From positions 26,999,276 to 27,063,275 of the forward strand of contig OZ023207.1 of NCBI GenBank assembly GCA_963995525.1: a stretch of 64,000 bases of DNA, read 5' to 3'. Shown here piece after piece: positions 1 to 64,000 of this stretch. The position numbers were made by a program, and so were the translations under genes. This DNA is from Escarpia spicata. Lineage: Eukaryota > Annelida > Polychaeta > Sabellida > Siboglinidae. The first letter of the stretch is position 1. Every line of letters begins with the position of its first letter. The notes below the pieces were generated by a model that saw only the letters and a program-made list of their open reading frames with translations, had not been told where the DNA came from and did no database searches.

Positions 1-229
1 CCCGAATCTCGTCATCGATCTTATATGACCTGCGATTAACCCTCACGGGCTCCTCAATCAAACAAAGAATATCCTCCTCGGAAGAGATACTTCAGTCGTC
101 TCTCAAACTAGACCAGATAAACCTTTTCTTGCCAGAGCTTCCGATACAGTTTACTTCGATGTCGTCGTCATCAACACTCACAATAATTCCGGGATATGGT
201 TTTTTGTCGTATAGAACCACACAATTTTC
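1..229 (-). pseudogene. Fragment of a conserved small domain protein, in-frame stop
   Basis: Read on the minus strand from 229 to the window edge, one frame gives about 76 codons containing YDKKPYPGIIV, a run of four Asp followed by IEV, RFIW, and later SEEDILCLIEEPVR. I recognise this spacing (KPYPG, acidic V-x-V stretch, FxW, EDILCxIxxPV) as a compact module at the ends of many uncharacterised, often transposon-associated, invertebrate proteins; I know no formal name for it. An in-frame TGA (complement of 92-94) lies between the two halves. The sequence just 5' of the fragment on the minus strand ends in CCCTTGTAG, so a splice acceptor there is possible. The gene continues out of the window. 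Calling it broken rests on the TGA; a sequencing error is the alternative. Confidence 0.4.
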
Positions 230-2661
<2,432 letters not shown>

Positions 2662-5600
2662 TGTTGTGAACATACGTTTATCATCCTACTGTATACATGA
2701 GTACAAGGTTATAGCCAGTGATAGTTATGATATGAATAGTCTTCGTGCAGTAGTTACAATGAAGCGGGATACTTCCTCCAAATTGAGATGGCCTTCGTGT
2801 GCATAGGTATGCCATGGTATGAAGTAATAACTAACTCATTTTTGAAGGGCCATATCGCAGTGCATTAACAACGGTAAATCATCAAGCAATAGTGGCTTTT
2901 GCAGTGGCATCAGCTGCTCTATCTTTCTAAGGGATCAAACCTTCCATGACACTGTAGGGACTGTTTCCAGTATCACAATGTAGTTGTATGATAAGCTTAA
3001 TGTTTGTGTCTAACGAAATCGTTCAGTTCCCTATCTCATGTCTGTAATGTATAGTACAACGTTGGAAAGAGAACAGTTTCGCTTCAAGAAAATTAACCGA
3101 AGCTGTCCTCCTGACGTCTTCCACAACGGCGGCCGAAATAAGACGGAAGGCTGCTGGCTCCGAACGGACTACGATAGGCTGTATAATGTGTGCGGTGTTC
3201 TTTGTGATATAGTTATTACACGGCTAAAGTGCTGGCTTCTAAGTTCGGCCGGCAGGTTTTGTTGACTCCAGGATCGGTTGTTTAGTCCATGGGGATCACT
3301 GCCATCAATATTTTTTACCATATTTGTGTGACCTATATTAGTGTTTGGACACATTACACTAACGTAATATGTGTAAGTTACGTATGTATACTTGTCAAGT
3401 TATTTTTAATTTCGAGAGCTACATCAGCTGTTCAGCACGGCTGTTCAGCACGCGCTGTCTCGTTGCGCTGTCTCGGATGTTGACATCGCAAAACAGGGGG
3501 TGGATGCTGTTGGAGATTCTACGCCAAAAATGTACCGGCTTAGCACGTCTCCCGTGGTGTCGCGCTGTCTCGAAGACGGGGATGCAGTTGGAGATTTTCA
3601 GCGAAAATCCGGACTATTTGCGTGCATTCAGGTGGAACGGGATATGCACCCAAAGTCCAGTACTCTCCCGGAAATTTCGTGAGAGTTGGCAGGTATGTTT
3701 ATGTTATGGAAAATTTAGCTTCTCGCTAGCTTCTCCCAGTTACTCGAACAATCTTATAAATTGAAATTACCTAGCACAGAAGGACAGGAGGTACTATGTC
3801 AGATCAACAGTTCCGGCATGGCCTTTCATCGTGACGTTGTTCAGCGCATGTGACTGGTCTCCGCCTACGATAACAATGAACCCGTGTACCATTGTCGTCA
3901 CTGTAGGATTTCCTTAGAGAACCACGACAAAAATGTCGGGTTGCGTCATTTCCAATGTGGGGTAGGTGGACACAAATCCACTGAGCGTAGATGACTGTGA
4001 TCGAATGCAAACTAACTTGAGCAGAACATCTGCTGTTCAATACATCGAAATACAAAAAAAGAGCACGAACGTGTTTCAGCTTTGACGATTTATCAATATT
4101 CCAGGTAGGCTAAATCAGTGTTCGCATTCTGTTCCAGGCTACTGTTGCTGTCGTGGGACATAGGCTATGCAAATCAATACGGAAACAACCAGCTGTGGTC
4201 TGGTAAGGACCTCGAGTAAATACTACAAGGGAAGCTGCTTTTATGAAACATTCTGCCGTTTAGTGAATGTGGCAACGCCGGTTTGTAGTTGCCCACTGGT
4301 GACCTTCAAGTTTCATAAGAGCTCTTATTTCAATGAATAGGTTCGTTTTATAAAAAATCTTTCCAAAATGTATTTATTAATGAGGTCAACACAAACAGTA
4401 TGTGTTAATCAGATGAACGCATTGGACAGTGAAGTGTACGGGCAAATTATGCCATGCCACTCACCAACGACGTAAACTACGTTTTTTCACTTTAGTGATT
4501 TTGAGTAATGGTCGTTCTTATGTGTTTTATAAAAAAAAGCAGCCGACTACAAACCGCCAGGGTGTATGGCCAGCAAGACGAAGATTTTAATGATACTAGC
4601 AGGCGTCAAACATCTGTAATTCCAATTTTTTTAGGAAGGTTAGGCTGACATTTATTTAAAATAAAAAAGTATTATTATGTTAAAATATTGCACAGAGTCT
4701 GAAAATATGAAATAAATGCTTTGTTCCCGCAAGTCACTAACTTTACATATTCAAAATGGTAGTCGACCGGACGCAAACTTTATATCGACTAAGACAAAAT
4801 GCAACCACTAAATAATATGGGCTGAACCGGAGTCAGTGTGTTACCTATCAAAAATCAAACAACAGCAAACGGTGTAATATAGAAGACAGTTGTATTCAGT
4901 TTCTTTGGCCATTTGTGGGTCATTTTTTTGTTCAGAAATTGCAAAATTTGACCCAAAAGTAGTTAAGCAACTATGTTAGACATTATTTTTAGGATATAAT
5001 CAGTGAGTTACAACTTTCTAGCCATGTTAGATTTTGTTCAAATTTGTCATCGGTTGTAAAAAGAGGCATTGGTAAAATAGAATTTGGAATTGTGGTTAAT
5101 TATGGATCATTTGTTTCTTAATATCAAATTTGACAGAGAATTGGTCAATAAGCTGGTTTGCCAACATCAGGCCTACTATTTATGTTGCTAGTGGCCAATC
5201 AGGTATTGGTTCTAGAGAGAGGTCACTGGTTTCACAGTAGATTTGAAGGTCATATTTTATTTGTGTGGATAACATGGTTTATTCAACCAACTAACCAAAA
5301 TGTGATTAAATAACAATTTTTCCTTTATATTTCAGGGTGTAATCGGAGTGGTGCAACTTGCCAGCCATTTCATGTGTTTGGTCACATGTTTGTACGTTTA
5401 AGACGTGGGAAGAAAATTTACCTCAGCCAGGGGTGCATATGCACCCTCATACATCACACGGGCCTGCGCTGTGCATTCGGACTTGCGCCCCCATGTTACA
5501 AGAACAATGAAGATATCGGAAATTGTAGGATGTGATATCGACATTTTTGCCCATCCCATGTAAACGATGGCTCGACTGTTTACATTGCCTAGAATCCAGC

Positions 5601-5667
5601 GTTCTTTTTAGACCCCCGAAAGTTTATGGATATCCGGATACCACGTCTTTCCCAAAGTCTTTCATGG
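2662..5667. other. Intergenic, no recognisable feature
   Basis: No reading frame with recognisable content. Small local duplications occur around 3420-3600 (for example GATGCTGTTGGAGATT and GATGCAGTTGGAGATT). Confidence 0.5.
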
Positions 5668-5795
5668 TACCGTATTCGTTCTATTAAGCGTACAGTACGC
5701 TTAGCAAATATTTGAGACGAGGAAGTGTGTTTAAAAAATCGTCCCTATTAAGCGTACATCCAAATGGTCAAGTTTAAATAGACACAACGTCATTG

Positions 5796-5946
5796 CCGGC
5801 CGAGTTGGTCACTTGGTTGATGCAAGAGCAGACTTTACTGCACCTGGCTATTTCCACCCGACATCAAGCAAGCAGACTATGGCGAGTCCGGCAACCCGGC
5901 ATCGATCGCCGGCAAGCAAGCGGGGAATTTGTGTCGAATCCGGACC
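5796..5946 (+). repeat. tRNA-like SINE candidate
   Basis: GGCCGAGTTGGTC near 5797 resembles a tRNA A-box of the Leu/Ser type, and GTGTCGAATCCGG near 5932 resembles a B-box. The boxes are about 130 bases apart, much further than in a normal tRNA, so this would be a degenerate or interrupted SINE head. The call is weak. Confidence 0.2.
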
Positions 5947-6010
5947 CATCTCGATTTCGCCGTTATAACTTGAGTTTTGCCTAACTTTTATACCTCAGTA
6001 CGTTAGTTCC

Positions 6011-6217
6011 ATCATTCAACATCACCCCAGGTATATTTATATTACAAAAATACGACCATATTTGTGCTAGTCTGCGCTGCTGCGGTCGTGCGTTATCGCA
6101 TCGCATGCGATGTAGCAGCGTATGTTGTTGCATACCAGGGCGCTATTTACGCCCCAAAAGTGCGCTAAGACGCAATATTCCTAAACATAAATATGCCTGG
6201 GATAATGTTCAATTGAT
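6011..6217. mobile_element. Palindromic MITE-like element
   Basis: The arms 6011-6052 and 6176-6217 are inverted copies of each other over about 40 bases with roughly a quarter mismatches; the core CCCAGGYATATTTAT is the best conserved part. The centre is GC-richer and contains the 14-bp perfect palindrome CATCGCATGCGATG at 6099-6112. The total of about 200 bp with no coding capacity fits a miniature inverted-repeat element lying inside the larger 5668-6768 interval. Confidence 0.45.
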
Positions 6218-6768
6218 ACCCTTGCATTTTTATTGTAACATAATAATTTTGTGACCATTTATCAACGTATCGTGTTTGTATTATGCCAGATATTTTTCAA
6301 TCAAGGCAATATTTTTGAATACTCGGTTTCTCCGCTCTGCCACAACGAAACTGCCTATTGCAAGAGAATAAGTACTAACCGATCCCTTACTACATAGTTA
6401 GCAGTATATTCGCCAGGTGGCACCATCGTCTCGCTTGGGTGTGCTAATGGCGTACGCCAAGTAAACATGTCGTTAGAGTTGGACACATTCACATTTCTAT
6501 CAAACATTCAAATGTAATACGTGTTTAATATTATTACTGATGGTTGCTCAGTGTTACCAGCTTTTTATATATTCACGTGTGGTCAAAAGGAGACAAGAAC
6601 GCTGCAAAGTCTCCAGATATGTGTGAAAAAATGTTATGTAAAAAATCGTCAAATATCGCAGTAATTTGATATTGGGGGAGAAGACATTGCATTACGGATT
6701 CCCGGCATCACCAAAAATGGGGGTGTACACTAATTAGGGCATGTACGCTAATTAGAACGAATACGGTA

Positions 6769-7425
6769 ATTCTCTTTTGTGAAGCATTTGATTTTTACAA
6801 CGGCCAGTTTTGACAATCAGCTGATATGAATACTATTGTAAACGTGTTAGTTCCCCCACAAGTTGATGGTAACACGGACCAGTAACTAAAAAAGTTACTG
6901 ACCTTCGTAATATAGGTGGTCAGTGACAACCGGGTCAGCGTATATTTCGAACATTAGCGTATGGTGGGGAATGGAACACCCTTAAGCGAAAATGGGCAAA
7001 GTTATTTATGAATTTGTTATTTTGACTTCCTGTTGTTGTCATACGATTACCGTGCGTTTATACTATGTATTACCAAAGCATTTGTGACATTTAACAACAA
7101 TAACTTTTTTAATCGTTAATTATAATATTGTTCCAAGGGTGTGTCTTGTCCAAAACCTGTAATCAGTTCCTTCGAATGTTTCACTGTAATCAGTTCCTTC
7201 GAAGGTTTCTCGTCAGACAGATTTTGTCTTAAGGTACTGTTACCGCATTTCAATCGTTGCATTTAACTGATATGTAATTAACTAGCAAACGTGGTTGTTC
7301 TGCAAAGTTGGCCAAATTGTGTGGTAACGATAATTAGTTCGAATAAGAAATTGACAGGAACATTACAGAGACATGCGTAAAAATACTTGTGATCTTTCAG
7401 CCTTGTGGATTGAACCAAGTGGGTG
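6769..7425. other. Intergenic, one 27-bp duplication
   Basis: Nothing coding was recognised. A 27-bp direct duplication (TGTAATCAGTTCCTTCGAA and its flank) sits at 7158-7211. Confidence 0.5.
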
Positions 7426-7531
7426 TGTGTGTGTGGGGGGGGGGTGTGCGTGTGCGTACGTGTACGTGTGTGTACGAACGTGCGTGTATTTGCGTGTGTG
7501 TGGGGGGGGGGGTTCATGCGTGTGCGTGCGA
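7426..7531 (+). repeat. G-run and GT/GC-rich simple repeat
   Basis: Two uninterrupted G tracts (7435-7444 and 7502-7512) are separated by GTGTGCGTGTGCGTACGTG-type sequence. It ends about 40 bases before the splice acceptor of the secreted-peptide gene. Confidence 0.85.
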
Positions 7532-7581
7532 AACCCATTTAACTATGTCGTGTATTTCTTTATTTTCCCAGATCTATCAAG

Positions 7582-8511
7582 ATGAACAAGCTGCTTGTCG
7601 CCATTATTCTAGTCACCTGCGTGGCCAGCACGATGAGTAAGTCACACCCTACTGTGTCTTGAACACAACCAGCAAAGTATACACACACCGGCCAAATGTG
7701 AAGAAACGAACGTTTGGTTTTCAAAATTTACCAGAAAGTACAGTGCGGCAGAAAATATGTTTTCTGAAAATTCCTATGCTCTGATGTTAAAAAATTTAGT
7801 TACCTTTTTCAAATGTAATGTAAATGCATTAAGCTATATTTCTATGGTTTGGAATCAGATTACTTTGCTGCAGTAATAATAATTGTTGTTGCTGTTGTTA
7901 AAGACAATCGCCCTCTTAGTCGTAGAGCCTTGATTCTGCTAAAACTTCACGATATTATCAAATTCGATTTCTAGATAAATAACTGGTGCTACCTTGTAAA
8001 CCTATCAGGTATGAGTTTTTATAAGAACATCAAAACTGACAACAAAACCGTTACCATTTCTTACTGCGAAGCAAATCTTATATAATGTTATTATTATAGT
8101 ATATATGAATCCTCTACGTCAATAACATTAAATGCAGTTGAATTTGGTTTGTATGTTTGTATATGTGACCATTTAAGATATTGACAGTTAACCAATAAAT
8201 CTATAAAAAAAACGCCCAAACTATTTTCCTAACATTAAGAATGTCACTGTATTTCATCAGAATAAACAAACGATTGTGAACAATATATATATAACAGTTT
8301 TATTCTAATATCACTTGCTTGCACAATAAGTAAAAGTATAAGATGTTATGAGAATATATTACATATTATTGACGATGTATTTTGACAGTAAACCTATCTC
8401 AATGTGTACCAATGTGTTTTTACAGCACGGAAACGACACAATTTTCCAGTAATACAGTTCGTGGAAACATTACGAAAATCACAGCAACATATTGGCCAGG
8501 CTGAAGTCTGA
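7582..8511 (+). CDS. Two-exon gene for a short secreted peptide (46 codons)
   Basis: Exon A (7572-7636) follows the acceptor TTCTTTATTTTCCCAG and holds a start at 7582 reading MNKLLVAIILVTCVASTM: Lys near the start, a 12-residue hydrophobic core and small residues for cleavage, a textbook signal peptide. It ends at the strong donor GTAAGT (7637-7642) in phase 1. Exon B can begin after AATGTGTTTTTACAG at 8426, whose phase matches. It codes for 27 more residues beginning RKRHNFPVIQFVETL and ending GQAEV before TGA (8509-8511). An AATAAA at 8770-8775 could end the transcript. An upstream acceptor implies an untranslated 5' exon. I do not recognise the family. The tribasic RKR directly after the signal peptide would suit a processed peptide, but there is no Cys in the predicted mature part. 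Exon A is well supported; joining it to exon B is inference. Confidence 0.45.
7637..8425 (+). other. Predicted phase-1 intron of the secreted-peptide gene
   Basis: It begins GTAAGT and ends TTTTTACAG, 789 bases, AT-rich, with stops in all frames. Other acceptors between these points were not excluded. Confidence 0.4.
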
Positions 8512-8769
8512 CGATCTCATCCAAGACCATATCATTAAAGTAAAGTCATAACAATACAATATATAGTTGCTATACCATCTTTGACTGACTTCCTTAAGAA
8601 CAATGCACCAGGGGCCAGTTTCAAGAAGCATTCGAATGGACTTGACGTAGTTAGTATATTTGTTTACAAAGTTTTGTGTATCTACCTGGACAGTTTTGAC
8701 TTACACAATCCGCCAACGAACATTCGTGCGGTACAAACGCTTCATGAAACCCACCGCAGGACCCTGCAT

Positions 8770-8775
8770 AATAAA
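8770..8775 (+). promoter_or_regulatory. Candidate poly(A) signal AATAAA
   Basis: AATAAA about 260 bases after the TGA at 8509-8511, within otherwise non-coding sequence. It would give a single 3' exon of about 370 bases. Confidence 0.3.
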
Positions 8776-8795
8776 GATTCGGGGCGTTAAACTTA

Positions 8796-9539
8796 AAAAT
8801 GCGGACAGGTAGAATATGTAATTTACGTGTAGGTCATACATCAATACTGGCACATAGAATGTTTCAAGCTTTGCTACACACGCCTTGGAATATCGCTATT
8901 AGGTCTGCTTGTATATGAAAGAAATATTTATCTGGGAAGCACTCGATCATATTGCAATTCAGACAAGCAGTGGCGGATTACCAATAGACAGATATACTGG
9001 CACGTGCCTAGGGCAATGGGTCCACGAAGCCGAGTATATTTTGTGTGTACTTAATATAAATACATGCAGAGTACACCACGTATAAGGATTACACAAGAAA
9101 ATGCACGCACTTGTTTCCAATGTGGCCCTTGGAGAACCACAGACAAATACATGACACAATTGTTAATAAAATATAAACAAATAACAAAGACTAAAAACAA
9201 CAATTAATAACTTAAGTATTAACTAATACTCAGATGTCAAAACACAATTATACTGATGATATCGTATAGGATATTACCTCCTGCTTATTAAGTAATTTGA
9301 GAAACCGGCTCATATACTAGATATACATGATACCAGAACTAAACTTAAACATTGCGACAACAATAAAAAAGAGCTATCCTCCAGTAGAGCCCAGATTATT
9401 AAGATAATTTAACAAAAGACTTGATGACACATTAATAATGATGTTATTAATAAAATAGCTTCCCGTCTGATTTGAAATATATCTCAATACCGAATGTTTT
9501 AGTAGATAATGGTATTTAAAAATAAGAAGACATTAATAG
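8796..9539. other. Intergenic, no recognisable feature
   Basis: AT-rich, no coding signal seen. Part of it near 9300-9539 may be decayed 3' sequence of the minus-strand LINE that follows. Confidence 0.5.
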
Positions 9540-10560
9540 TAGACACACGAGCTGGTTTCCTGATTATTAAGGTAACTGAACAAAACCTGTTTCATTAGAT
9601 ATTTAAACTGAGTCTTATTAGGAGCACCTTGTATGTTATATGGCAATTCATGCTATGCCTGTATACCTGTGTAATAAAAAGAAGTTTGACCAAATGAAGA
9701 GACAAAGTACTATATATTGTATTTATACCGTGCTGCTTGCATGTAACGTTGAACGACTCGGACAAACAATTTGGTGCTTTGTCATTGACAATATTATAGA
9801 CAAGGTTCAATTTTAGTTGTTTAGCCCATAGACCCACAGGTAACATATTGACCTGTCAAAACTGCGTTGAACCAATATGGCCGGATGTTGGTTTTTGCCT
9901 TAAGAAGGAACCGGATTACCCTGTTCTGGGTACACTGTAGCCTAGATTTATATTTCTTAGTTAGACCGGAGAGCCACGATGAACAGGCATAATCAAAATG
10001 TCAAGGTCAACATTGGTTTTTTTTCATGTTGACTTTTTTGTTTTCCTGTATAAGAATTTTAACTTGGCATTTCATTGATTAATGATCTTATCAGACATTC
10101 CTTCTCTATTAATGACTGATTTAACTCTACACTTTAGCATTTAACACGCGTCTGACATATCAATGTGTTGCCAGTACATTTCGCCAGGATGGAATTACCC
10201 ATGTGTAGTTTACGTTTTCACCAAAACAGGATGGATTCCGTTTTTGCCTAGATGGAGTGGCAGTTTTTTGCTTATCAGCCTTTCTCTGGCAGCATCAAGC
10301 TCTGAAGAAACCTGTCTTCGATTTGTTGGGTATTCTTACCCGAAACTATTAGAACCTAATCGTCAGCATATAAAATATGTTTGCATTAAACAGCCGGGGG
10401 AATATAATTTATGTTTATTAACAACAGTGAGAGTCCAATAATTAACCCTTGTGGGACACCCACATTACAGTCGCCGGCTTAGGTAAAACACCACCAATTT
10501 CCACTGATTGTTGACGTTCATATATATATGACTGAAACCAGACTAACGCGGATTTACGAC
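9540..10560 (-). mobile_element. Highly degenerate LINE (RT and C-terminal piece)
   Basis: On the minus strand, 10395-10560 translates to a recognisable RT stretch (ALVWFQSYI, QQSVEIGGVLPKP, then a decayed VSHKG where functional elements have a GVPQGS-like motif). 10160-10390 follows with a decayed active-site region and LISKKLPLHLGKNGI. 9595-9846 reads like the post-RT C-terminal segment of CR1/Jockey-type LINEs (LWAKQLKLNLVYNIVNDKAPN). The order and strand of the pieces fit one element. Several stops and frameshifts make it dead. The assignment rests on motif recognition only. Confidence 0.5.
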
Positions 10561-10595
10561 GTCCGATAGCTTACACCCGTGTTGAAGCGTTGACT

Positions 10596-10897
10596 CTGGC
10601 TACCCGTTCATTTGCGACCGACTTACAAAGTGCTTATATTTACCTATATTGTGATTTGTATGGTTTAACGCCAGATTACATCGAGTAAATTAGATACCGA
10701 CCCATCAACAGACCGCTACGATCTGCCTCGCGCCCAGTTCGTAACGGCTTCTCAAAGTCAATGTCACCCATGATGATGACCGTTTAGCTGTTTGCACAGC
10801 GGTTCTTTGGAACAATTTGTCAGATTCGCTGGCTGCCCGTTCATTTTCGACCTACTTACAAAGTGCTTCTGTGTACCTATATTGTGATTTGAATGGT
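10596..10897 (+). repeat. Diverged 70-bp direct duplication, 233 bp apart
   Basis: 10596-10665 and 10829-10897 are direct copies differing at roughly one base in eight (shared core CTTACAAAGTGCTTCT/ATATT and CCTATATTGTGATTTG). A 102-codon plus frame (10817-11125) overlaps the second copy but shows nothing recognisable. Confidence 0.7.
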
Positions 10898-11439
10898 TTT
10901 TACTCCAGGTCACTTGATTTGGCCATCAGGCGCCCACAGGGCACCAACATTCCGGGTGGTGTCTGTTTCAATCTAACAAAGGTACGCCAATTATTCGAAC
11001 TGTATACATCACAATTGGAGATGTCCACGTACACGTCAGCACGAATATGGAACATGAAACAATCCAGTACGACGAATGTGCAAAAGCCCGGCAAGATTGT
11101 TGCCACGAAAGAGTTCGCCATGTGAAAAAAGTGACAAGCTATCATCACCGTCATCTGCGGGATGAATCCGGTCGGCACATATCTGCCACTAATGTTTATC
11201 TTTCCGAGAACGAGGATTGTTCAATCGATGATGACAGGTGCGCCACGTCAATTCTTCGGGTACTACAGTTCCAACGGCTGGACGGACTCTGATCTAGTTA
11301 TGCGGTGACTGGAGTATTTTGTCAATTTCACGAATTTAACAAGATTTAACAAGATTGCCACCCAGAGAATTAACTCTAGGTGGCAGGTGGACAAGGAAGC
11401 CCTTTGGCTTATCGAGAGTCCGACCCTTTTATCTATGTG

Positions 11440-12253
11440 TATCCCGCCCGTCTGAGGTATGTGTCGATTTTATTTTTAAACATATTCACGCTACTAGCAC
11501 CCACACAATCAGCAGGTAATCTGTTCCATTCATTTACAGTCCTTTGTGAAAATGAAATCTTTCTTATATCCAATCTACTCTGCTTCTTTGCTAATGCAAG
11601 TTCATGTCCTCTAGTCCTTTAATCTTTCTTAACTGAGAAAAACATATTTATATCAATATTTTCATAATCCGTCAATATTTTAAACACTTCTATCTGATCT
11701 CCTCTCAATCTCCTGGTCTCTAATGTTGTTAAACCGCATTTTTTAGGCGTATTTCGTAATTAAGATCCCTCAGATTTGGTATCATTTTAGTTGCTCTCCT
11801 CTGCACTCTTTTTAGCATATATATGTCCTTCCTGCGATATGGCCTCCATGCTTGAATACAATATTCTAAATGAGGCCTAACTATTGTTTTGTACAGCGGT
11901 ATTATTAGCTCTTTTTCCTTATACGTTATGTTTCGCCTAATTAATCCAAGAATTTGATTTCCCTTTGAAGCTGCAATTCCGCACTGCTCTGAAACCTTCA
12001 TATCAGCACTAATGGTTAACCCTAAGTCCCTTTCTTTTACAGTAGTATTTAGTACAGTACCCCCCATTGTATATTCTACTTCTTCGTTCCCATGTCCTGT
12101 ATGGAGGCATTTACATTTCCCAAAATTGAACAGCATTTGCCACTTTTCAGACAATTTGATCAACCTGTCAAGATCATCTTGTAAATGCTGTATATCTTCA
12201 TCACTTTTAATCCTTCTAAATCCTTTTGTATCATCCGCAAATTTCAACAATGC
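11440..12253 (-). mobile_element. 5'-truncated LINE reverse transcriptase fragment (CR1/Jockey-like)
   Basis: The minus-strand frame 12250-11729 starts at the RT active-site box ALLKFADDTKGF and continues through the thumb (SEKWQMLFNFGKCK, ERDLGLTISADMK, LYKTIVRPHLEYCIQAW). After a frameshift near 11730 a second frame carries the C-terminal conserved block (RLRGDQIEVFKILT, VNEWNRLPADCV, LRRAGYT) down to about 11440, with one stop. Everything upstream of FADD is missing, as expected of target-primed 5' truncation. Its 5' end abuts an LTR fragment at about 12250. Confidence 0.85.
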
Positions 12254-12347
12254 CTAGCTTGAATTGTATATTGTTTAGCCAATAGAAATGCTGGAAACCT
12301 GTCACATGTTGTGTAATTAGGTCCGCATATATAATGTATGTCTGTTG
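12250..12347 (+). mobile_element. LTR-A copy, internal part (left piece)
   Basis: About 98 bases matching the reverse complement of 49381-49478 in the solo LTR, roughly 85% by eye (shared TTGAATTGTATATTG, TAGCCAATAGAAATG, TGTGTAATTRGGTCCGC). The preceding part of the LTR is absent because the LINE fragment lies there. Confidence 0.75.
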
Positions 12348-13479
12348 TACGCATTTCGCCATCTGGGCGCTGGCGAAGGACTGGGACAGATCCAGGGTTG
12401 AACGAGACAGGTTGCCCTGCTGCCAAGAGAATGGCAAATCAAGTAGTGAAGCGTGGAGGGAATTGTTAACGTGGGTTACGTTCCCAAGCTTTTGTGTGTG
12501 TAATATTCAGTGTCCAGAGTGAATGTTCGAGTTTCGAAGAAGCCATGCCGCCACGTCAGCGGTATATTGAGACAACCTTCCGAACGGCCCCAAAGTATTT
12601 GCGTCGATGAGCAATAGTCGCGACGCGCTCTCCCAGCTCGGGCCATCCTCGAACAGCGGTCTCACAGCGACATCGTCAGAAAGCTTGACCGAATGCGACT
12701 CGTAGCGGCCGGCGGTAAACGTATACTGCCAGGCGTCGTCATTCGCGCGAACCCGTTCATCCGACTACTCGATCGTTTGCGACAGGGCAAGACCTCTCGA
12801 TCGAATTCGTAGCGGCCGGCGGTAAGCGTCTACTGCCCGGCTTCGTCTTTCAGTTGAACGTATTCAACTGACCTCGCAATCGTTTGCGAATGTGCGATCA
12901 TTGAACGGACGCGACTCGAGAATTCGCGGCGTACGACGGCAATCGTCAATTGCCCGGCATCATCACTCGTGCGGCCGAGATACACTGTTCTAATTGTATT
13001 CTGAGCTCGGCGTGTTGACTTCAACAAACGTTCGTATTATATTCGAGATGGGACTAGCCCAGTGTAAATGTATATTTTCTGATTGAACGTTTCTATTATT
13101 TGCTGTATTATGATTGATAGTTATATGTGGCTTTGAAGTGAGGTGTTATTACCCTTGAAGTATTCATATATATATATGTTGTAACAGATTACTGAAATGA
13201 GAGTCTGCGAGGACTAGTTATATACTGTGTATTTATATTATGGGAGTTATTCTGACATAACACTTGGCGCCTGGTGTTTGGTCGTATAGTGGTATAATCC
13301 ACCTCAGAAAGGAAGTGGAAATTTATAATTGAAAGATTCAGTGTTATTTTTATTATGTTCTATTAAGATTTGGTTACTGGATTTCTTTTTTCTGTTTATT
13401 TTTGTTCATCGAGATATATACCAAAAGGTAGACATCTTGTAATAAAGTTTATTAAATTGTCCTCGTTCTTTGTTGCTTG
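12348..13479 (+). mobile_element. 1.13 kb insert of unknown identity inside LTR-A
   Basis: The interval interrupts the LTR between two points that are adjacent in the 49 kb copy. It contains diverged tandem units (12701-12960), a PBS-like TGGCGCCTGGTG at 13264 just after GACATAACA, AATAAA at 13441-13446, and no recognisable protein. It may be a small non-autonomous LTR-type element. No repeated ends were seen. Confidence 0.4.
12701..12960 (+). repeat. Three diverged ~107-bp tandem units
   Basis: CGTAGCGGCCGGCGGTAA begins at 12701 and again at 12808, and a weaker third copy (CGCGGCGTACGACGGCAA) starts near 12925. Each is followed by TACTGCC(A/C)GGC..TCGTC-like sequence. The GC content is much higher than the surroundings. 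Confidence 0.6.
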
Positions 13480-13579
13480 TTCACGATAACCGTTCTTTCT
13501 CATATGCGTTGACCTTGCTATATAAGAACCCTACTAGACTGAGCCATCTAGTGTACGGAGACCTCGCTAATCCGTGACA
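13480..13579 (+). mobile_element. LTR-A copy, terminal part (right piece), ends CCGTGACA
   Basis: 100 bases nearly identical (about 3 differences by eye) to the reverse complement of 49280-49380, the terminus of the solo LTR. It includes CTATATAAGAACC and ends TAATCCGTGACA. Confidence 0.85.
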
Positions 13580-13806
13580 GTAATCGTGTGCATTGTTTCA
13601 ATGGAGCACATTGTGTATATACATATATAAGTATATATGTATGTTCAATTGAAAAGTATGGAAATAACAAACAATTTAATCTTTCAAGTACTGATTTTGG
13701 GGAGTTAACTTCAAGTAGTCGTGGTCGTTGGCAAGAGCATGTGTACTGTCAGGAGGGGACGGCTGCACCACTGGCATTGGATGCCTTTCCTGAAATGTGT
13801 ATGTGT

Positions 13807-13808
<2 letters not shown>

Positions 13809-13855
<47 letters not shown>

Positions 13856-13856
13856 C

Positions 13857-13888
<32 letters not shown>
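13809..13888. repeat. (AT)n microsatellite with AC interruptions
   Basis: Alternating AT with periodic ACATAT interruptions; the Tyr/Ile reading frames over it are artefacts. Confidence 0.97.
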
Positions 13889-14787
13889 GGATTCAATACA
13901 ATATTGTTCATTGTAGTATTTGCTTTACACATAAAGTCAGAGACTGCATTAGTGCCCATGTTTTGACAAGTAACTGTTTTTCAATGGGTCTGTAAAAGGA
14001 GTATAAGACTTGTTTCGTCAAGTCCTCCAGTAGAAATTCATGCAATATATTCCAGTTATCACATTGTAAAATGACCGAGGATAGAGAATGATGAACTTTA
14101 AACATTTCATTGCAAATACAGTGAAATAATTGTACTTTATTTGCAATGAGATATACATTACGTTTACTTCACTCATACAGTTCAGGCATACACTGCGGAC
14201 ATTCTCTGGAGTAGAGGCATTGCTGTGCAGTTGCTCTGGTCGAGGATCATAAATAATTTCCGCAGTTTTCTTCCCACAAATTGCATGCAATCTGCTGGAC
14301 TTGATAGGAGTTCTTTTGTAGGTGACGGAACATCTGGAGGACATGCAGGTCAAGTCAAAATGTACATTCAGCTACATATTTATTAATTGTATTTGCATGT
14401 TAACGCTTTCATTATTTTATTGTTGCTGAGATGTTTCCAAGAGCAGGTCACATTCTTTAAACTACCAAACTTATTTGCGCAACATTGGGATAAACTAACT
14501 GACACATTGGTGCATTGACAATTGCCCCAGTATTTGTACATAGTACTGTAGTAAAGGGCGAACGGTTAATAAGTGGTAACTTACGTGGCTCGCTCTTTAT
14601 GTTCGGTTGCTGCGTTACGTTCTGTGGCCGCCGTTGATCCTAAGCCAGCACATCGGAAGTAGGATGTCTTGCTCGGGTGGATCGGAGTGGCGCTCTTGGT
14701 ATGGGTGTGGTTGGGGTTTATATACAGGGCAGGGGTATTGGTGTGCAGTGGTGTGTGCAAGGGGTAGTGGGTGGGTGGCGATGAACA
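13889..14787. other. Upstream flank of Gypsy-A; no LTR recognised
   Basis: I looked here for a 5' copy of the LTR-like sequence at 23.4-24.0 kb (TATATAAGACACC, CCACGGGTATGGG) and found none. The GT-rich stretch 14690-14780 immediately precedes the gag frame. Confidence 0.4.
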
Positions 14788-16230
14788 GTGCTGCCATCTG
14801 GTGACTACCACAATATTAGCAATGGTGATCCCACGCAGTATCTCCCCACTAGCCGTGCTGAGCGCAGCGTGCGACAGCCACGCACCCCTTACGGATATCG
14901 TCTTCAAGGTGGTAGGAGAGGTGATCACCAGGCTCCCGACGATGCTCGGCGTGGTGGTGCAGAGTCACAATCTCTCAGATACGTGAATCTCGACAAGTTC
15001 GAGGGGAAGATCGGAGAGTGGGACAATTGGTACCACCAATTTGAGTTCCTCGCGACCCACTACAATTGTGACGACCGCGAACTTCCTGTGTCGTGTCTCA
15101 AGGGCCCAGCACTGACAGACCACATGAGCTTCTCTCTAACATAACGTAATGCCTACACACCATGCATTGCTGCTCTCCAGGAGAGGTATGGAACCCGAAG
15201 ACCCGCTCTGATAACGACATTTCGTGCAGAACTGTGTACCGTGCGACAAGAAGAGAGGGAGAGTATGGACACGTTTGGGGACCATGTGTATGCCCTAGCT
15301 AATCAGGCGGCTTACCCAGACATGGTAGATGATGCCACTCTCCAAAGCCTGGCGGTGCCTGCATTTGTGAAGGGTCTCAGGGATAGGAACGCGGCACAAG
15401 AAGCTATGAAGTTCCGTAATCCCAGATCGATTCAGGAAGCAGTGGGGGCAGTGATGCACATCCAGGGCGCGTCACGTATATTCGGTAATCGGGGAGCGTC
15501 CACTACTCGATAGGTTTCTTTCGAGGGTAGGCCTACAGTAGTGGTAAATGAGGCTTTGGCACATATCCCCGCTGATTTGGACTTGCTTCACGGAGTGGTT
15601 AGAAAACTCCAACAGTTCGCTGTTACAGGCAAAGTGGCACCCACGAGAAATGCCTGTTACACTTGTGGAGGTTCTGGCCACCGATCACGCGATCGCGCGA
15701 ACAAGAGGAGGCGCTTGCCATCACCGCTCACCTGCTTCGGGTGTAACGGGAAAGGACATATCGCTCCCGAGGGTTCTAACACATTACGCGGTCGCATGGA
15801 GGTGACAAGGGTAAGTCGTAGACATCAACGTCGGAGCAGTAGCAGCAGCTCTGGCAGCAGCTCTACCAACTCTCAGTCTGATAGTCCCCGTACCCGGATA
15901 AATCATCGACATAGCCCTAGACGGAGCCACCATCGCCAGAATGGTAGCTACCAGGGCGGTCTGAGAAGTCCACGTCGTGGCGACCGCTCACACGGACGAA
16001 GCAAGGGACGTACAGGTGATGCGTGACATACTGATCACAGCCGTGATCGCAATACCTCTCGTGACAATGATCGCGATCGGCCGAGGTATCATGATGGGAG
16101 CAGTGCCAGAGCATATGACTATCGTTCAAGTCCTCGTGATTGCACTGCCTCCTCCTACGCAAGACAGAGGAGGCTGCGAAACCACTGTCAAACTAAATGG
16201 GGTAAATCATGTTGGCCAGGGATCCACCCC
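14788..16230 (+). pseudogene. gag: Gypsy-A gag
   Basis: One frame runs from 14788 to about 16230, broken only by TAA (15142), TAG (15511) and TGA (16024). After a basic N-terminal region comes the capsid part (YVNLDKFEGKIGEWDNWYHQ, SCLKGPAL, ALQERYGTRRPALITTF, SMDTFGDHVYALANQAAY, VPAFVKGLRDRNAAQEAMKF). Two zinc knuckles at about 15656-15780 are degraded: CYTCGGSGHRSRDR lacks the last Cys, as does CFGCNGKGHIAPEG. A Ser-rich then Arg/His/Asp-rich tail follows. Gag forms the particle that packages element RNA; the missing knuckle Cys residues and three stops make this copy inactive. The true start may lie slightly downstream, near 14980. Confidence 0.85.
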
Positions 16231-16770
16231 AGGTAATTGCCAATATGAGGACGGCACTGGTCTTGTGACAAACAAACTGTGTGGTCCAGCCACGGGAACA
16301 GGGTTAGCACAGCTAACTGAACCTGCGATTAGACGCACACAGTTAAGCCCGACAATAGGTCACACATTACTAATCCCAGCGTCCATTCATGCTATAGACA
16401 CGTTATTGGTGGTGGATACTGCTGCACAGATGTCAATGATCAGCCAACCATTTCTGGATTAATTAGACCCGACAATTACCGTATCACGAACAAATAGGGA
16501 TAAAGTACGCAGAACACTGTTCATACATGTATTGTCGCCTCATTAGACAATTACCAATTACCATACAGGGTAAACAGTTCTCACTTGACGTGGCCGTTGG
16601 TCCAATAACGGATAATTTCATAATTGGATTTTCTTTTCTACTAGAACACCGTTGCATTGTTGACGTGGACAGTAGCATTGTCACAACAGATGGCGACACT
16701 GTATGTGCTGTAATGAAGAAAGGCCCTAGTACTTGTTATAATGTGAGTAGGTTTCAAGAAGGGCCCTAGT
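16230..16770 (+). pseudogene. Gypsy-A aspartic protease
   Basis: In the +1 frame relative to gag, a stretch ending at 16462 carries LLVVDTAAQMSMIS. This aligns with the DTGA active-site loop of retroelement proteases, with the Gly replaced by Ala. After a stop (16460-16462) the C-terminal half continues in another frame (QFSLDVAVGPITDNFIIGFSFLLEH, in two parts), the usual IIGxDFL region with Asp replaced by Ser. The protease would cleave Gag-Pol; the DTG change and the breaks argue it is dead. The 40-bp tandem array starts immediately after. Confidence 0.75.
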
Positions 16771-17080
16771 ACTTTTTATAATGTGAATTCGGTTCAAGAA
16801 GGGCCATAGTACTTGTTATAATGTGAGTAGGGTTCAAGGAGGGCCCTAGTACTTGTTATAATGTGAGTAGGGTTCAAGGAGGGCCCTAGTACTTGTTATA
16901 ATGTGAGTACGGTTCAAGAAGGGCCCTAGTACTTGTTATCAAGTGAGTACGGTTCAAGAAGGGCCCTAGTACTTGTTATCAAGTGAGTACGGTTCAAGAA
17001 GGGCCCTAGTACTTGTTATCAAGTGAGTACGGTTCAAGAAGGGCCCTAGTACTTGTTATAATGTGAGTACGGTTCAAGTT
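16721..17080 (+). repeat. 40-bp tandem repeat, 9 units, inside Gypsy-A pol
   Basis: Units start at 16721, 16761 and so on every 40 bases to 17041 (GGGCCCTAGTACTTGTTATA...GGTTCAAG). The first unit is continuous with protease coding sequence (KKGPSTCYNVS) and the last continues into pol (STVQVAYRTVVSPNHR). Eight extra copies add 320 bp, which moves the reading frame by 2; that is exactly the shift seen between the flanking frames. Confidence 0.95.
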
Positions 17081-17182
17081 GCGTATCGCACCGTAGTTTC
17101 ACCTAATCATAGGGCTAATGTTATGGTGAAGTTGACTAACCCCACTCACAATACATATGTTACCATGCCTGAACTAACTGAC

Positions 17183-17584
17183 ACTCTTATCATTCCGTCC
17201 TGTTTTATATGTGGAGGGGTGGGACCTGTTGTTATACAAGTCATAAATTACTCTTCTCATTCCGTCCTGTCTTATCTGTGGAGGGGTGGGACCTGTTATT
17301 ATACAAGTCATAAATGACTCTTATCATTCCGTCCTGTCTTATCTGTGGAGGGGTGGGACCTGTTGTTATACAAGTCATAAATGACTCTTATCATTCCATC
17401 CTGTCTTATCTGTGGAGGGGTGGGACCTGTTGTTATACAAGTCATAAATGACTCTTATCATTCCATCCTGTCTTATCTGTGGAGGGGTGGGACCTGTTGT
17501 TATACAAGTCATACATGACTCTTATCATTCCGTCCTGTCTTATCTATGGAGGGGTGGGACCTGTTGTTATACAAGTCATAAATG
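17183..17584 (+). repeat. 67-bp tandem repeat, 6 units, inside Gypsy-A pol
   Basis: Units begin at 17183, 17250, 17317, 17384, 17451 and 17518 (ACTCTTATCATTCCGTCCTG... ending TACAAGTCATAAATG). The unit encodes IIPSCLIYGGVGPVVIQVIN in the pol frame. Five extra copies add 335 bp (2 modulo 3), which matches the frame change between the flanking reading frames. Confidence 0.95.
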
Positions 17585-18546
17585 ACTCTAATCGTCAGGT
17601 CGTCCTAAGACAAGGGGAAGTATTGACACTGGCTGTCGAACTGGATGAAATAATAGACACGGAGTCTGAGTTGGCTCAAACCTGCATCAATGTCCGTCAT
17701 ACTGGGTTAGACGAGCACATTAAGGGTCGGGACCTACCTTCGTGGGAGGAAGGTAATATAATCCACAATGAAATGTCACCACCCATAGAAGTGTCACTAA
17801 TTCCAGATGCCAGTCTTGATGATGGCCACATTGCCGCAAAACTCAAAGAAGTAGAGTCCCGTACACCAACACACCTGTTTTGGTTAGAAAGAAAGACGGG
17901 GGGGGGGGGGGGTCCGGTACACAGTCGACTACCGAAACTAAATGTGAAGATTATAAAAGATGCACATCCCATCTCCGATAGAAGAGTGCATAGACAGTCT
18001 ATCTGGCAATCTATGGTTCCACACACTAGATATGGCATCAGGGTACTGGCAGATAGAAGTCGATGAGCTCCGATAGAATAGTGCACAGACAATCTCTCTG
18101 GCACTCTATGGTTCCACACACTAGATATGGCATCAGGGTACTGGCAGATAGAAGTCGATGAGCGTGATTGTTACAAAACAACATTCTTAACCAAGTATGG
18201 CCTCTTCGAACATGTCAGGATGGCACAGGGGTTGTGTAGCGCACCAGCCACGTTCCAACGGGTAATGCATCTGGTTTTACGCGGTCTTGCTTGGGACAGG
18301 GTTCTAGTGTATCTAGATGATGTAATTGCACTGGACAGGAGCTTTAACGAGTTACTTGAAAATCGGGAGGTCGTACTCCAGCGATTCAAAGTGCACAATT
18401 TGAAACTGGAACCCAAAAATGCTCTCTATTTACCACACAAATTCTGTTCCTTGGACGCAAAGTATCCCGAGACAACGTTTTGGTTACCAATGACCATGTG
18501 CAATGTGTACAGGATTGGCGTCAACCCAAGAGTGCTCTCCAAGTGA
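17585..18546 (+). pseudogene. pol: Gypsy-A reverse transcriptase
   Basis: The frame to 18066 covers the segment before RT (VVLRQGEVLTLAVELDE) and the start of the RT fingers, disturbed at a 13-G run near 17900. A 95-bp direct duplication follows. The frame from 18127 gives the palm: DMASGYWQIEVDERD, KYGLFEHVRMAQGLCSAPATF and the catalytic box VLVYLDDVIAL with both Asp intact, then LKLEPKNALY. RT copies element RNA into DNA. The domain is complete enough to identify as Ty3/Gypsy, but frameshifts at the G run, at the duplication and near 18490 break it. Confidence 0.88.
17973..18162 (+). repeat. 95-bp tandem duplication in RT
   Basis: 17973-18067 and 18068-18162 are near-identical direct copies (CTCCGATAGAAGAGTGCATA and CTCCGATAGAATAGTGCACA starts), both ending GATAGAAGTCGATGAG. 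The unit spans RT codons for the conserved ASGYWQIEVDE segment. Confidence 0.95.
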
Positions 18547-19340
18547 ATAAATTCACAGGCTTTGTGAAATACCACAGAGAATTCATTCGAGGGTTAGCCG
18601 ACACAATGAAGCCATTGTATGCTTTAACAAAGCCGAGGGCACCCTTCGAGTGGACCGAGAGGTGCGAACAGGCATTCCAGAGACTGAAACGAGACATGAC
18701 AACAACACCCGAGTTGGCATTCCCTAATAATGAAGACCCATTCATTCTGGATACTGATGCTTCCGACACAGAAATAGGAGCGGCACTGTATCAGATTCAC
18801 AATGGTGTAGAGCGGCCAGTCTCGTTTCCATCGCACACCCTACCACCTGCACAGGTACGCTACTGTACTACTAGAAAGGAACTGCTGTCTATAGTGGTGT
18901 TTACACGCCACTATAAACACTACCTGCTCGGCCGTGAGTTCACTGTGAGGAAAGACCACGGGCCACTTACTTGGTTGTTCCGATTCAAACATACTGAGGG
19001 CCAGCTGGGCAGGTGGCTGGAAGAGTTGTCACAGAACTCTATGACAATTCAGCACAGACCAGGTGTTGAGCATACCAATGCCGACGGGCTCTCACGAATC
19101 CCAGAGGAACTCGACCCGTGCAACTGTTACGAAGCGGGCAGGGAAGTATGTACTTTGCCATGTGGTGGCTGCCCATACTATATAAAGCTTCACCCACAAT
19201 GGGGTAGGTTTGAGGAAGAGGTAGATTATGTAGTCCCTCTAGTTGTACGACAAGTAAATAGCCCACATGCGTCCACCAATAAGATAGGTATTGCTGACAG
19301 TGTAACATATGTTGACGCTGAAACCAATTACATGAACTAG
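18480..19340 (+). pseudogene. Gypsy-A RNase H
   Basis: An open frame of about 285 codons. The RT connection (FTGFVKYHREFIRGLADTMK, PLYALTKPRAPFEWTERCEQ) leads into RNase H: FILDTDASDTEIGAAL with the first catalytic Asp, the RKELLSIVVF segment with the Glu, HYKHYLLGREFTVRKDHGPL, and HTNADGLSRIP with the final Asp. It removes template RNA during reverse transcription. This is the least damaged part of the element. The frame stops at 19338-19340 just before the integrase zinc-binding region. Confidence 0.88.
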
Positions 19341-19355
19341 TTCAATGCGCTGGAA

Positions 19356-20412
19356 TTGAGGGACGCCCAACTACTAGATTATGAGTTATGTCCAATAATT
19401 AATTGGATAGAAGGGGAACCCCCAACACAAAACGATTCCCATCTACAGGGAATAGGTACTCGCACCCTGTGGAATTGTAAGAACCGCTTCGCATCTTACA
19501 CGGGGTCCTGTATTATCGGTGGGTGGGTGACACAGGACTGACAGTGCTAAAGCCAGGGGTCCCCCACTCAATGAAATAGGACATTCTTCAAATGACACAT
19601 GACCGACGCATTGACGACACTGGGGTCATGACAAGACCTACGCTAAACTAAAGAGGAGGTTCCTTTGGCCTTCTATGCATACTGTCGACTGTTTGTGGAA
19701 ACGTGTGCTGTGTGTCACCTAAACAAAGGGGGAGGGGCGGTGCGCACAACGAGCACCGTTACTCCACTATGAAGCAGAGGTCCCCGGCGAGCGAGTACAT
19801 CTAGATTTTTTGGGTCCATTTACAACCAGCGAGTCAGGAAATGAATATATCATTATTGTGAACGACCAATTTTCCCGTTGGCTTGAGGTATATGCTCTGA
19901 CGGAACAAACAGCTGTAATCACAGCCAAGATGTTCTTTGAACAATGGATTGTTATGTTTGAGGCCCCACTGCAGGTACACACTGATCAGGGTAGGAACTT
20001 TGACAGCCAGCTGTTCTCGGACCTCTGTAGATTGATGGAGATCACCAAGACACGGACGACACCCTATCGTCACAGTTCAAACGGGCAAGTGGAACGCTAT
20101 AATCAGATGGTTCTATCTTTCTTCAGGTGTTACCTTGATGACAAAGTATCCAGATGGGACGAGTACTTGGCTGTCCTTGGCATGAGTATACGAGCTACGG
20201 TAAGCAGGAGCACTGGTTTCACACCCAATATGCTATTCCTGGGCAGGGAGGTTTGTATGTCAGAAGAAATTATGTTTGGACTCTCCACCATAAATGTGCC
20301 GAGACAAATACCACCAGTCGACCTCTCAGAGTTGATCGACAGACTGAAGCTCACCTTCCTAGCTGCACATAAGAATCTCAGGATGGCCCTGTGTCGTCAA
20401 AAGAGATTATGA
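19356..20412 (+). pseudogene. Gypsy-A integrase
   Basis: The linker and decayed H2C2 zinc-binding part cover 19356-19750 in several frames (RRFLWPSMHTVD, VETCAVCHLNKGG). From about 19790 an open frame gives the DDE core: VHLDFLGPF (first Asp), QVHTDQGRNFDSQLFSDLCR (second Asp), RHSSNGQVERYNQ (Glu), then GFTPNMLFLGREV. All three catalytic acids are present. Integrase inserts the cDNA into the host chromosome. The upstream frameshifts and a stop at 20410-20412 break the polyprotein. Confidence 0.88.
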
Positions 20413-20803
20413 TGCATACGGGAGAGAGAATACGATGTGGGCGGTAGTGGCACAAAGCAAGAAGCTTCTACCAGTGTGGAAGGGCCCATTAATAGTTATA
20501 GAGGTAATAGCCAAGGTTCTATGTCGATTAGCTGGTCGTAGTCGAGAATATGTCAAACACCATGACAAACTCCGTATATGTGAGGATCGAGATAGTCCTC
20601 TCTGGATGCGACGGAAACGACACGTGATCCTCACTGACAAAGCCCAGAATACACAGGCGGTGGCTGACGACGACTTGTTGGACGGAGTGGAAGCATTATT
20701 CCACCCCACCCAATCAACAGCCGAGCAAGCGGCCACTCTCACCACACCGAAAATCACGCGATATGGTCGTAAAGTTACTCGTCCATCTCGGTACAGTGAC
20801 TAA
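20413..20803 (+). pseudogene. Gypsy-A GPY/F module and Pol C-terminus
   Basis: LLPVWKGPLIVIEVI, then VKHHDKLRICEDRDSPLWMR, matches the GPY/F module found after the integrase core in many Ty3/Gypsy elements. The frame ends in TRYGRKVTRPSRYSD, a common Pol terminus. It follows the integrase after one frameshift near 20412-20435. Confidence 0.75.
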
Positions 20804-20934
20804 CTAATATATCTATACTTCGGACATGGAGAGCCCTAGGCGGGAATGGCTCAGGGGAGGCAGGTCAGGTACTCCAGGGAAAACAGGCAATGTTGGGGAC
20901 AATGTTCCCAATGTGACATGTACAACAGGGGGTA

Positions 20935-21456
20935 GTGGACCCCAAGCTTGAGTGTGGCCGTGCTACACGATTTAATTACTACACTGTTACCTACGTGACG
21001 CCGCCCCAGTCACTAGCGTCTGCTCCTGTAGTTAAACAACCAGAAGCCCCCTTGCCCCGCAAACACAAGGTAAATAGGCGAGGAAGGAAGAGGTCACAAC
21101 TTTGGACACCCCCCTCTATGCCAACCCCACCACCGGAACTACATATCACGGTGGCCCCTAGCAGGCAATCCACCCCCACCATGACGAGACCAACACTTTG
21201 GACAGGTGGGACGTATGTGACGCCGCCCCCTGCCAAGCGGGCGCGGTGTGAACGCCGACAGTGCTACGTCTGTGGTGTTATCCCGGCAGACCTGCGTGGT
21301 CATATGGAAGAGTACCATCTTCCCTGGAATGTCCACCCGGACACAGCCTGTTGGTTGTGCGAGAGACCATTCGGGACACCCCAGGCCTTAACGACACACC
21401 TGGACAAACACACCCCCCGAAGAAAAGCGCCAGGCGGAGTTCGCCCGCCACTTTAA
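20935..21456 (+). pseudogene. Zinc-finger protein downstream of Gypsy-A pol
   Basis: The frame begins about 130 bases after the end of pol. A Pro-rich, basic N-terminus (residues 1-105) leads to CYVCGVIPADLRGHMEEYH and then CWLCERPFGTPQALTTHLDK plus His, two C2H2-type fingers; the second has CX2C-X12-HX4H spacing. The frame ends after a C6 run at about 21411, where a 1-base slip would join it to the next frame (EEKRQAEFARHF..., reading into 21473). This suggests one zinc-finger/TatD protein. C2H2 fingers usually bind nucleic acid. Whether this ORF belongs to the retroelement or to a host gene next to it cannot be settled here. Confidence 0.65.
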
Positions 21457-22369
21457 CTCCTGGGCGAATTATATGGCCGCCCACATAGAAGCAACACGCA
21501 AAGTGCTCCAGCAACACACCTTCGAAGAGGCCACAAGTCTCTTCGGTCAGAAGGAGTGGTGCCCCCGAAATATGTACACCAACATCATGTATACGGAGGT
21601 AGCCCGCATAATGGGGCGGCCCATTTCACCTGATGCCATTCGGCTGAGCTCACCGAACCACCCGGTGGCGCTCCAGTATTGGTATAGCCTGACACTGATG
21701 CTGTCGGAACAACCGGCCACCAAGCAGGAGTTGGTCCGTCAGTGTGTGGTCTTCGGACAGCAGCCACGAGAGGCTCCTGAAGTCATCGCGATTGACGCAC
21801 ACTGCCACCTAAAACAACTCCAGCAGAGGGAGATTGCCGCCCAGAACAGTGTTTCCCGGAGAAAGGCAGCGGCTTGTCCTGAAGGGTGTCACTGTTGGTC
21901 ACCGTAATGTGGTTGTGAAAACAACCTATGGGGCTCACCCTCGGCTGGCCAAAACATTCGATAGAAACGCATGGGGCTGGTTATCAGCCATGATCTGCAG
22001 TGTCGACTGCTGCGCGATTTGGGAGTGTGAGCGCGACTCACCTGCTCACTCACTCACTCACTCACTCACTCACTCACTCACTCACTCACTCACTCACTCA
22101 CTCACTCACTCACTCACTCACTCACTCACTCACTCACTCACTCACTCACTCACTCACTCACTCACTCACTCACTCACTCACTCACTCACTCACTCACTCA
22201 CTCACTCACTCACTCACTCACTCACTCACTCACTCACTCACTCACTCACTCACTCACTCACTCACTCACTCACTCACTCACTCACTCACTCACTCACTCA
22301 CTCACTCACTCACTCACTCACTCACTCACTCACTCACTCATTCACTCACTCACTCACTCACTCACTCTC

Positions 22370-22449
<80 letters not shown>

Positions 22450-22862
22450 GAACTGGGGAAGCCGCTCTTCCAGGCGCCGGTCACCCAATGTCGGCAGTTA
22501 TGTGTGAGGCGCTGGCGATCCTTAACCAGAACACCCACCGCCAGCAGAAGATCCTCGTCCACTGCTATACTGGTGACGTGACTAGCTACCACAATTGTGT
22601 TGGGAATTTCCCTAACAGTGTGTTTGGGGTCACCCAAAGGACAACACGAGCGGCGGGTTTTGCGGATGTGGCTCGCCATATGGATCTCGCCCGTCTTGTG
22701 TTGAAAACGGACTCCCACATGCTGTCAAGGGGACACACCAGTGGGCATCATTATGAGGTAGTACGCCACGCCACAAAATTTGCTGTGCACATGAATCTCC
22801 CTGGCTGGGTTCTGCTGAGGATCGCCGCCCTTAACGCAAAGGCATTCTATCAGGTGGTGTAA
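21419..22862 (+). pseudogene. TatD-like metal-dependent nuclease, interrupted by microsatellite
   Basis: In order, the metallohydrolase motifs are IDAHCHL (DxHxH, about 21790); TTYGAHPRLA (GxHP) about 21925; CCAIWECERD, matching the IGE.GLD block with Gly and Leu lost, about 22010; ELGKPLF after the microsatellite, about 22452; KILVHCYTGD (HCFTG) about 22552; and LVLKTDSHML, where the family has ETD(S/A)P, about 22690. This order is that of TatD/TATDN proteins, metal-dependent 3'-5' exonucleases. About 100 unassigned residues precede it, and the zinc-finger frame lies directly upstream. Frameshifts near 21850 and 22470 and the (CTCA)n/(CT)n insertion break it. E-to-K and P-to-H changes also suggest inactivity here. 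Confidence 0.65.
22045..22446. repeat. (CTCA)n then (CT)n microsatellite within the TatD frame
   Basis: (CTCA)n occupies 22045-22364 with one T substitution near 22341 and runs through CTCTCACC into (CT)n at 22373-22446. On the plus strand it lacks stop codons and would read as (Leu-Thr-His-Ser)n and (Ser-Leu)n. It sits between the ECERD and ELGKPLF motifs of TatD. Confidence 0.97.
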
Positions 22863-23354
22863 GGGATGGGGATGAACCGGGTACATTTATACCCACGTGT
22901 ACATTACATTCTATCAGGTGGTGTAAGGGATGGGGATGAACCGGGTACATTTATACCCACTTGTACATTACATTCTATCAGGTGGTGTAAGGGATGGGGA
23001 TGAACCGGGTACATTTATACCCACGTGTACATTACATTCTATCAGGTGGTGTAAGGGATGGGGATGAACCGGGTACATTTATACCCACGTGTACATTACA
23101 TTCTATCAGGTGGTGTAAGGGATGGGGATGAACCGGGTACATTTATACCCACGGGTGCATTACATTCTATCAGGTGGTGTAAGGGATGGGGATGAACCGG
23201 GTACAGTTATACCCACGTGTACATTACATTCTATCAGGTGGTGTAAGGGATGGGGATGAACCGGGTACAGTTATACCCACGTGTACATTACATTATATCA
23301 GGTGGTGTAAGGGATGGGGATGAACCGGGTACATTTAAACCCACGTGTACATTA
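22843..23354 (+). repeat. 64-bp tandem repeat, 8 units, from the TatD stop region
   Basis: Units start at 22843, 22907 and so on every 64 bases to 23291. The first includes the last codons and TAA stop of the TatD frame (CATTCTATCAGGTGGTGTAA) plus adjoining 3' sequence (GGGATGGGGATGAACCGGGT). Variation between units is a few bases. Confidence 0.95.
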
Positions 23355-23379
23355 CATTTTAGTTTTTTTTTTAAATACA

Positions 23380-24030
23380 CCGACAGTTAAATTATCAGCG
23401 GCAATTATACATTGCACCACTGTCTTGGAGAGTTAGAGTTATATCACCGCGGGTACTTGGGTCTGTCAGTACACTAGCACTGGTTTAGTTAAGAATTGTT
23501 GTTATATTATTAGTTCACCACGGGTATGGGAATCTTTTAATGTAATAGTAGGTTAGGGGTTATGGATATTTTATTAGGGTTATAGCTTTTAAAACATAAA
23601 GGGAGGATACCTAGCTACCCCACACAGCGGCACCACCGACCACACCGCCAGTCAACCGTGACCGGCTATATAAGACACCGCCTTCCCAGCGAACGACGCT
23701 TGCTCCTGACCCGCACCGATATGCATCACGCGCAAGACGCAACACAGAGACAACCATCGCCGTGCCGCATATGTACGTAAGTGTTACTACACCATTATTC
23801 ACATACTATGCACGGCGACACAACACACACCTATTTATCGCACACGCACCTCTTCACGAATGCTCGGGACAAGCCTTCTCGAGTCTCCCATTCAGTGTAA
23901 TTAAATTTACAAACAAGGATCAATTCCAGTTCAATTCCAATTCATTTTAATTCAAATCGGCAACGTTAGATGTTTTGTTGTGACTTTTGACTAAATAAAA
24001 GTTTTGTAACTTATAACAAACGGATTACAT
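23380..24030 (+). mobile_element. Candidate 3' LTR of Gypsy-A
   Basis: A purine stretch AAAGGGAGGA (about 23599) is followed by TATATAAG (23667-23674), a strong donor-like AC|GTAAGT at 23777-23782 and AATAAA (23994-23999), then TTTTGTAACTTATAACA. This is the layout of an LTR plus leader. No second copy is present in the window, so exact ends and even LTR status are unproven. Confidence 0.4.
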
Positions 24031-25114
24031 ATAAAATGCATATATATATATATCAATATTAAGTAGAAGAGAAATAACACCGTCCAGCAAATGCAATTAA
24101 GAGACTAATACATTCACAATAAAAAGGAAAATACATACTTGGTTTTACGGGATCAAGAACTGGTCAACTTATTATATTTACAGAACAAGTTGAATGTTGC
24201 TTAGTATTACCGCCTAGCCTCCTCTTTGCTTTGAGGTCTAACCTTGGCGCAGTCAGCTCGGATGTCTCAACTTGTGTACTTCATGTAATCTTCAACTTTC
24301 AAGTCAGTGTCTGCAATTAGCAAAACATGGGTGATCTGTTATTTAACTGGACTAAATTATTAATCCTAGGGTTAATAACTTAGATAAATTAAAGGGGGGT
24401 TGCTTGTTTAATACAAGTAGACATATATTATCAGGTGCATATATAGTCCATCCCTGGCCGACCGATGATGATGGAGTTAGCTAAATAAGTTGTACATTGT
24501 CCACAATTTGGCCAGAAGCTTAGTACCAAGCCAAATTCAAAATAATAAATAGTAATAGCTGCTGTTTACAAAATGGATGTATTGTTTAAAAAGTTACACA
24601 TTTCATGAACATAACTTTCAAACTGCACAGGATTGTGGGCGTTATATAAGTCTGAAATGTGGACTTATGAAATTAATGTATCGACTTTGATCGAGGTGCA
24701 GCACAGATAAAAGGGTAGTTATAACAATACAATTGAGGTAACCAAGGACTAAACCATATACTTGTTATGTAGGGAGTTTGCTCTGGATGGCAGTCTTGTT
24801 GAATCTAGTTGTGCTTCGTGGACTCACTCACTATACCTAGATTGCTAACATCAGATGGCATCACTTTATGTAGACAATTCATGCCATAAAAGCCTGTTAT
24901 TACATCATGGAGTTTCTTGATAATTGAAATACGTTATTAATAGTTTTATAGAATGTAAAGGTATCCTAAAATAGAAGTGCACGAAAAGCAGCTCTCAGGC
25001 CTACAGGATTTCAACTTTCTGTTGTGGTACTTTTAGTTATAACTGCATCAATCAAGGCCGACTGTCGAATCTATCAATGTCACACACTGTGTTAGACACT
25101 TCAACACAACCTGC
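24031..25114. other. Intergenic, no recognisable feature
   Basis: AT-rich, with a short (TA)n near 24040; no coding or repeat structure was recognised. Confidence 0.5.
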
Positions 25115-25590
25115 CAGTTGGTTCCTGCAGCATGTGCAGACAGCCACTCAGCTGGTTCCTGCAGCAAGTGCAAACAGCCACTCAGCTGGTTCATGCAGCA
25201 TGTGCAGACAGCCACTCAGCTGGTTCCTGCAGCAAGTGCAAACAGCCACTCAGCTGGTTCATGCAGCATGTGCAGACAGCCACTCAGCTGGTTCATGCAG
25301 CATGTGCAGACAGCCACTCAGCTGGTTCATGCAGCATATGCATACAGCCAGTCAGCTGGTTCATGCAGCATGTGCAGACAGCCACTCAGCTGGTTCCTGC
25401 AGCATGTGCAGACAGCCACTCAGTTGGTTCCTGCAGCATGTGCATACAGCCACTCAGTTGGTTCCTGCAACATGTGCAGACAGCCACTCAGCTGGTTCCT
25501 GCAGCATGCGCAGACAGCCACTCGGTTGGTTCCTGCAGCATGTGCATACAGCTACTCAGTTGGTTCCTGCAGCATGTGCAGACAGCCACT
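25115..25590 (+). repeat. 34-bp minisatellite, 14 units
   Basis: Unit CAGCTGGTTCCTGCAGCATG then TGCAGACAGCCACT; 476 bases is exactly 14 units with no length variation. Each unit contains CAGCTG and CTGCAG palindromes. Because 34 is not a multiple of three, all three plus frames read the same repeating peptide; I do not regard it as coding. Confidence 0.96.
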
Positions 25591-26240
25591 CAACACAGGT
25601 TTTTTATTAGCGCCTGAGTAGTGGTTTGTTTTAACTTGCGTTTTGTGGCATATTTCTGGTCATTGATCTCATTCACTGTTGGATCGTGTTACTGGTAGAC
25701 TGAACTTTATTCATGCTGTTTCCTATTTTTGAAATTTGAACAACTTTATGCTAAATTTAATCGATTTGATGACATATAGCTGTGTTTCATTTGCAATTTT
25801 AACATTGAAGGATGCAATGGGGGAATTATTATTTTTAGCCAGATCTATAGGTTTAAGTTGGTCTGTGTTGAAAAAATTGCTGCGGCGACTGAAAGAGAAG
25901 TGTTTAAAATGTGACATATGTATAATTCGCAAGCTAATTAGCCAATATTTACTCTTAATTTATTGTTAATGATAAATGACTGGTTAATGTATATTTATTG
26001 TAATATTTAATGTGGTTGTACGTATTGCATAAATTAGATAAATATATTTGTAATGATGGACATGATGGCCTTATATTGAAATGTGTCGGTATATCAAGTT
26101 TATTTGTTAATTAGCCAATACTGACTTATTAATTAGTTAAGTTACTATTAATGTTAAATTACTTGTTAATGAATATTTATTACCCTAATTATTGTGTACT
26201 CCAAACAGCCCAATATTGGGCTAACACAGGAGTTTGTGGT
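25591..26240. other. Intergenic, AT-rich
   Basis: Contains repeated TTAATTAGCCAATAnT motifs (about 25930 and 26110) but no recognisable gene. Confidence 0.5.
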
Positions 26241-27553
26241 GTTTCTGCGCATGCGCTGTAGGCAGCTTAAATCAATAATTTATTTTAAAACCAGTTAAGG
26301 TAATTGAGTGTGGAGAATGGATGGTTCATGATGGCTGTTTGAAATGCCATGGGGCTTTCTATTTCAGTTATTTGTAATGGGATCATGTTCCTTGTACGAA
26401 CTACTCGGGGGGTAGAAGGGGAAGACAGTTGCATTGATGCGGCACCTAGGGGACAGGTAGTGACCACGGTTTCTTAACTGTGTTAGAAGGCCTGGCAGGT
26501 GCTAATGTTGATAATGTTATTTAAAATGTTATAAAATGTCATGGCTTGTTTGATAATGCTCTGTCTTTCAGGAGTTGGCCATCCTAGGGCGGTTACAAGG
26601 TCTGCTGAGTTGGTTTGGCATCTATGATCGTTTTTAACAAATCTGGCTGCACATTTTTGTATTTTTTCAAGATGCTTGATTTGGGTGGCAGTGTGTGGGT
26701 TCCATGTGGGAGATGCATACTCAAGTTTTTGTCGGATTAGCATGTTATGCGCTATTTCTTTGACTTCGGGTTTGCCCCAAGGGTTCTTTTAATCATGCCT
26801 AGGACTTTTGAGGATTTGGAAGCTATGTCGGTGATGTGACTTGCCCATGTTAATTTATAATCAAATTTTACTCCGAGATACGCATGACCAGATACTGTAC
26901 AATGTGCCATGCTGAAGAGTGAATATGAGTGCAGTCTGGGTTTAATTTGGTTTATTATTGAGAGATGGACACATTTAGAAATGTAAAATTCCATTTGCCA
27001 TTTGTCAGACCATGTTTGGAGTTGGATCAGATGATTTTGCGATATATAATGCTGTTGTCTGCAAAGGGGCGTACGGGAGATTGGATGTTTTCATTTATGT
27101 CATTTATGTAGAGTAGGAAGAGGACTGGTCCCAGGACTGTTCCCTGGGAACTCCATATGTAACATCTATTATATCTGACAGAACTCCATTTACTGAGATT
27201 CTCTGTTTACGGTTTGACAGAAATGATCTGATCCAGTTTTGTGTGTTTCCAGTTATCCCGTAGGAGTTTAGTTTGGAAATTGGATAGGAGGCGTTTTGCA
27301 AAATCAAGCAGGATTGCATTTATTTGTGTCTTGTTGTCCATAGCAGTCATCCAGTCAAGGACTGTCTCGATGAGTTGAGATTCACAAGACAGTCCTGACT
27401 GGAATCCATGTTGAAAGTGGAGGATGATGTTATGTTTGTGCAAGTGTTGCACACATTGCTTACAATTATGTGTTCCCAGACTTTACGGCGGATGTATGTT
27501 AGTGATATTGGTCTGTAGATTGCGGGATCAGATTTTTTATTTTTTTTGGTAAT
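26240..27553 (-). mobile_element. LINE-B, 3' half: RT palm, thumb and C-terminus
   Basis: On the minus strand, from the array edge downward: KKNKKSDPAIYRPISLTYI, HGFQSGLSCESQLIE, DNKTQINAILLDFAK, LNSYGITGNTQNWIRSFL, RISVNGVLSDIIDVTYGVPR, then the active-site box read as FADN (27054-27065) where functional enzymes have FADD. VSGHAYLGVKFDYKLTWASH and KLEYASPTWNPHT (thumb) follow, and the C-terminal NMIPLQITEIE segment ends near 26285. It is a non-LTR reverse transcriptase of the APE-endonuclease (Jockey/CR1) kind. The FADN box, several stops and frameshifts mean it is inactive. The missing upstream RT part lies beyond the satellite at 44.2 kb. Confidence 0.88.
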
Positions 27554-30069
27554 GGTGTTACTAGGGCTTGGAGCGAGTCATCGGGGAGTTTGCATGTGTT
27601 GTGCGACTGTTGGAAGATGTGTGTAATGGTGTTACTAGGGCTTGGAGCCAGTCATCAGGGAGTTTGCATGTGTTGTGCGACTGTTGGAAGATGTGTGTAT
27701 TGGTGTTACTAGGGCTTGGAGCCAGTCATCAGGGAGTTTGCATGTGTTGTGCGACTGTTGGAAGATGTGTGTAATGGTGTTACTAGGGCTTGGAGCCAGT
27801 CATCAGGGAGTTTGCATGTGTTGTGCGACTGTTGGAAGATGTGTGTAATGGTGTTACTAGGGCTTGGAGCCAGTCATCAGGGAGTTTGCATGTGTTGTAC
27901 GACTGTTGGAAGATGTGTGTAATGGTGTTACTAGGGCTTGGAGCCAGTCATCATGGAGTTTGCATGTGTTGTACGACTGTTGGAAGATGTGTGTAATGGT
28001 GTTACTAGGGCTTGGAGCCAGTCATCAGGTAGTTTGCATGTGTTGTGCGACTGTTGAAAGATGTGTGTAATGGTGTTACTAGGGCTTGGAGCCAGTCATC
28101 AGGGAGTTTGCATTTGTTGTGCGACTGTTGGAAGATGTGTGTAATGGTGTTACTAGGGCTTGGAGCCAGTCATCAGGGAGTTTGCATGTGTTGTGCGACT
28201 GTTGGAAGATGTGTGTAATGGTGTTACTAGGGCTTGGAGCCAGTCATCAGGGAGTTTGCATGTGTTGTGCGATTGTTGGAAGATGTGTGTAATGGTGTTA
28301 CTAGGGCTTGGAGCCAGTCATCAGGGAGTTTGCATGTGTTGTGCGACTGTTGGAAGATGTGTGTAATGGTGTTACTAGGGCTTGGAGCCAGTCATCAGGG
28401 AGTTTGCATGTGTTGTACGACTGTTGGAAGATGTGTGTAATGGTGTTACTAGGGCTTGGAGCCAGTCATCTGGGAGTTTGCATTTGTTGTGCGACTGTTG
28501 GAAGATGTGTGTAATGGTGTTACTAGGGCTTGGAGCCAGTCATCAGGGAGTTTGCATTTGTTGTGCGACTGTTGGAAGATGTGTGTAATGGTGTTACTAG
28601 GGCTTGGAGCCAGTCATCAGGGAGTTTGCATGTGTTGTGCGACTGTTGGAAGATGTGTGTAATGGTGTTACTAGGGCTTGGAGCCAGTCATCAGGGAGTT
28701 TGCATGTGTTGTGCGACTGTTGGAAGATGTGTGTAATGGTGTTACTAGGGCTTGGAGCCAGTCATCAGGGAGTTTGCATGTGTTGTGCGACTGTTGGAAT
28801 ATGTGTGTAATGGTGTTACTAGGGCTTGGAGCCAGTCATCAGGGAGTTTGCATGTGTTGTGCGACTGTTGGAAGATGTGTGTAATGGTGTTACTAGGGCT
28901 TGGAGCCAGTCATCAGGGTGTTTGCATGTGTTGTGCGACTGTTGGAAGATGTGTGTAAATGTGTTACTAGGGCTTGGAGCCAGTCATCAGGGAGTTTGCA
29001 TGTGTTGTGCGACTGTTGGAAGATGTATGTAATGGTGTTACTAGGGCTTGGAGCCAGTCATCAGGGAGTTTGCATGTGTTGTGCGACTGTTGGAAGATGT
29101 GTGTAATGGTGTTACTAGGGCTTGGAGCCAGTCATCAGGGAGTTTGCATGTGTTGTACGACTGTTGGAAGATGTGTGTAATGGTGTTACTAGGGCTTGGA
29201 GCCAGTCATCATGGAGTTTGCATGTGTTGTACGACTGTTGGAAGATGTGTGTAATGGTGTTACTAGGGCTTGGAGCCAGTCATCAGGTAGTTTGCATGTG
29301 TTGTGCGACTGTTGGAAGATGTGTGTAATGGTGTTACTAGGGATTGGAGCCAGTCATCAGGGAGTTTGCATGTGTTGTGCGACTGTTGAAAGATGTGTGT
29401 AATGGTGTTACTAGGGCTTGGAGCCAGTCATCAGGGAGTTTGCATGTGTTGTGCGACTGTTGGAAGATGTGTGTAATGGTGTTACTAGGGCTTGGAGCCA
29501 GTCATCGGGGAGTTTGCATGTGTTGTGCGACTGTTGGAAGATGTGTGTAATGGTGTTACTAGGGCTTGGAGCCAGTCATCTGGGAGTTTGCATGTGTTGT
29601 GCGACTGTTGGAAGATGTGTGTAATGGTGTTACTAGGGCTTGGAGCCAGTCATCAGGGAGTTTGCATGTGTTGTGCGACTGTTGGAAGATGTGTGTAATG
29701 GTGTTACTAGGGCTTGGAGCCAGTCATCAGGGAGTTTGCATGTGTTGTACGACTGTTGGAAGATGTGTGTATTGGTGTTACTAGGGCTTGGAGCCAGTCA
29801 TCAGGGAGTTTGCATTTGTTGTGCGACTGTTGGAAGATGTGTGTAATGGTGTTACTAGGGCTTGGAGCCAGTCATCAGGGAGTTTGCATGTGTTGTGCGA
29901 CTGTTGGAAGATGTGTGTAATGGTGTTACTAGGGCTTGGAGCCAGTCATCAGGGAGTTTGCATGTGTTGTGCGATTGTTGGAAGATGTGTGTAATGGTGT
30001 TACTAGGGCTTGGAGCCAGTCATCAGGGAGTTTGCATGTGTTGTGCGACTGTTGGAAGATGTGTGTAAT

Positions 30070-32141
30070 GGTGTTACTAGGGCTTGGAGCCAGTCATCGG
30101 GGAGTTTGCATGTGTTGTGCGACTGTTGGAAGATGTGTGTAATGGTGTTACTAGGGCTTGGAGCCAGTCATCAGGGAGTTTGCATGTGTTGTGCGACTGT
30201 TGGAAGATGTGTGTAATGGTGTTACTAGGGCTTGGAGCCAGTCATCAGGGAGTTTGCATGTGTTGTGCGACTGTTGGAAGATGTGTGTAATGGTGTTACT
30301 AGGGCTTGGAGCCAGTCATCAGGGAGTTTGCATGTGTTGTACGACTGTTGGAAGATGTGTGTAATGGTGTTACTAGGGCTTGGAGCCAGTCATCTGGGAG
30401 TTTGCATTTGTTGTGCGACTGTTGGAAGATGTGTGTAATGGTGTTACTAGGGCTTGGAGCCAGTCATCAGGGAGTTTGCATGTGTTGTGCGACTGTTGGA
30501 AGATGTGTGTAATGGTGTTACTAGGGCTTGGAGCCAGTCATCAGGGAGTTTGCATTTGTTGTGCGACTGTTGGAAGATGTGTGTAATGGTGTTACTAGGG
30601 CTTGGAGCCAGTCATCAGGGAGTTTGCATGTGTTGTGCGACTGTTGGAATATGTGTGTAATGGTGTTACTAGGGCTTGGAGCCAGTCATCAGGGAGTTTG
30701 CATGTGTTGTGCGACTGTTGGAAGATGTGTGTAATGGTGTTACTAGGGCTTGGAGCCAGTCATCAGGGTGTTTGCATGTGTTGTGCGACTGTTGGAAGAT
30801 GTGTGTAAATGTGTTACTAGGGCTTGGAGCCAGTCATCAGGGAGTTTGCATGTGTTGTGCGACTGTTGGAAGATGTATGTAATGGTGTTACTAGGGCTTG
30901 GAGCCAGTCATCAGGGAGTTTGCATGTGTTGTGCGACTGTTGGAAGATGTGTGTAATGGTGTTACTAGGGCTTGGAGCCAGTCATCAGGGAGTTTGCATG
31001 TGTTGTACGACTGTTGGAAGATGTGTGTAATGGTGTTACTAGGGCTTGGAGCCAGTCATCATGGAGTTTGCATGTGTTGTACGACTGTTGGAAGATGTGT
31101 GTAATGGTGTTACTAGGGCTTGGAGCCAGTCATCGGGGAGTTTGCATGTGTTGTGCGACTGTTGGAAGATGTGTGTAATGGTGTTACTAGGGCTTGGAGC
31201 CAGTCATCAGGGAGTTTGCATGTGTTGTGCGACTGTTGGAAGATGTGTGTAATGGTGTTACTAGGGCTTGGAGCCAGTCATCAGGGAGTTTGCATGTGTT
31301 GTGCGACTGTTGGAAGATGTGTGTAATGGTGTTACTAGGGCTTGGAGCCAGTCATCAGGGAGTTTGCATGTGTTGTACGACTGTTGGAAGATGTGTGTAA
31401 TGGTGTTACTAGGGCTTGGAGCCAGTCATCTGGGAGTTTGCATTTGTTGTGCGACTGTTGGAAGATGTGTGTAATGGTGTTACTAGGGCTTGGAGCCAGT
31501 CATCAGGGAGTTTGCATGTGTTGTGCGACTGTTGGAAGATGTGTGTAATGGTGTTACTAGGGCTTGGAGCCAGTCATCAGGGAGTTTGCATTTGTTGTGC
31601 GACTGTTGGAAGATGTGTGTAATGGTGTTACTAGGGCTTGGAGCCAGTCATCAGGGAGTTTGCATGTGTTGTGCGACTGTTGGAATATGTGTGTAATGGT
31701 GTTACTAGGGCTTGGAGCCAGTCATCAGGGAGTTTGCATGTGTTGTGCGACTGTTGGAAGATGTGTGTAATGGTGTTACTAGGGCTTGGAGCCAGTCATC
31801 AGGGTGTTCGCATGTGTTGTGCGACTGTTGGAAGATGTGTGTAAATGTGTTACTAGGGCTTGGAGCCAGTCATCAGGGAGTTTGCATGTGTTGTGCGACT
31901 GTTGGAAGATGTATGTAATGGTGTTACTAGGGCTTGGAGCCAGTCATCAGGGAGTTTGCATGTGTTGTGCGACTGTTGGAAGATGTGTGTAATGGTGTTA
32001 CTAGGGCTTGGAGCCAGTCATCAGGGAGTTTGCATGTGTTGTACGACTGTTGGAAGATGTGTGTAATGGTGTTACTAGGGCTTGGAGCCAGTCATCATGG
32101 AGTTTGCATGTGTTGTACGACTGTTGGAAGATGTGTGTAAT
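30070..32141. repeat. Higher-order repeat: 14-unit (1,036 bp) block in tandem
   Basis: The order of variant units from about 30070 to 31105 is repeated from about 31106 to 32141 at an offset of exactly 14 x 74 = 1,036 bp; for example the GTAAATG variant unit recurs at 30750 and 31786. A related block lies upstream at 25-26 units' distance (28900 versus 30750). Confidence 0.85.
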
Positions 32142-33783
32142 GGTGTTACTAGGGCTTGGAGCCAGTCATCAGGTAGTTTGCATGTGTTGTGCGACTGTTG
32201 GAAGATGTGTGTAATGGTGTTACTAGGGATTGGAGCCAGTCATCAGGGAGTTTGCATGTGTTGTGTGACTGTTGGAAGATGTGTGTAATGGTGTTACTAG
32301 GGCTTGGAGCCAGTCATCAGGGAGTTTGCATGTGTTGTGCGACTGTTGGAAGATGTGTGTAATGGTGTTACTAGGGCTTGGAGCCAGTCATCGGGGAGTT
32401 TGCATGTGTTGTGCGACTGTTGGAAGATGTGTGTAATGGTGTTACTAGGGCTTGGAGCCAGTCATCTGGGAGTTTGCATGTGTTGTGCGACTGTTGGAAG
32501 ATGTGTGTAATGGTGTTACTAGGGCTTGGAGCCAGTCATCAGGGAGTTTGCATGTGTTGTGCGACTGTTGGAATATGTGTGTAATGGTGTTACTAGGGCT
32601 TGGAGCCAGTCATCAGGGAGTTTGCATGTGTTGTACGACTGTTGGAAGATGTGTGTATTGGTGTTACTAGGGCTTGGAGCCAGTCATCAGGGAGTTTGCA
32701 TTTGTTGTGCGACTGTTGGAAGATGTGTGTAAAGGTGTTACTAGGGCTTGGAGCCAGTCATCAGGGAGTTTGCATGTGTTGTGCGACTGTTGGAAGATGT
32801 GTGTAATGGTGTTACTAGGGCTTGGAGCCAGTCATCAGGGAGTTTGCGTGTGTTGTGCGATTGTTGGAAGATGTGTGTAATGGTGTTACTAGGGCTTGGA
32901 GCCAGTCATCAGGGAGTTTGCATTTGTTGTGCGACTGTTGGAAGATGTGTGTAATGGTGTTACTAGGGCTTGGAGCCAGTCATCAGGGAGTTTGCATATG
33001 TTGTGCGACTGTTGGAAGATGTGTGTAATGGTGTTACTAGGGCTTGGAGCCAGTCATCAGGGAGTTTGCATGTGTTGTGCGACTGTTGGAAGATGTGTGT
33101 AATGGTGTTATTAGGGCTTGGAGCCAGTCATCAGGGAGTTTGCATGTGTTGTACGACTGTTGGAATATGTGTGTAATGGTGTTACTAGGGCTTGGAGCCA
33201 GTCATCAGGGAGTTTGCATGTGTTGTGCGACTGTTGGAAGATGTGTGTAATGGTGTTACTAGGGCTTGGAGCCAGTCATCAGGGTGTTTGCATGTGTTGT
33301 GCGACTGTTGGAAGATGTGTGTAATGGTGTTACTAGGGCTTGGAGCCAGTCATCAGGGAGTTTGCATGTGTTGTGCGACTGTTGGAAAATGTGTGTAATG
33401 GTGTTACTAGGGCTTGGAGCCAGTCATCAGGGAGTTTGCATGTGTTGTGCGACTGTTGGAAGATGTGTGTAATGGTGTTACTAGGGCTTGGAGCCAGTCA
33501 TCAGGGAGTTTGCACGTGTTGTGCGACTGTTGGAAGATGTGTGTAATGGTGTTACTAGGGATTGGAGCCAGTCATCAGGGAATTTGCATGTGTTGTGCGA
33601 CTGTTGGAAGATGTGTGTAATGGTGTTACTAGGGCTTGGAGCCAGTCATCAGGGAGTTTGCATGTGTTGTGCGACTGTTGGAAGATGTGTGTAATGGTGT
33701 TACTAGGGCTTGGAGCCAGTCATCATGGAGTTTGCATGTGTTGTACGACTGTTGGAAGATGTGTGTAATGGTGTTACTAGGGC

Positions 33784-36700
33784 TTGGAGCCAGTCATCAG
33801 GTAGTTTGCATGTGTTGTGCGACTGTTGAAAGATGTGTGTAATGGTGTTACTAGGGCTTGGAGCCAGTCATCAGGGAGTTTGCATGTGTTGTACGACTGT
33901 TGGAAAATGTGTGTATTGGTGTTACTAGGGCTTCGAGCCAGTCATCAGGGAGTTTGCATGTGTTGTACGACTGTTGGAAGATGTGTGTATTGGTGTTACT
34001 AGGGATTGGAGCCAGTCATCAGGGAGTTTGCATGTGTTGTGCGACTGTTGGAAGATGTGTGTAATGGTGTTACTAGGGCTTGGAGCCAGTCATCAGGGAG
34101 TTTGCATGTGTTGTGCGACTGTTGGAAGATGTGTGTAATGGTGTTACTAGGGCTTGGAGCCAGTCATCGGGGAGTTTGCATGTGTTGTGCGACTGTTGGA
34201 AGATGTGTGTAATGGTGTTACTAGGGCTTGGAGCCAGTCATCTGGGAGTTTGCATGTGTTGTGCGACTGTTGGAAGATGTGTGTAATGGTGTTACTAGGG
34301 CTTGGAGCCAGTCATCAGGGAGTTTGCATGTGTTGTGCGACTGTTGGAAGATGTGTGTAATGGTGTTACTAGGGCTTGGAGCCAGTCATCAGGGAGTTTG
34401 CATGTGTTGTGCGACTGTTGGAAGATGTGTGTAATGGTGTTACTAGGGCTTGGAGCCAGTCATCAGGGAGTTTGCATTTGTTGTGCGACTGTTGGAAGAT
34501 GTGTGTAATGGTGTTACTAGGGCTTGGAGCCAGTCATCAGGGAGTTTGCATATGTTGTGCGACTGTTGGAAGATGTGTGTAATGGTGTTACTAGGGCTTG
34601 GAGCCAGTCATCAGGGAGTTTGCATGTGTTGTGCGACTGTTGGAAGATGTGTGTAATGGTGTTACTAGGGCTTGGAGCCAGTCATCAGGGAGTTTGCATG
34701 TGTTGTGCGACTGTTGGAAGATGTGTGTAATGGTGTTACTAGGGCTTGGAGCCAGTCATCAGGGTGTTTGCATGTGTTGTGCGACTGTTGGAAGATGTGT
34801 GTAATGGTGTTACTAGGGCTTGGAGCCAGTAATCAGGGAGTTTGCATGTGTTGTGCGACTGTTGGAAAATGTGTGTAATGGTGTTACTAGGGCTTGGAGC
34901 CAGTCATCAGGGAGTTTGCATGTGTTGTGCGACTGTTGGAAGATGTGTGTAATGGTGTTACTAGGGCTTGGAGCCAGTCATCAGGGAGTTTGCATGTTTT
35001 GTGCGACTGTTGGAAGATGTGTGTAATGGTGTTACTAGGGCTTGGAGCCAGTCATCAGGGAGTTTGCATGTGTTGTGCGACTGTTGGAAGATGTGTGTAA
35101 TGGTGTTACTAGGGCTTGGAGCCAGTCATCAGGAAGTTTGCATGTGTTGTACGACTGTTGGAAGATGTGTGTAATGGTGTTACTAGGGCTTGGAGCCAGT
35201 CATCAGGGAGTTTGCATGTGTTGTACGACTGTTGGAAGATGTGTGTAATGGTGTTACTAGGGCATCGAGCCAGTCATAAGGGAGTTTGCATGTGTTGTAC
35301 GACTGTTGGAAGATGTGTGTAATGGTGTTACTAGGGCTTGGAGCCAGTCATCAGGGAGTTTGCATGTGTTGTGCGACTGTTGGAAGATGTGTGTAATGGT
35401 GTTACTAGGGCTTGGAGCCAGTCATCAGGGAGTTTGCATGTGTTGTGCGACTGTTGGAAGATGTGTGTAATGGTGTTACTAGGGCTTGGAGCCAGTCATC
35501 ATGGAGTGTGCATGTGTTGTGCGACTGTTGGACGATGTGTGTAATGGTGTTACTAGGGCTTGGAGCCAGTCATCAGGGAGTTTGCATGTGTTGTGTGCGA
35601 CTGTTGGAAGATGTGTGTATTGGTGTTACTAGGGCTTGGAGCGAGTCATCAGGGAGTTTGCATGTGTTGTGCGACTGTTGGAAGATGTGTGTATTGGTGT
35701 TACTAAGGCTTGGAGCCAGACATCAGGGAGTTTGCATGTGTTGTACGACTGTTGGAAGATGTGTGTATTGGTGTTACTAGGGCTTCGAGCCAGTCATCAG
35801 GGAGTTTGCATGTGTTGTACGACTGTTGGAAGATGTGTGTATTGGTGTTACTAGGGCTTGGAGCCAGTCATCAGGGAGTTTGCATGTGTTGTGCGACTGT
35901 TGGAAGATGTGTGTAATGGTGTTACTAGGGCTTGGAGCCAGTCATCAGGGAGTTTGCATGTGTTGTGCGACTGTTGGAAGATGTGTGTAATGGTGTTACT
36001 AGGGCTTGGAGTCAGTCATCGGGGAGTTTGCATGTGTTGTGCGACTGTTGGAAGATGTGTGTAATGGTGTTACTAGGGCTTGGAGCCAGTCATCAGGGAG
36101 TTTGCATGTGTTGTGCGACTGTTGGAAGATGTGTGTAATGGTGTTACTAGGGCTTGGAGCCAGTCATCAGGGAGTTTGCATGTGTTGTGCGACTGTTGGA
36201 AGATGTGTGTAATGGTGTTACTAGGGCTTGGAGCCAGTCTTCGGGGAGTTTGCATGTGTTGTGCGACTGTTGGAAGATGTGTGTAATGGTGTTACTAGGG
36301 CTTGGAGCCAGTCATCTGGGAGTTTGCATGTGTTGTGCGACTGTTGGAAGATGTGTGTAATGGTGTTACTAGGGCTTGGAGCCAGTCATCAGGGAGTTTG
36401 CATGTGTTGTGCGACTGTTGCAAGATGTGTGTAATGGTGTTACTAGGGCTTGGAGCCAGTCATCAGGGAGTTTGCATGTGTTGTACGACTGTTGGAAGAT
36501 GTGTGTAATGGTGTTACTAGGGCTTGGAGCCAGTCATCGGGGAGTTTGCATGTGTTGTGCGACTGTTGGAAGATGTGTGTAATGGTGTTACTAGGGCTTG
36601 GAGCCAGTCATCTGGGAGTTTGCATGTGTTGTGCGACTGTTGGAAGATGTGTGTAATGGTGTTACTAGGGCTTGGAGCCAGTCATCAGGGAGTTTGCATG

Positions 36701-39700
36701 TGTTGTGCGACTGTTGGAATATGTGTGTAATGGTGTTACTAGGGCTTGGAGCCAGTCATCAGGGAGTTTGCATGTGTTGTACGACTGTTGGAAGATGTGT
36801 GTATTGGTGTTACTAGGGCTTGGAGCCAGTCATCAGGGAGTTTGCATTTGTTGTGCGACTGTTGGAAGATGTGTGTAATGGTGTTACTAGGGCTTGGAGC
36901 CAGTCATCAGGGAGTTTGCATTTGTTGTGCGACTGTTGGAAGATGTGTGTAATGGTGTTACTAGGGCTTGGAGCCAGTCATCAGGGAGTTTGCATGTGTT
37001 GTGCGACTGTTGGAAGATGTGTGTATTGGTGTTACTAGGGCTTGGAGCCAGTCATCAGGGAGTTTGCATGTGTTGTACGACTGTTGGAAGATGTGTGTAA
37101 TGGTGTTACTAGGGCTTGGAGCCAGTCATCAGGGAGTTTGCATGTGTTGTACGACTGTTGGAAGATGTGTGTAATGGTGTTACTAGGGCTTGGAGCCAGT
37201 CATCAGGGAGTTTGCATGTGTTGTGCGACTGTTGGAAGATGTGTGTATTGGTGTTACTAGGGCTTGGAGCCAGTCATCAGGGAGTTTGCATGTGTTGTAC
37301 GACTGTTGGAAGATGTGTGTAATGGTGTTACTAGGGCTTGGAGCCAGTCATCAGGGAGTTTGCATGTGTTGTGCGACTGTTGGAAGATGTGTGCATTGGT
37401 GTTACTAAGGCTTGGAGCGAGTCATCAGGGAGTTTGCATGTGTTGTACGACTGTTGGAAGATGTGTGTATTGGTGTTACTAGGGCTTGGAGCCAGTCATC
37501 AGGGAGTTTGCATATGTTGTGCGACTGTTGGAAGATGTGTGTAATGGTGTTACTAGGGCTTGGAGCCAGTCATCAGGGAGTTTGCATGTGTTGTGCGACT
37601 GTTGGAAGATGTGTGTAATGGTGTTATTAGGGCTTGGAGCCAGTCATCAGGGAGTTTGCATGTGTTGTACGACTGTTGGAATATGTGTGTAATGGTGTTA
37701 CTAGGGCTTGGAGCCAGTCATCAGGGAGTTTGCATGTGTTGTGCGACTGTTGGAAGATGTGTGTAATGGTGTTACTAGGGCTTGGAGCCAGTCATCAGGG
37801 TGTTTGCATGTGTTGTGCGACTGTTGGAAGATGTGTGTAATGGTGTTACTAGGGCTTGGAGCCAGTCATCAGGGAGTTTGCATGTGTTGTGCGACTGTTG
37901 GAAAATGTGTGTAATGGTGTTACTAGGGCTTGGAGCCAGTCATCAGGGAGTTTGCATGTGTTGTGCGACTGTTGGAAGATGTGTGTAATGGTGTTACTAG
38001 GGCTTGGAGCCAGTCATCAGGGAGTTTGCACGTGTTGTGCGACTGTTGGAAGATGTGTGTAATGGTGTTACTAGGGATTGGAGCCAGTCATCAGGTAGTT
38101 TGCATGTGTTGTGCGACTGTTGAAAGATGTGTGTAATGGTGTTACTAGGGCTTGGAGCCAGTCATCAGGGAGTTTGCATGTGTTGTACGACTGTTGGAAA
38201 ATGTGTGTATTGGTGTTACTAGGGCTTCGAGCCAGTCATCAGGGAGTTTGCATGTGTTGTACGACTGTTGGAAGATGTGTGTATTGGTGTTACTAGGGAT
38301 TGGAGCCAGTCATCAGGGAGTTTGCATGTGTTGTGCGACTGTTGGAAGATGTGTGTAATGGTGTTACTAGGGCTTGGAGCCAGTCATCAGGGAGTTTGCA
38401 TGTGTTGTGCGACTGTTGGAAGATGTGTGTAATGGTGTTACTAGGGCTTGGAGCCAGTCATCGGGGAGTTTGCATGTGTTGTGCGACTGTTGGAAGATGT
38501 GTGTAATGGTGTTACTAGGGCTTGGAGCCAGTCATCTGGGAGTTTGCATGTGTTGTGCGACTGTTGGAAGATGTGTGTAATGGTGTTACTAGGGCTTGGA
38601 GCCAGTCATCAGGGAGTTTGCATGTGTTGTGCGACTGTTGGAAGATGTGTGTAATGGTGTTACTAGGGCTTGGAGCCAGTCATCAGGGAGTTTGCATGTG
38701 TTGTGCGACTGTTGGAAGATGTGTGTAATGGTGTTACTAGGGCTTGGAGCCAGTCATCAGGGAGTTTGCATTTGTTGTGCGACTGTTGGAAGATGTGTGT
38801 AATGGTGTTACTAGGGCTTGGAGCCAGTCATCAGGGAGTTTGCATATGTTGTGCGACTGTTGGAAGATGTGTGTAATGGTGTTACTAGGGCTTGGAGCCA
38901 GTCATCAGGGAGTTTGCATGTGTTGTGCGACTGTTGGAAGATGTGTGTAATGGTGTTACTAGGGCTTGGAGCCAGTCATCAGGGAGTTTGCTTGTGTTGT
39001 GCGACTGTTGGAAGATGTGTGTAATGGTGTTACTAGGGCTTGGAGCCAGTCATCAGGGTGTTTGCATGTGTTGTGCGACTGTTGGAAGATGTGTGTAATG
39101 GTGTTACTAGGGCTTGGAGCCAGTAATCAGGGAGTTTGCATGTGTTGTGCGACTGTTGGAAAATGTGTGTAATGGTGTTACTAGGGCTTGGAGCCAGTCA
39201 TCAGGGAGTTTGCATGTGTTGTGCGACTGTTGGAAGATGTGTGTAATGGTGTTACTAGGGCTTGGAGCCAGTCATCAGGGAGTTTGCATGTTTTGTGCGA
39301 CTGTTGGAAGATGTGTGTAATGGTGTTACTAGGGCTTGGAGCCAGTCATCAGGGAGTTTGCATGTGTTGTGCGACTGTTGGAAGATGTGTGTAATGGTGT
39401 TACTAGGGCTTGGAGCCAGTCATCAGGAAGTTTGCATGTGTTGTACGACTGTTGGAAGATGTGTGTAATGGTGTTACTAGGGCTTGGAGCCAGTCATCAG
39501 GGAGTTTGCATGTGTTGTACGACTGTTGGAAGATGTGTGTAATGGTGTTACTAGGGCATCGAGCCAGTCATAAGGGAGTTTGCATGTGTTGTACGACTGT
39601 TGGAAGATGTGTGTAATGGTGTTACTAGGGCTTGGAGCCAGTCATCAGGGAGTTTGCATGTGTTGTGCGACTGTTGGAAGATGTGTGTAATGGTGTTACT

Positions 39701-40801
39701 AGGGCTTGGAGCCAGTCATCAGGGAGTTTGCATGTGTTGTGCGACTGTTGGAAGATGTGTGTAATGGTGTTACTAGGGCTTGGAGCCAGTCATCATGGAG
39801 TGTGCATGTGTTGTGCGACTGTTGGACGATGTGTGTAATGGTGTTACTAGGGCTTGGAGCCAGTCATCAGGGAGTTTGCATGTGTTGTGTGCGACTGTTG
39901 GAAGATGTGTGTATTGGTGTTACTAGGGCTTGGAGCGAGTCATCAGGGAGTTTGCATGTGTTGTGCGACTGTTGGAAGATGTGTGTATTGGTGTTACTAA
40001 GGCTTGGAGCCAGACATCAGGGAGTTTGCATGTGTTGTACGACTGTTGGAAGATGTGTGTATTGGTGTTACTAGGGCTTCGAGCCAGTCATCAGGGAGTT
40101 TGCATGTGTTGTACGACTGTTGGAAGATGTGTGTATTGGTGTTACTAGGGCTTGGAGCCAGTCATCAGGGAGTTTGCATGTGTTGTGCGACTGTTGGAAG
40201 ATGTGTGTAATGGTGTTACTAGGGCTTGGAGCCAGTCATCAGGGAGTTTGCATGTGTTGTGCGACTGTTGGAAGATGTGTGTAATGGTGTTACTAGGGCT
40301 TGGAGTCAGTCATCGGGGAGTTTGCATGTGTTGTGCGACTGTTGGAAGATGTGTGTAATGGTGTTACTAGGGCTTGGAGCCAGTCATCAGGGAGTTTGCA
40401 TGTGTTGTGCGACTGTTGGAAGATGTGTGTAATGGTGTTACTAGGGCTTGGAGCCAGTCATCAGGGAGTTTGCATGTGTTGTGCGACTGTTGGAAGATGT
40501 GTGTAATGGTGTTACTAGGGCTTGGAGCCAGTCTTCGGGGAGTTTGCATGTGTTGTGCGACTGTTGGAAGATGTGTGTAATGGTGTTACTAGGGCTTGGA
40601 GCCAGTCATCTGGGAGTTTGCATGTGTTGTGCGACTGTTGGAAGATGTGTGTAATGGTGTTACTAGGGCTTGGAGCCAGTCATCAGGGAGTTTGCATGTG
40701 TTGTGCGACTGTTGCAAGATGTGTGTAATGGTGTTACTAGGGCTTGGAGCCAGTCATCAGGGAGTTTGCATGTGTTGTACGACTGTTGGAAGATGTGTGT
40801 A
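33784..40801. repeat. Higher-order repeat: 58-unit (4,294 bp) offset duplication
   Basis: 33784-36507 and 38078-40801 match at a constant offset of 4,294 bp (58 x 74 + 2). They share rare variants such as GGGCATCGAGCCAGTCATAAG, the TG-insertion unit, TTGCAAGATG and AGTCTTCGGGG. I noticed one substitution (GCATGTG versus GCTTGTG at about 38992). The left neighbourhood matches at a 61-unit offset (33044 versus 37560), implying a later gain or loss of three units. Confidence 0.85.
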
Positions 40802-43800
40802 TTGGTGTTACTAGGGCTTGGAGCCAGTCATCAGGGAGTTTGCATTTGTTGTGCGACTGTTGGAAGATGTGTGTAATGGTGTTACTAGGGCTTGGAGCCA
40901 GTCATCAGGGAGTTTGCATGTGTTGTGCGACTGTTGGAAGATGTGTGTAATGGTGTTACTAGGGCTTGGAGCCAGTCATCAGGGAGTTTGCATGTGTTGT
41001 GCGACTGTTGGAAGATGTGTGTAATGGTGTTACTAGGGCTTGGAGCCAGTCATCAGGGAGTTTGCATTTGTTGTGCGGCTGTTGGAAGATGTGTGTAATG
41101 GTGTTACTAGGGCTTGGAGCCAGTCATCAGGGAGTTTGCATATGTTGTGCGACTGTTGGAAGATGTGTGTAATGGTGTTACTAGGGCTTGGAGCCAGTCA
41201 TCATGGAGTTTGCTTGTGTTGTGCGACTGTTGGAAGATGTGTGTAATGATGTTATTAGGGCTTGGAGCCAGTCATCAGGGAGTTTGCATGTGTTGTACGA
41301 CTGTTGGAATATGTGTGTAATGGTGTTACTAGGGCTTGGAGCCAGTCATCAGGGAGTTTGCATGTGTTGTGCGATTGTTGGAAGATGTGTGTAATGGTGT
41401 TACTAGGGCTTGGAGCCAGTCATCAGGGTGTTTGCATGTGTTGTGCGACTGTTGGAAGATGTGTGTAATGGTGTTACTAGGGCTTGGAGCCAGTCATCAG
41501 GGAGTTTGCATGTGTTGTGCGACTGTTGGAAAATGTGTGTAATGGTGTTACTAGGGTTTGGAGCCAGTCATCAGGGAGTTTGCATGTGTTGTGCGACTGT
41601 TGGAAGATGTGTGTAATGGTGTTACTAGGGCTTGGAGCCAGTCATCAGGGAGTTTGCATGTTTTGTGCGACTGTTGGGAGATGTGTGTAATGGTGTTACT
41701 AGGGCTTGGAGCCAGTCATCAGGGAGTTTGCATGTGTTGTGCGACTGTTGGAAGATGTGTGTAATGGTGTTACTAGGGCTTGGAGCCAGTCATCAGGGAG
41801 TTTGCATGTGTTGTACGACTGTTGGAAGATGTGTGTAATGGTGTTACTAGGGCTTGGAGCGAGTCATCGGGGAGTTTGCATGTGTTGTACGACTGTTGGA
41901 AGATGTGTGTAATGGTGTTACTAGGGCTTGGAGCCAGTCATCAGGGAGTTTGCATGTGTTGTACGACTGTTGGAAGATGTGTGTAATGGTGTTACTAGGG
42001 CTTGGAGCCAGTCATCAGGGAGTTTGCATGTGTTGTGCGACTGTTGGAAGATGTGTGTAATGGTGTTACTAGGGCTTGGAGCCAGTCATCAGGGAGTTTG
42101 CATGTGTTGTGCGACTGTTGGAAGATGTGTGTAATGGTGTTACTAGGGCTTGGAGCCAGTCATCAGGGAGTGTGCATGTGTTGTGCGACTGTTGGACGAT
42201 GTGTGTAATGGTGTTACTAGGGCTTGGAGCCAGTCATCAGGGAGTTTGCATGTGTTGTGTGCGACTGTTGGAAGATGTGTGTATTGGTGTTACTAGGGCT
42301 TGGAGCGAGTCATCAGGGAGTTTCCATGTGTTGTGCGACTGTTGGAAGATGTGTGTATTGGTGTTACTAAGGCTTGGAACCAGTCATCAGGGAGTTTGCA
42401 TGTGTTGTACGACTGTTGGAAGATGTGTGTAATGGTGTTACTAGGGCTTGGAGCCAGTCATCAGGGAGTTTGCATGTGTTGTGCGACTGTTGGAAGATGT
42501 GTGTATTGGTGTTACTAGGGCTTGGAGCCAGTCATCAGGGAGTTTGCATGTGTTGTACGACTGTTGGAAGATGTGTGTAATGGTGTTACTAGGGCTTGGA
42601 GCCAGTCATCAGGGAGTTTGCATGTGTTGTACGACTGTTGGAAGATGTGTGTAATGGTGTTACTAGGGCTTGGAGCCAGTCATCAGGGAGTTTGCATGTG
42701 TTGTGCGACTGTTGGAAGATGTGTGTATTGGTGTTACTAGGGCTTGGAGCCAGTCATCAGGGAGTTTGCATGTGTTGTACGACTGTTGGAAGATGTGTGT
42801 AATGGTGTTACTAGGGCTTGGAGCCAGTCATCAGGGAGTTTGCATGTGTTGTGCGACTGTTGGAAGATGTGTGCATTGGTGTTACTAAGGCTTGGAGCGA
42901 GTCATCAGGGAGTTTGCATGTGTTGTACGACTGTTGGAAGATGTGTGTAATGGTGTTACTAGGGCTTGGAGCGAGTCATCAGGGAGTTTGCATGTGTTGT
43001 GCGACTGTTGGTAGATGTGTGTAATGGTGTTACTAGGGCTTGGAGCCAGTCATCAGGGAGTTTGCATGTGTTGTACGACTGTTGGAAGATGTGTGTAATG
43101 GTGTTACTAGGGCTTGGAGCCAGTCATCAGGGAGTTTGCATGTGTTGTACGACTGTTGGAAGATGTGTGTAATGGTGTTACTAGGGCTTCGAGCCAGTCA
43201 TCAGGGAGTTTGCATGTGTTGTACGACTGTTGGAAGATGTGTGTAATGGTGTTACTAGGGCTTGGAGCCAGTCATCAGGGAGTTTGCATGTGTTGTGCGA
43301 CTGTTGGAAGATGTGTGTAATGGTGTTACTAGGGCTTGGAGCCAGTCATCAGGGAGTTTGCATGTGTTGTGCGACTGTTGGAAGATGTGTGTAATGGTGT
43401 TACTAGGGCTTGGAGCCAGTCATCAGGGAGTGTGCATGTGTTGTGCGACTGTTGGACGATGTGTGTAATGGTGTTACTAGGGCTTGGAGCCAGTCATCAG
43501 GGAGTTTGCATGTGTTGTGTGCGACTGTTGGAAGATGTGTGTATTGGTGTTACTAGGGCTTGGAGCCAGTCATCAGGGAGTTTGCATGTGTTGTGCGACT
43601 GTTGGAAGATGTGTGTAATGGTGTTACTAGGGCTAGGAGCCAGTCATCAGGGAGTTTGCCTGTGTTGTGCGACTGTTGGAAGATGTGTGTACTGGTGTTA
43701 CTAGGGCTTGGCGCCAGTCATCAGGGAGTTTGCATGTGTTGTGCGACTGTTGGAAGATGTGTGTATTGGTGTTACTAGGGCTTGGCGCCAGTCATCAGGG

Positions 43801-44203
43801 AGTTTGCATGTGTTGTGCGACTGTTGGAAGATGTGTGTATTGGTGTTACTAGGGCTTGGAGCGAGTCATCAGGGAGTTTGCATGTGTTGTGCGACTGTTG
43901 GAAGATGTGTGTATTGGTGTTACTAGGGCTTGGCGCCAGTCATCAGGGAGTTTGCATGTGTTGTGCGACTGTTGGAAGATGTGTGTATTGGTGTTACTAG
44001 GGCTTGGCGCCAGTCATCAGGGAGTTTGCATGTGTTGTGCGACTGTTGGAAGATGTGTGTAATGGTGTTACTAGGGCTTGGAGCCAGTCATCAGGGAGTT
44101 TGCATGTGTTGTGCGACTGTTGGAAGATGTGTGTAATGGTGTTACTAGGGCTTGGAGCCAGTCATCAGGGAGTTTGCATGTGTTGTACGACTGTTGGAAG
44201 ATG

Positions 44204-45480
44204 GGCTATTTCCAGTTTCTTTGAGAACTCTGGCTAGGAGTTTGTCTGGTCCGATAGATTTATTCTGGTTAAATGTTTTCAGTTGCTTAATTATTCCAGT
44301 TATCCCGATTTCAAGAGTGGAAGGTGTTTGTTGGGGAATAGGGTAGATTTCCTGGGTGAACACATGACTCAACTGTTATTCAGTGCATTTGCTTTGTCAT
44401 GGTCGTTGATGATTGGTTATTCGCTTACTTGTAATATAGGAATGCCAATATTTTTGTTTGTTTGCTTTGATGAATGACCAGAATTGTTTGGGGTTTGTTT
44501 TTAGACTGTCTCCAGTTTGGTTGTTTACATGGTCTTTGTAAGTTTTGGCAGCAGCCTTAGTGGCTTGCCTTCTGAGTTCATTAACATTTTCACAGATGCT
44601 GTTAAGTCCAGTTTGTTTTGATTTTTTTGTGGCTTTTGTTGCGTTTTCGTTGCATTCTTATTATGTTCCGTGTTATCCAGGGGAGGTGGTTTTTTGCTAT
44701 GGTTTTGCGACTAGGGATGGTATTGTTGATCAGTGTAGCAAGTTTGATCCGACAAAAATTGATGTCTAGTGAATCGGAGTCCACGTCAACGTATTCCCTT
44801 GTTAATTGAGTTATGCCATGTTTAAGTTTGACCCAGTCTGCTGATTTATATTGCAAGACTTTGTGTAGTTGTTTCCTGTTCTGAAGGATTGAGTTTCATG
44901 ATCACTAATATCAGGGGTGGTATGTGTATTGATAATTATGGATGGATTTAAGGTATTAGATCAAGAATATTGCCAGAATGGACTCGTGTGGGATCGTTCA
45001 CCATGTTTTGAAGTCCAAATTCTGTCATAAATTGTTCGACAAGTTTGTTTATGCTTGCTGGCTGTTCTATTGTCAGTGTTTTTTTCGTTGCCCCAGTTGA
45101 TATCAGGAAGGTTAAAGTCTCCTGCTATGACAACGTTAGGAGGAGTTTGTTAAGGTCTGTACAGATCCGTCAAAGATTCACAGAGAGCTTCAAGAGATTG
45201 AAGATGGTCATTAGAAGGTCAGTCATAAGATGCAAAGTATATAATTATATGGATTTGTTTCGTGCAAAGTGGATTTGTGTCCATACCATTTCACAATTTT
45301 AGTTAAGGTTTAGAAGTGGTTCTACAATGATGTCATCACGAAAGGCCATAAATACTCCACCGCCATGGACATTTATGTCCTTTCTGATGGCATCATAAAT
45401 AGGTAGTAGAAAAGAGTACGTTGAATGGTTTTCATCTATTTTGATTTCAACTAGGAATATGATATCAGGACTGTTTGACT
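44204..45480 (-). mobile_element. LINE-B, 5' half: endonuclease and RT start
   Basis: On the minus strand from 45480 downward: endonuclease pieces DIIFLVEIKIDENHSTY, RKDINVHGGGVFMAFRDDI and AGDFNLPDINWGNE (the GDFN motif of APE-type endonucleases, about 45095). The linker between endonuclease and RT follows (KLKHGITQLTREYVD, PWITRNIIRMQRKRNKSHKK, to 44602), then the RT start (FTQEIYPIPQQTP, KTFNQNKSIGPDKLLARVLK) reaching the array edge at 44204. It continues into the 26.2-27.5 kb half once the satellite is disregarded. Stops and frameshifts are scattered. Upstream it is cut at about 45480-45538 by or next to an LTR. Confidence 0.85.
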
Positions 45481-45538
45481 GGATTGTTGCCTTTAGTTAG
45501 GTTGTCTGTTCGATGCTCTTTACGCTGTTGGTGTTTGT

Positions 45539-45679
45539 TGTAATATGGGTCTCCTTGTATTAGACGCATCACGGCGTACTGATACATTATGTTGAAGTAG
45601 TCCGATGTCCGAGACACTTTCGCCATAGCGAAGCTGTGTTTATAAAACTCAAATTGAATAAAACGGATGCAACACATCA
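45539..45679 (+). mobile_element. LTR-B, 5' copy (141 bp)
   Basis: It starts TGTAATATGGGTCTCC and ends AACACATCA, and contains AATAAA near 45657. It aligns along its length with 57499-57625 (shared GCATCACGGCGTA, ACATTATGTTGAAG, AATAAAACGGA). TG...CA ends and an immediately adjacent primer-binding site mark it as a 5' LTR. Confidence 0.85.
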
Positions 45680-45830
45680 TGGTGGCAGCAAAGTGAAACG
45701 CACATATGCCTTGTATCTGTTGAACAACTGTGACATAGCATTATGTTCTGTTTGTGGCAAACCCATAAACAATATGACATATATCATAACAAAAGTTCGA
45801 GCTGGACGTAAATCTTAATGCTTCTACATT
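45680..45830 (+). mobile_element. Primer-binding site and leader of a Gypsy-B copy
   Basis: TGGTGGCAGCAAAGTG directly follows the LTR, as expected for a tRNA primer-binding site. The leader includes AAACCCATAAACAATATGAC (45760-45781), found again with one change at 52960-52981 ahead of the longer Gypsy-B gag. The leader is lost where LINE-C begins. Confidence 0.6.
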
Positions 45831-45995
45831 AAAGTCATTTTCGCACGTTTTTACGCGTTGCTCACAGGTGTCCAAGGATTACAAGCTCAGATATCGCCGA
45901 CATCGAACTTTGTGCGTCTGATCTACGGAGATATCTACGGTTTTTATAGACTTTATATACGATTTGTGATTTGACTTATATTATCGCCCGTTGTC

Positions 45996-47010
45996 ATGGC
46001 GATCGACAACGTTGTCATCAACGAACTGTTATGCATTTATATCAACTGAATGGACATTTTGCCTCGATCTGTCCTAAATCGCATTGTTTTCAAAAATTGT
46101 ACAGATGATGACATTGCAACTGCCAAATACGTTTTATATGCTCACATCTCCGTGCCAACGAAACATCGTCGTATTAAACGACAAGGGTCTGACAAGAATA
46201 AACACAATGTCGACGACATCTCGAAACTTCTTGACGAAATCGATCCGGCTATTATTCCTATATACGCTATATACGCTGGTGTCGTCACTTATACCAGCAA
46301 TACAAACTGTGACTCAGACCGCTCGCACTACAACATCACGACCCGCCACTGCTGCTGTATCAACCTCACGACCCGCCGCTGCCGGTGTATCAACTCCACG
46401 TCCCGCCGCTGCCACTGTATCAACATCATGCTCCGCCGCTACTGCTGCTGTATCAACCTCACGACCGGCCGCTGATGCTGTATCAACCTCACGACCCACC
46501 GATGCAGCTGTGTCAACCCCGCAACCTGCTGCTGATAATGTGTCGACCGTTCTACCACAATCAACATCAACCACGGGTAACTCCACTTCTCCTCCACTGT
46601 GGACCGTGGTTGTCGCAAGAAATGCCAAAAAAACGTCCAAGTCGGCCTTCTCTAATACGTCCAAGCCGCCCTCTTCTAAATATAAACCAAATACCATGAC
46701 TACTGGCAATTCTACAAAATTCGGACTCAAATGTGCTCCTGTTCGACTCATATCTGCTGAATACTTCTTAACAGGATTTCACGCAGATACAACTTGTGCC
46801 GAAATTTCTACTTATGTGACAACTACTTTGAACATGAAACGCTTTGAACGCCTACCAACTAAACAAGACTCTTATTCATCCTTCAAACTGTGTGTGGACA
46901 CTGCTAAACCGAACTTACTCTATGATGCCAATCTCTGGCCTGCTGGAACACATATTGGACGGTACTTCCCGCGTAGGAAGCACACATCAACAGATTTGAC
47001 TCACCTGTAA
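45996..47010 (+). pseudogene. LINE-C ORF1
   Basis: The frame starts ATG at 45996 (MAIDNVVINELLC), has a TGA at 46047, and continues with PRSVLNRIVF, TKHRRIKRQGSDKNKHNVDD and LLDEIDPAIIPI. A frameshift near 46270 leads to a Pro/Ala/Ser/Thr-rich stretch made of about seven 30-bp units (SRPAAAAVST type, 46320-46545), then a conserved C-terminal block (KCAPVRLISAEYFLTGFHAD, CAEISTYVTTTLNMKRFERL, YSSFKLCVDT, LWPAGTHIGRYFPRRK) with the look of the RRM-like domain of LINE ORF1 proteins. ORF1 proteins coat LINE RNA. One stop and one frameshift make it inactive. ORF2 follows directly. Confidence 0.75.
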
Positions 47011-47011
47011 A

Positions 47012-49912
47012 CTGTCAACTCCGTCTTGTTTCATTTAATGCCAGGAACATACGGAACAGTGCTTACGACGTGCTTAACATTTTAAAATCCTGTGATATTC
47101 TTGCAGTGTAAGAACATTGGCTCTCTGAACAGTGCCTTTCCTACCTCAATTCTGTTCACCCTGAATTCAATGCCAGAGGTATTAGTTCTATTGATTTGTG
47201 TGATGGTTTCAGTGGACGCCCTCGTGGCGGGCTTTGCTTTTTATGGAGACGTTCACTCGACCCATTTATTGAACCATTAATTTACGACGATGAGAAAAGA
47301 CTCCTTGGTCTGACAATCATCACGTCTAATGCCACTATTCTGATTCTCAACGTATATTTACCGTATCAGAGTGATGACAATTCCGAAGAATATCAAGCTT
47401 TTTTAGGCAAGATACATTTGAATTTAATTTAATTTAATTGAAGATTCATTTGAATAAGCTAACATATTCATCATTGGGGATTTTAATGCGGACATTAACA
47501 AGCCCAGTCTGTTTTCGACACTTCTCAATGCATTTATTAATGAATGTCACCTCATTCCAAATGATATTAAGTGTCTCCCTTCCGATGCTTTTACTTATGT
47601 CAGTAATGCTCATGACTCAAGGAGTTGGCTGGACCATTTGCTCAGCACTCACTCCAGTCACTCGTCGATCTCTGATATGGTAGTTAATTATGATTGTGTA
47701 TCTTCTGACCACCTACCTTTATGCTTTACCATATCTGTCAATTTATTACCTACTTCTGAAGCATCCACTCAGGAGCAAATTCGACAACCTTGTTCTATGT
47801 GGGGGGCTGCCACTCATCAAAACCTTCACAACTATTACACTCAAACCAGAGTGATTTTATCTGCCATTGATGTACCTCATGATGTTTTACGATGTACCGA
47901 CCCGAATTGTAATGCTAAAGCCCATCATATACTGCTATGCAAATGTTATGAAGACATTATTACTTCACTCAAGGATGCCTCTGAAGTAATACCTACTAAG
48001 ACGCATAACATGTCTTCGAAGAATGCCGTTCTTTGTTGGAATGATATGGTCAGAGACTCCCACCAAGTTGCTAGAGAGTCGTTTCTCATATGGCGGTCTT
48101 CTGGGAGTCCCCAACATGGTCCTTTGTATGACGTAATGAAAATTAAACGTGCTCAATTTAAACATAATAAAAGACTCTGTGAAAAAATGCTGAAGCCCTT
48201 AAAGCCGAACCACTTGCTTCAAAACTAAGTAGTAATCACTTTAAAAACTTCTGGAAATATATAAAACAAATCAACAATGCCAAGTTGCCAAATCCCAGCA
48301 ATGTTGGCGGTGCATGTGGTGCTGAAAATGTAAAGAATATGTGGCTTCATCATTACCAATCTCTACTTAATTTTGTACATGGATCTCTAACACATACTAG
48401 AAAGATTGACATGCATTGCAGCAATATGCAATTTAATGATCAAATGATGGTTGATGCTAAAGAAATACAAGACAACTTTCAGGCAATGCCTACAGGGAAA
48501 GATCCTGGTTATGACTGTATAAGTAATGAACATTTTAAGTATGCTAATAAAAAACTTCATGTTTATATGTCACTGTTATTCAGTAGCTTGTTAATTCATG
48601 GGTTTTTACCTGATGTTATGATGGTCACAATAATAGCTCCAATAATTAAAAACAAAGCTGGTGATTTGTCTGATAACAATAACTACAGACCTATTGCTCT
48701 TGCAACAATTGCTAGTAAATTATTTGAATCTAATATTATCAAGGGCTACCATTTTCTTCACAACGTGTGCCAACCAGTTTGGATTTAAAAAGCATCACTC
48801 AGCTGGGATGCTCATATTTCTATTAAAATAACTTTTTCGACACTGCATAGCGAATGGCTCTTCTATGTATGTCACTATGTTGGATGCCTCCAAGGCCTTC
48901 GACAAAGTGAACCATAGCAAGTTATTCACTAAACTAATTGACCGTGGCTGTCCTTCTTTCATTGTGCGCATTCTGTATCACTGGTACAGTACCCAGAAAT
49001 TCACTGTCAGATGGTGTCAGAGCTTTTCTAGATTTTTTACTGTCTCAAATAGTGTCTCCCTACCTTTTTAATGAGTACATGGATGACTTAAGTGTAAATC
49101 TTAACAAATTACAAATTGGACGTCTTGATGCAGGCACCATAATGAATCATTTGATGTATGCAGATGATCTCTGTATTTTTTCACCTAGTGTTTCTGGATT
49201 GAGAAAAGTAACAGATTGTTATGCCAAGTATGGCGAAATTTTAACATAGCATGTAATGCCAACAAGTCATACTGTATGGTGTCACGGATTAGCGAGGTCT
49301 CCGTACACTAGATGGCTCAGTCTAGTAGGGTTCTTATATATCAAGGTCAACGCATATGAGAAAGAACGGTTTTCGTGAACAACAGACGTTTATATAAGCG
49401 GACCCAATTACACATCATATGACCGGTTTCCATCATTTCTATTGGCTAATCCAATATACAATTCAAACTAAACATTGTGGAACACCCTCTAAGATTACAG
49501 TGAAACCACCTGCTGGCCTAGAAATGATAGCAACAGAATACCACGCCCCACTGAGCGCATCTGCAACCGAGTTGCCGTAATTACGTAACCAAGGCGGTTG
49601 GTCAACAATATGTCTATCTACTGGCTTGACCTTCCTCATTTCCCAAATTAAACCTCAGGCAAGTAGATTTAACCATCTAGAAATAGCAGAAATGCTACAT
49701 ATGGTTATTGACAACAAACCTCGGGACATAAACAATATTCATCTTGTCACTCTCAGTAATCGTCCGTTACCTCACACTATTAAATTCAAATATCAGGGTC
49801 ATATAATTAACAATAATCTTACTGACGATGATGACATTGCGAGACAGAAAATATGCCTATATGCTCAGGCCAACGTCTTTGCACGAAAATTTCGCCTTTG
49901 TAGCTCTAACAT
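47012..49912 (+). pseudogene. LINE-C ORF2: APE endonuclease and reverse transcriptase
   Basis: Endonuclease: SFNARNIRNSAYDVLNILKS, EHWLSEQCL after a TAA, GRPRGGLCFLWRR, ILNVYLPYQSDDN, then IIGDFNADINKPS, SRSWLDHLL and SSDHLPLCF (about 47020-47740). The linker is followed by RT: YRPIALATIASKLFE, VTMLDASKAFDKVNHSK, SPYLFNEYMDDLSVN, and the active site HLMYADDLCIFSPS, with both catalytic Asp present. After KSYCMV the frame is interrupted by a 420-bp solo LTR and resumes with IDNKPRDINNIHL through about 49912, where a Gypsy-B fragment cuts it off. Several stops and frameshifts are present. Confidence 0.88.
49280..49699. mobile_element. Solo LTR-A (420 bp) with 5-bp target duplication TATGG
   Basis: The insert begins TGTCACGG and ends AATGCTACA (TG...CA). 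It is flanked by TATGG at 49275-49279 and 49700-49704, and sits in the LINE-C RT gene between the Met-Val and Ile codons, whose frame is continuous without it. TATATAAG-like boxes occur on both strands (about 49370-49395), so its orientation is not assigned. A split copy of the same LTR lies in reverse orientation at 12250-13579. Confidence 0.92.
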
Positions 49913-49913
49913 T

Positions 49914-50240
49914 GAAAACAGAAAGGATACACAAGAGCAGACACACTGGATGAAGGGCGAAAATACGAAACAATAACCGCGGGTAATGCACAGCTACAGA
50001 AATTGGCCCAGGGTTCAGAAGAAATACATGCAGTGTACATTCATGGGCGTAAATACAGAAACTGTGGAACCAGCCATAAACCTCGTCAATGTCCAGCCTA
50101 CCACGAGTCATACACAAAGCTGAAGATAATACCGCCATGGATCCTTAGAAAGGACTGTACGTTGCGGCTGAAGATCGACACAAGTGCATCAGGGAACACC
50201 TTACCTCTATTGGAACCAGCGAACAAAGTCAGACAAACAG
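49914..50240 (+). mobile_element. Gypsy-B fragment with internal deletions (gag end and protease)
   Basis: The sequence aligns with 53565-54230 but lacks about 310 bp between CPAYH and YTKLK and about 45 bp after GNTLP. It keeps the zinc knuckle CGTSHKPRQC and the protease loop LKIDTSASGNTLP, in which the catalytic DTG reads DTS. It abuts the truncated end of LINE-C. Confidence 0.85.
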
Positions 50241-50276
50241 CATACAATGGGGCAACCACCAATTTACCTTGACCAT

Positions 50277-50351
50277 TGACCTTGACCTAAATGGTTGACA
50301 TTGACCTAGGTGCTTGACCTTGATTTTTGTCAAATTGATATTTGACCTTGA
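50277..50351 (-). promoter_or_regulatory. Cluster of three TCAAGGTCA motifs
   Basis: TGACCTTGA occurs at 50277-50285, 50315-50323 and 50343-50351, with further TTGACC hexamers between. The reverse complement TCAAGGTCA is the extended half-site recognised by monomer-binding nuclear receptors (SF-1/ERR type). No gene is evident nearby, so function is doubtful; it may simply be a degenerate hexamer repeat. Confidence 0.25.
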
Positions 50352-50779
50352 TCTAGATAGTGACGTAATTTGCTCTTGCTCCAACGGAAAAAACGGATCG
50401 TTACCCCGCTTATTGACGCGATGTACTACATGGGCACACATCCAAAACAACCAACAAAAGATCAGCTCAACAACAACACGCATGAGTAGGATGCCTGTTA
50501 GGCTATTATTATATGACTTCTACACAATATACACATCAAAGGACAGTGTAATCGATATTTCATGATACGTTATGTAATACAATCATACACTTGTATACAA
50601 AGACAAAATAGTTTAATTTCAAGTTCAGAAAGTCAACGAAATATGTTATTTATATATTAATTATGCATTTAATATGTAATATTTTAATATATGCAGTAAA
50701 ACCTGTGTTAGCGCCCACCTGCCCATAACGATAACCTGGATATATATGTCATTGATGTATGTGGCTGCGCTGTTTTGCC

Positions 50780-51835
50780 GAAGCCGGTTATCCGCGACAT
50801 CGGTGTTTTATTCGACAACACTATGTCGATAACGAATCAAGTGCGTCGTGTTTGCCGGGTGGCATATTGTCACCTGCGAAGCATCGCGTTGATTAGGAAA
50901 TGCCTGCAGAACCATTGTGAACGCCTTAGTCATGTCAGGTATTGATTACGGCAACGCAGTGTTATAAGGTCTGCCGGAGACGCACTTGCGAAAGCTGCAT
51001 ATGGTACATAATCCTGCAGAACGTCTCATTACCGGGACAAGGAGACGAGAACACATAGCACCTCTTCTGTACCGTCTACACTGGTTGCCTATCGCAGGCG
51101 GATCGAGTTCAAGCTGTTACTGCTGGTATATCGTGCAGTGCACCATCTCGGCCCTGCGTACATTTCATCGCCCGTGACATCCTACACGCCGACCAGATCA
51201 CTTAGATCGGCCGAACAAGGACTGCTGACTGTTCCGAGATATCACCTTGAACATTATGGCCGTCGTTCCTTCTCGGTGGCTGGCCCGATCCTGTGGAACG
51301 CCCTGCCTCCTTCAGTCTGGCTTGAAACTGCATTGCCACTTTCAAATCACTTTTAAAGACATGCTTATTTCGACAGTCCTTCAAAGAACTTTGCAGTTCG
51401 CATCAGTGACATGCGTGCAATGTTGACATTCGATTATGTACTTAGGTTGCAATTATTTATTTATTATTATTATGTTTTAATTAGCATATTATATGTATTT
51501 ATTTTATTTTATTTAAGCACATTATTTATTTTAGGTATTTAAACGGCTCATTCATTTAACTTATGTATAATATTATACACTTGTAAATATATATATACAT
51601 ATATATATATTTATTTTTATTGAGGTTTATCTAACTGACATTTCATGTAATTTTTATATGCTACTTTTAAATAATTTTCTTTTATTTTTCTATTTAATAA
51701 TTATATTTAATATGTTTTATGTCATTTAATGTATTTACTTATACTCTACGATTGTCAGCGCATTTGAGCAGATTTTTTATCCGGACACACGGCGCTGAAT
51801 AAATGCTTTATAATAAATAATAATAATAATTTAGT
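50780..51835 (+). mobile_element. LINE-D, 5'-truncated C-terminal end and 3' tail
   Basis: Broken frames read DIGVLFDNTMSITNQV, GIDYGNAVL, LRKLHMVHNPAERLITGT, RREHIAPLLYRLHWLPI, YTPTRSLRSAEQGLL, and RSFSVAGPILWNALPPS up to about 51350: the post-RT region of CR1/L2-type LINEs. AT-rich 3' sequence follows and ends in an (AAT)n-like run at about 51810-51835, a usual 3' terminus for such elements. The frame has several stops; it is a dead 5'-truncated insertion. Confidence 0.8.
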
Positions 51836-52940
51836 ATAACATAGCTGAACAATACTGCTGCATAATTGCGTAATGTGTGCGTTAAAACGACCGACTCCCC
51901 CTCAATATGGAATGATCCGCCAGCACACGAAGGCGTTCATGTTCATGCAAGGCATCCCGTTTCTAGGTCACAACGTCACGTGCGTGTGTAGTGGACTAGC
52001 CAGAGGTGCTAAGGTGGCTGGCGGCCAGCGTCTTGTCTTGGCCAAATCATTTAGCAGTAGCTACCTGTAATAAATATTATTCAGAGGGGTACCATTAAAC
52101 GGTGGCTTCAAACTAGTGATAGTTACTTTTGTTTGTTTGTTGACTGATTGTTAACATTGATATTTTGTGTGGGTGTTTTTTTCTGTAAATAAAACAAAAT
52201 TAACTATGCATTATTTTAATGTATGACATCACACTTTTTCAGTTACACCTTTTACTATTTGCAGGGCAATGTATCTAAATTTCATATATTTTGCATACCT
52301 TTTGCTTATATAATTGTTTCTGAGGATATTAAATATGATGTGAATTTATACATAAAATGTTATGTCATGCTAAACATGGTGTTTTACTAAAACTTAAATA
52401 CAGTGTTAAGACATGCATATTTAACTAAATTAAACATGTCGTATTGTCTATAATACTATAATGTTCCATTTGTCCACATTTATATTTATCTAAATGTCAT
52501 TTTTCAAAATTACTATGTTATTTGTACATTTTTTAAATTTTCAAAATCGAACATAACATTATATCTCAATTATGTTAAGCCTCGCTCAAAAGAATTTGGC
52601 ACAAATATTACCTGCTAATATTTTCTGTGTATGTTTAATATTATGCAGACTGACACAAATTAAAAAGTTATGTACAGCTGAATATTATGTTTTGTTCTAC
52701 AATGCCCTAGCCTATACAAATATTATAGTACATAAATATATGTTTACACTGTGTACATAATTTACTATATGTAAGTAGTATGATATTAAACTACAAGCTG
52801 TACACTGCTACTACATCTCGTGTATTTAATTTAGTCGCGTGTCGCAAGTGCCCTTTTAACCACCGCTCACCGCACGTGCCCTTTTAATAAAATAACACCC
52901 TGCCCTTTTGAAAACATGGGCAGAACACTGAGACACATCA
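51836..52940. other. Intergenic, AT-rich
   Basis: No coding content recognised. The motif TGCCCTTTT occurs three times at about 52850-52920. Confidence 0.5.
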
Positions 52941-53159
52941 TAGTTAGTTATTCAAACCCATAAGCAATATGACATTTGTTATTAGCGTGTTCCAAATGGC
53001 ACGGCACTCAACCTTATTACGGCTTGACATACAACGCTAAATAAATACAGCGTTGCACGCACACTTCGCATGACCTATACGCACTGTATGACGTTACCGC
53101 CGGTACGTTCGCTGCTATAAAGAAACAATGACATTGCTTGCTTGCTATTCTAACAACAT

Positions 53160-54030
53160 GGCATCATGTATACCAATCATGGACTGATCCAGCGCCGATC
53201 TTGGTGATGCTATGGGGTTATTTAAAAAAACCTCTCCAATTACAGCAGATATAGCGCAGGCGATAACAATCTGCAGAGACATAGGCGACGAGGGCACCAG
53301 GTGACTAAATGCCAGCGGTCTGACTGATCACCAAAAGAAAACTCCTTCACAGTTATGGGATTTCTTTCACAATCAAATAAAATATAATACACAGGCTGCT
53401 TCTTATGCGATATCGACAAAAACCTAATGAGACACTTGGTGATTTTGTCACACGCGCACGCACCCTAGCACTTAAATGTGAATTTTCAGACGTTAAATTA
53501 AACGAACGCTTGTTGGAACTCACATAGTACACACCCCATATGATGACTTTCGCAAAGACCTGTTGGGAAAACCGAAAAGATACACAACAGCAGGCTCACT
53601 GGCTGAAGGGCGAAAATACGAAACACTAATCTCGGATAATGCACAGCTACAGAAATTGGCCCAGGGTTCAGAAGAAATACATGCAGTGTACATTCATGGG
53701 CGTAAATGCAGAAACTGTGGAACCAGCCATAAACCCCGTCAATGTCCAGCCTACCACGATTAATGCAATGCATGCGAAACCAAAGACCACTGGGAGAAAT
53801 GCTGTAGAAAGACTCGTCGAGGAAAACACACACACGTCACGCAAGTAGCAGAAGCACTCACAGACGTCAATGCCGCTCCCAGAGAGACAGTCGTAGCAGA
53901 GACAGATACAGCCATAGAAGAGGAAAAGGCCAGAAAGGCAAAGAGTTTAACTCGATAGAAACAGACTGTGAAATCGAAGGCGAGACTTACCACAACGACT
54001 TCTACTCGGTTACTCTAAGCTGAAAGAGCC
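53160..54030 (+). pseudogene. gag: Gypsy-B gag
   Basis: Decayed N-terminal frames (TPSQLWDFFHNQIKYN, ETLGDFVTRARTLALKCEFS, KLNERLLELT) lead to the nucleocapsid, with zinc knuckles CRNCGTSHKPRQC (about 53710-53748) and CNACETKDHWEKCC (about 53764-53805). A TAA stop at 53761-53763 lies exactly between the two knuckles, in the same frame. A Lys/Glu-rich tail follows. Gag would form the particle. Frameshifts near 53400 and 53525 add to the damage. Confidence 0.8.
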
Positions 54031-54059
54031 TTGACAGCATCAAACAAGACACTACAACT

Positions 54060-54475
54060 CGCGACGAGGCATACACAAAGCTGAATATCAAACCGCCATG
54101 GATCCATAAAAAGGACTGTACGTTGCGGCTGAAGATCGACACAGGTGCATCAGGGAACACCTTACCGATGAGAACATTCCAGCAGATGTACGGCACACAA
54201 GCGTCACGTGTACTGGAACCAGCGAACAACAGCGTCCGATGGCGCAACCATCAAATGTCATGGGAATATCGACATATACTGCAGTTACAAAGGCGACAAA
54301 TGGATAAAGGCAACCTTTTATGTCGTTGATGTACCAGGCCCAGCAGTTGTTGGCCTACCAACCAGCGAGCAGTTGCAGCTGGTTACCATAAACGTGGACG
54401 GCGTAGCAAACGTAGGAAAGCGCACCACCGAGACGACAGAATGTCTTAATGCACAACCAGTCACAATAACATAAA
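54060..54475 (+). pseudogene. Gypsy-B aspartic protease
   Basis: INIKPPWI-like linker, then LRLKIDTGASGNTLPMRTFQ with the catalytic DTGA loop intact, then a frameshift near 54210 into CHGNIDIYCSYKGDKW, FYVVDVPGPAVVGLPTSEQL, the second half with the hydrophobic ILG-like turn. It would process the polyprotein. It is separated from gag and RT by frameshifts. Confidence 0.8.
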
Positions 54476-54521
54476 TGATTTAAAACGTGCTGATCCACAA
54501 CGGTTTGACACTATCGGGAAC

Positions 54522-55366
54522 TTGTCAGGGGAAGACAAACTCCTCTTGAAGGACGACGCAGAGTCATTCATTGACGCACCCCGCAAGTGCAGTATCCACA
54601 TGAAGGACAAACTGAAACGAGAACTCGAGAACATGGTCTCCCAAAGGGTCATACGTAAAATAGAGGAGCACATCGACTGGTGTTCTACTCTGGCTTATAG
54701 CATGAAGAGAGATGGTCTCCCAAAGGGTCATACGTAAAGTAGAGGAGCACACCGACTGGTGTTCTACTCTGGCATATAGCACGAAGAGAGATGGTCTCCC
54801 AAAGGGTCATACGTAAAGTAGAGGAGCACACCGACTGGTGTTCTACTCTGGCTTATAGCACGAAGAGTGATGGCTCAATCCGTGTATGCATCGATCCACA
54901 ACGTGTCAACGCAGCGCTACGCAGACGTCCTCACAAAATACCTACCTTGAAAGAAATCAACCCAGAACTCGATAAAGCCAAATTGTTTAGCAGGTTGGAC
55001 GCAAAAGCCGGATATTGGTACATTCATCTCAATGCAGATTCGCAGCTGCTACCTACGTTTCGTACACCATTAGGCAGATTTTGCTGGCGAAGACTTCTCT
55101 TTGGGTTGAATGTCTCTCAAAACATATTTCACGCCACAATGGACCATATCCTGGAGGGCCTGGGTGGGGTCACAGGGATCGGCGACGATGTGTGTGTATG
55201 TGGCGAGAACAATGAGGACCATGATAGGAACCTCATCAAGCTGATGGAGCGAGCACGCGAAGAAGGGTTAGTATTCAACTCTTCAAAAATGCCTTATCAA
55301 GCTCATCAAGCAAAAGAGCATTTCATTCTTCGGAAACACCTACACCGACATTGGCATCTCACCTGA
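54522..55366 (+). pseudogene. pol: Gypsy-B reverse transcriptase
   Basis: The frame from 54522 covers ESFIDAPRKCSIHMKDKLKR and ELENMVSQRVIRKIEEH, then runs into a 79-bp triplication. The frame from 54791 continues with DGSIRVCIDPQRVNAALRR, IPTLKEINPEL, LFSRLDAKAGYWYIHL (first catalytic Asp), GRFCWRRLLFGLN, and the active-site box TGIGDDVCVCG, keeping the two Asp but with G in place of the usual residue before them. Damage after NSSKM ends the frame. Two extra 79-bp copies account for the change of frame between the halves. Confidence 0.85.
54634..54870 (+). repeat. 79-bp tandem triplication in Gypsy-B RT
   Basis: Units start at 54634, 54713 and 54792 (TGGTCTCCCAAAGGGTCATA...), 237 bp in all. 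The unit encodes MVSQRVIRKVEEHTDWCSTL. The second and third units differ from the first at only a few positions. Confidence 0.97.
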
Positions 55367-55376
55367 CGACGACAAG

Positions 55377-56177
55377 GTGCATGACATACAAACAATACCG
55401 ACACCTCAAAATCTGGAAGACCTGCACCGATTCATGGGGATGATGACGTATCTCTCACAATTCATTGCACACTTCGCAGAGAGAGCTCGTGCACTACGAG
55501 GACTCTTAAAGAAAGTTGTGCCATGGGTGTGGGATGTAGACCACGAGATGAACTTTGACGAGCTAAAACATGCCATATCCGCGAGCGCATGTTTACGCTA
55601 CTACGATCCAACTGCACCAGTTTACCTAGAAGACAACGCATCACAAAAAGGACTGGGGTTAGCACTTGTCAAGAGGCAGAGACCTGCAGCTTTCTGGTCG
55701 AAAACGCTAACCGAGTGTCAATCTCGATATAACAACATCGAGCGTGAAATGCTTGCAATCGTACACGGCATCGAGCGGTACCATACCTACCTGTATGGCA
55801 GACCGTTTGCCGTGGTCACGGAACACAAGCCGTTTATGATGATATGCACAAAGCCACTACATGCGACTCCATCAAGGCTACAGCGCATGTTCCTGAACTT
55901 CCAATGCTACAACTTCATGGCTTGCCTAAACCAGTCATACAACGACGAGGTGGACCTAAACGTGAGAGTCGACGGCGTGGCGTTGGAGGCTGATGATCCT
56001 CAACACTTGACAATCACACTCATCAACTTCCCCACAGCTAAACAGCAGTTACTGAAGGAGGAAATGTTGCGTGACCCTATCGTCAACAAGCTGGGAGAAG
56101 TGATATACAGAGGAAGGCCGCAAAAACATCAAGGAACTACCTGTCGAAATGAGAGCATACTGGTCTTGTTGCGATGA
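55377..56177 (+). pseudogene. Gypsy-B RNase H
   Basis: An open frame of about 266 codons: TPQNLEDLHRFMGMMTYLSQ (connection), then VYLEDNASQKGLGLALVKRQ where functional copies have CDAS/TDAS, RPAAFWSKTLTECQSRYNNI, EREMLAIVHGIERYHTYLYG (Glu present), and EHKPFMMICTKPL in place of TDHKPL. It is recognisable as RNase H but the first catalytic Asp context is altered. It continues into the spacer before integrase. Confidence 0.85.
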
Positions 56178-57285
56178 GCTAGCCGTGGAAGCATGTGTCA
56201 TCTTCAAAGGACGTCAGATACTGGTACCACAATCTATGCAGAAGGACATTCTCAACCACTTGCATTGTGGGTCGAAAAGACGCGACGGCTTGCACGTGAG
56301 AGCGTATACTGGTTGAAAATCAACAAAGAGATTGAGAACACTTGCAAATCTTGCGAAAGTGGCCAAAAGCAGCAAAACGCAAACAGACGCGAACCACTTC
56401 TACCACACAATCTGACAACCGGACCTTGGCAACATTTCGCGTCCGACTTGTTTCTAATCGGTGATCGCCACTACTTGCCTACAGTGGACAGATACAGCAA
56501 ATACTCGATGGTCGACGAGATGACAGGTCCAATTCCCAGTCATGCCGTGTCTGCGATCAAATCTTGACAGACAATGGCCCACAATATACAGGCCAAGCAT
56601 TCAAGAAGTTCGTGGAGACTTAGGGGTTCACACACGTGACGAAATTTGAAGCAATGGTCTTGAGGAGCGGTACGTTCGATACATCAAGGGAACGCTGAAT
56701 AAGTATAGTGACATGCAGCTTGCTCTTCTGAACATCCGTGCGAATCCGATTGACCCTAAACTACCTTCAACTGCCAATATGCTCTTGTGCCGACCATTAA
56801 CCACCCTGTTACCAAGTCACACTGAACAAGGCACGGAAGAGCATCGTGAGCGCATGCAAGAACGACAAATTCCAATGAAGCAGCAACACGATAAGACGGG
56901 CAGAAAGAGCGACCTCCCGCCACTGTACACAGGTCAAGAGGAAAGAATCCTAGATCATCAGTGAAAAACGTGGTGTCCTACAAAAGTTGTCATCAAATGC
57001 GATGAGCCAATCTAAGTGGTATAAACGCCAACTGGTTCCCGCCTATGACGTAACCGCGCACATCTTCGTGAGCTCGTGGCAACTAAGACGAAAACTGTTC
57101 GGTTCAGCGATGAGCCAACGTGTTCGAAGCAGATCGTTCAGCAGCACGCTTCTGATCAACCAGTGGTAATCGGTGAACCAGAGCCGCAAGGTGAGAGGAA
57201 AGAAGTCACTAAGGGTGTCACTAGCACTCGTTAGGGACGTCGCATCAGAGTCCCAGTACGATATCAGCAAAATTAATGGAGCATA
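56178..57285 (+). pseudogene. Gypsy-B integrase
   Basis: Zinc-binding region remnants (RRLARESVYWLKINKEIENT, CKSCESGQKQ), then the core: PWQHFASDLFLIGDRHYLPT with the first Asp, VDRYSKYSMVDEM; after a frameshift LTDNGPQYTGQAFKKF (second Asp, about 56570) and a TAG within the next segment; the Glu region is scrambled. Further frames read LALLNIRANPIDPKLPSTAN, and the Pol end GRRIRVPVRYQ lies near 57235-57270. Integrase would insert the cDNA; this copy is broken by several frameshifts and stops. Confidence 0.8.
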
Positions 57286-57484
57286 ATATATCCCTGAGCA
57301 CGAGGGCTGTCTACCCAATGACTGCTCTGGAGAATTATTAGTCGCATTATAAGCAAAAATTTTAAGCGAACGTTTCTATGAACATGTAACGTTCAGACAT
57401 TAATTGTTTGCATGGCTTTTTTTTGAATTACAGGAACTCGTAACACTTTGTTTTTAAACTTCGCATAATTATATTAATGATCTC

Positions 57485-57498
57485 ATACAAGGGGATGT
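57485..57498 (+). promoter_or_regulatory. Polypurine tract of Gypsy-B
   Basis: ACAAGGGGATGT lies directly before the TGTAGTATGGG start of the 3' LTR, the expected site and composition for plus-strand priming. Confidence 0.5.
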
Positions 57499-57625
57499 TG
57501 TAGTATGGGACTCCTTGTGTTAGAAGCATCACGGCGTAGTTACACATTATGTTGAAGAAGTCCGAGAAACACATTGAAGCTGTGCTTCTAAAATCAGAGA
57601 TCAATAAAACGGACAGAACACATCA
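57499..57625 (+). mobile_element. LTR-B, 3' copy (127 bp)
   Basis: It starts TGTAGTATGGGACTCC, contains AATAAA at about 57603, and ends AACACATCA. It is homologous over its full length to 45539-45679, with about 14 bp fewer and many substitutions. Confidence 0.85.
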
Positions 57626-57626
57626 T

Positions 57627-57803
57627 GTGGTTCTGGTGGTTCTGGTGGTGGTTGTGGTTCTGGCGGCGGCTGTGGTTCTGGTGGCGGTTGTGGTTCTGGT
57701 GGTGGCGGTGGTTCTGATGGTGGCGGTGGTTCTGGTGGTGGCGGTGGTTCTGGCGGCGGTTGTGGTTCTGGTGGTGGCGGTGGTTCTGGCGGCGGTTGTA
57801 GTT
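57627..57803 (+). repeat. GGTTCTGGTGGTGGC-type minisatellite
   Basis: Imperfect 15-18 bp units (GGTGGTTCTGGTGGTGGC and variants with GGCGGC) begin immediately after the LTR. The strand bias is strong (G/T only with few C). No coding claim is made. Confidence 0.9.
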
Positions 57804-57822
57804 GGACAACAATTACGTTTTT

Positions 57823-60800
57823 ATCTTCGTTCAGTGCCCCGTGTACAGGGGCCGTGTACTCTTCCTTCTGTGCCCCGTGTACAGGGGCCGTGTACTCTTC
57901 CTTCTGTGCCCCGAGTACAGGGGCCGTGTACTCTTCCTTCTGTGCCCCGAGTACAGGGGCCGTGTACTCTTCCTTCTGTGCCCCGTGTACAGGGGCCGTG
58001 TACTCTTCCTTTCGTGCCCCGTGTACAGGGGCCGTGTACTCTTCCTTCTGTGCCCCGTGTACAGGGGCCGTGTACTCTTCCTTCTGTGTCCCGTGTACAG
58101 GGGCCGTGTACTCTTCCTTCTGTGCCCCGTGTACAGGGGCCGTGTACTCTTTCTTCTGTGCCCGGTGTACAGGGGCCGTGTACTCTTCCTTCTGTGCCCG
58201 GTGTACAGGGGCCGTGTACTCTTCCTTCTGTGCCCCGTGTACAGGGGCCGAGTACTCTTCCTTCTGTGCCCGGTGTACAGGGGCCGTGTACTCTTCCTTC
58301 TGTGCCCGGTGTACAGGGGCCGTGTACTCTTCCTTCTGTGCCCCGTGTACAGGGGCCGTGTTCTCTTCCTTCTGTGCCCGGTGTACAGGGGCCGTGTACT
58401 CTTCGTTCAGTGCCCGGTGTACAGGGGCCGTGTACTCTTCCTTCTGTACCCCGTCTACAGGGGCCGTGTACTCTTCCTTCTGTGCCCCGAGTACAGGGGC
58501 CGTGTACTCTTCCTTCTGTGCCCGGTGTACAGGGGCCGTGGATTCTTCCTTCTATGCCTGGTGTACAGGGGCCGTGTACTCTTCCTTCTGTGCCCCGTGT
58601 ACAGGGGCCATGTACTCTTCCTTCTGTGCCCCTTGTACAGGGGCCGTGTACTCTTCCTTCTGTGCCCCGTGTACAGGGGCCGTGTACTCTTCCTTCTGTG
58701 CCCCGAGTACAGGGGCCGTGTACTCTTCCTTCTGTGCCCCGAGTACAGGGGCCGTGTACTCTTCCTTCTGTGCCCCGTGTACAGGGGCCGTGTACTCTTC
58801 CTTTCGTGCCCCGTGTACAGGGGCCGTGTACTCTTCCTTCTGTGCCCCGTGTACAGGGGCCGTGTACTCTTCCTTCTGTGCCCCGTGTACAGGGGCCGTG
58901 TACTCTTCCTTCTGTGTCCCGTGTACAGGGGCCGTGTACTCTTCCTTCTGTGCCCCGTGTACAGGGGACGTGTACTCTTTCTTCTGTGCCCGGTGTACAG
59001 GGGCCGTGTACTCTTCCTTCTGTGCCCGGTGTACAGGGGCCGTGTACTCTTCCTTCTGTGCCCCGTGTACAGGGGCCGAGTACTCTTCCTTCTGTGCCCG
59101 GTGTACAGGGGCCGTGTACTCTTCCTTCTGTGCCCCGTGTACAGGGGCCGTGTTCTCTTCCTTCTGTGCCCGGTGTACAGGGGCCGTGTACTCTTCGTTC
59201 AGTGCCCGGTGTACAGGGGCCGTGTACTCTTCCTTCTGTACCCCGTCTACAGGTGGCCGTGTACTCTTCCTTCTGTGCCCCGAGTACAGGGGCCGTGTAC
59301 TCTTCCTTCTGTGCCCGGTGTACAGGGGCCGTGGATTCTTCCTTCTATGCCTGGTGTACAGGGGCCGTGTACTCTTCCTTCTGTGCCCCGTGTACAGGGC
59401 CCATGTACTCTTCCTTCTGTGCCCCTTGTACAGGGGCCGTGTACTCTTCCTTCTGTGCCCCGTGTACAGGGGCCGTGTACTCTTCCTTCTGTGCCCCGTG
59501 TACAGGGGCCGTGTACTCTTCCTTCTGTGCCCCGTGTACAGGGGCCGAGTACTCTTCCTTCTGTGCCCCGTGTACAGGGGCCGAGTACTCTTCCTTCTGT
59601 GCCCGGTGTACAGGGGCCGTGTACTCTTCCTTCTGTGTCCCGTGTAGAGGGGCCGTGTACTCTTCCTTCTGTGCCCCGTGTACAGGGGCCGTGTACTCTT
59701 CCTTCTGTGCCCGGTGTACAGGGGCCGTGTACTCTTCCTTCTGTGCACCGTGTACAGGGGCCGTGTACTCTTCCTTCTGTGCTCGGTGTACAGGGGCCGT
59801 GTACTCTTCCTTCTGTGTCCCGTGTACAGGGGCCGTGTACTCTTCCTTCTGTGCCCCGTGTACAGGGGCAGTGTACTCTTCCTTCTGTGCCCGGTGTACA
59901 GGGGCCGTGTACTCTTACTTCTGTGCCCGGTGTACAAGGGCCTTGTACCCTTCCTTCTGTTCCCGGTGTACAGGGGCCGTGTATTCTTCCTTCTGTGCCC
60001 CGTGTAGAGGGGCCGTGTTCTCTTCCTTCTGTGCCCCGTGTACAGGGGCCGTGTACTCTTCCTTCTGTGCCCCGTGTACAAGGGCCGTGTACTCTTCCTT
60101 CTGTGCCCCGTGTACAGGGGCCGTGCACTCTTCCTTCTGTGCCCCGTGTACAGGGGCCGTGTACTCTTCCTTCTGTGCCCCGTGTACAGGGGTCCTGTAC
60201 TCTTCCTTCTGTGCCCCGTGTACAGGGGCCGTGTACTCTTCCTTCTGTGCCCGGTGTACATGGGGCCGAGTACTCTTCCTTCTGTGCCCGGTGTACAGGG
60301 GCTGTGTACTCTTTCTTCTGTGCCCCGTGTACAGGGGCCGTGTTCTCTTCCTTCTGTGACCGGTGTACAGGGGACGTGTACTCTTCCTTCTGTGCCCGGT
60401 GTACAGGGGCCGTGTACTCTTCCTTCTCTACCCCGTGTACAGGGGCCATGTACTCTGCCTTCTGTGCCCCGTGTACAGGGGCCGAGTACTCTTCCTTCTG
60501 TGTCCCGTGTACAGGGGCCGTGTACTCTTCCTTCTGTGCCCCGTGTACAGGGGCCGTGTACTCTTCCTTCTGTGCCCGGTGTACAAGGGCCGTGTACTCT
60601 TCCTTCTGTGCCCGGTGTACAGGGGCCGTGTACTCTTTCTTCTGTGCCCCGTGTACAGGGGCCGTGTACTCTTCCTTCTGTGCCACTTGTACTGGGGCCG
60701 AGTACTCTTCCTTCTGTACCCCGTTTACAGGGGCCGTGTACTCTTCCTTCTGTGCCCGGTGTACAGGGGCCGTGTACTCTTCCTTCTGTGTCCCGTGTAG

Positions 60801-62805
60801 AGGGGCCGTGTACTCTTCCTTCTGTGCCCCGTGTACAGGGGCCGTGTACTCTTCCTTCTGTGCCCGATGTACAGGGGCCGTGTACTCTTCCTTCTGTGCC
60901 CCGTGTACAGGGGCCGTGTACTCTTCCTTCTGTGCTCGGTGTACAGGGGCCGTGTACTCTTCCTTCTGTGTCCCGTGTACAGGGGCCGTGTACTCTTCCT
61001 TCTGTGCCCCGTGTACAGGGGCAGTGTACTCTTCCTTCTGTGCCCGGTGTACAGGGGCCGTGTCCTCTTACTTCTGTGCCCGGTGTACAGGGGCCTTGTA
61101 CCCTTCCTTCTGTGCCCGGTGTACAGGGGCCGTGTACTCTTCCTTATGTGCCCCGTGTAGAGGGGCCGTGTTCTCTTCCTTCTGTGCCCCGTGTACAGGG
61201 GCCGTGTACTCTTCCTTCTGTGCCCCGTGTACAGGGGCCGTGTACTCTTCCTTCAATACCCCGTGTACAGAGGCCGTGTACTCTTCCTTCTGTGCCCCGT
61301 GTACAGGGGCCGTGTACTCTTCCTTCTGTGCCCCGTGTACAGGGGCCGTGTACTCTTCCTTCTGTGCCCCGTGTACAGGGGCCGTGTACTCTTCCTTCTG
61401 TGCCCCGTGTACAGGGGTCGTGTACTCTTCCTTCTGTGCCCCGTGTACAGGGGCCGTGTACTCTTCCTTCTGTGCTCGGTGTACAGGGGCCGTGTACTCT
61501 TCCTTCTGTGTCCCGTGTACAGGGGCCGTGTACTCTTCCTTCTGTGCCCCGTGTACAGGGGCCGTGTACTCTTCCTTCTGTGCTCGGTGTACAGGGGCCG
61601 TGAACTCTTCCTTCTGTGTCCCGTGTACAGGGGCCGTGTACTCTTCCTTCTTTGCCCCGGTTACAGGGGCCGTGTACTCTTCCTTCTGTGCCCGGTGTAC
61701 AAGGGCCGTGTACTCTTCCTTCTGTGCCCGGTGAACAGGGGCCTTGTACTCTTCCTTCTGTGCCCGGTGTACAGGGGCCGTGTACTCTTCCTTCTGTGCC
61801 CCGTGTACAGGGGCAGTGTTCTCTTCCTTCTGTGCCCGGTGTACAGGGGCCGTGTACTCTTCCTTCTATGCCCGGTGTACAGGGGCCGTGTACTCTTCCT
61901 TCTCTACCCCGTGTACAGGGGCCATGTACTCTTCCTTCTGTGCCCCGTGTACAGGGGCCGAGTACTCTTCCTTCTGTGTCCCGTGTACAGGGGCCGTGTA
62001 CTCTTCCTTCTGTGCCCCGTGTACAGGGGCCGTGTACTCTTCCTTCTGTGCCCGGTGTACAAGGGCCGTGTACTCTTCCTTCTGTGCCCGGTGTACAGGG
62101 GCCGTGTACTCTTCCTTCTGTGCCCCGTGTACAGGGGCCGTGTACTCTTCCTTCTGTGCCCCGTGTACTGGGGCCGAGTACTCTTCCTTATGTACCCCGT
62201 GTACAGGGGCCGTGTACTCTTCCTTCTGTGCCCCGTGTACAGGGGCCGAGTACTCTTCCTTCTGTGCCCGGTGTACAGGGGCCGTGTACTCTTCCTTCTG
62301 TGCCCCGTGTACAGGGGCCGTGTACTCTTCCTTCTGTGTCCCGTGTACAGGGGCCGTGTACTCTTCCTTCTGTGCCCGGTATACAGGGGCCGTGTACTCT
62401 TCCTTCTGTGTCCCGTGTACAGGGGCCGTGTACTCTTCCTTCTGTGCCCCGTGTACAGGGGCCGTGTACTCTTCCTTCTGTGCCCGGTGTACAGGGGCCG
62501 TGTTCTCTTCCTTCTGTGCCCGGTGTATTGGGGCCGTGTAATCTTCCTTCTGTGCCCCGTGTACAGGGGCCGTGTACTCCTCCTTCTGGCCCCGTGTATA
62601 GGGGCCGTGTACTCTTCCTTCTGTGGCCCGTGTACAAGGGTCGTGTACTCTTCCAACTGTGCCCCGTGTACAGGGGCCGTGTACTCTTCCTTCTGTGGCC
62701 CGTATAGAATTGCCGTGTATTCTTCCTTCCGTGCCCCGTGTACTAGGGCCGTGTTCTCTTCCTTCTGTGCCCCGTGTACAGGGGCCGTGTACTCTTCCTT
62801 TTGTG
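57823..62805. repeat. 36-bp minisatellite, about 138 units (5.0 kb)
   Basis: Unit TGCCCCGTGTACAGGGGCCG then TGTACTCTTCCTTCTG. From the first TGCCCC (57835) to the last (62768) is 4,933 bases, or 137 x 36 + 1. The net +1 comes from single-base insertions near 59250 and 60255 and a 1-base deletion near 62587. The unit lacks stop codons in all six frames, giving very long reading frames (over 1,300 codons) that I do not accept as genes. Higher-order offsets of 792 (22 units), 1,153 (32 units + 1) and 1,476 bp (41 units) are visible from shared rare variants. Each unit can form a GTACA/TGTAC stem around GGGGCCG. Confidence 0.98.
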
Positions 62806-63440
62806 TACATGTGTTACACAGCTGCACAGTGTTCAACATCAGACTTAATATTATAGTACCTACCGGGCCTGTAACCAGAACATGTTGCGAACCCGTCAAA
62901 TTATATTTGTTGTGCATTATCGGTAACTTCCCCTTTCTTTTCCACTATTTATTTTCAGACTCGTGTATTCGCAAAAATATGCAGCTTATTTGGTTATTGT
63001 CGCTATAATTCCCCAGAGCCGCTTTTAACCGGCACCGCAACACGACCGCTGAAATCTGAATGCCAATCCTCCATAGAGTACTAACTCAATAGTATTAATT
63101 ATGTTTTTCAACTGCACCGAACAACGGCCATACGATTACGTCGTAGTCACATACAATTTAAAACAAAGACTTCATATATTATCCAAATTGTTTTCCGCGA
63201 CGATCTATCTGGCGTGAATGGCAGTTCAAAATATTGCGCTGCGGATTACTTTTGAGCCAAATTGAAGTGAAGCGTTGCAAGTTTCCGTTAGTGGGACTGG
63301 CAGGACTTGGGGCCGCCAATCAGACCAGCAGAAGGTGAAGATTTCACGCGCAATTTAAATGAAATATGTCTCCACGCAGTATCCTTATGGGTTTCATGTG
63401 CATATTATATTATACAAAATTGTATTATATTATACTGTAC
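62806..63440. other. Intergenic flank between two satellites
   Basis: Unique-looking sequence with no recognised gene; it turns AT-rich (TATATTATATTATACAAAA) before the pentanucleotide array. Confidence 0.5.
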
Positions 63441-64000
63441 TATACTATACTATACTATACTATACTATACTATACTATACTATACTATACTATACTATAC
63501 TATACTATACTATACTATACTATACTATACTATACTATACTATACTATACTATACTATGCTATGCTATGCTATGCTATGCTATGTTATATTATGCTATGC
63601 TATGCTATGCTATGCTATGCTATGCTATGCTATGCTATACTATACTATACTATACTATACTATACTAAACTATACTATACTATACTATACTATACTATAC
63701 TATACTATACTATACTATACTATACTATACTATACTATACTATACTATACTATGCTATGCTATGCTATGCTATGCTATGCTATGCTATGCTATGCTATGC
63801 TATGCTATGCTATGCTATGCTATGCTATGCTATGCTATGCTATGCTATGCTATGCTATTCTATGCTATGCTATGCTAGAATATACTATACTATACTATAC
63901 TATACTATACTATACTATACTATACTATATTATAATATATTATACTATACTATACTATACTATACTATACTATACTATACTATACTATACTATACTATAC
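63441..64000. repeat. Pentanucleotide satellite (TATAC)n / (TATGC)n, runs off the window
   Basis: Alternating blocks: mostly TATAC, with TATGC blocks at about 63558-63636 and 63753-63877 and a few TATAT/TATTC units. The block structure suggests segmental rather than unit-by-unit spread. Confidence 0.98.

What the first reader, a model, noticed from the sequence alone, without database searches (positions are those of the whole stretch)
20935..22862. Zinc-finger plus TatD-like nuclease carried behind a Ty3/Gypsy pol
Seen: 130 bp after a recognisable Gypsy Pol terminus, on the same strand, two C2H2 fingers are followed by TatD motifs in correct order (DxHxH, GxHP, GE-like block, ELGKPL, HCYTG, KTDS), all before LTR-like TATA and AATAAA signals. 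Known: Ty3/Gypsy elements may carry an extra gene, usually env-like, in this position; TatD proteins are metal-dependent 3'-5' exonucleases. Inference: the retroelement has captured a DNA-binding nuclease, perhaps acting on cDNA ends or host defence. I do not know of a named element with this content. A chance neighbour or a host gene next to an insertion remains possible.
Basis: partly seen in the sequence, partly recalled or inferred. Interest (0 to 1): 0.88.

Follow-up and report, generated by a model that had tools for sequence, protein, structure and literature searches.

The report
Decayed retrotransposon with TatD nuclease gene
A broken-down jumping gene in what looks like an invertebrate genome seems to carry, besides its usual copying machinery, an extra gene for a nuclease of the TatD type with finger-like motifs, which would be unusual cargo if copies elsewhere confirm it.

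Summary
The observation largely holds. Shortly after the stop of a Ty3/Gypsy pol, on the same strand, lie two C2H2-like fingers, a middle region with no known domain, and TatD motifs in order. Pfam TatD_DNase matches the C-terminal half (E 4.9e-9). The gene is broken here: its pieces lie in three frames, a 404-bp microsatellite splits it, and one catalytic histidine cannot be read. Pol is in pieces too.

It is probably not a chance neighbour. Two other proteins resemble the middle region (70% and 65%). One of them (P0001) and a close integrase relative (P0059, 76%) are each reported on a contig of exactly 10,477 bp, so pol and ZF-TatD probably sit together in a second copy. This is inferred from equal length; the contig could not be fetched.

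No LTR pair was found, a test for selection was inconclusive, and the home genome did not complete. The closest known case is the DEDDy 3'-5' exonuclease ORF3 of bdelloid rotifer LTR elements (PMC5408684). I read this as a new variant of that kind, with a different nuclease.

The parts
15514..16026 (+). gag-like piece with CCHC zinc knuckles
   Evidence: PF00098 E 6.4e-7
18082..18546 (+). reverse transcriptase piece of pol
   Evidence: PF00078 E 1.7e-16
18360..19340 (+). RNase H piece of pol
   Evidence: PF17919 E 9e-31, PF17917 E 4.5e-29
19723..20412 (+). integrase piece of pol
   Evidence: PF00665 E 1.3e-10; 332 relatives at E <= 1e-8 among 437 candidates
20363..20803 (+). C-terminal end of Pol with its own stop (RPSRYSD-stop)
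   Evidence: 70% identical over 119 residues to the end of P0024, which ends in the same seven residues
20826..20951 (+). possible start of the third gene (first ATG after the Pol stop, frame 0); inferred only
   Evidence: translation; no relative found covers it
20917..21456 (+). third gene, N-terminal piece (frame 1): proline-rich, basic clusters, two C2H2-like fingers at 21262-21318 and 21349-21411
   Evidence: finger 2 sub-threshold Pfam match E 0.016; spacing by eye; coordinates
21392..21907 (+). third gene, middle piece (frame 2): region with no known domain, then TatD motif DAHCH at 21794-21808
   Evidence: relatives P0001 (70%) and P0002 (65%), each covering about half of the piece
21813..22043 (+). 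TatD N-terminal half (frame 0): GAHP 21930-21941 and GE-like WECERD 22020-22037
   Evidence: motifs in order; no Pfam match by itself
22045..22448 (+). CTCA/CT microsatellite that splits the TatD region
   Evidence: Tandem Repeats Finder
22450..22862 (+). TatD C-terminal half: ELGKPL (frame 1) then HCYTG 22560-22574 and KTDS 22704-22715 (frame 0), stop at 22860-22862
   Evidence: PF01026 E 4.9e-9 for 22455-22859
22843..23358 (+). 64-bp tandem repeat (8 copies) grown from the end of the third gene, its stop codon included
   Evidence: and sequence
23667..23999 (+). TATATAA (23667-23673) and AATAAA (23994-23999), possible remains of a 3' LTR; unproven
   Evidence: no partner repeat found

Best explanation
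This is the decayed copy of a Ty3/Gypsy retrotransposon whose family carries a third gene after pol. That gene codes for a protein with two C2H2-like fingers, a middle region of unknown kind and a TatD-type metal-dependent nuclease. Shown: the order gag, RT, RNase H, integrase, Pol stop, then ZF-TatD on one strand; the TatD C-terminal half; the breaks in both pol and ZF-TatD. Inferred: that the pair travels together (equal contig length of two relatives), that the gene is expressed as a separate protein, and that it acts in the nucleus through its fingers and basic N-terminus. Most likely action when intact (inferred, about 0.3 on its own): the fingers hold the protein on nucleic acid of the element, and the TatD part trims 3' ends or removes RNA-DNA hybrids or stray cDNA during reverse transcription and integration.
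For: TatD_DNase match above cut-off and Gypsy domains in order on one strand. Pol has its own stop, with the last seven residues shared by P0024, so the next gene is separate. Two relatives of the middle piece on other contigs, with DAHCHL shared. P0059 (integrase, 76% to the window over 51% of the query) and P0001 (ZF-TatD, 70% over 51%) both have a 'longest contig' of 10,477 bp, one contig each, source ena. My estimate of chance: six other hits of the 120 listed have contigs between 9,288 and 11,464 bp, so about 0.003 exact matches to one given length are expected among the 120; only 8 of the 120 are 69% identical or more, and P0059 is one of them. Pol and ZF-TatD both lie in pieces in several frames. 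A third gene for a 3'-5' exonuclease in this place has precedent (PMC5408684, abstract and passages).
Against: No LTR pair found, so the unit is not bounded. The 10,477-bp contig was not read; equal length is not proof of one contig. The second ZF-TatD relative (P0002, contig 223,267 bp) has no integrase partner among the 120 of 332 hits listed. The comparison with neutral drift did not separate the middle piece from drift (P 0.24 against P0001, 0.21 against P0002). The same test on pol gave mixed results (integrase: 0.14 P0003, 0.24 P0059, 0.013 P0010, 0 of 300 P0024; Pol C-terminus: 0.06 P0024, 0.81 P0003), so its power is low. The search with the TatD C-terminal half found no relative (0 of 176 candidates). 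One catalytic histidine cannot be read. In the rotifer precedent the authors report no significant departure from neutrality for the extra ORFs (PMC5408684, passage).
Confidence: 0.67

Rival explanations
1. The ZF-TatD is a host gene or host pseudogene (an invertebrate TatD family with finger domain) beside which, by chance, a Gypsy element inserted; the element's own 3' end has been lost.
For: No LTR pair encloses the two genes. The right edge of the microsatellite (...CTCTCTCAG before GAACTGG) resembles a splice acceptor, and the short ORFs of P0001 and P0002 (118 and 96 aa) could be exons.
Against: Same strand, with the first ATG 22 bp after the Pol stop; co-occurrence of the two relatives on a contig of equal length; the motif pieces are contiguous apart from the microsatellite; no other ZF-TatD copy was found in the window (tblastn, E up to 1).
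Confidence: 0.23
2. A one-off or local capture: one Gypsy copy recombined with a neighbouring ZF-TatD gene, and the compound unit was multiplied by segmental duplication rather than by retrotransposition.
For: The region is full of tandem growth and only two other relatives of the middle piece were found.
Against: P0001 and P0002 differ from the window by about 30-35% and from each other by 13% (10 of 79 residues), and lie on contigs of different length, which fits an old dispersed family better than a recent local duplication.
Confidence: 0.08
3. The TatD likeness is spurious.
For: The N-terminal half has no Pfam match by itself, the reading frame is broken, and in NCBIfam an unrelated sigma-factor model also reaches E 2.1e-4.
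Against: PF01026 E 4.9e-9, above its cut-off; TIGR00010 (TatD family) E 5.8e-6, though below its own cut-off; weak PDB matches to 3e2v (E 0.033) and 1yix (E 0.22), both TatD-family proteins as I recall; motifs in the right order on both sides of the microsatellite.
Confidence: 0.02

Closest known systems
Vesta and Juno LTR retrotransposons of bdelloid rotifers with DEDDy 3'-5' exonuclease ORF3 (Rodriguez, Kenefick and Arkhipova 2017, PMC5408684; abstract and passages seen)
   Same: A retrovirus-like LTR element of an invertebrate with a third gene after pol that is homologous to 3'-5' exonucleases instead of an envelope protein.
   Different: DEDDy (RNase D-like) family, TatD not in the paper's main text (0 occurrences); here a TatD-type nuclease with C2H2-like fingers. 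That paper describes full-length elements with intact ORFs; here a relic without LTR pair.
Orchid Ty3/Gypsy elements with an AlkB RNA demethylase (PMC9289625; abstract and two sections seen)
   Same: Ty3/Gypsy element with an extra gene for a nucleic-acid enzyme of host type.
   Different: A dioxygenase, not a nuclease; activity shown in vitro there; plants.
Burro giant Gypsy-like elements of planarians (PMC6431247; passages seen)
   Same: Invertebrate Gypsy-like element with captured host-like domains.
   Different: Domains of apoptosis and ubiquitin pathways inside a giant polyprotein; words beginning with TatD or nuclease do not occur in the main text held.
Cellular TatD nucleases (PF01026), e.g. 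TATDN2, linked to R-loop resolution in germ cells (PMC12709183; abstract seen)
   Same: Metal-dependent nuclease domain of the same Pfam family.
   Different: Host gene, not borne by an element; whether it has like fingers and middle region was not compared here.

Membership tests
Ty3/Gypsy LTR retrotransposon | RT, RNase H, integrase in this order | tested here: met
   Pfam matches at 18082-18543, 18360-19337, 19723-20409
Ty3/Gypsy LTR retrotransposon | gag with CCHC knuckle upstream | tested here: met
   PF00098 E 6.4e-7 at 15514-16023
Ty3/Gypsy LTR retrotransposon | two LTRs bounding this copy | tested here: not met
   No LTR-like direct repeat between the stretches upstream of gag and downstream of pol that were compared; the copy may be truncated
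Ty3/Gypsy LTR retrotransposon | target-site duplication | not tested
   Ends of the element not found
TatD nuclease (PF01026) | profile match above the curated cut-off | tested here: met
   36.4 bits against 27, C-terminal half only
TatD nuclease (PF01026) | all metal-binding residues (two His of DxHxH, Glu, third and fourth His, Asp; list recalled) | tested here: not met
   DAHCH, WEC, HCYTG and KTDS are there, the third His after ELGKPL is not readable; the gene is broken
C2H2 zinc finger | profile match above the curated cut-off | tested here: not met
   Best 15.7 bits against 25; spacing of both fingers fits by eye
LTR element with exonuclease ORF3 (bdelloid Vesta/Juno type) | 3'-5' exonuclease-like gene after pol, inside the LTRs | tested here: inconclusive
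   TatD gene after pol, probable second copy, but no LTRs
LTR element with exonuclease ORF3 (bdelloid Vesta/Juno type) | DEDDy-type nuclease | tested here: not met
   Only TatD is matched among nucleases in the third gene by Pfam

The most novel reading that the evidence does not exclude
A Ty3/Gypsy lineage of invertebrates has kept, as a standing third gene, a DNA-binding ZF-TatD nuclease that acts in its life cycle (trimming cDNA ends, removing RNA-DNA hybrids, or destroying rival cDNA or host defence intermediates). It would be the first retroelement that I know of to carry TatD, and together with the DEDDy ORF3 of rotifers would show that unrelated 3'-5' exonucleases have been taken up into the same slot more than once.
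Probability: 0.37. Interest if true: 0.72.

Novelty: new variant of a known kind. Interest (0 to 1): 0.52.

Why it matters
Fixation of extra domains in LTR elements is considered a rare event (PMC9289625, abstract), and each case points to a step of the element's life or of its conflict with the host. A second, unrelated 3'-5' exonuclease in the place where envelope genes usually sit would suggest that such elements profit from an end-trimming or hybrid-removing activity, which could be tested with a naturally intact gene. It would also warn that some TatD-like genes annotated in animal genomes may be pieces of mobile elements.

Tried and rejected
LTR pair: searched by blastn at two settings and by local alignment against shuffles. 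One search found one match that beat 199 of 200 shuffles (461-bp candidate) and 100 of 100 (wider candidate), an AT-run (13840-13876 with 24026-24059), rejected as simple sequence that the shuffles do not keep. One search gave short matches at its loose limit, the best on the same strand 36 bp at 81% (14030-14064 with 24870-24905, E 0.017), and one inverted match of 39 bp (E 8.6e-4); too short for LTRs. Third gene as part of the Pol polyprotein: rejected, since Pol has its own stop whose last residues a relative shares. Intron instead of microsatellite: the right edge looks like an acceptor, but no donor or transcript was examined; left open. Selection: the comparison with random drift (1000, 300 or 500 runs per pair) did not separate the third gene from drift and gave mixed results on pol, so it says nothing either way. 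Homologues: TatD C-terminal piece in the protein collection, 0 of 176 candidates; phage records, none; viral contigs, none in five scans; prokaryote genome contigs, none in two scans. The finger piece was not sent to the protein collection (all 3 searches used). Middle region against PDB: nothing below E 0.69. Literature, ten searches: TatD with Gypsy, retrotransposon and mollus (0 papers); TatD with Ty3 (0); TatD with zinc finger, transposon, integrase and invertebrate (0); TATDN2 with LTR retrotransposon (2; in one, PMC5408686, the single mention is a TATDN2 retrocopy that holds a human microRNA; the other, a wrasse genome, was seen as listing only); TatD with LTR (8, listing only; by title none is on retrotransposons that carry TatD). 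Broader searches: 241 papers, 20 listed, no TatD in those; 1,766, 30 listed, TatD in one, PMC5408686; 585, 20 listed, no TatD in those. TatD does not occur in the main text held of PMC6431247, PMC8556966, PMC10294476, PMC2774666 or PMC5408684. Only openly licensed PubMed Central papers are in that library, and Repbase was not searchable.

Full report
What is there. The stretch 15514-20803 (+) holds pieces of a Ty3/Gypsy element: CCHC knuckles (PF00098 E 6.4e-7), reverse transcriptase (PF00078 E 1.7e-16), RNase H (PF17919 E 9e-31) and integrase (PF00665 E 1.3e-10). They lie in several frames, and two minisatellites (16716-17078 and 17183-17593) stand between the gag and RT pieces, so this copy is dead. 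Pol ends in RPSRYSD-stop at 20803. A relative, P0024, ends in the same seven residues, and P0010 and P0008 in similar ones, so Pol has a natural stop here.

The third gene. Behind the Pol stop, on the same strand, come a proline-rich and basic N-terminus, two C2H2-like fingers (21262-21318, 21349-21411), a middle region, and TatD motifs in the right order: DAHCH 21794, GAHP 21930, the GE-like WECERD 22020, ELGKPL 22450, HCYTG 22560, KTDS 22704, stop 22862. Pfam's TatD_DNase matches the C-terminal half with E 4.9e-9, above its cut-off. NCBIfam's TatD-family model TIGR00010 overlaps it (E 5.8e-6) but is far below its own cut-off, and an unrelated sigma-factor model also scores E 2.1e-4 there, so the weaker NCBIfam matches mean little. 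Comparison with PDB chains gives only weak matches (3e2v E 0.033, 1yix E 0.22). The fingers are below Pfam's cut-offs (best 15.7 bits against 25; only the second is picked up), and the N-terminal TatD half has no match by itself, so these parts rest on motif and order, and for DAHCHL on its presence in both relatives.

State of the gene. Fingers are in frame 1, the middle in frame 2, GAHP and the C-terminus in frame 0, ELGKPL in frame 1. A CTCA/CT microsatellite of 404 bp (22045-22448) sits between the GE-like block and ELGKPL, and a 64-bp unit that includes the stop codon has grown to 8 copies (22843-23358). Of the six metal-binding residues that I recall for TatD proteins, five can be placed and the third histidine cannot. 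I do not expect a working protein from this copy.

Does it belong to the element? Two other proteins match the middle piece: P0001 (70%, 118 aa, contig 10,477 bp) and P0002 (65%, 96 aa, contig 223,267 bp), the only 2 of 26 candidates that passed. They are 87% identical to each other (69 of 79 residues). The integrase piece has 332 relatives at E <= 1e-8 among 437 candidates, 120 listed. One of the 8 listed hits with 69% identity or more, P0059 (76%), is on a contig of 10,477 bp, again from ENA. Six other listed hits have contigs between 9,288 and 11,464 bp, so by my estimate about 0.003 exact matches to a given length in that range are expected among all 120. I take this as good but indirect evidence that pol and ZF-TatD stand together in a second copy. 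P0002 has no such partner in the list, but 212 of the 332 hits were not shown and only proteins of a limited length are candidates.

What speaks against. I found no direct repeat that brackets the two genes. TATATAA at 23667 and AATAAA at 23994 could belong to a 3' LTR, but nothing found upstream of gag resembles that stretch beyond an AT-run. The home genome, which could have decided the matter, did not answer (ten calls). Viral and prokaryote contig collections gave no relative, as one would expect for an animal element. The comparison with neutral drift is inconclusive: P 0.24 and 0.21 for the middle piece; for integrase 0.14 (P0003), 0.24 (P0059), 0.013 (P0010) and 0 of 300 (P0024); for the Pol C-terminus 0.06 (P0024) and 0.81 (P0003).

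Where it comes from. Named integrase relatives in the list include molluscs (Pecten maximus, Pinctada imbricata, Mytilus galloprovincialis, Plakobranchus ocellatus) at 42-54% identity, but also a fish (Fundulus heteroclitus, 46%). A mollusc or another aquatic invertebrate is my guess; the species is not known.

Mechanism, inferred. TatD proteins are metal-dependent nucleases; [quoted passage not shown] With fingers and basic clusters, an intact form could enter the nucleus and bind nucleic acid. Trimming of 3' ends or removal of RNA-DNA hybrids during reverse transcription and integration is the simplest use; action on host defence or on rival cDNA is possible. None of this is shown.

Comparison. 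[quoted passage not shown] the authors suggest a role in 3'-end processing of element RNA, say that activity is yet to be demonstrated, and see no significant departure from neutrality. The present case is alike in layout but uses a TatD-type nuclease with finger-like motifs. I found no paper that names a retroelement with TatD (and the papers checked), in a library limited to openly licensed papers. I therefore rate it a new variant of a known kind, at 0.67 that the gene belongs to the element family and lower for any given function. On checking I lowered this by 0.01, and the novel case likewise, because the drift test has more mixed results than I had first written.

Noticed in passing
window 54024-56961 (+): A second Gypsy-like pol, recognised by eye from its reading frames, holds a 79-bp tandem repeat at 54633-54873. 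tblastn with the first element's integrase and RNase H pieces did not match it, and the ZF, middle and TatD pieces match nothing else in the window.
   Followed up: partly
window 27549-44203 and 57824-62805: Very long minisatellites: a 74-bp unit repeated 225 times and a 36-bp unit repeated 138 times.
   Followed up: no
window 16716-17078, 17183-17593, 17973-18163, 22843-23358, 54633-54873: Tandem repeats of 40, 67, 95, 64 and 79 bp lie inside or at the edge of retroelement genes, as if tandem growth were common in this genome.
   Followed up: no
window 12349-13476: An insert of about 1.1 kb seems to interrupt a repeat whose uninterrupted copy lies at 49280-49482 on the other strand; it holds a TGGCGCC stretch near 13267 that resembles a primer-binding site (recalled).
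   Followed up: partly
P0061, P0070, P0071, P0074, P0075, P0077, P0081, P0085, P0121: 9 of the 120 listed integrase relatives carry a PHD finger (PF00628) in the same protein, another extra domain in this group of elements.
   Followed up: no
window 11729-12253 (-), 26483-27577 (-), 47112-49246 (+): Reading frames that look by eye like pieces of non-LTR retrotransposons.
   Followed up: no
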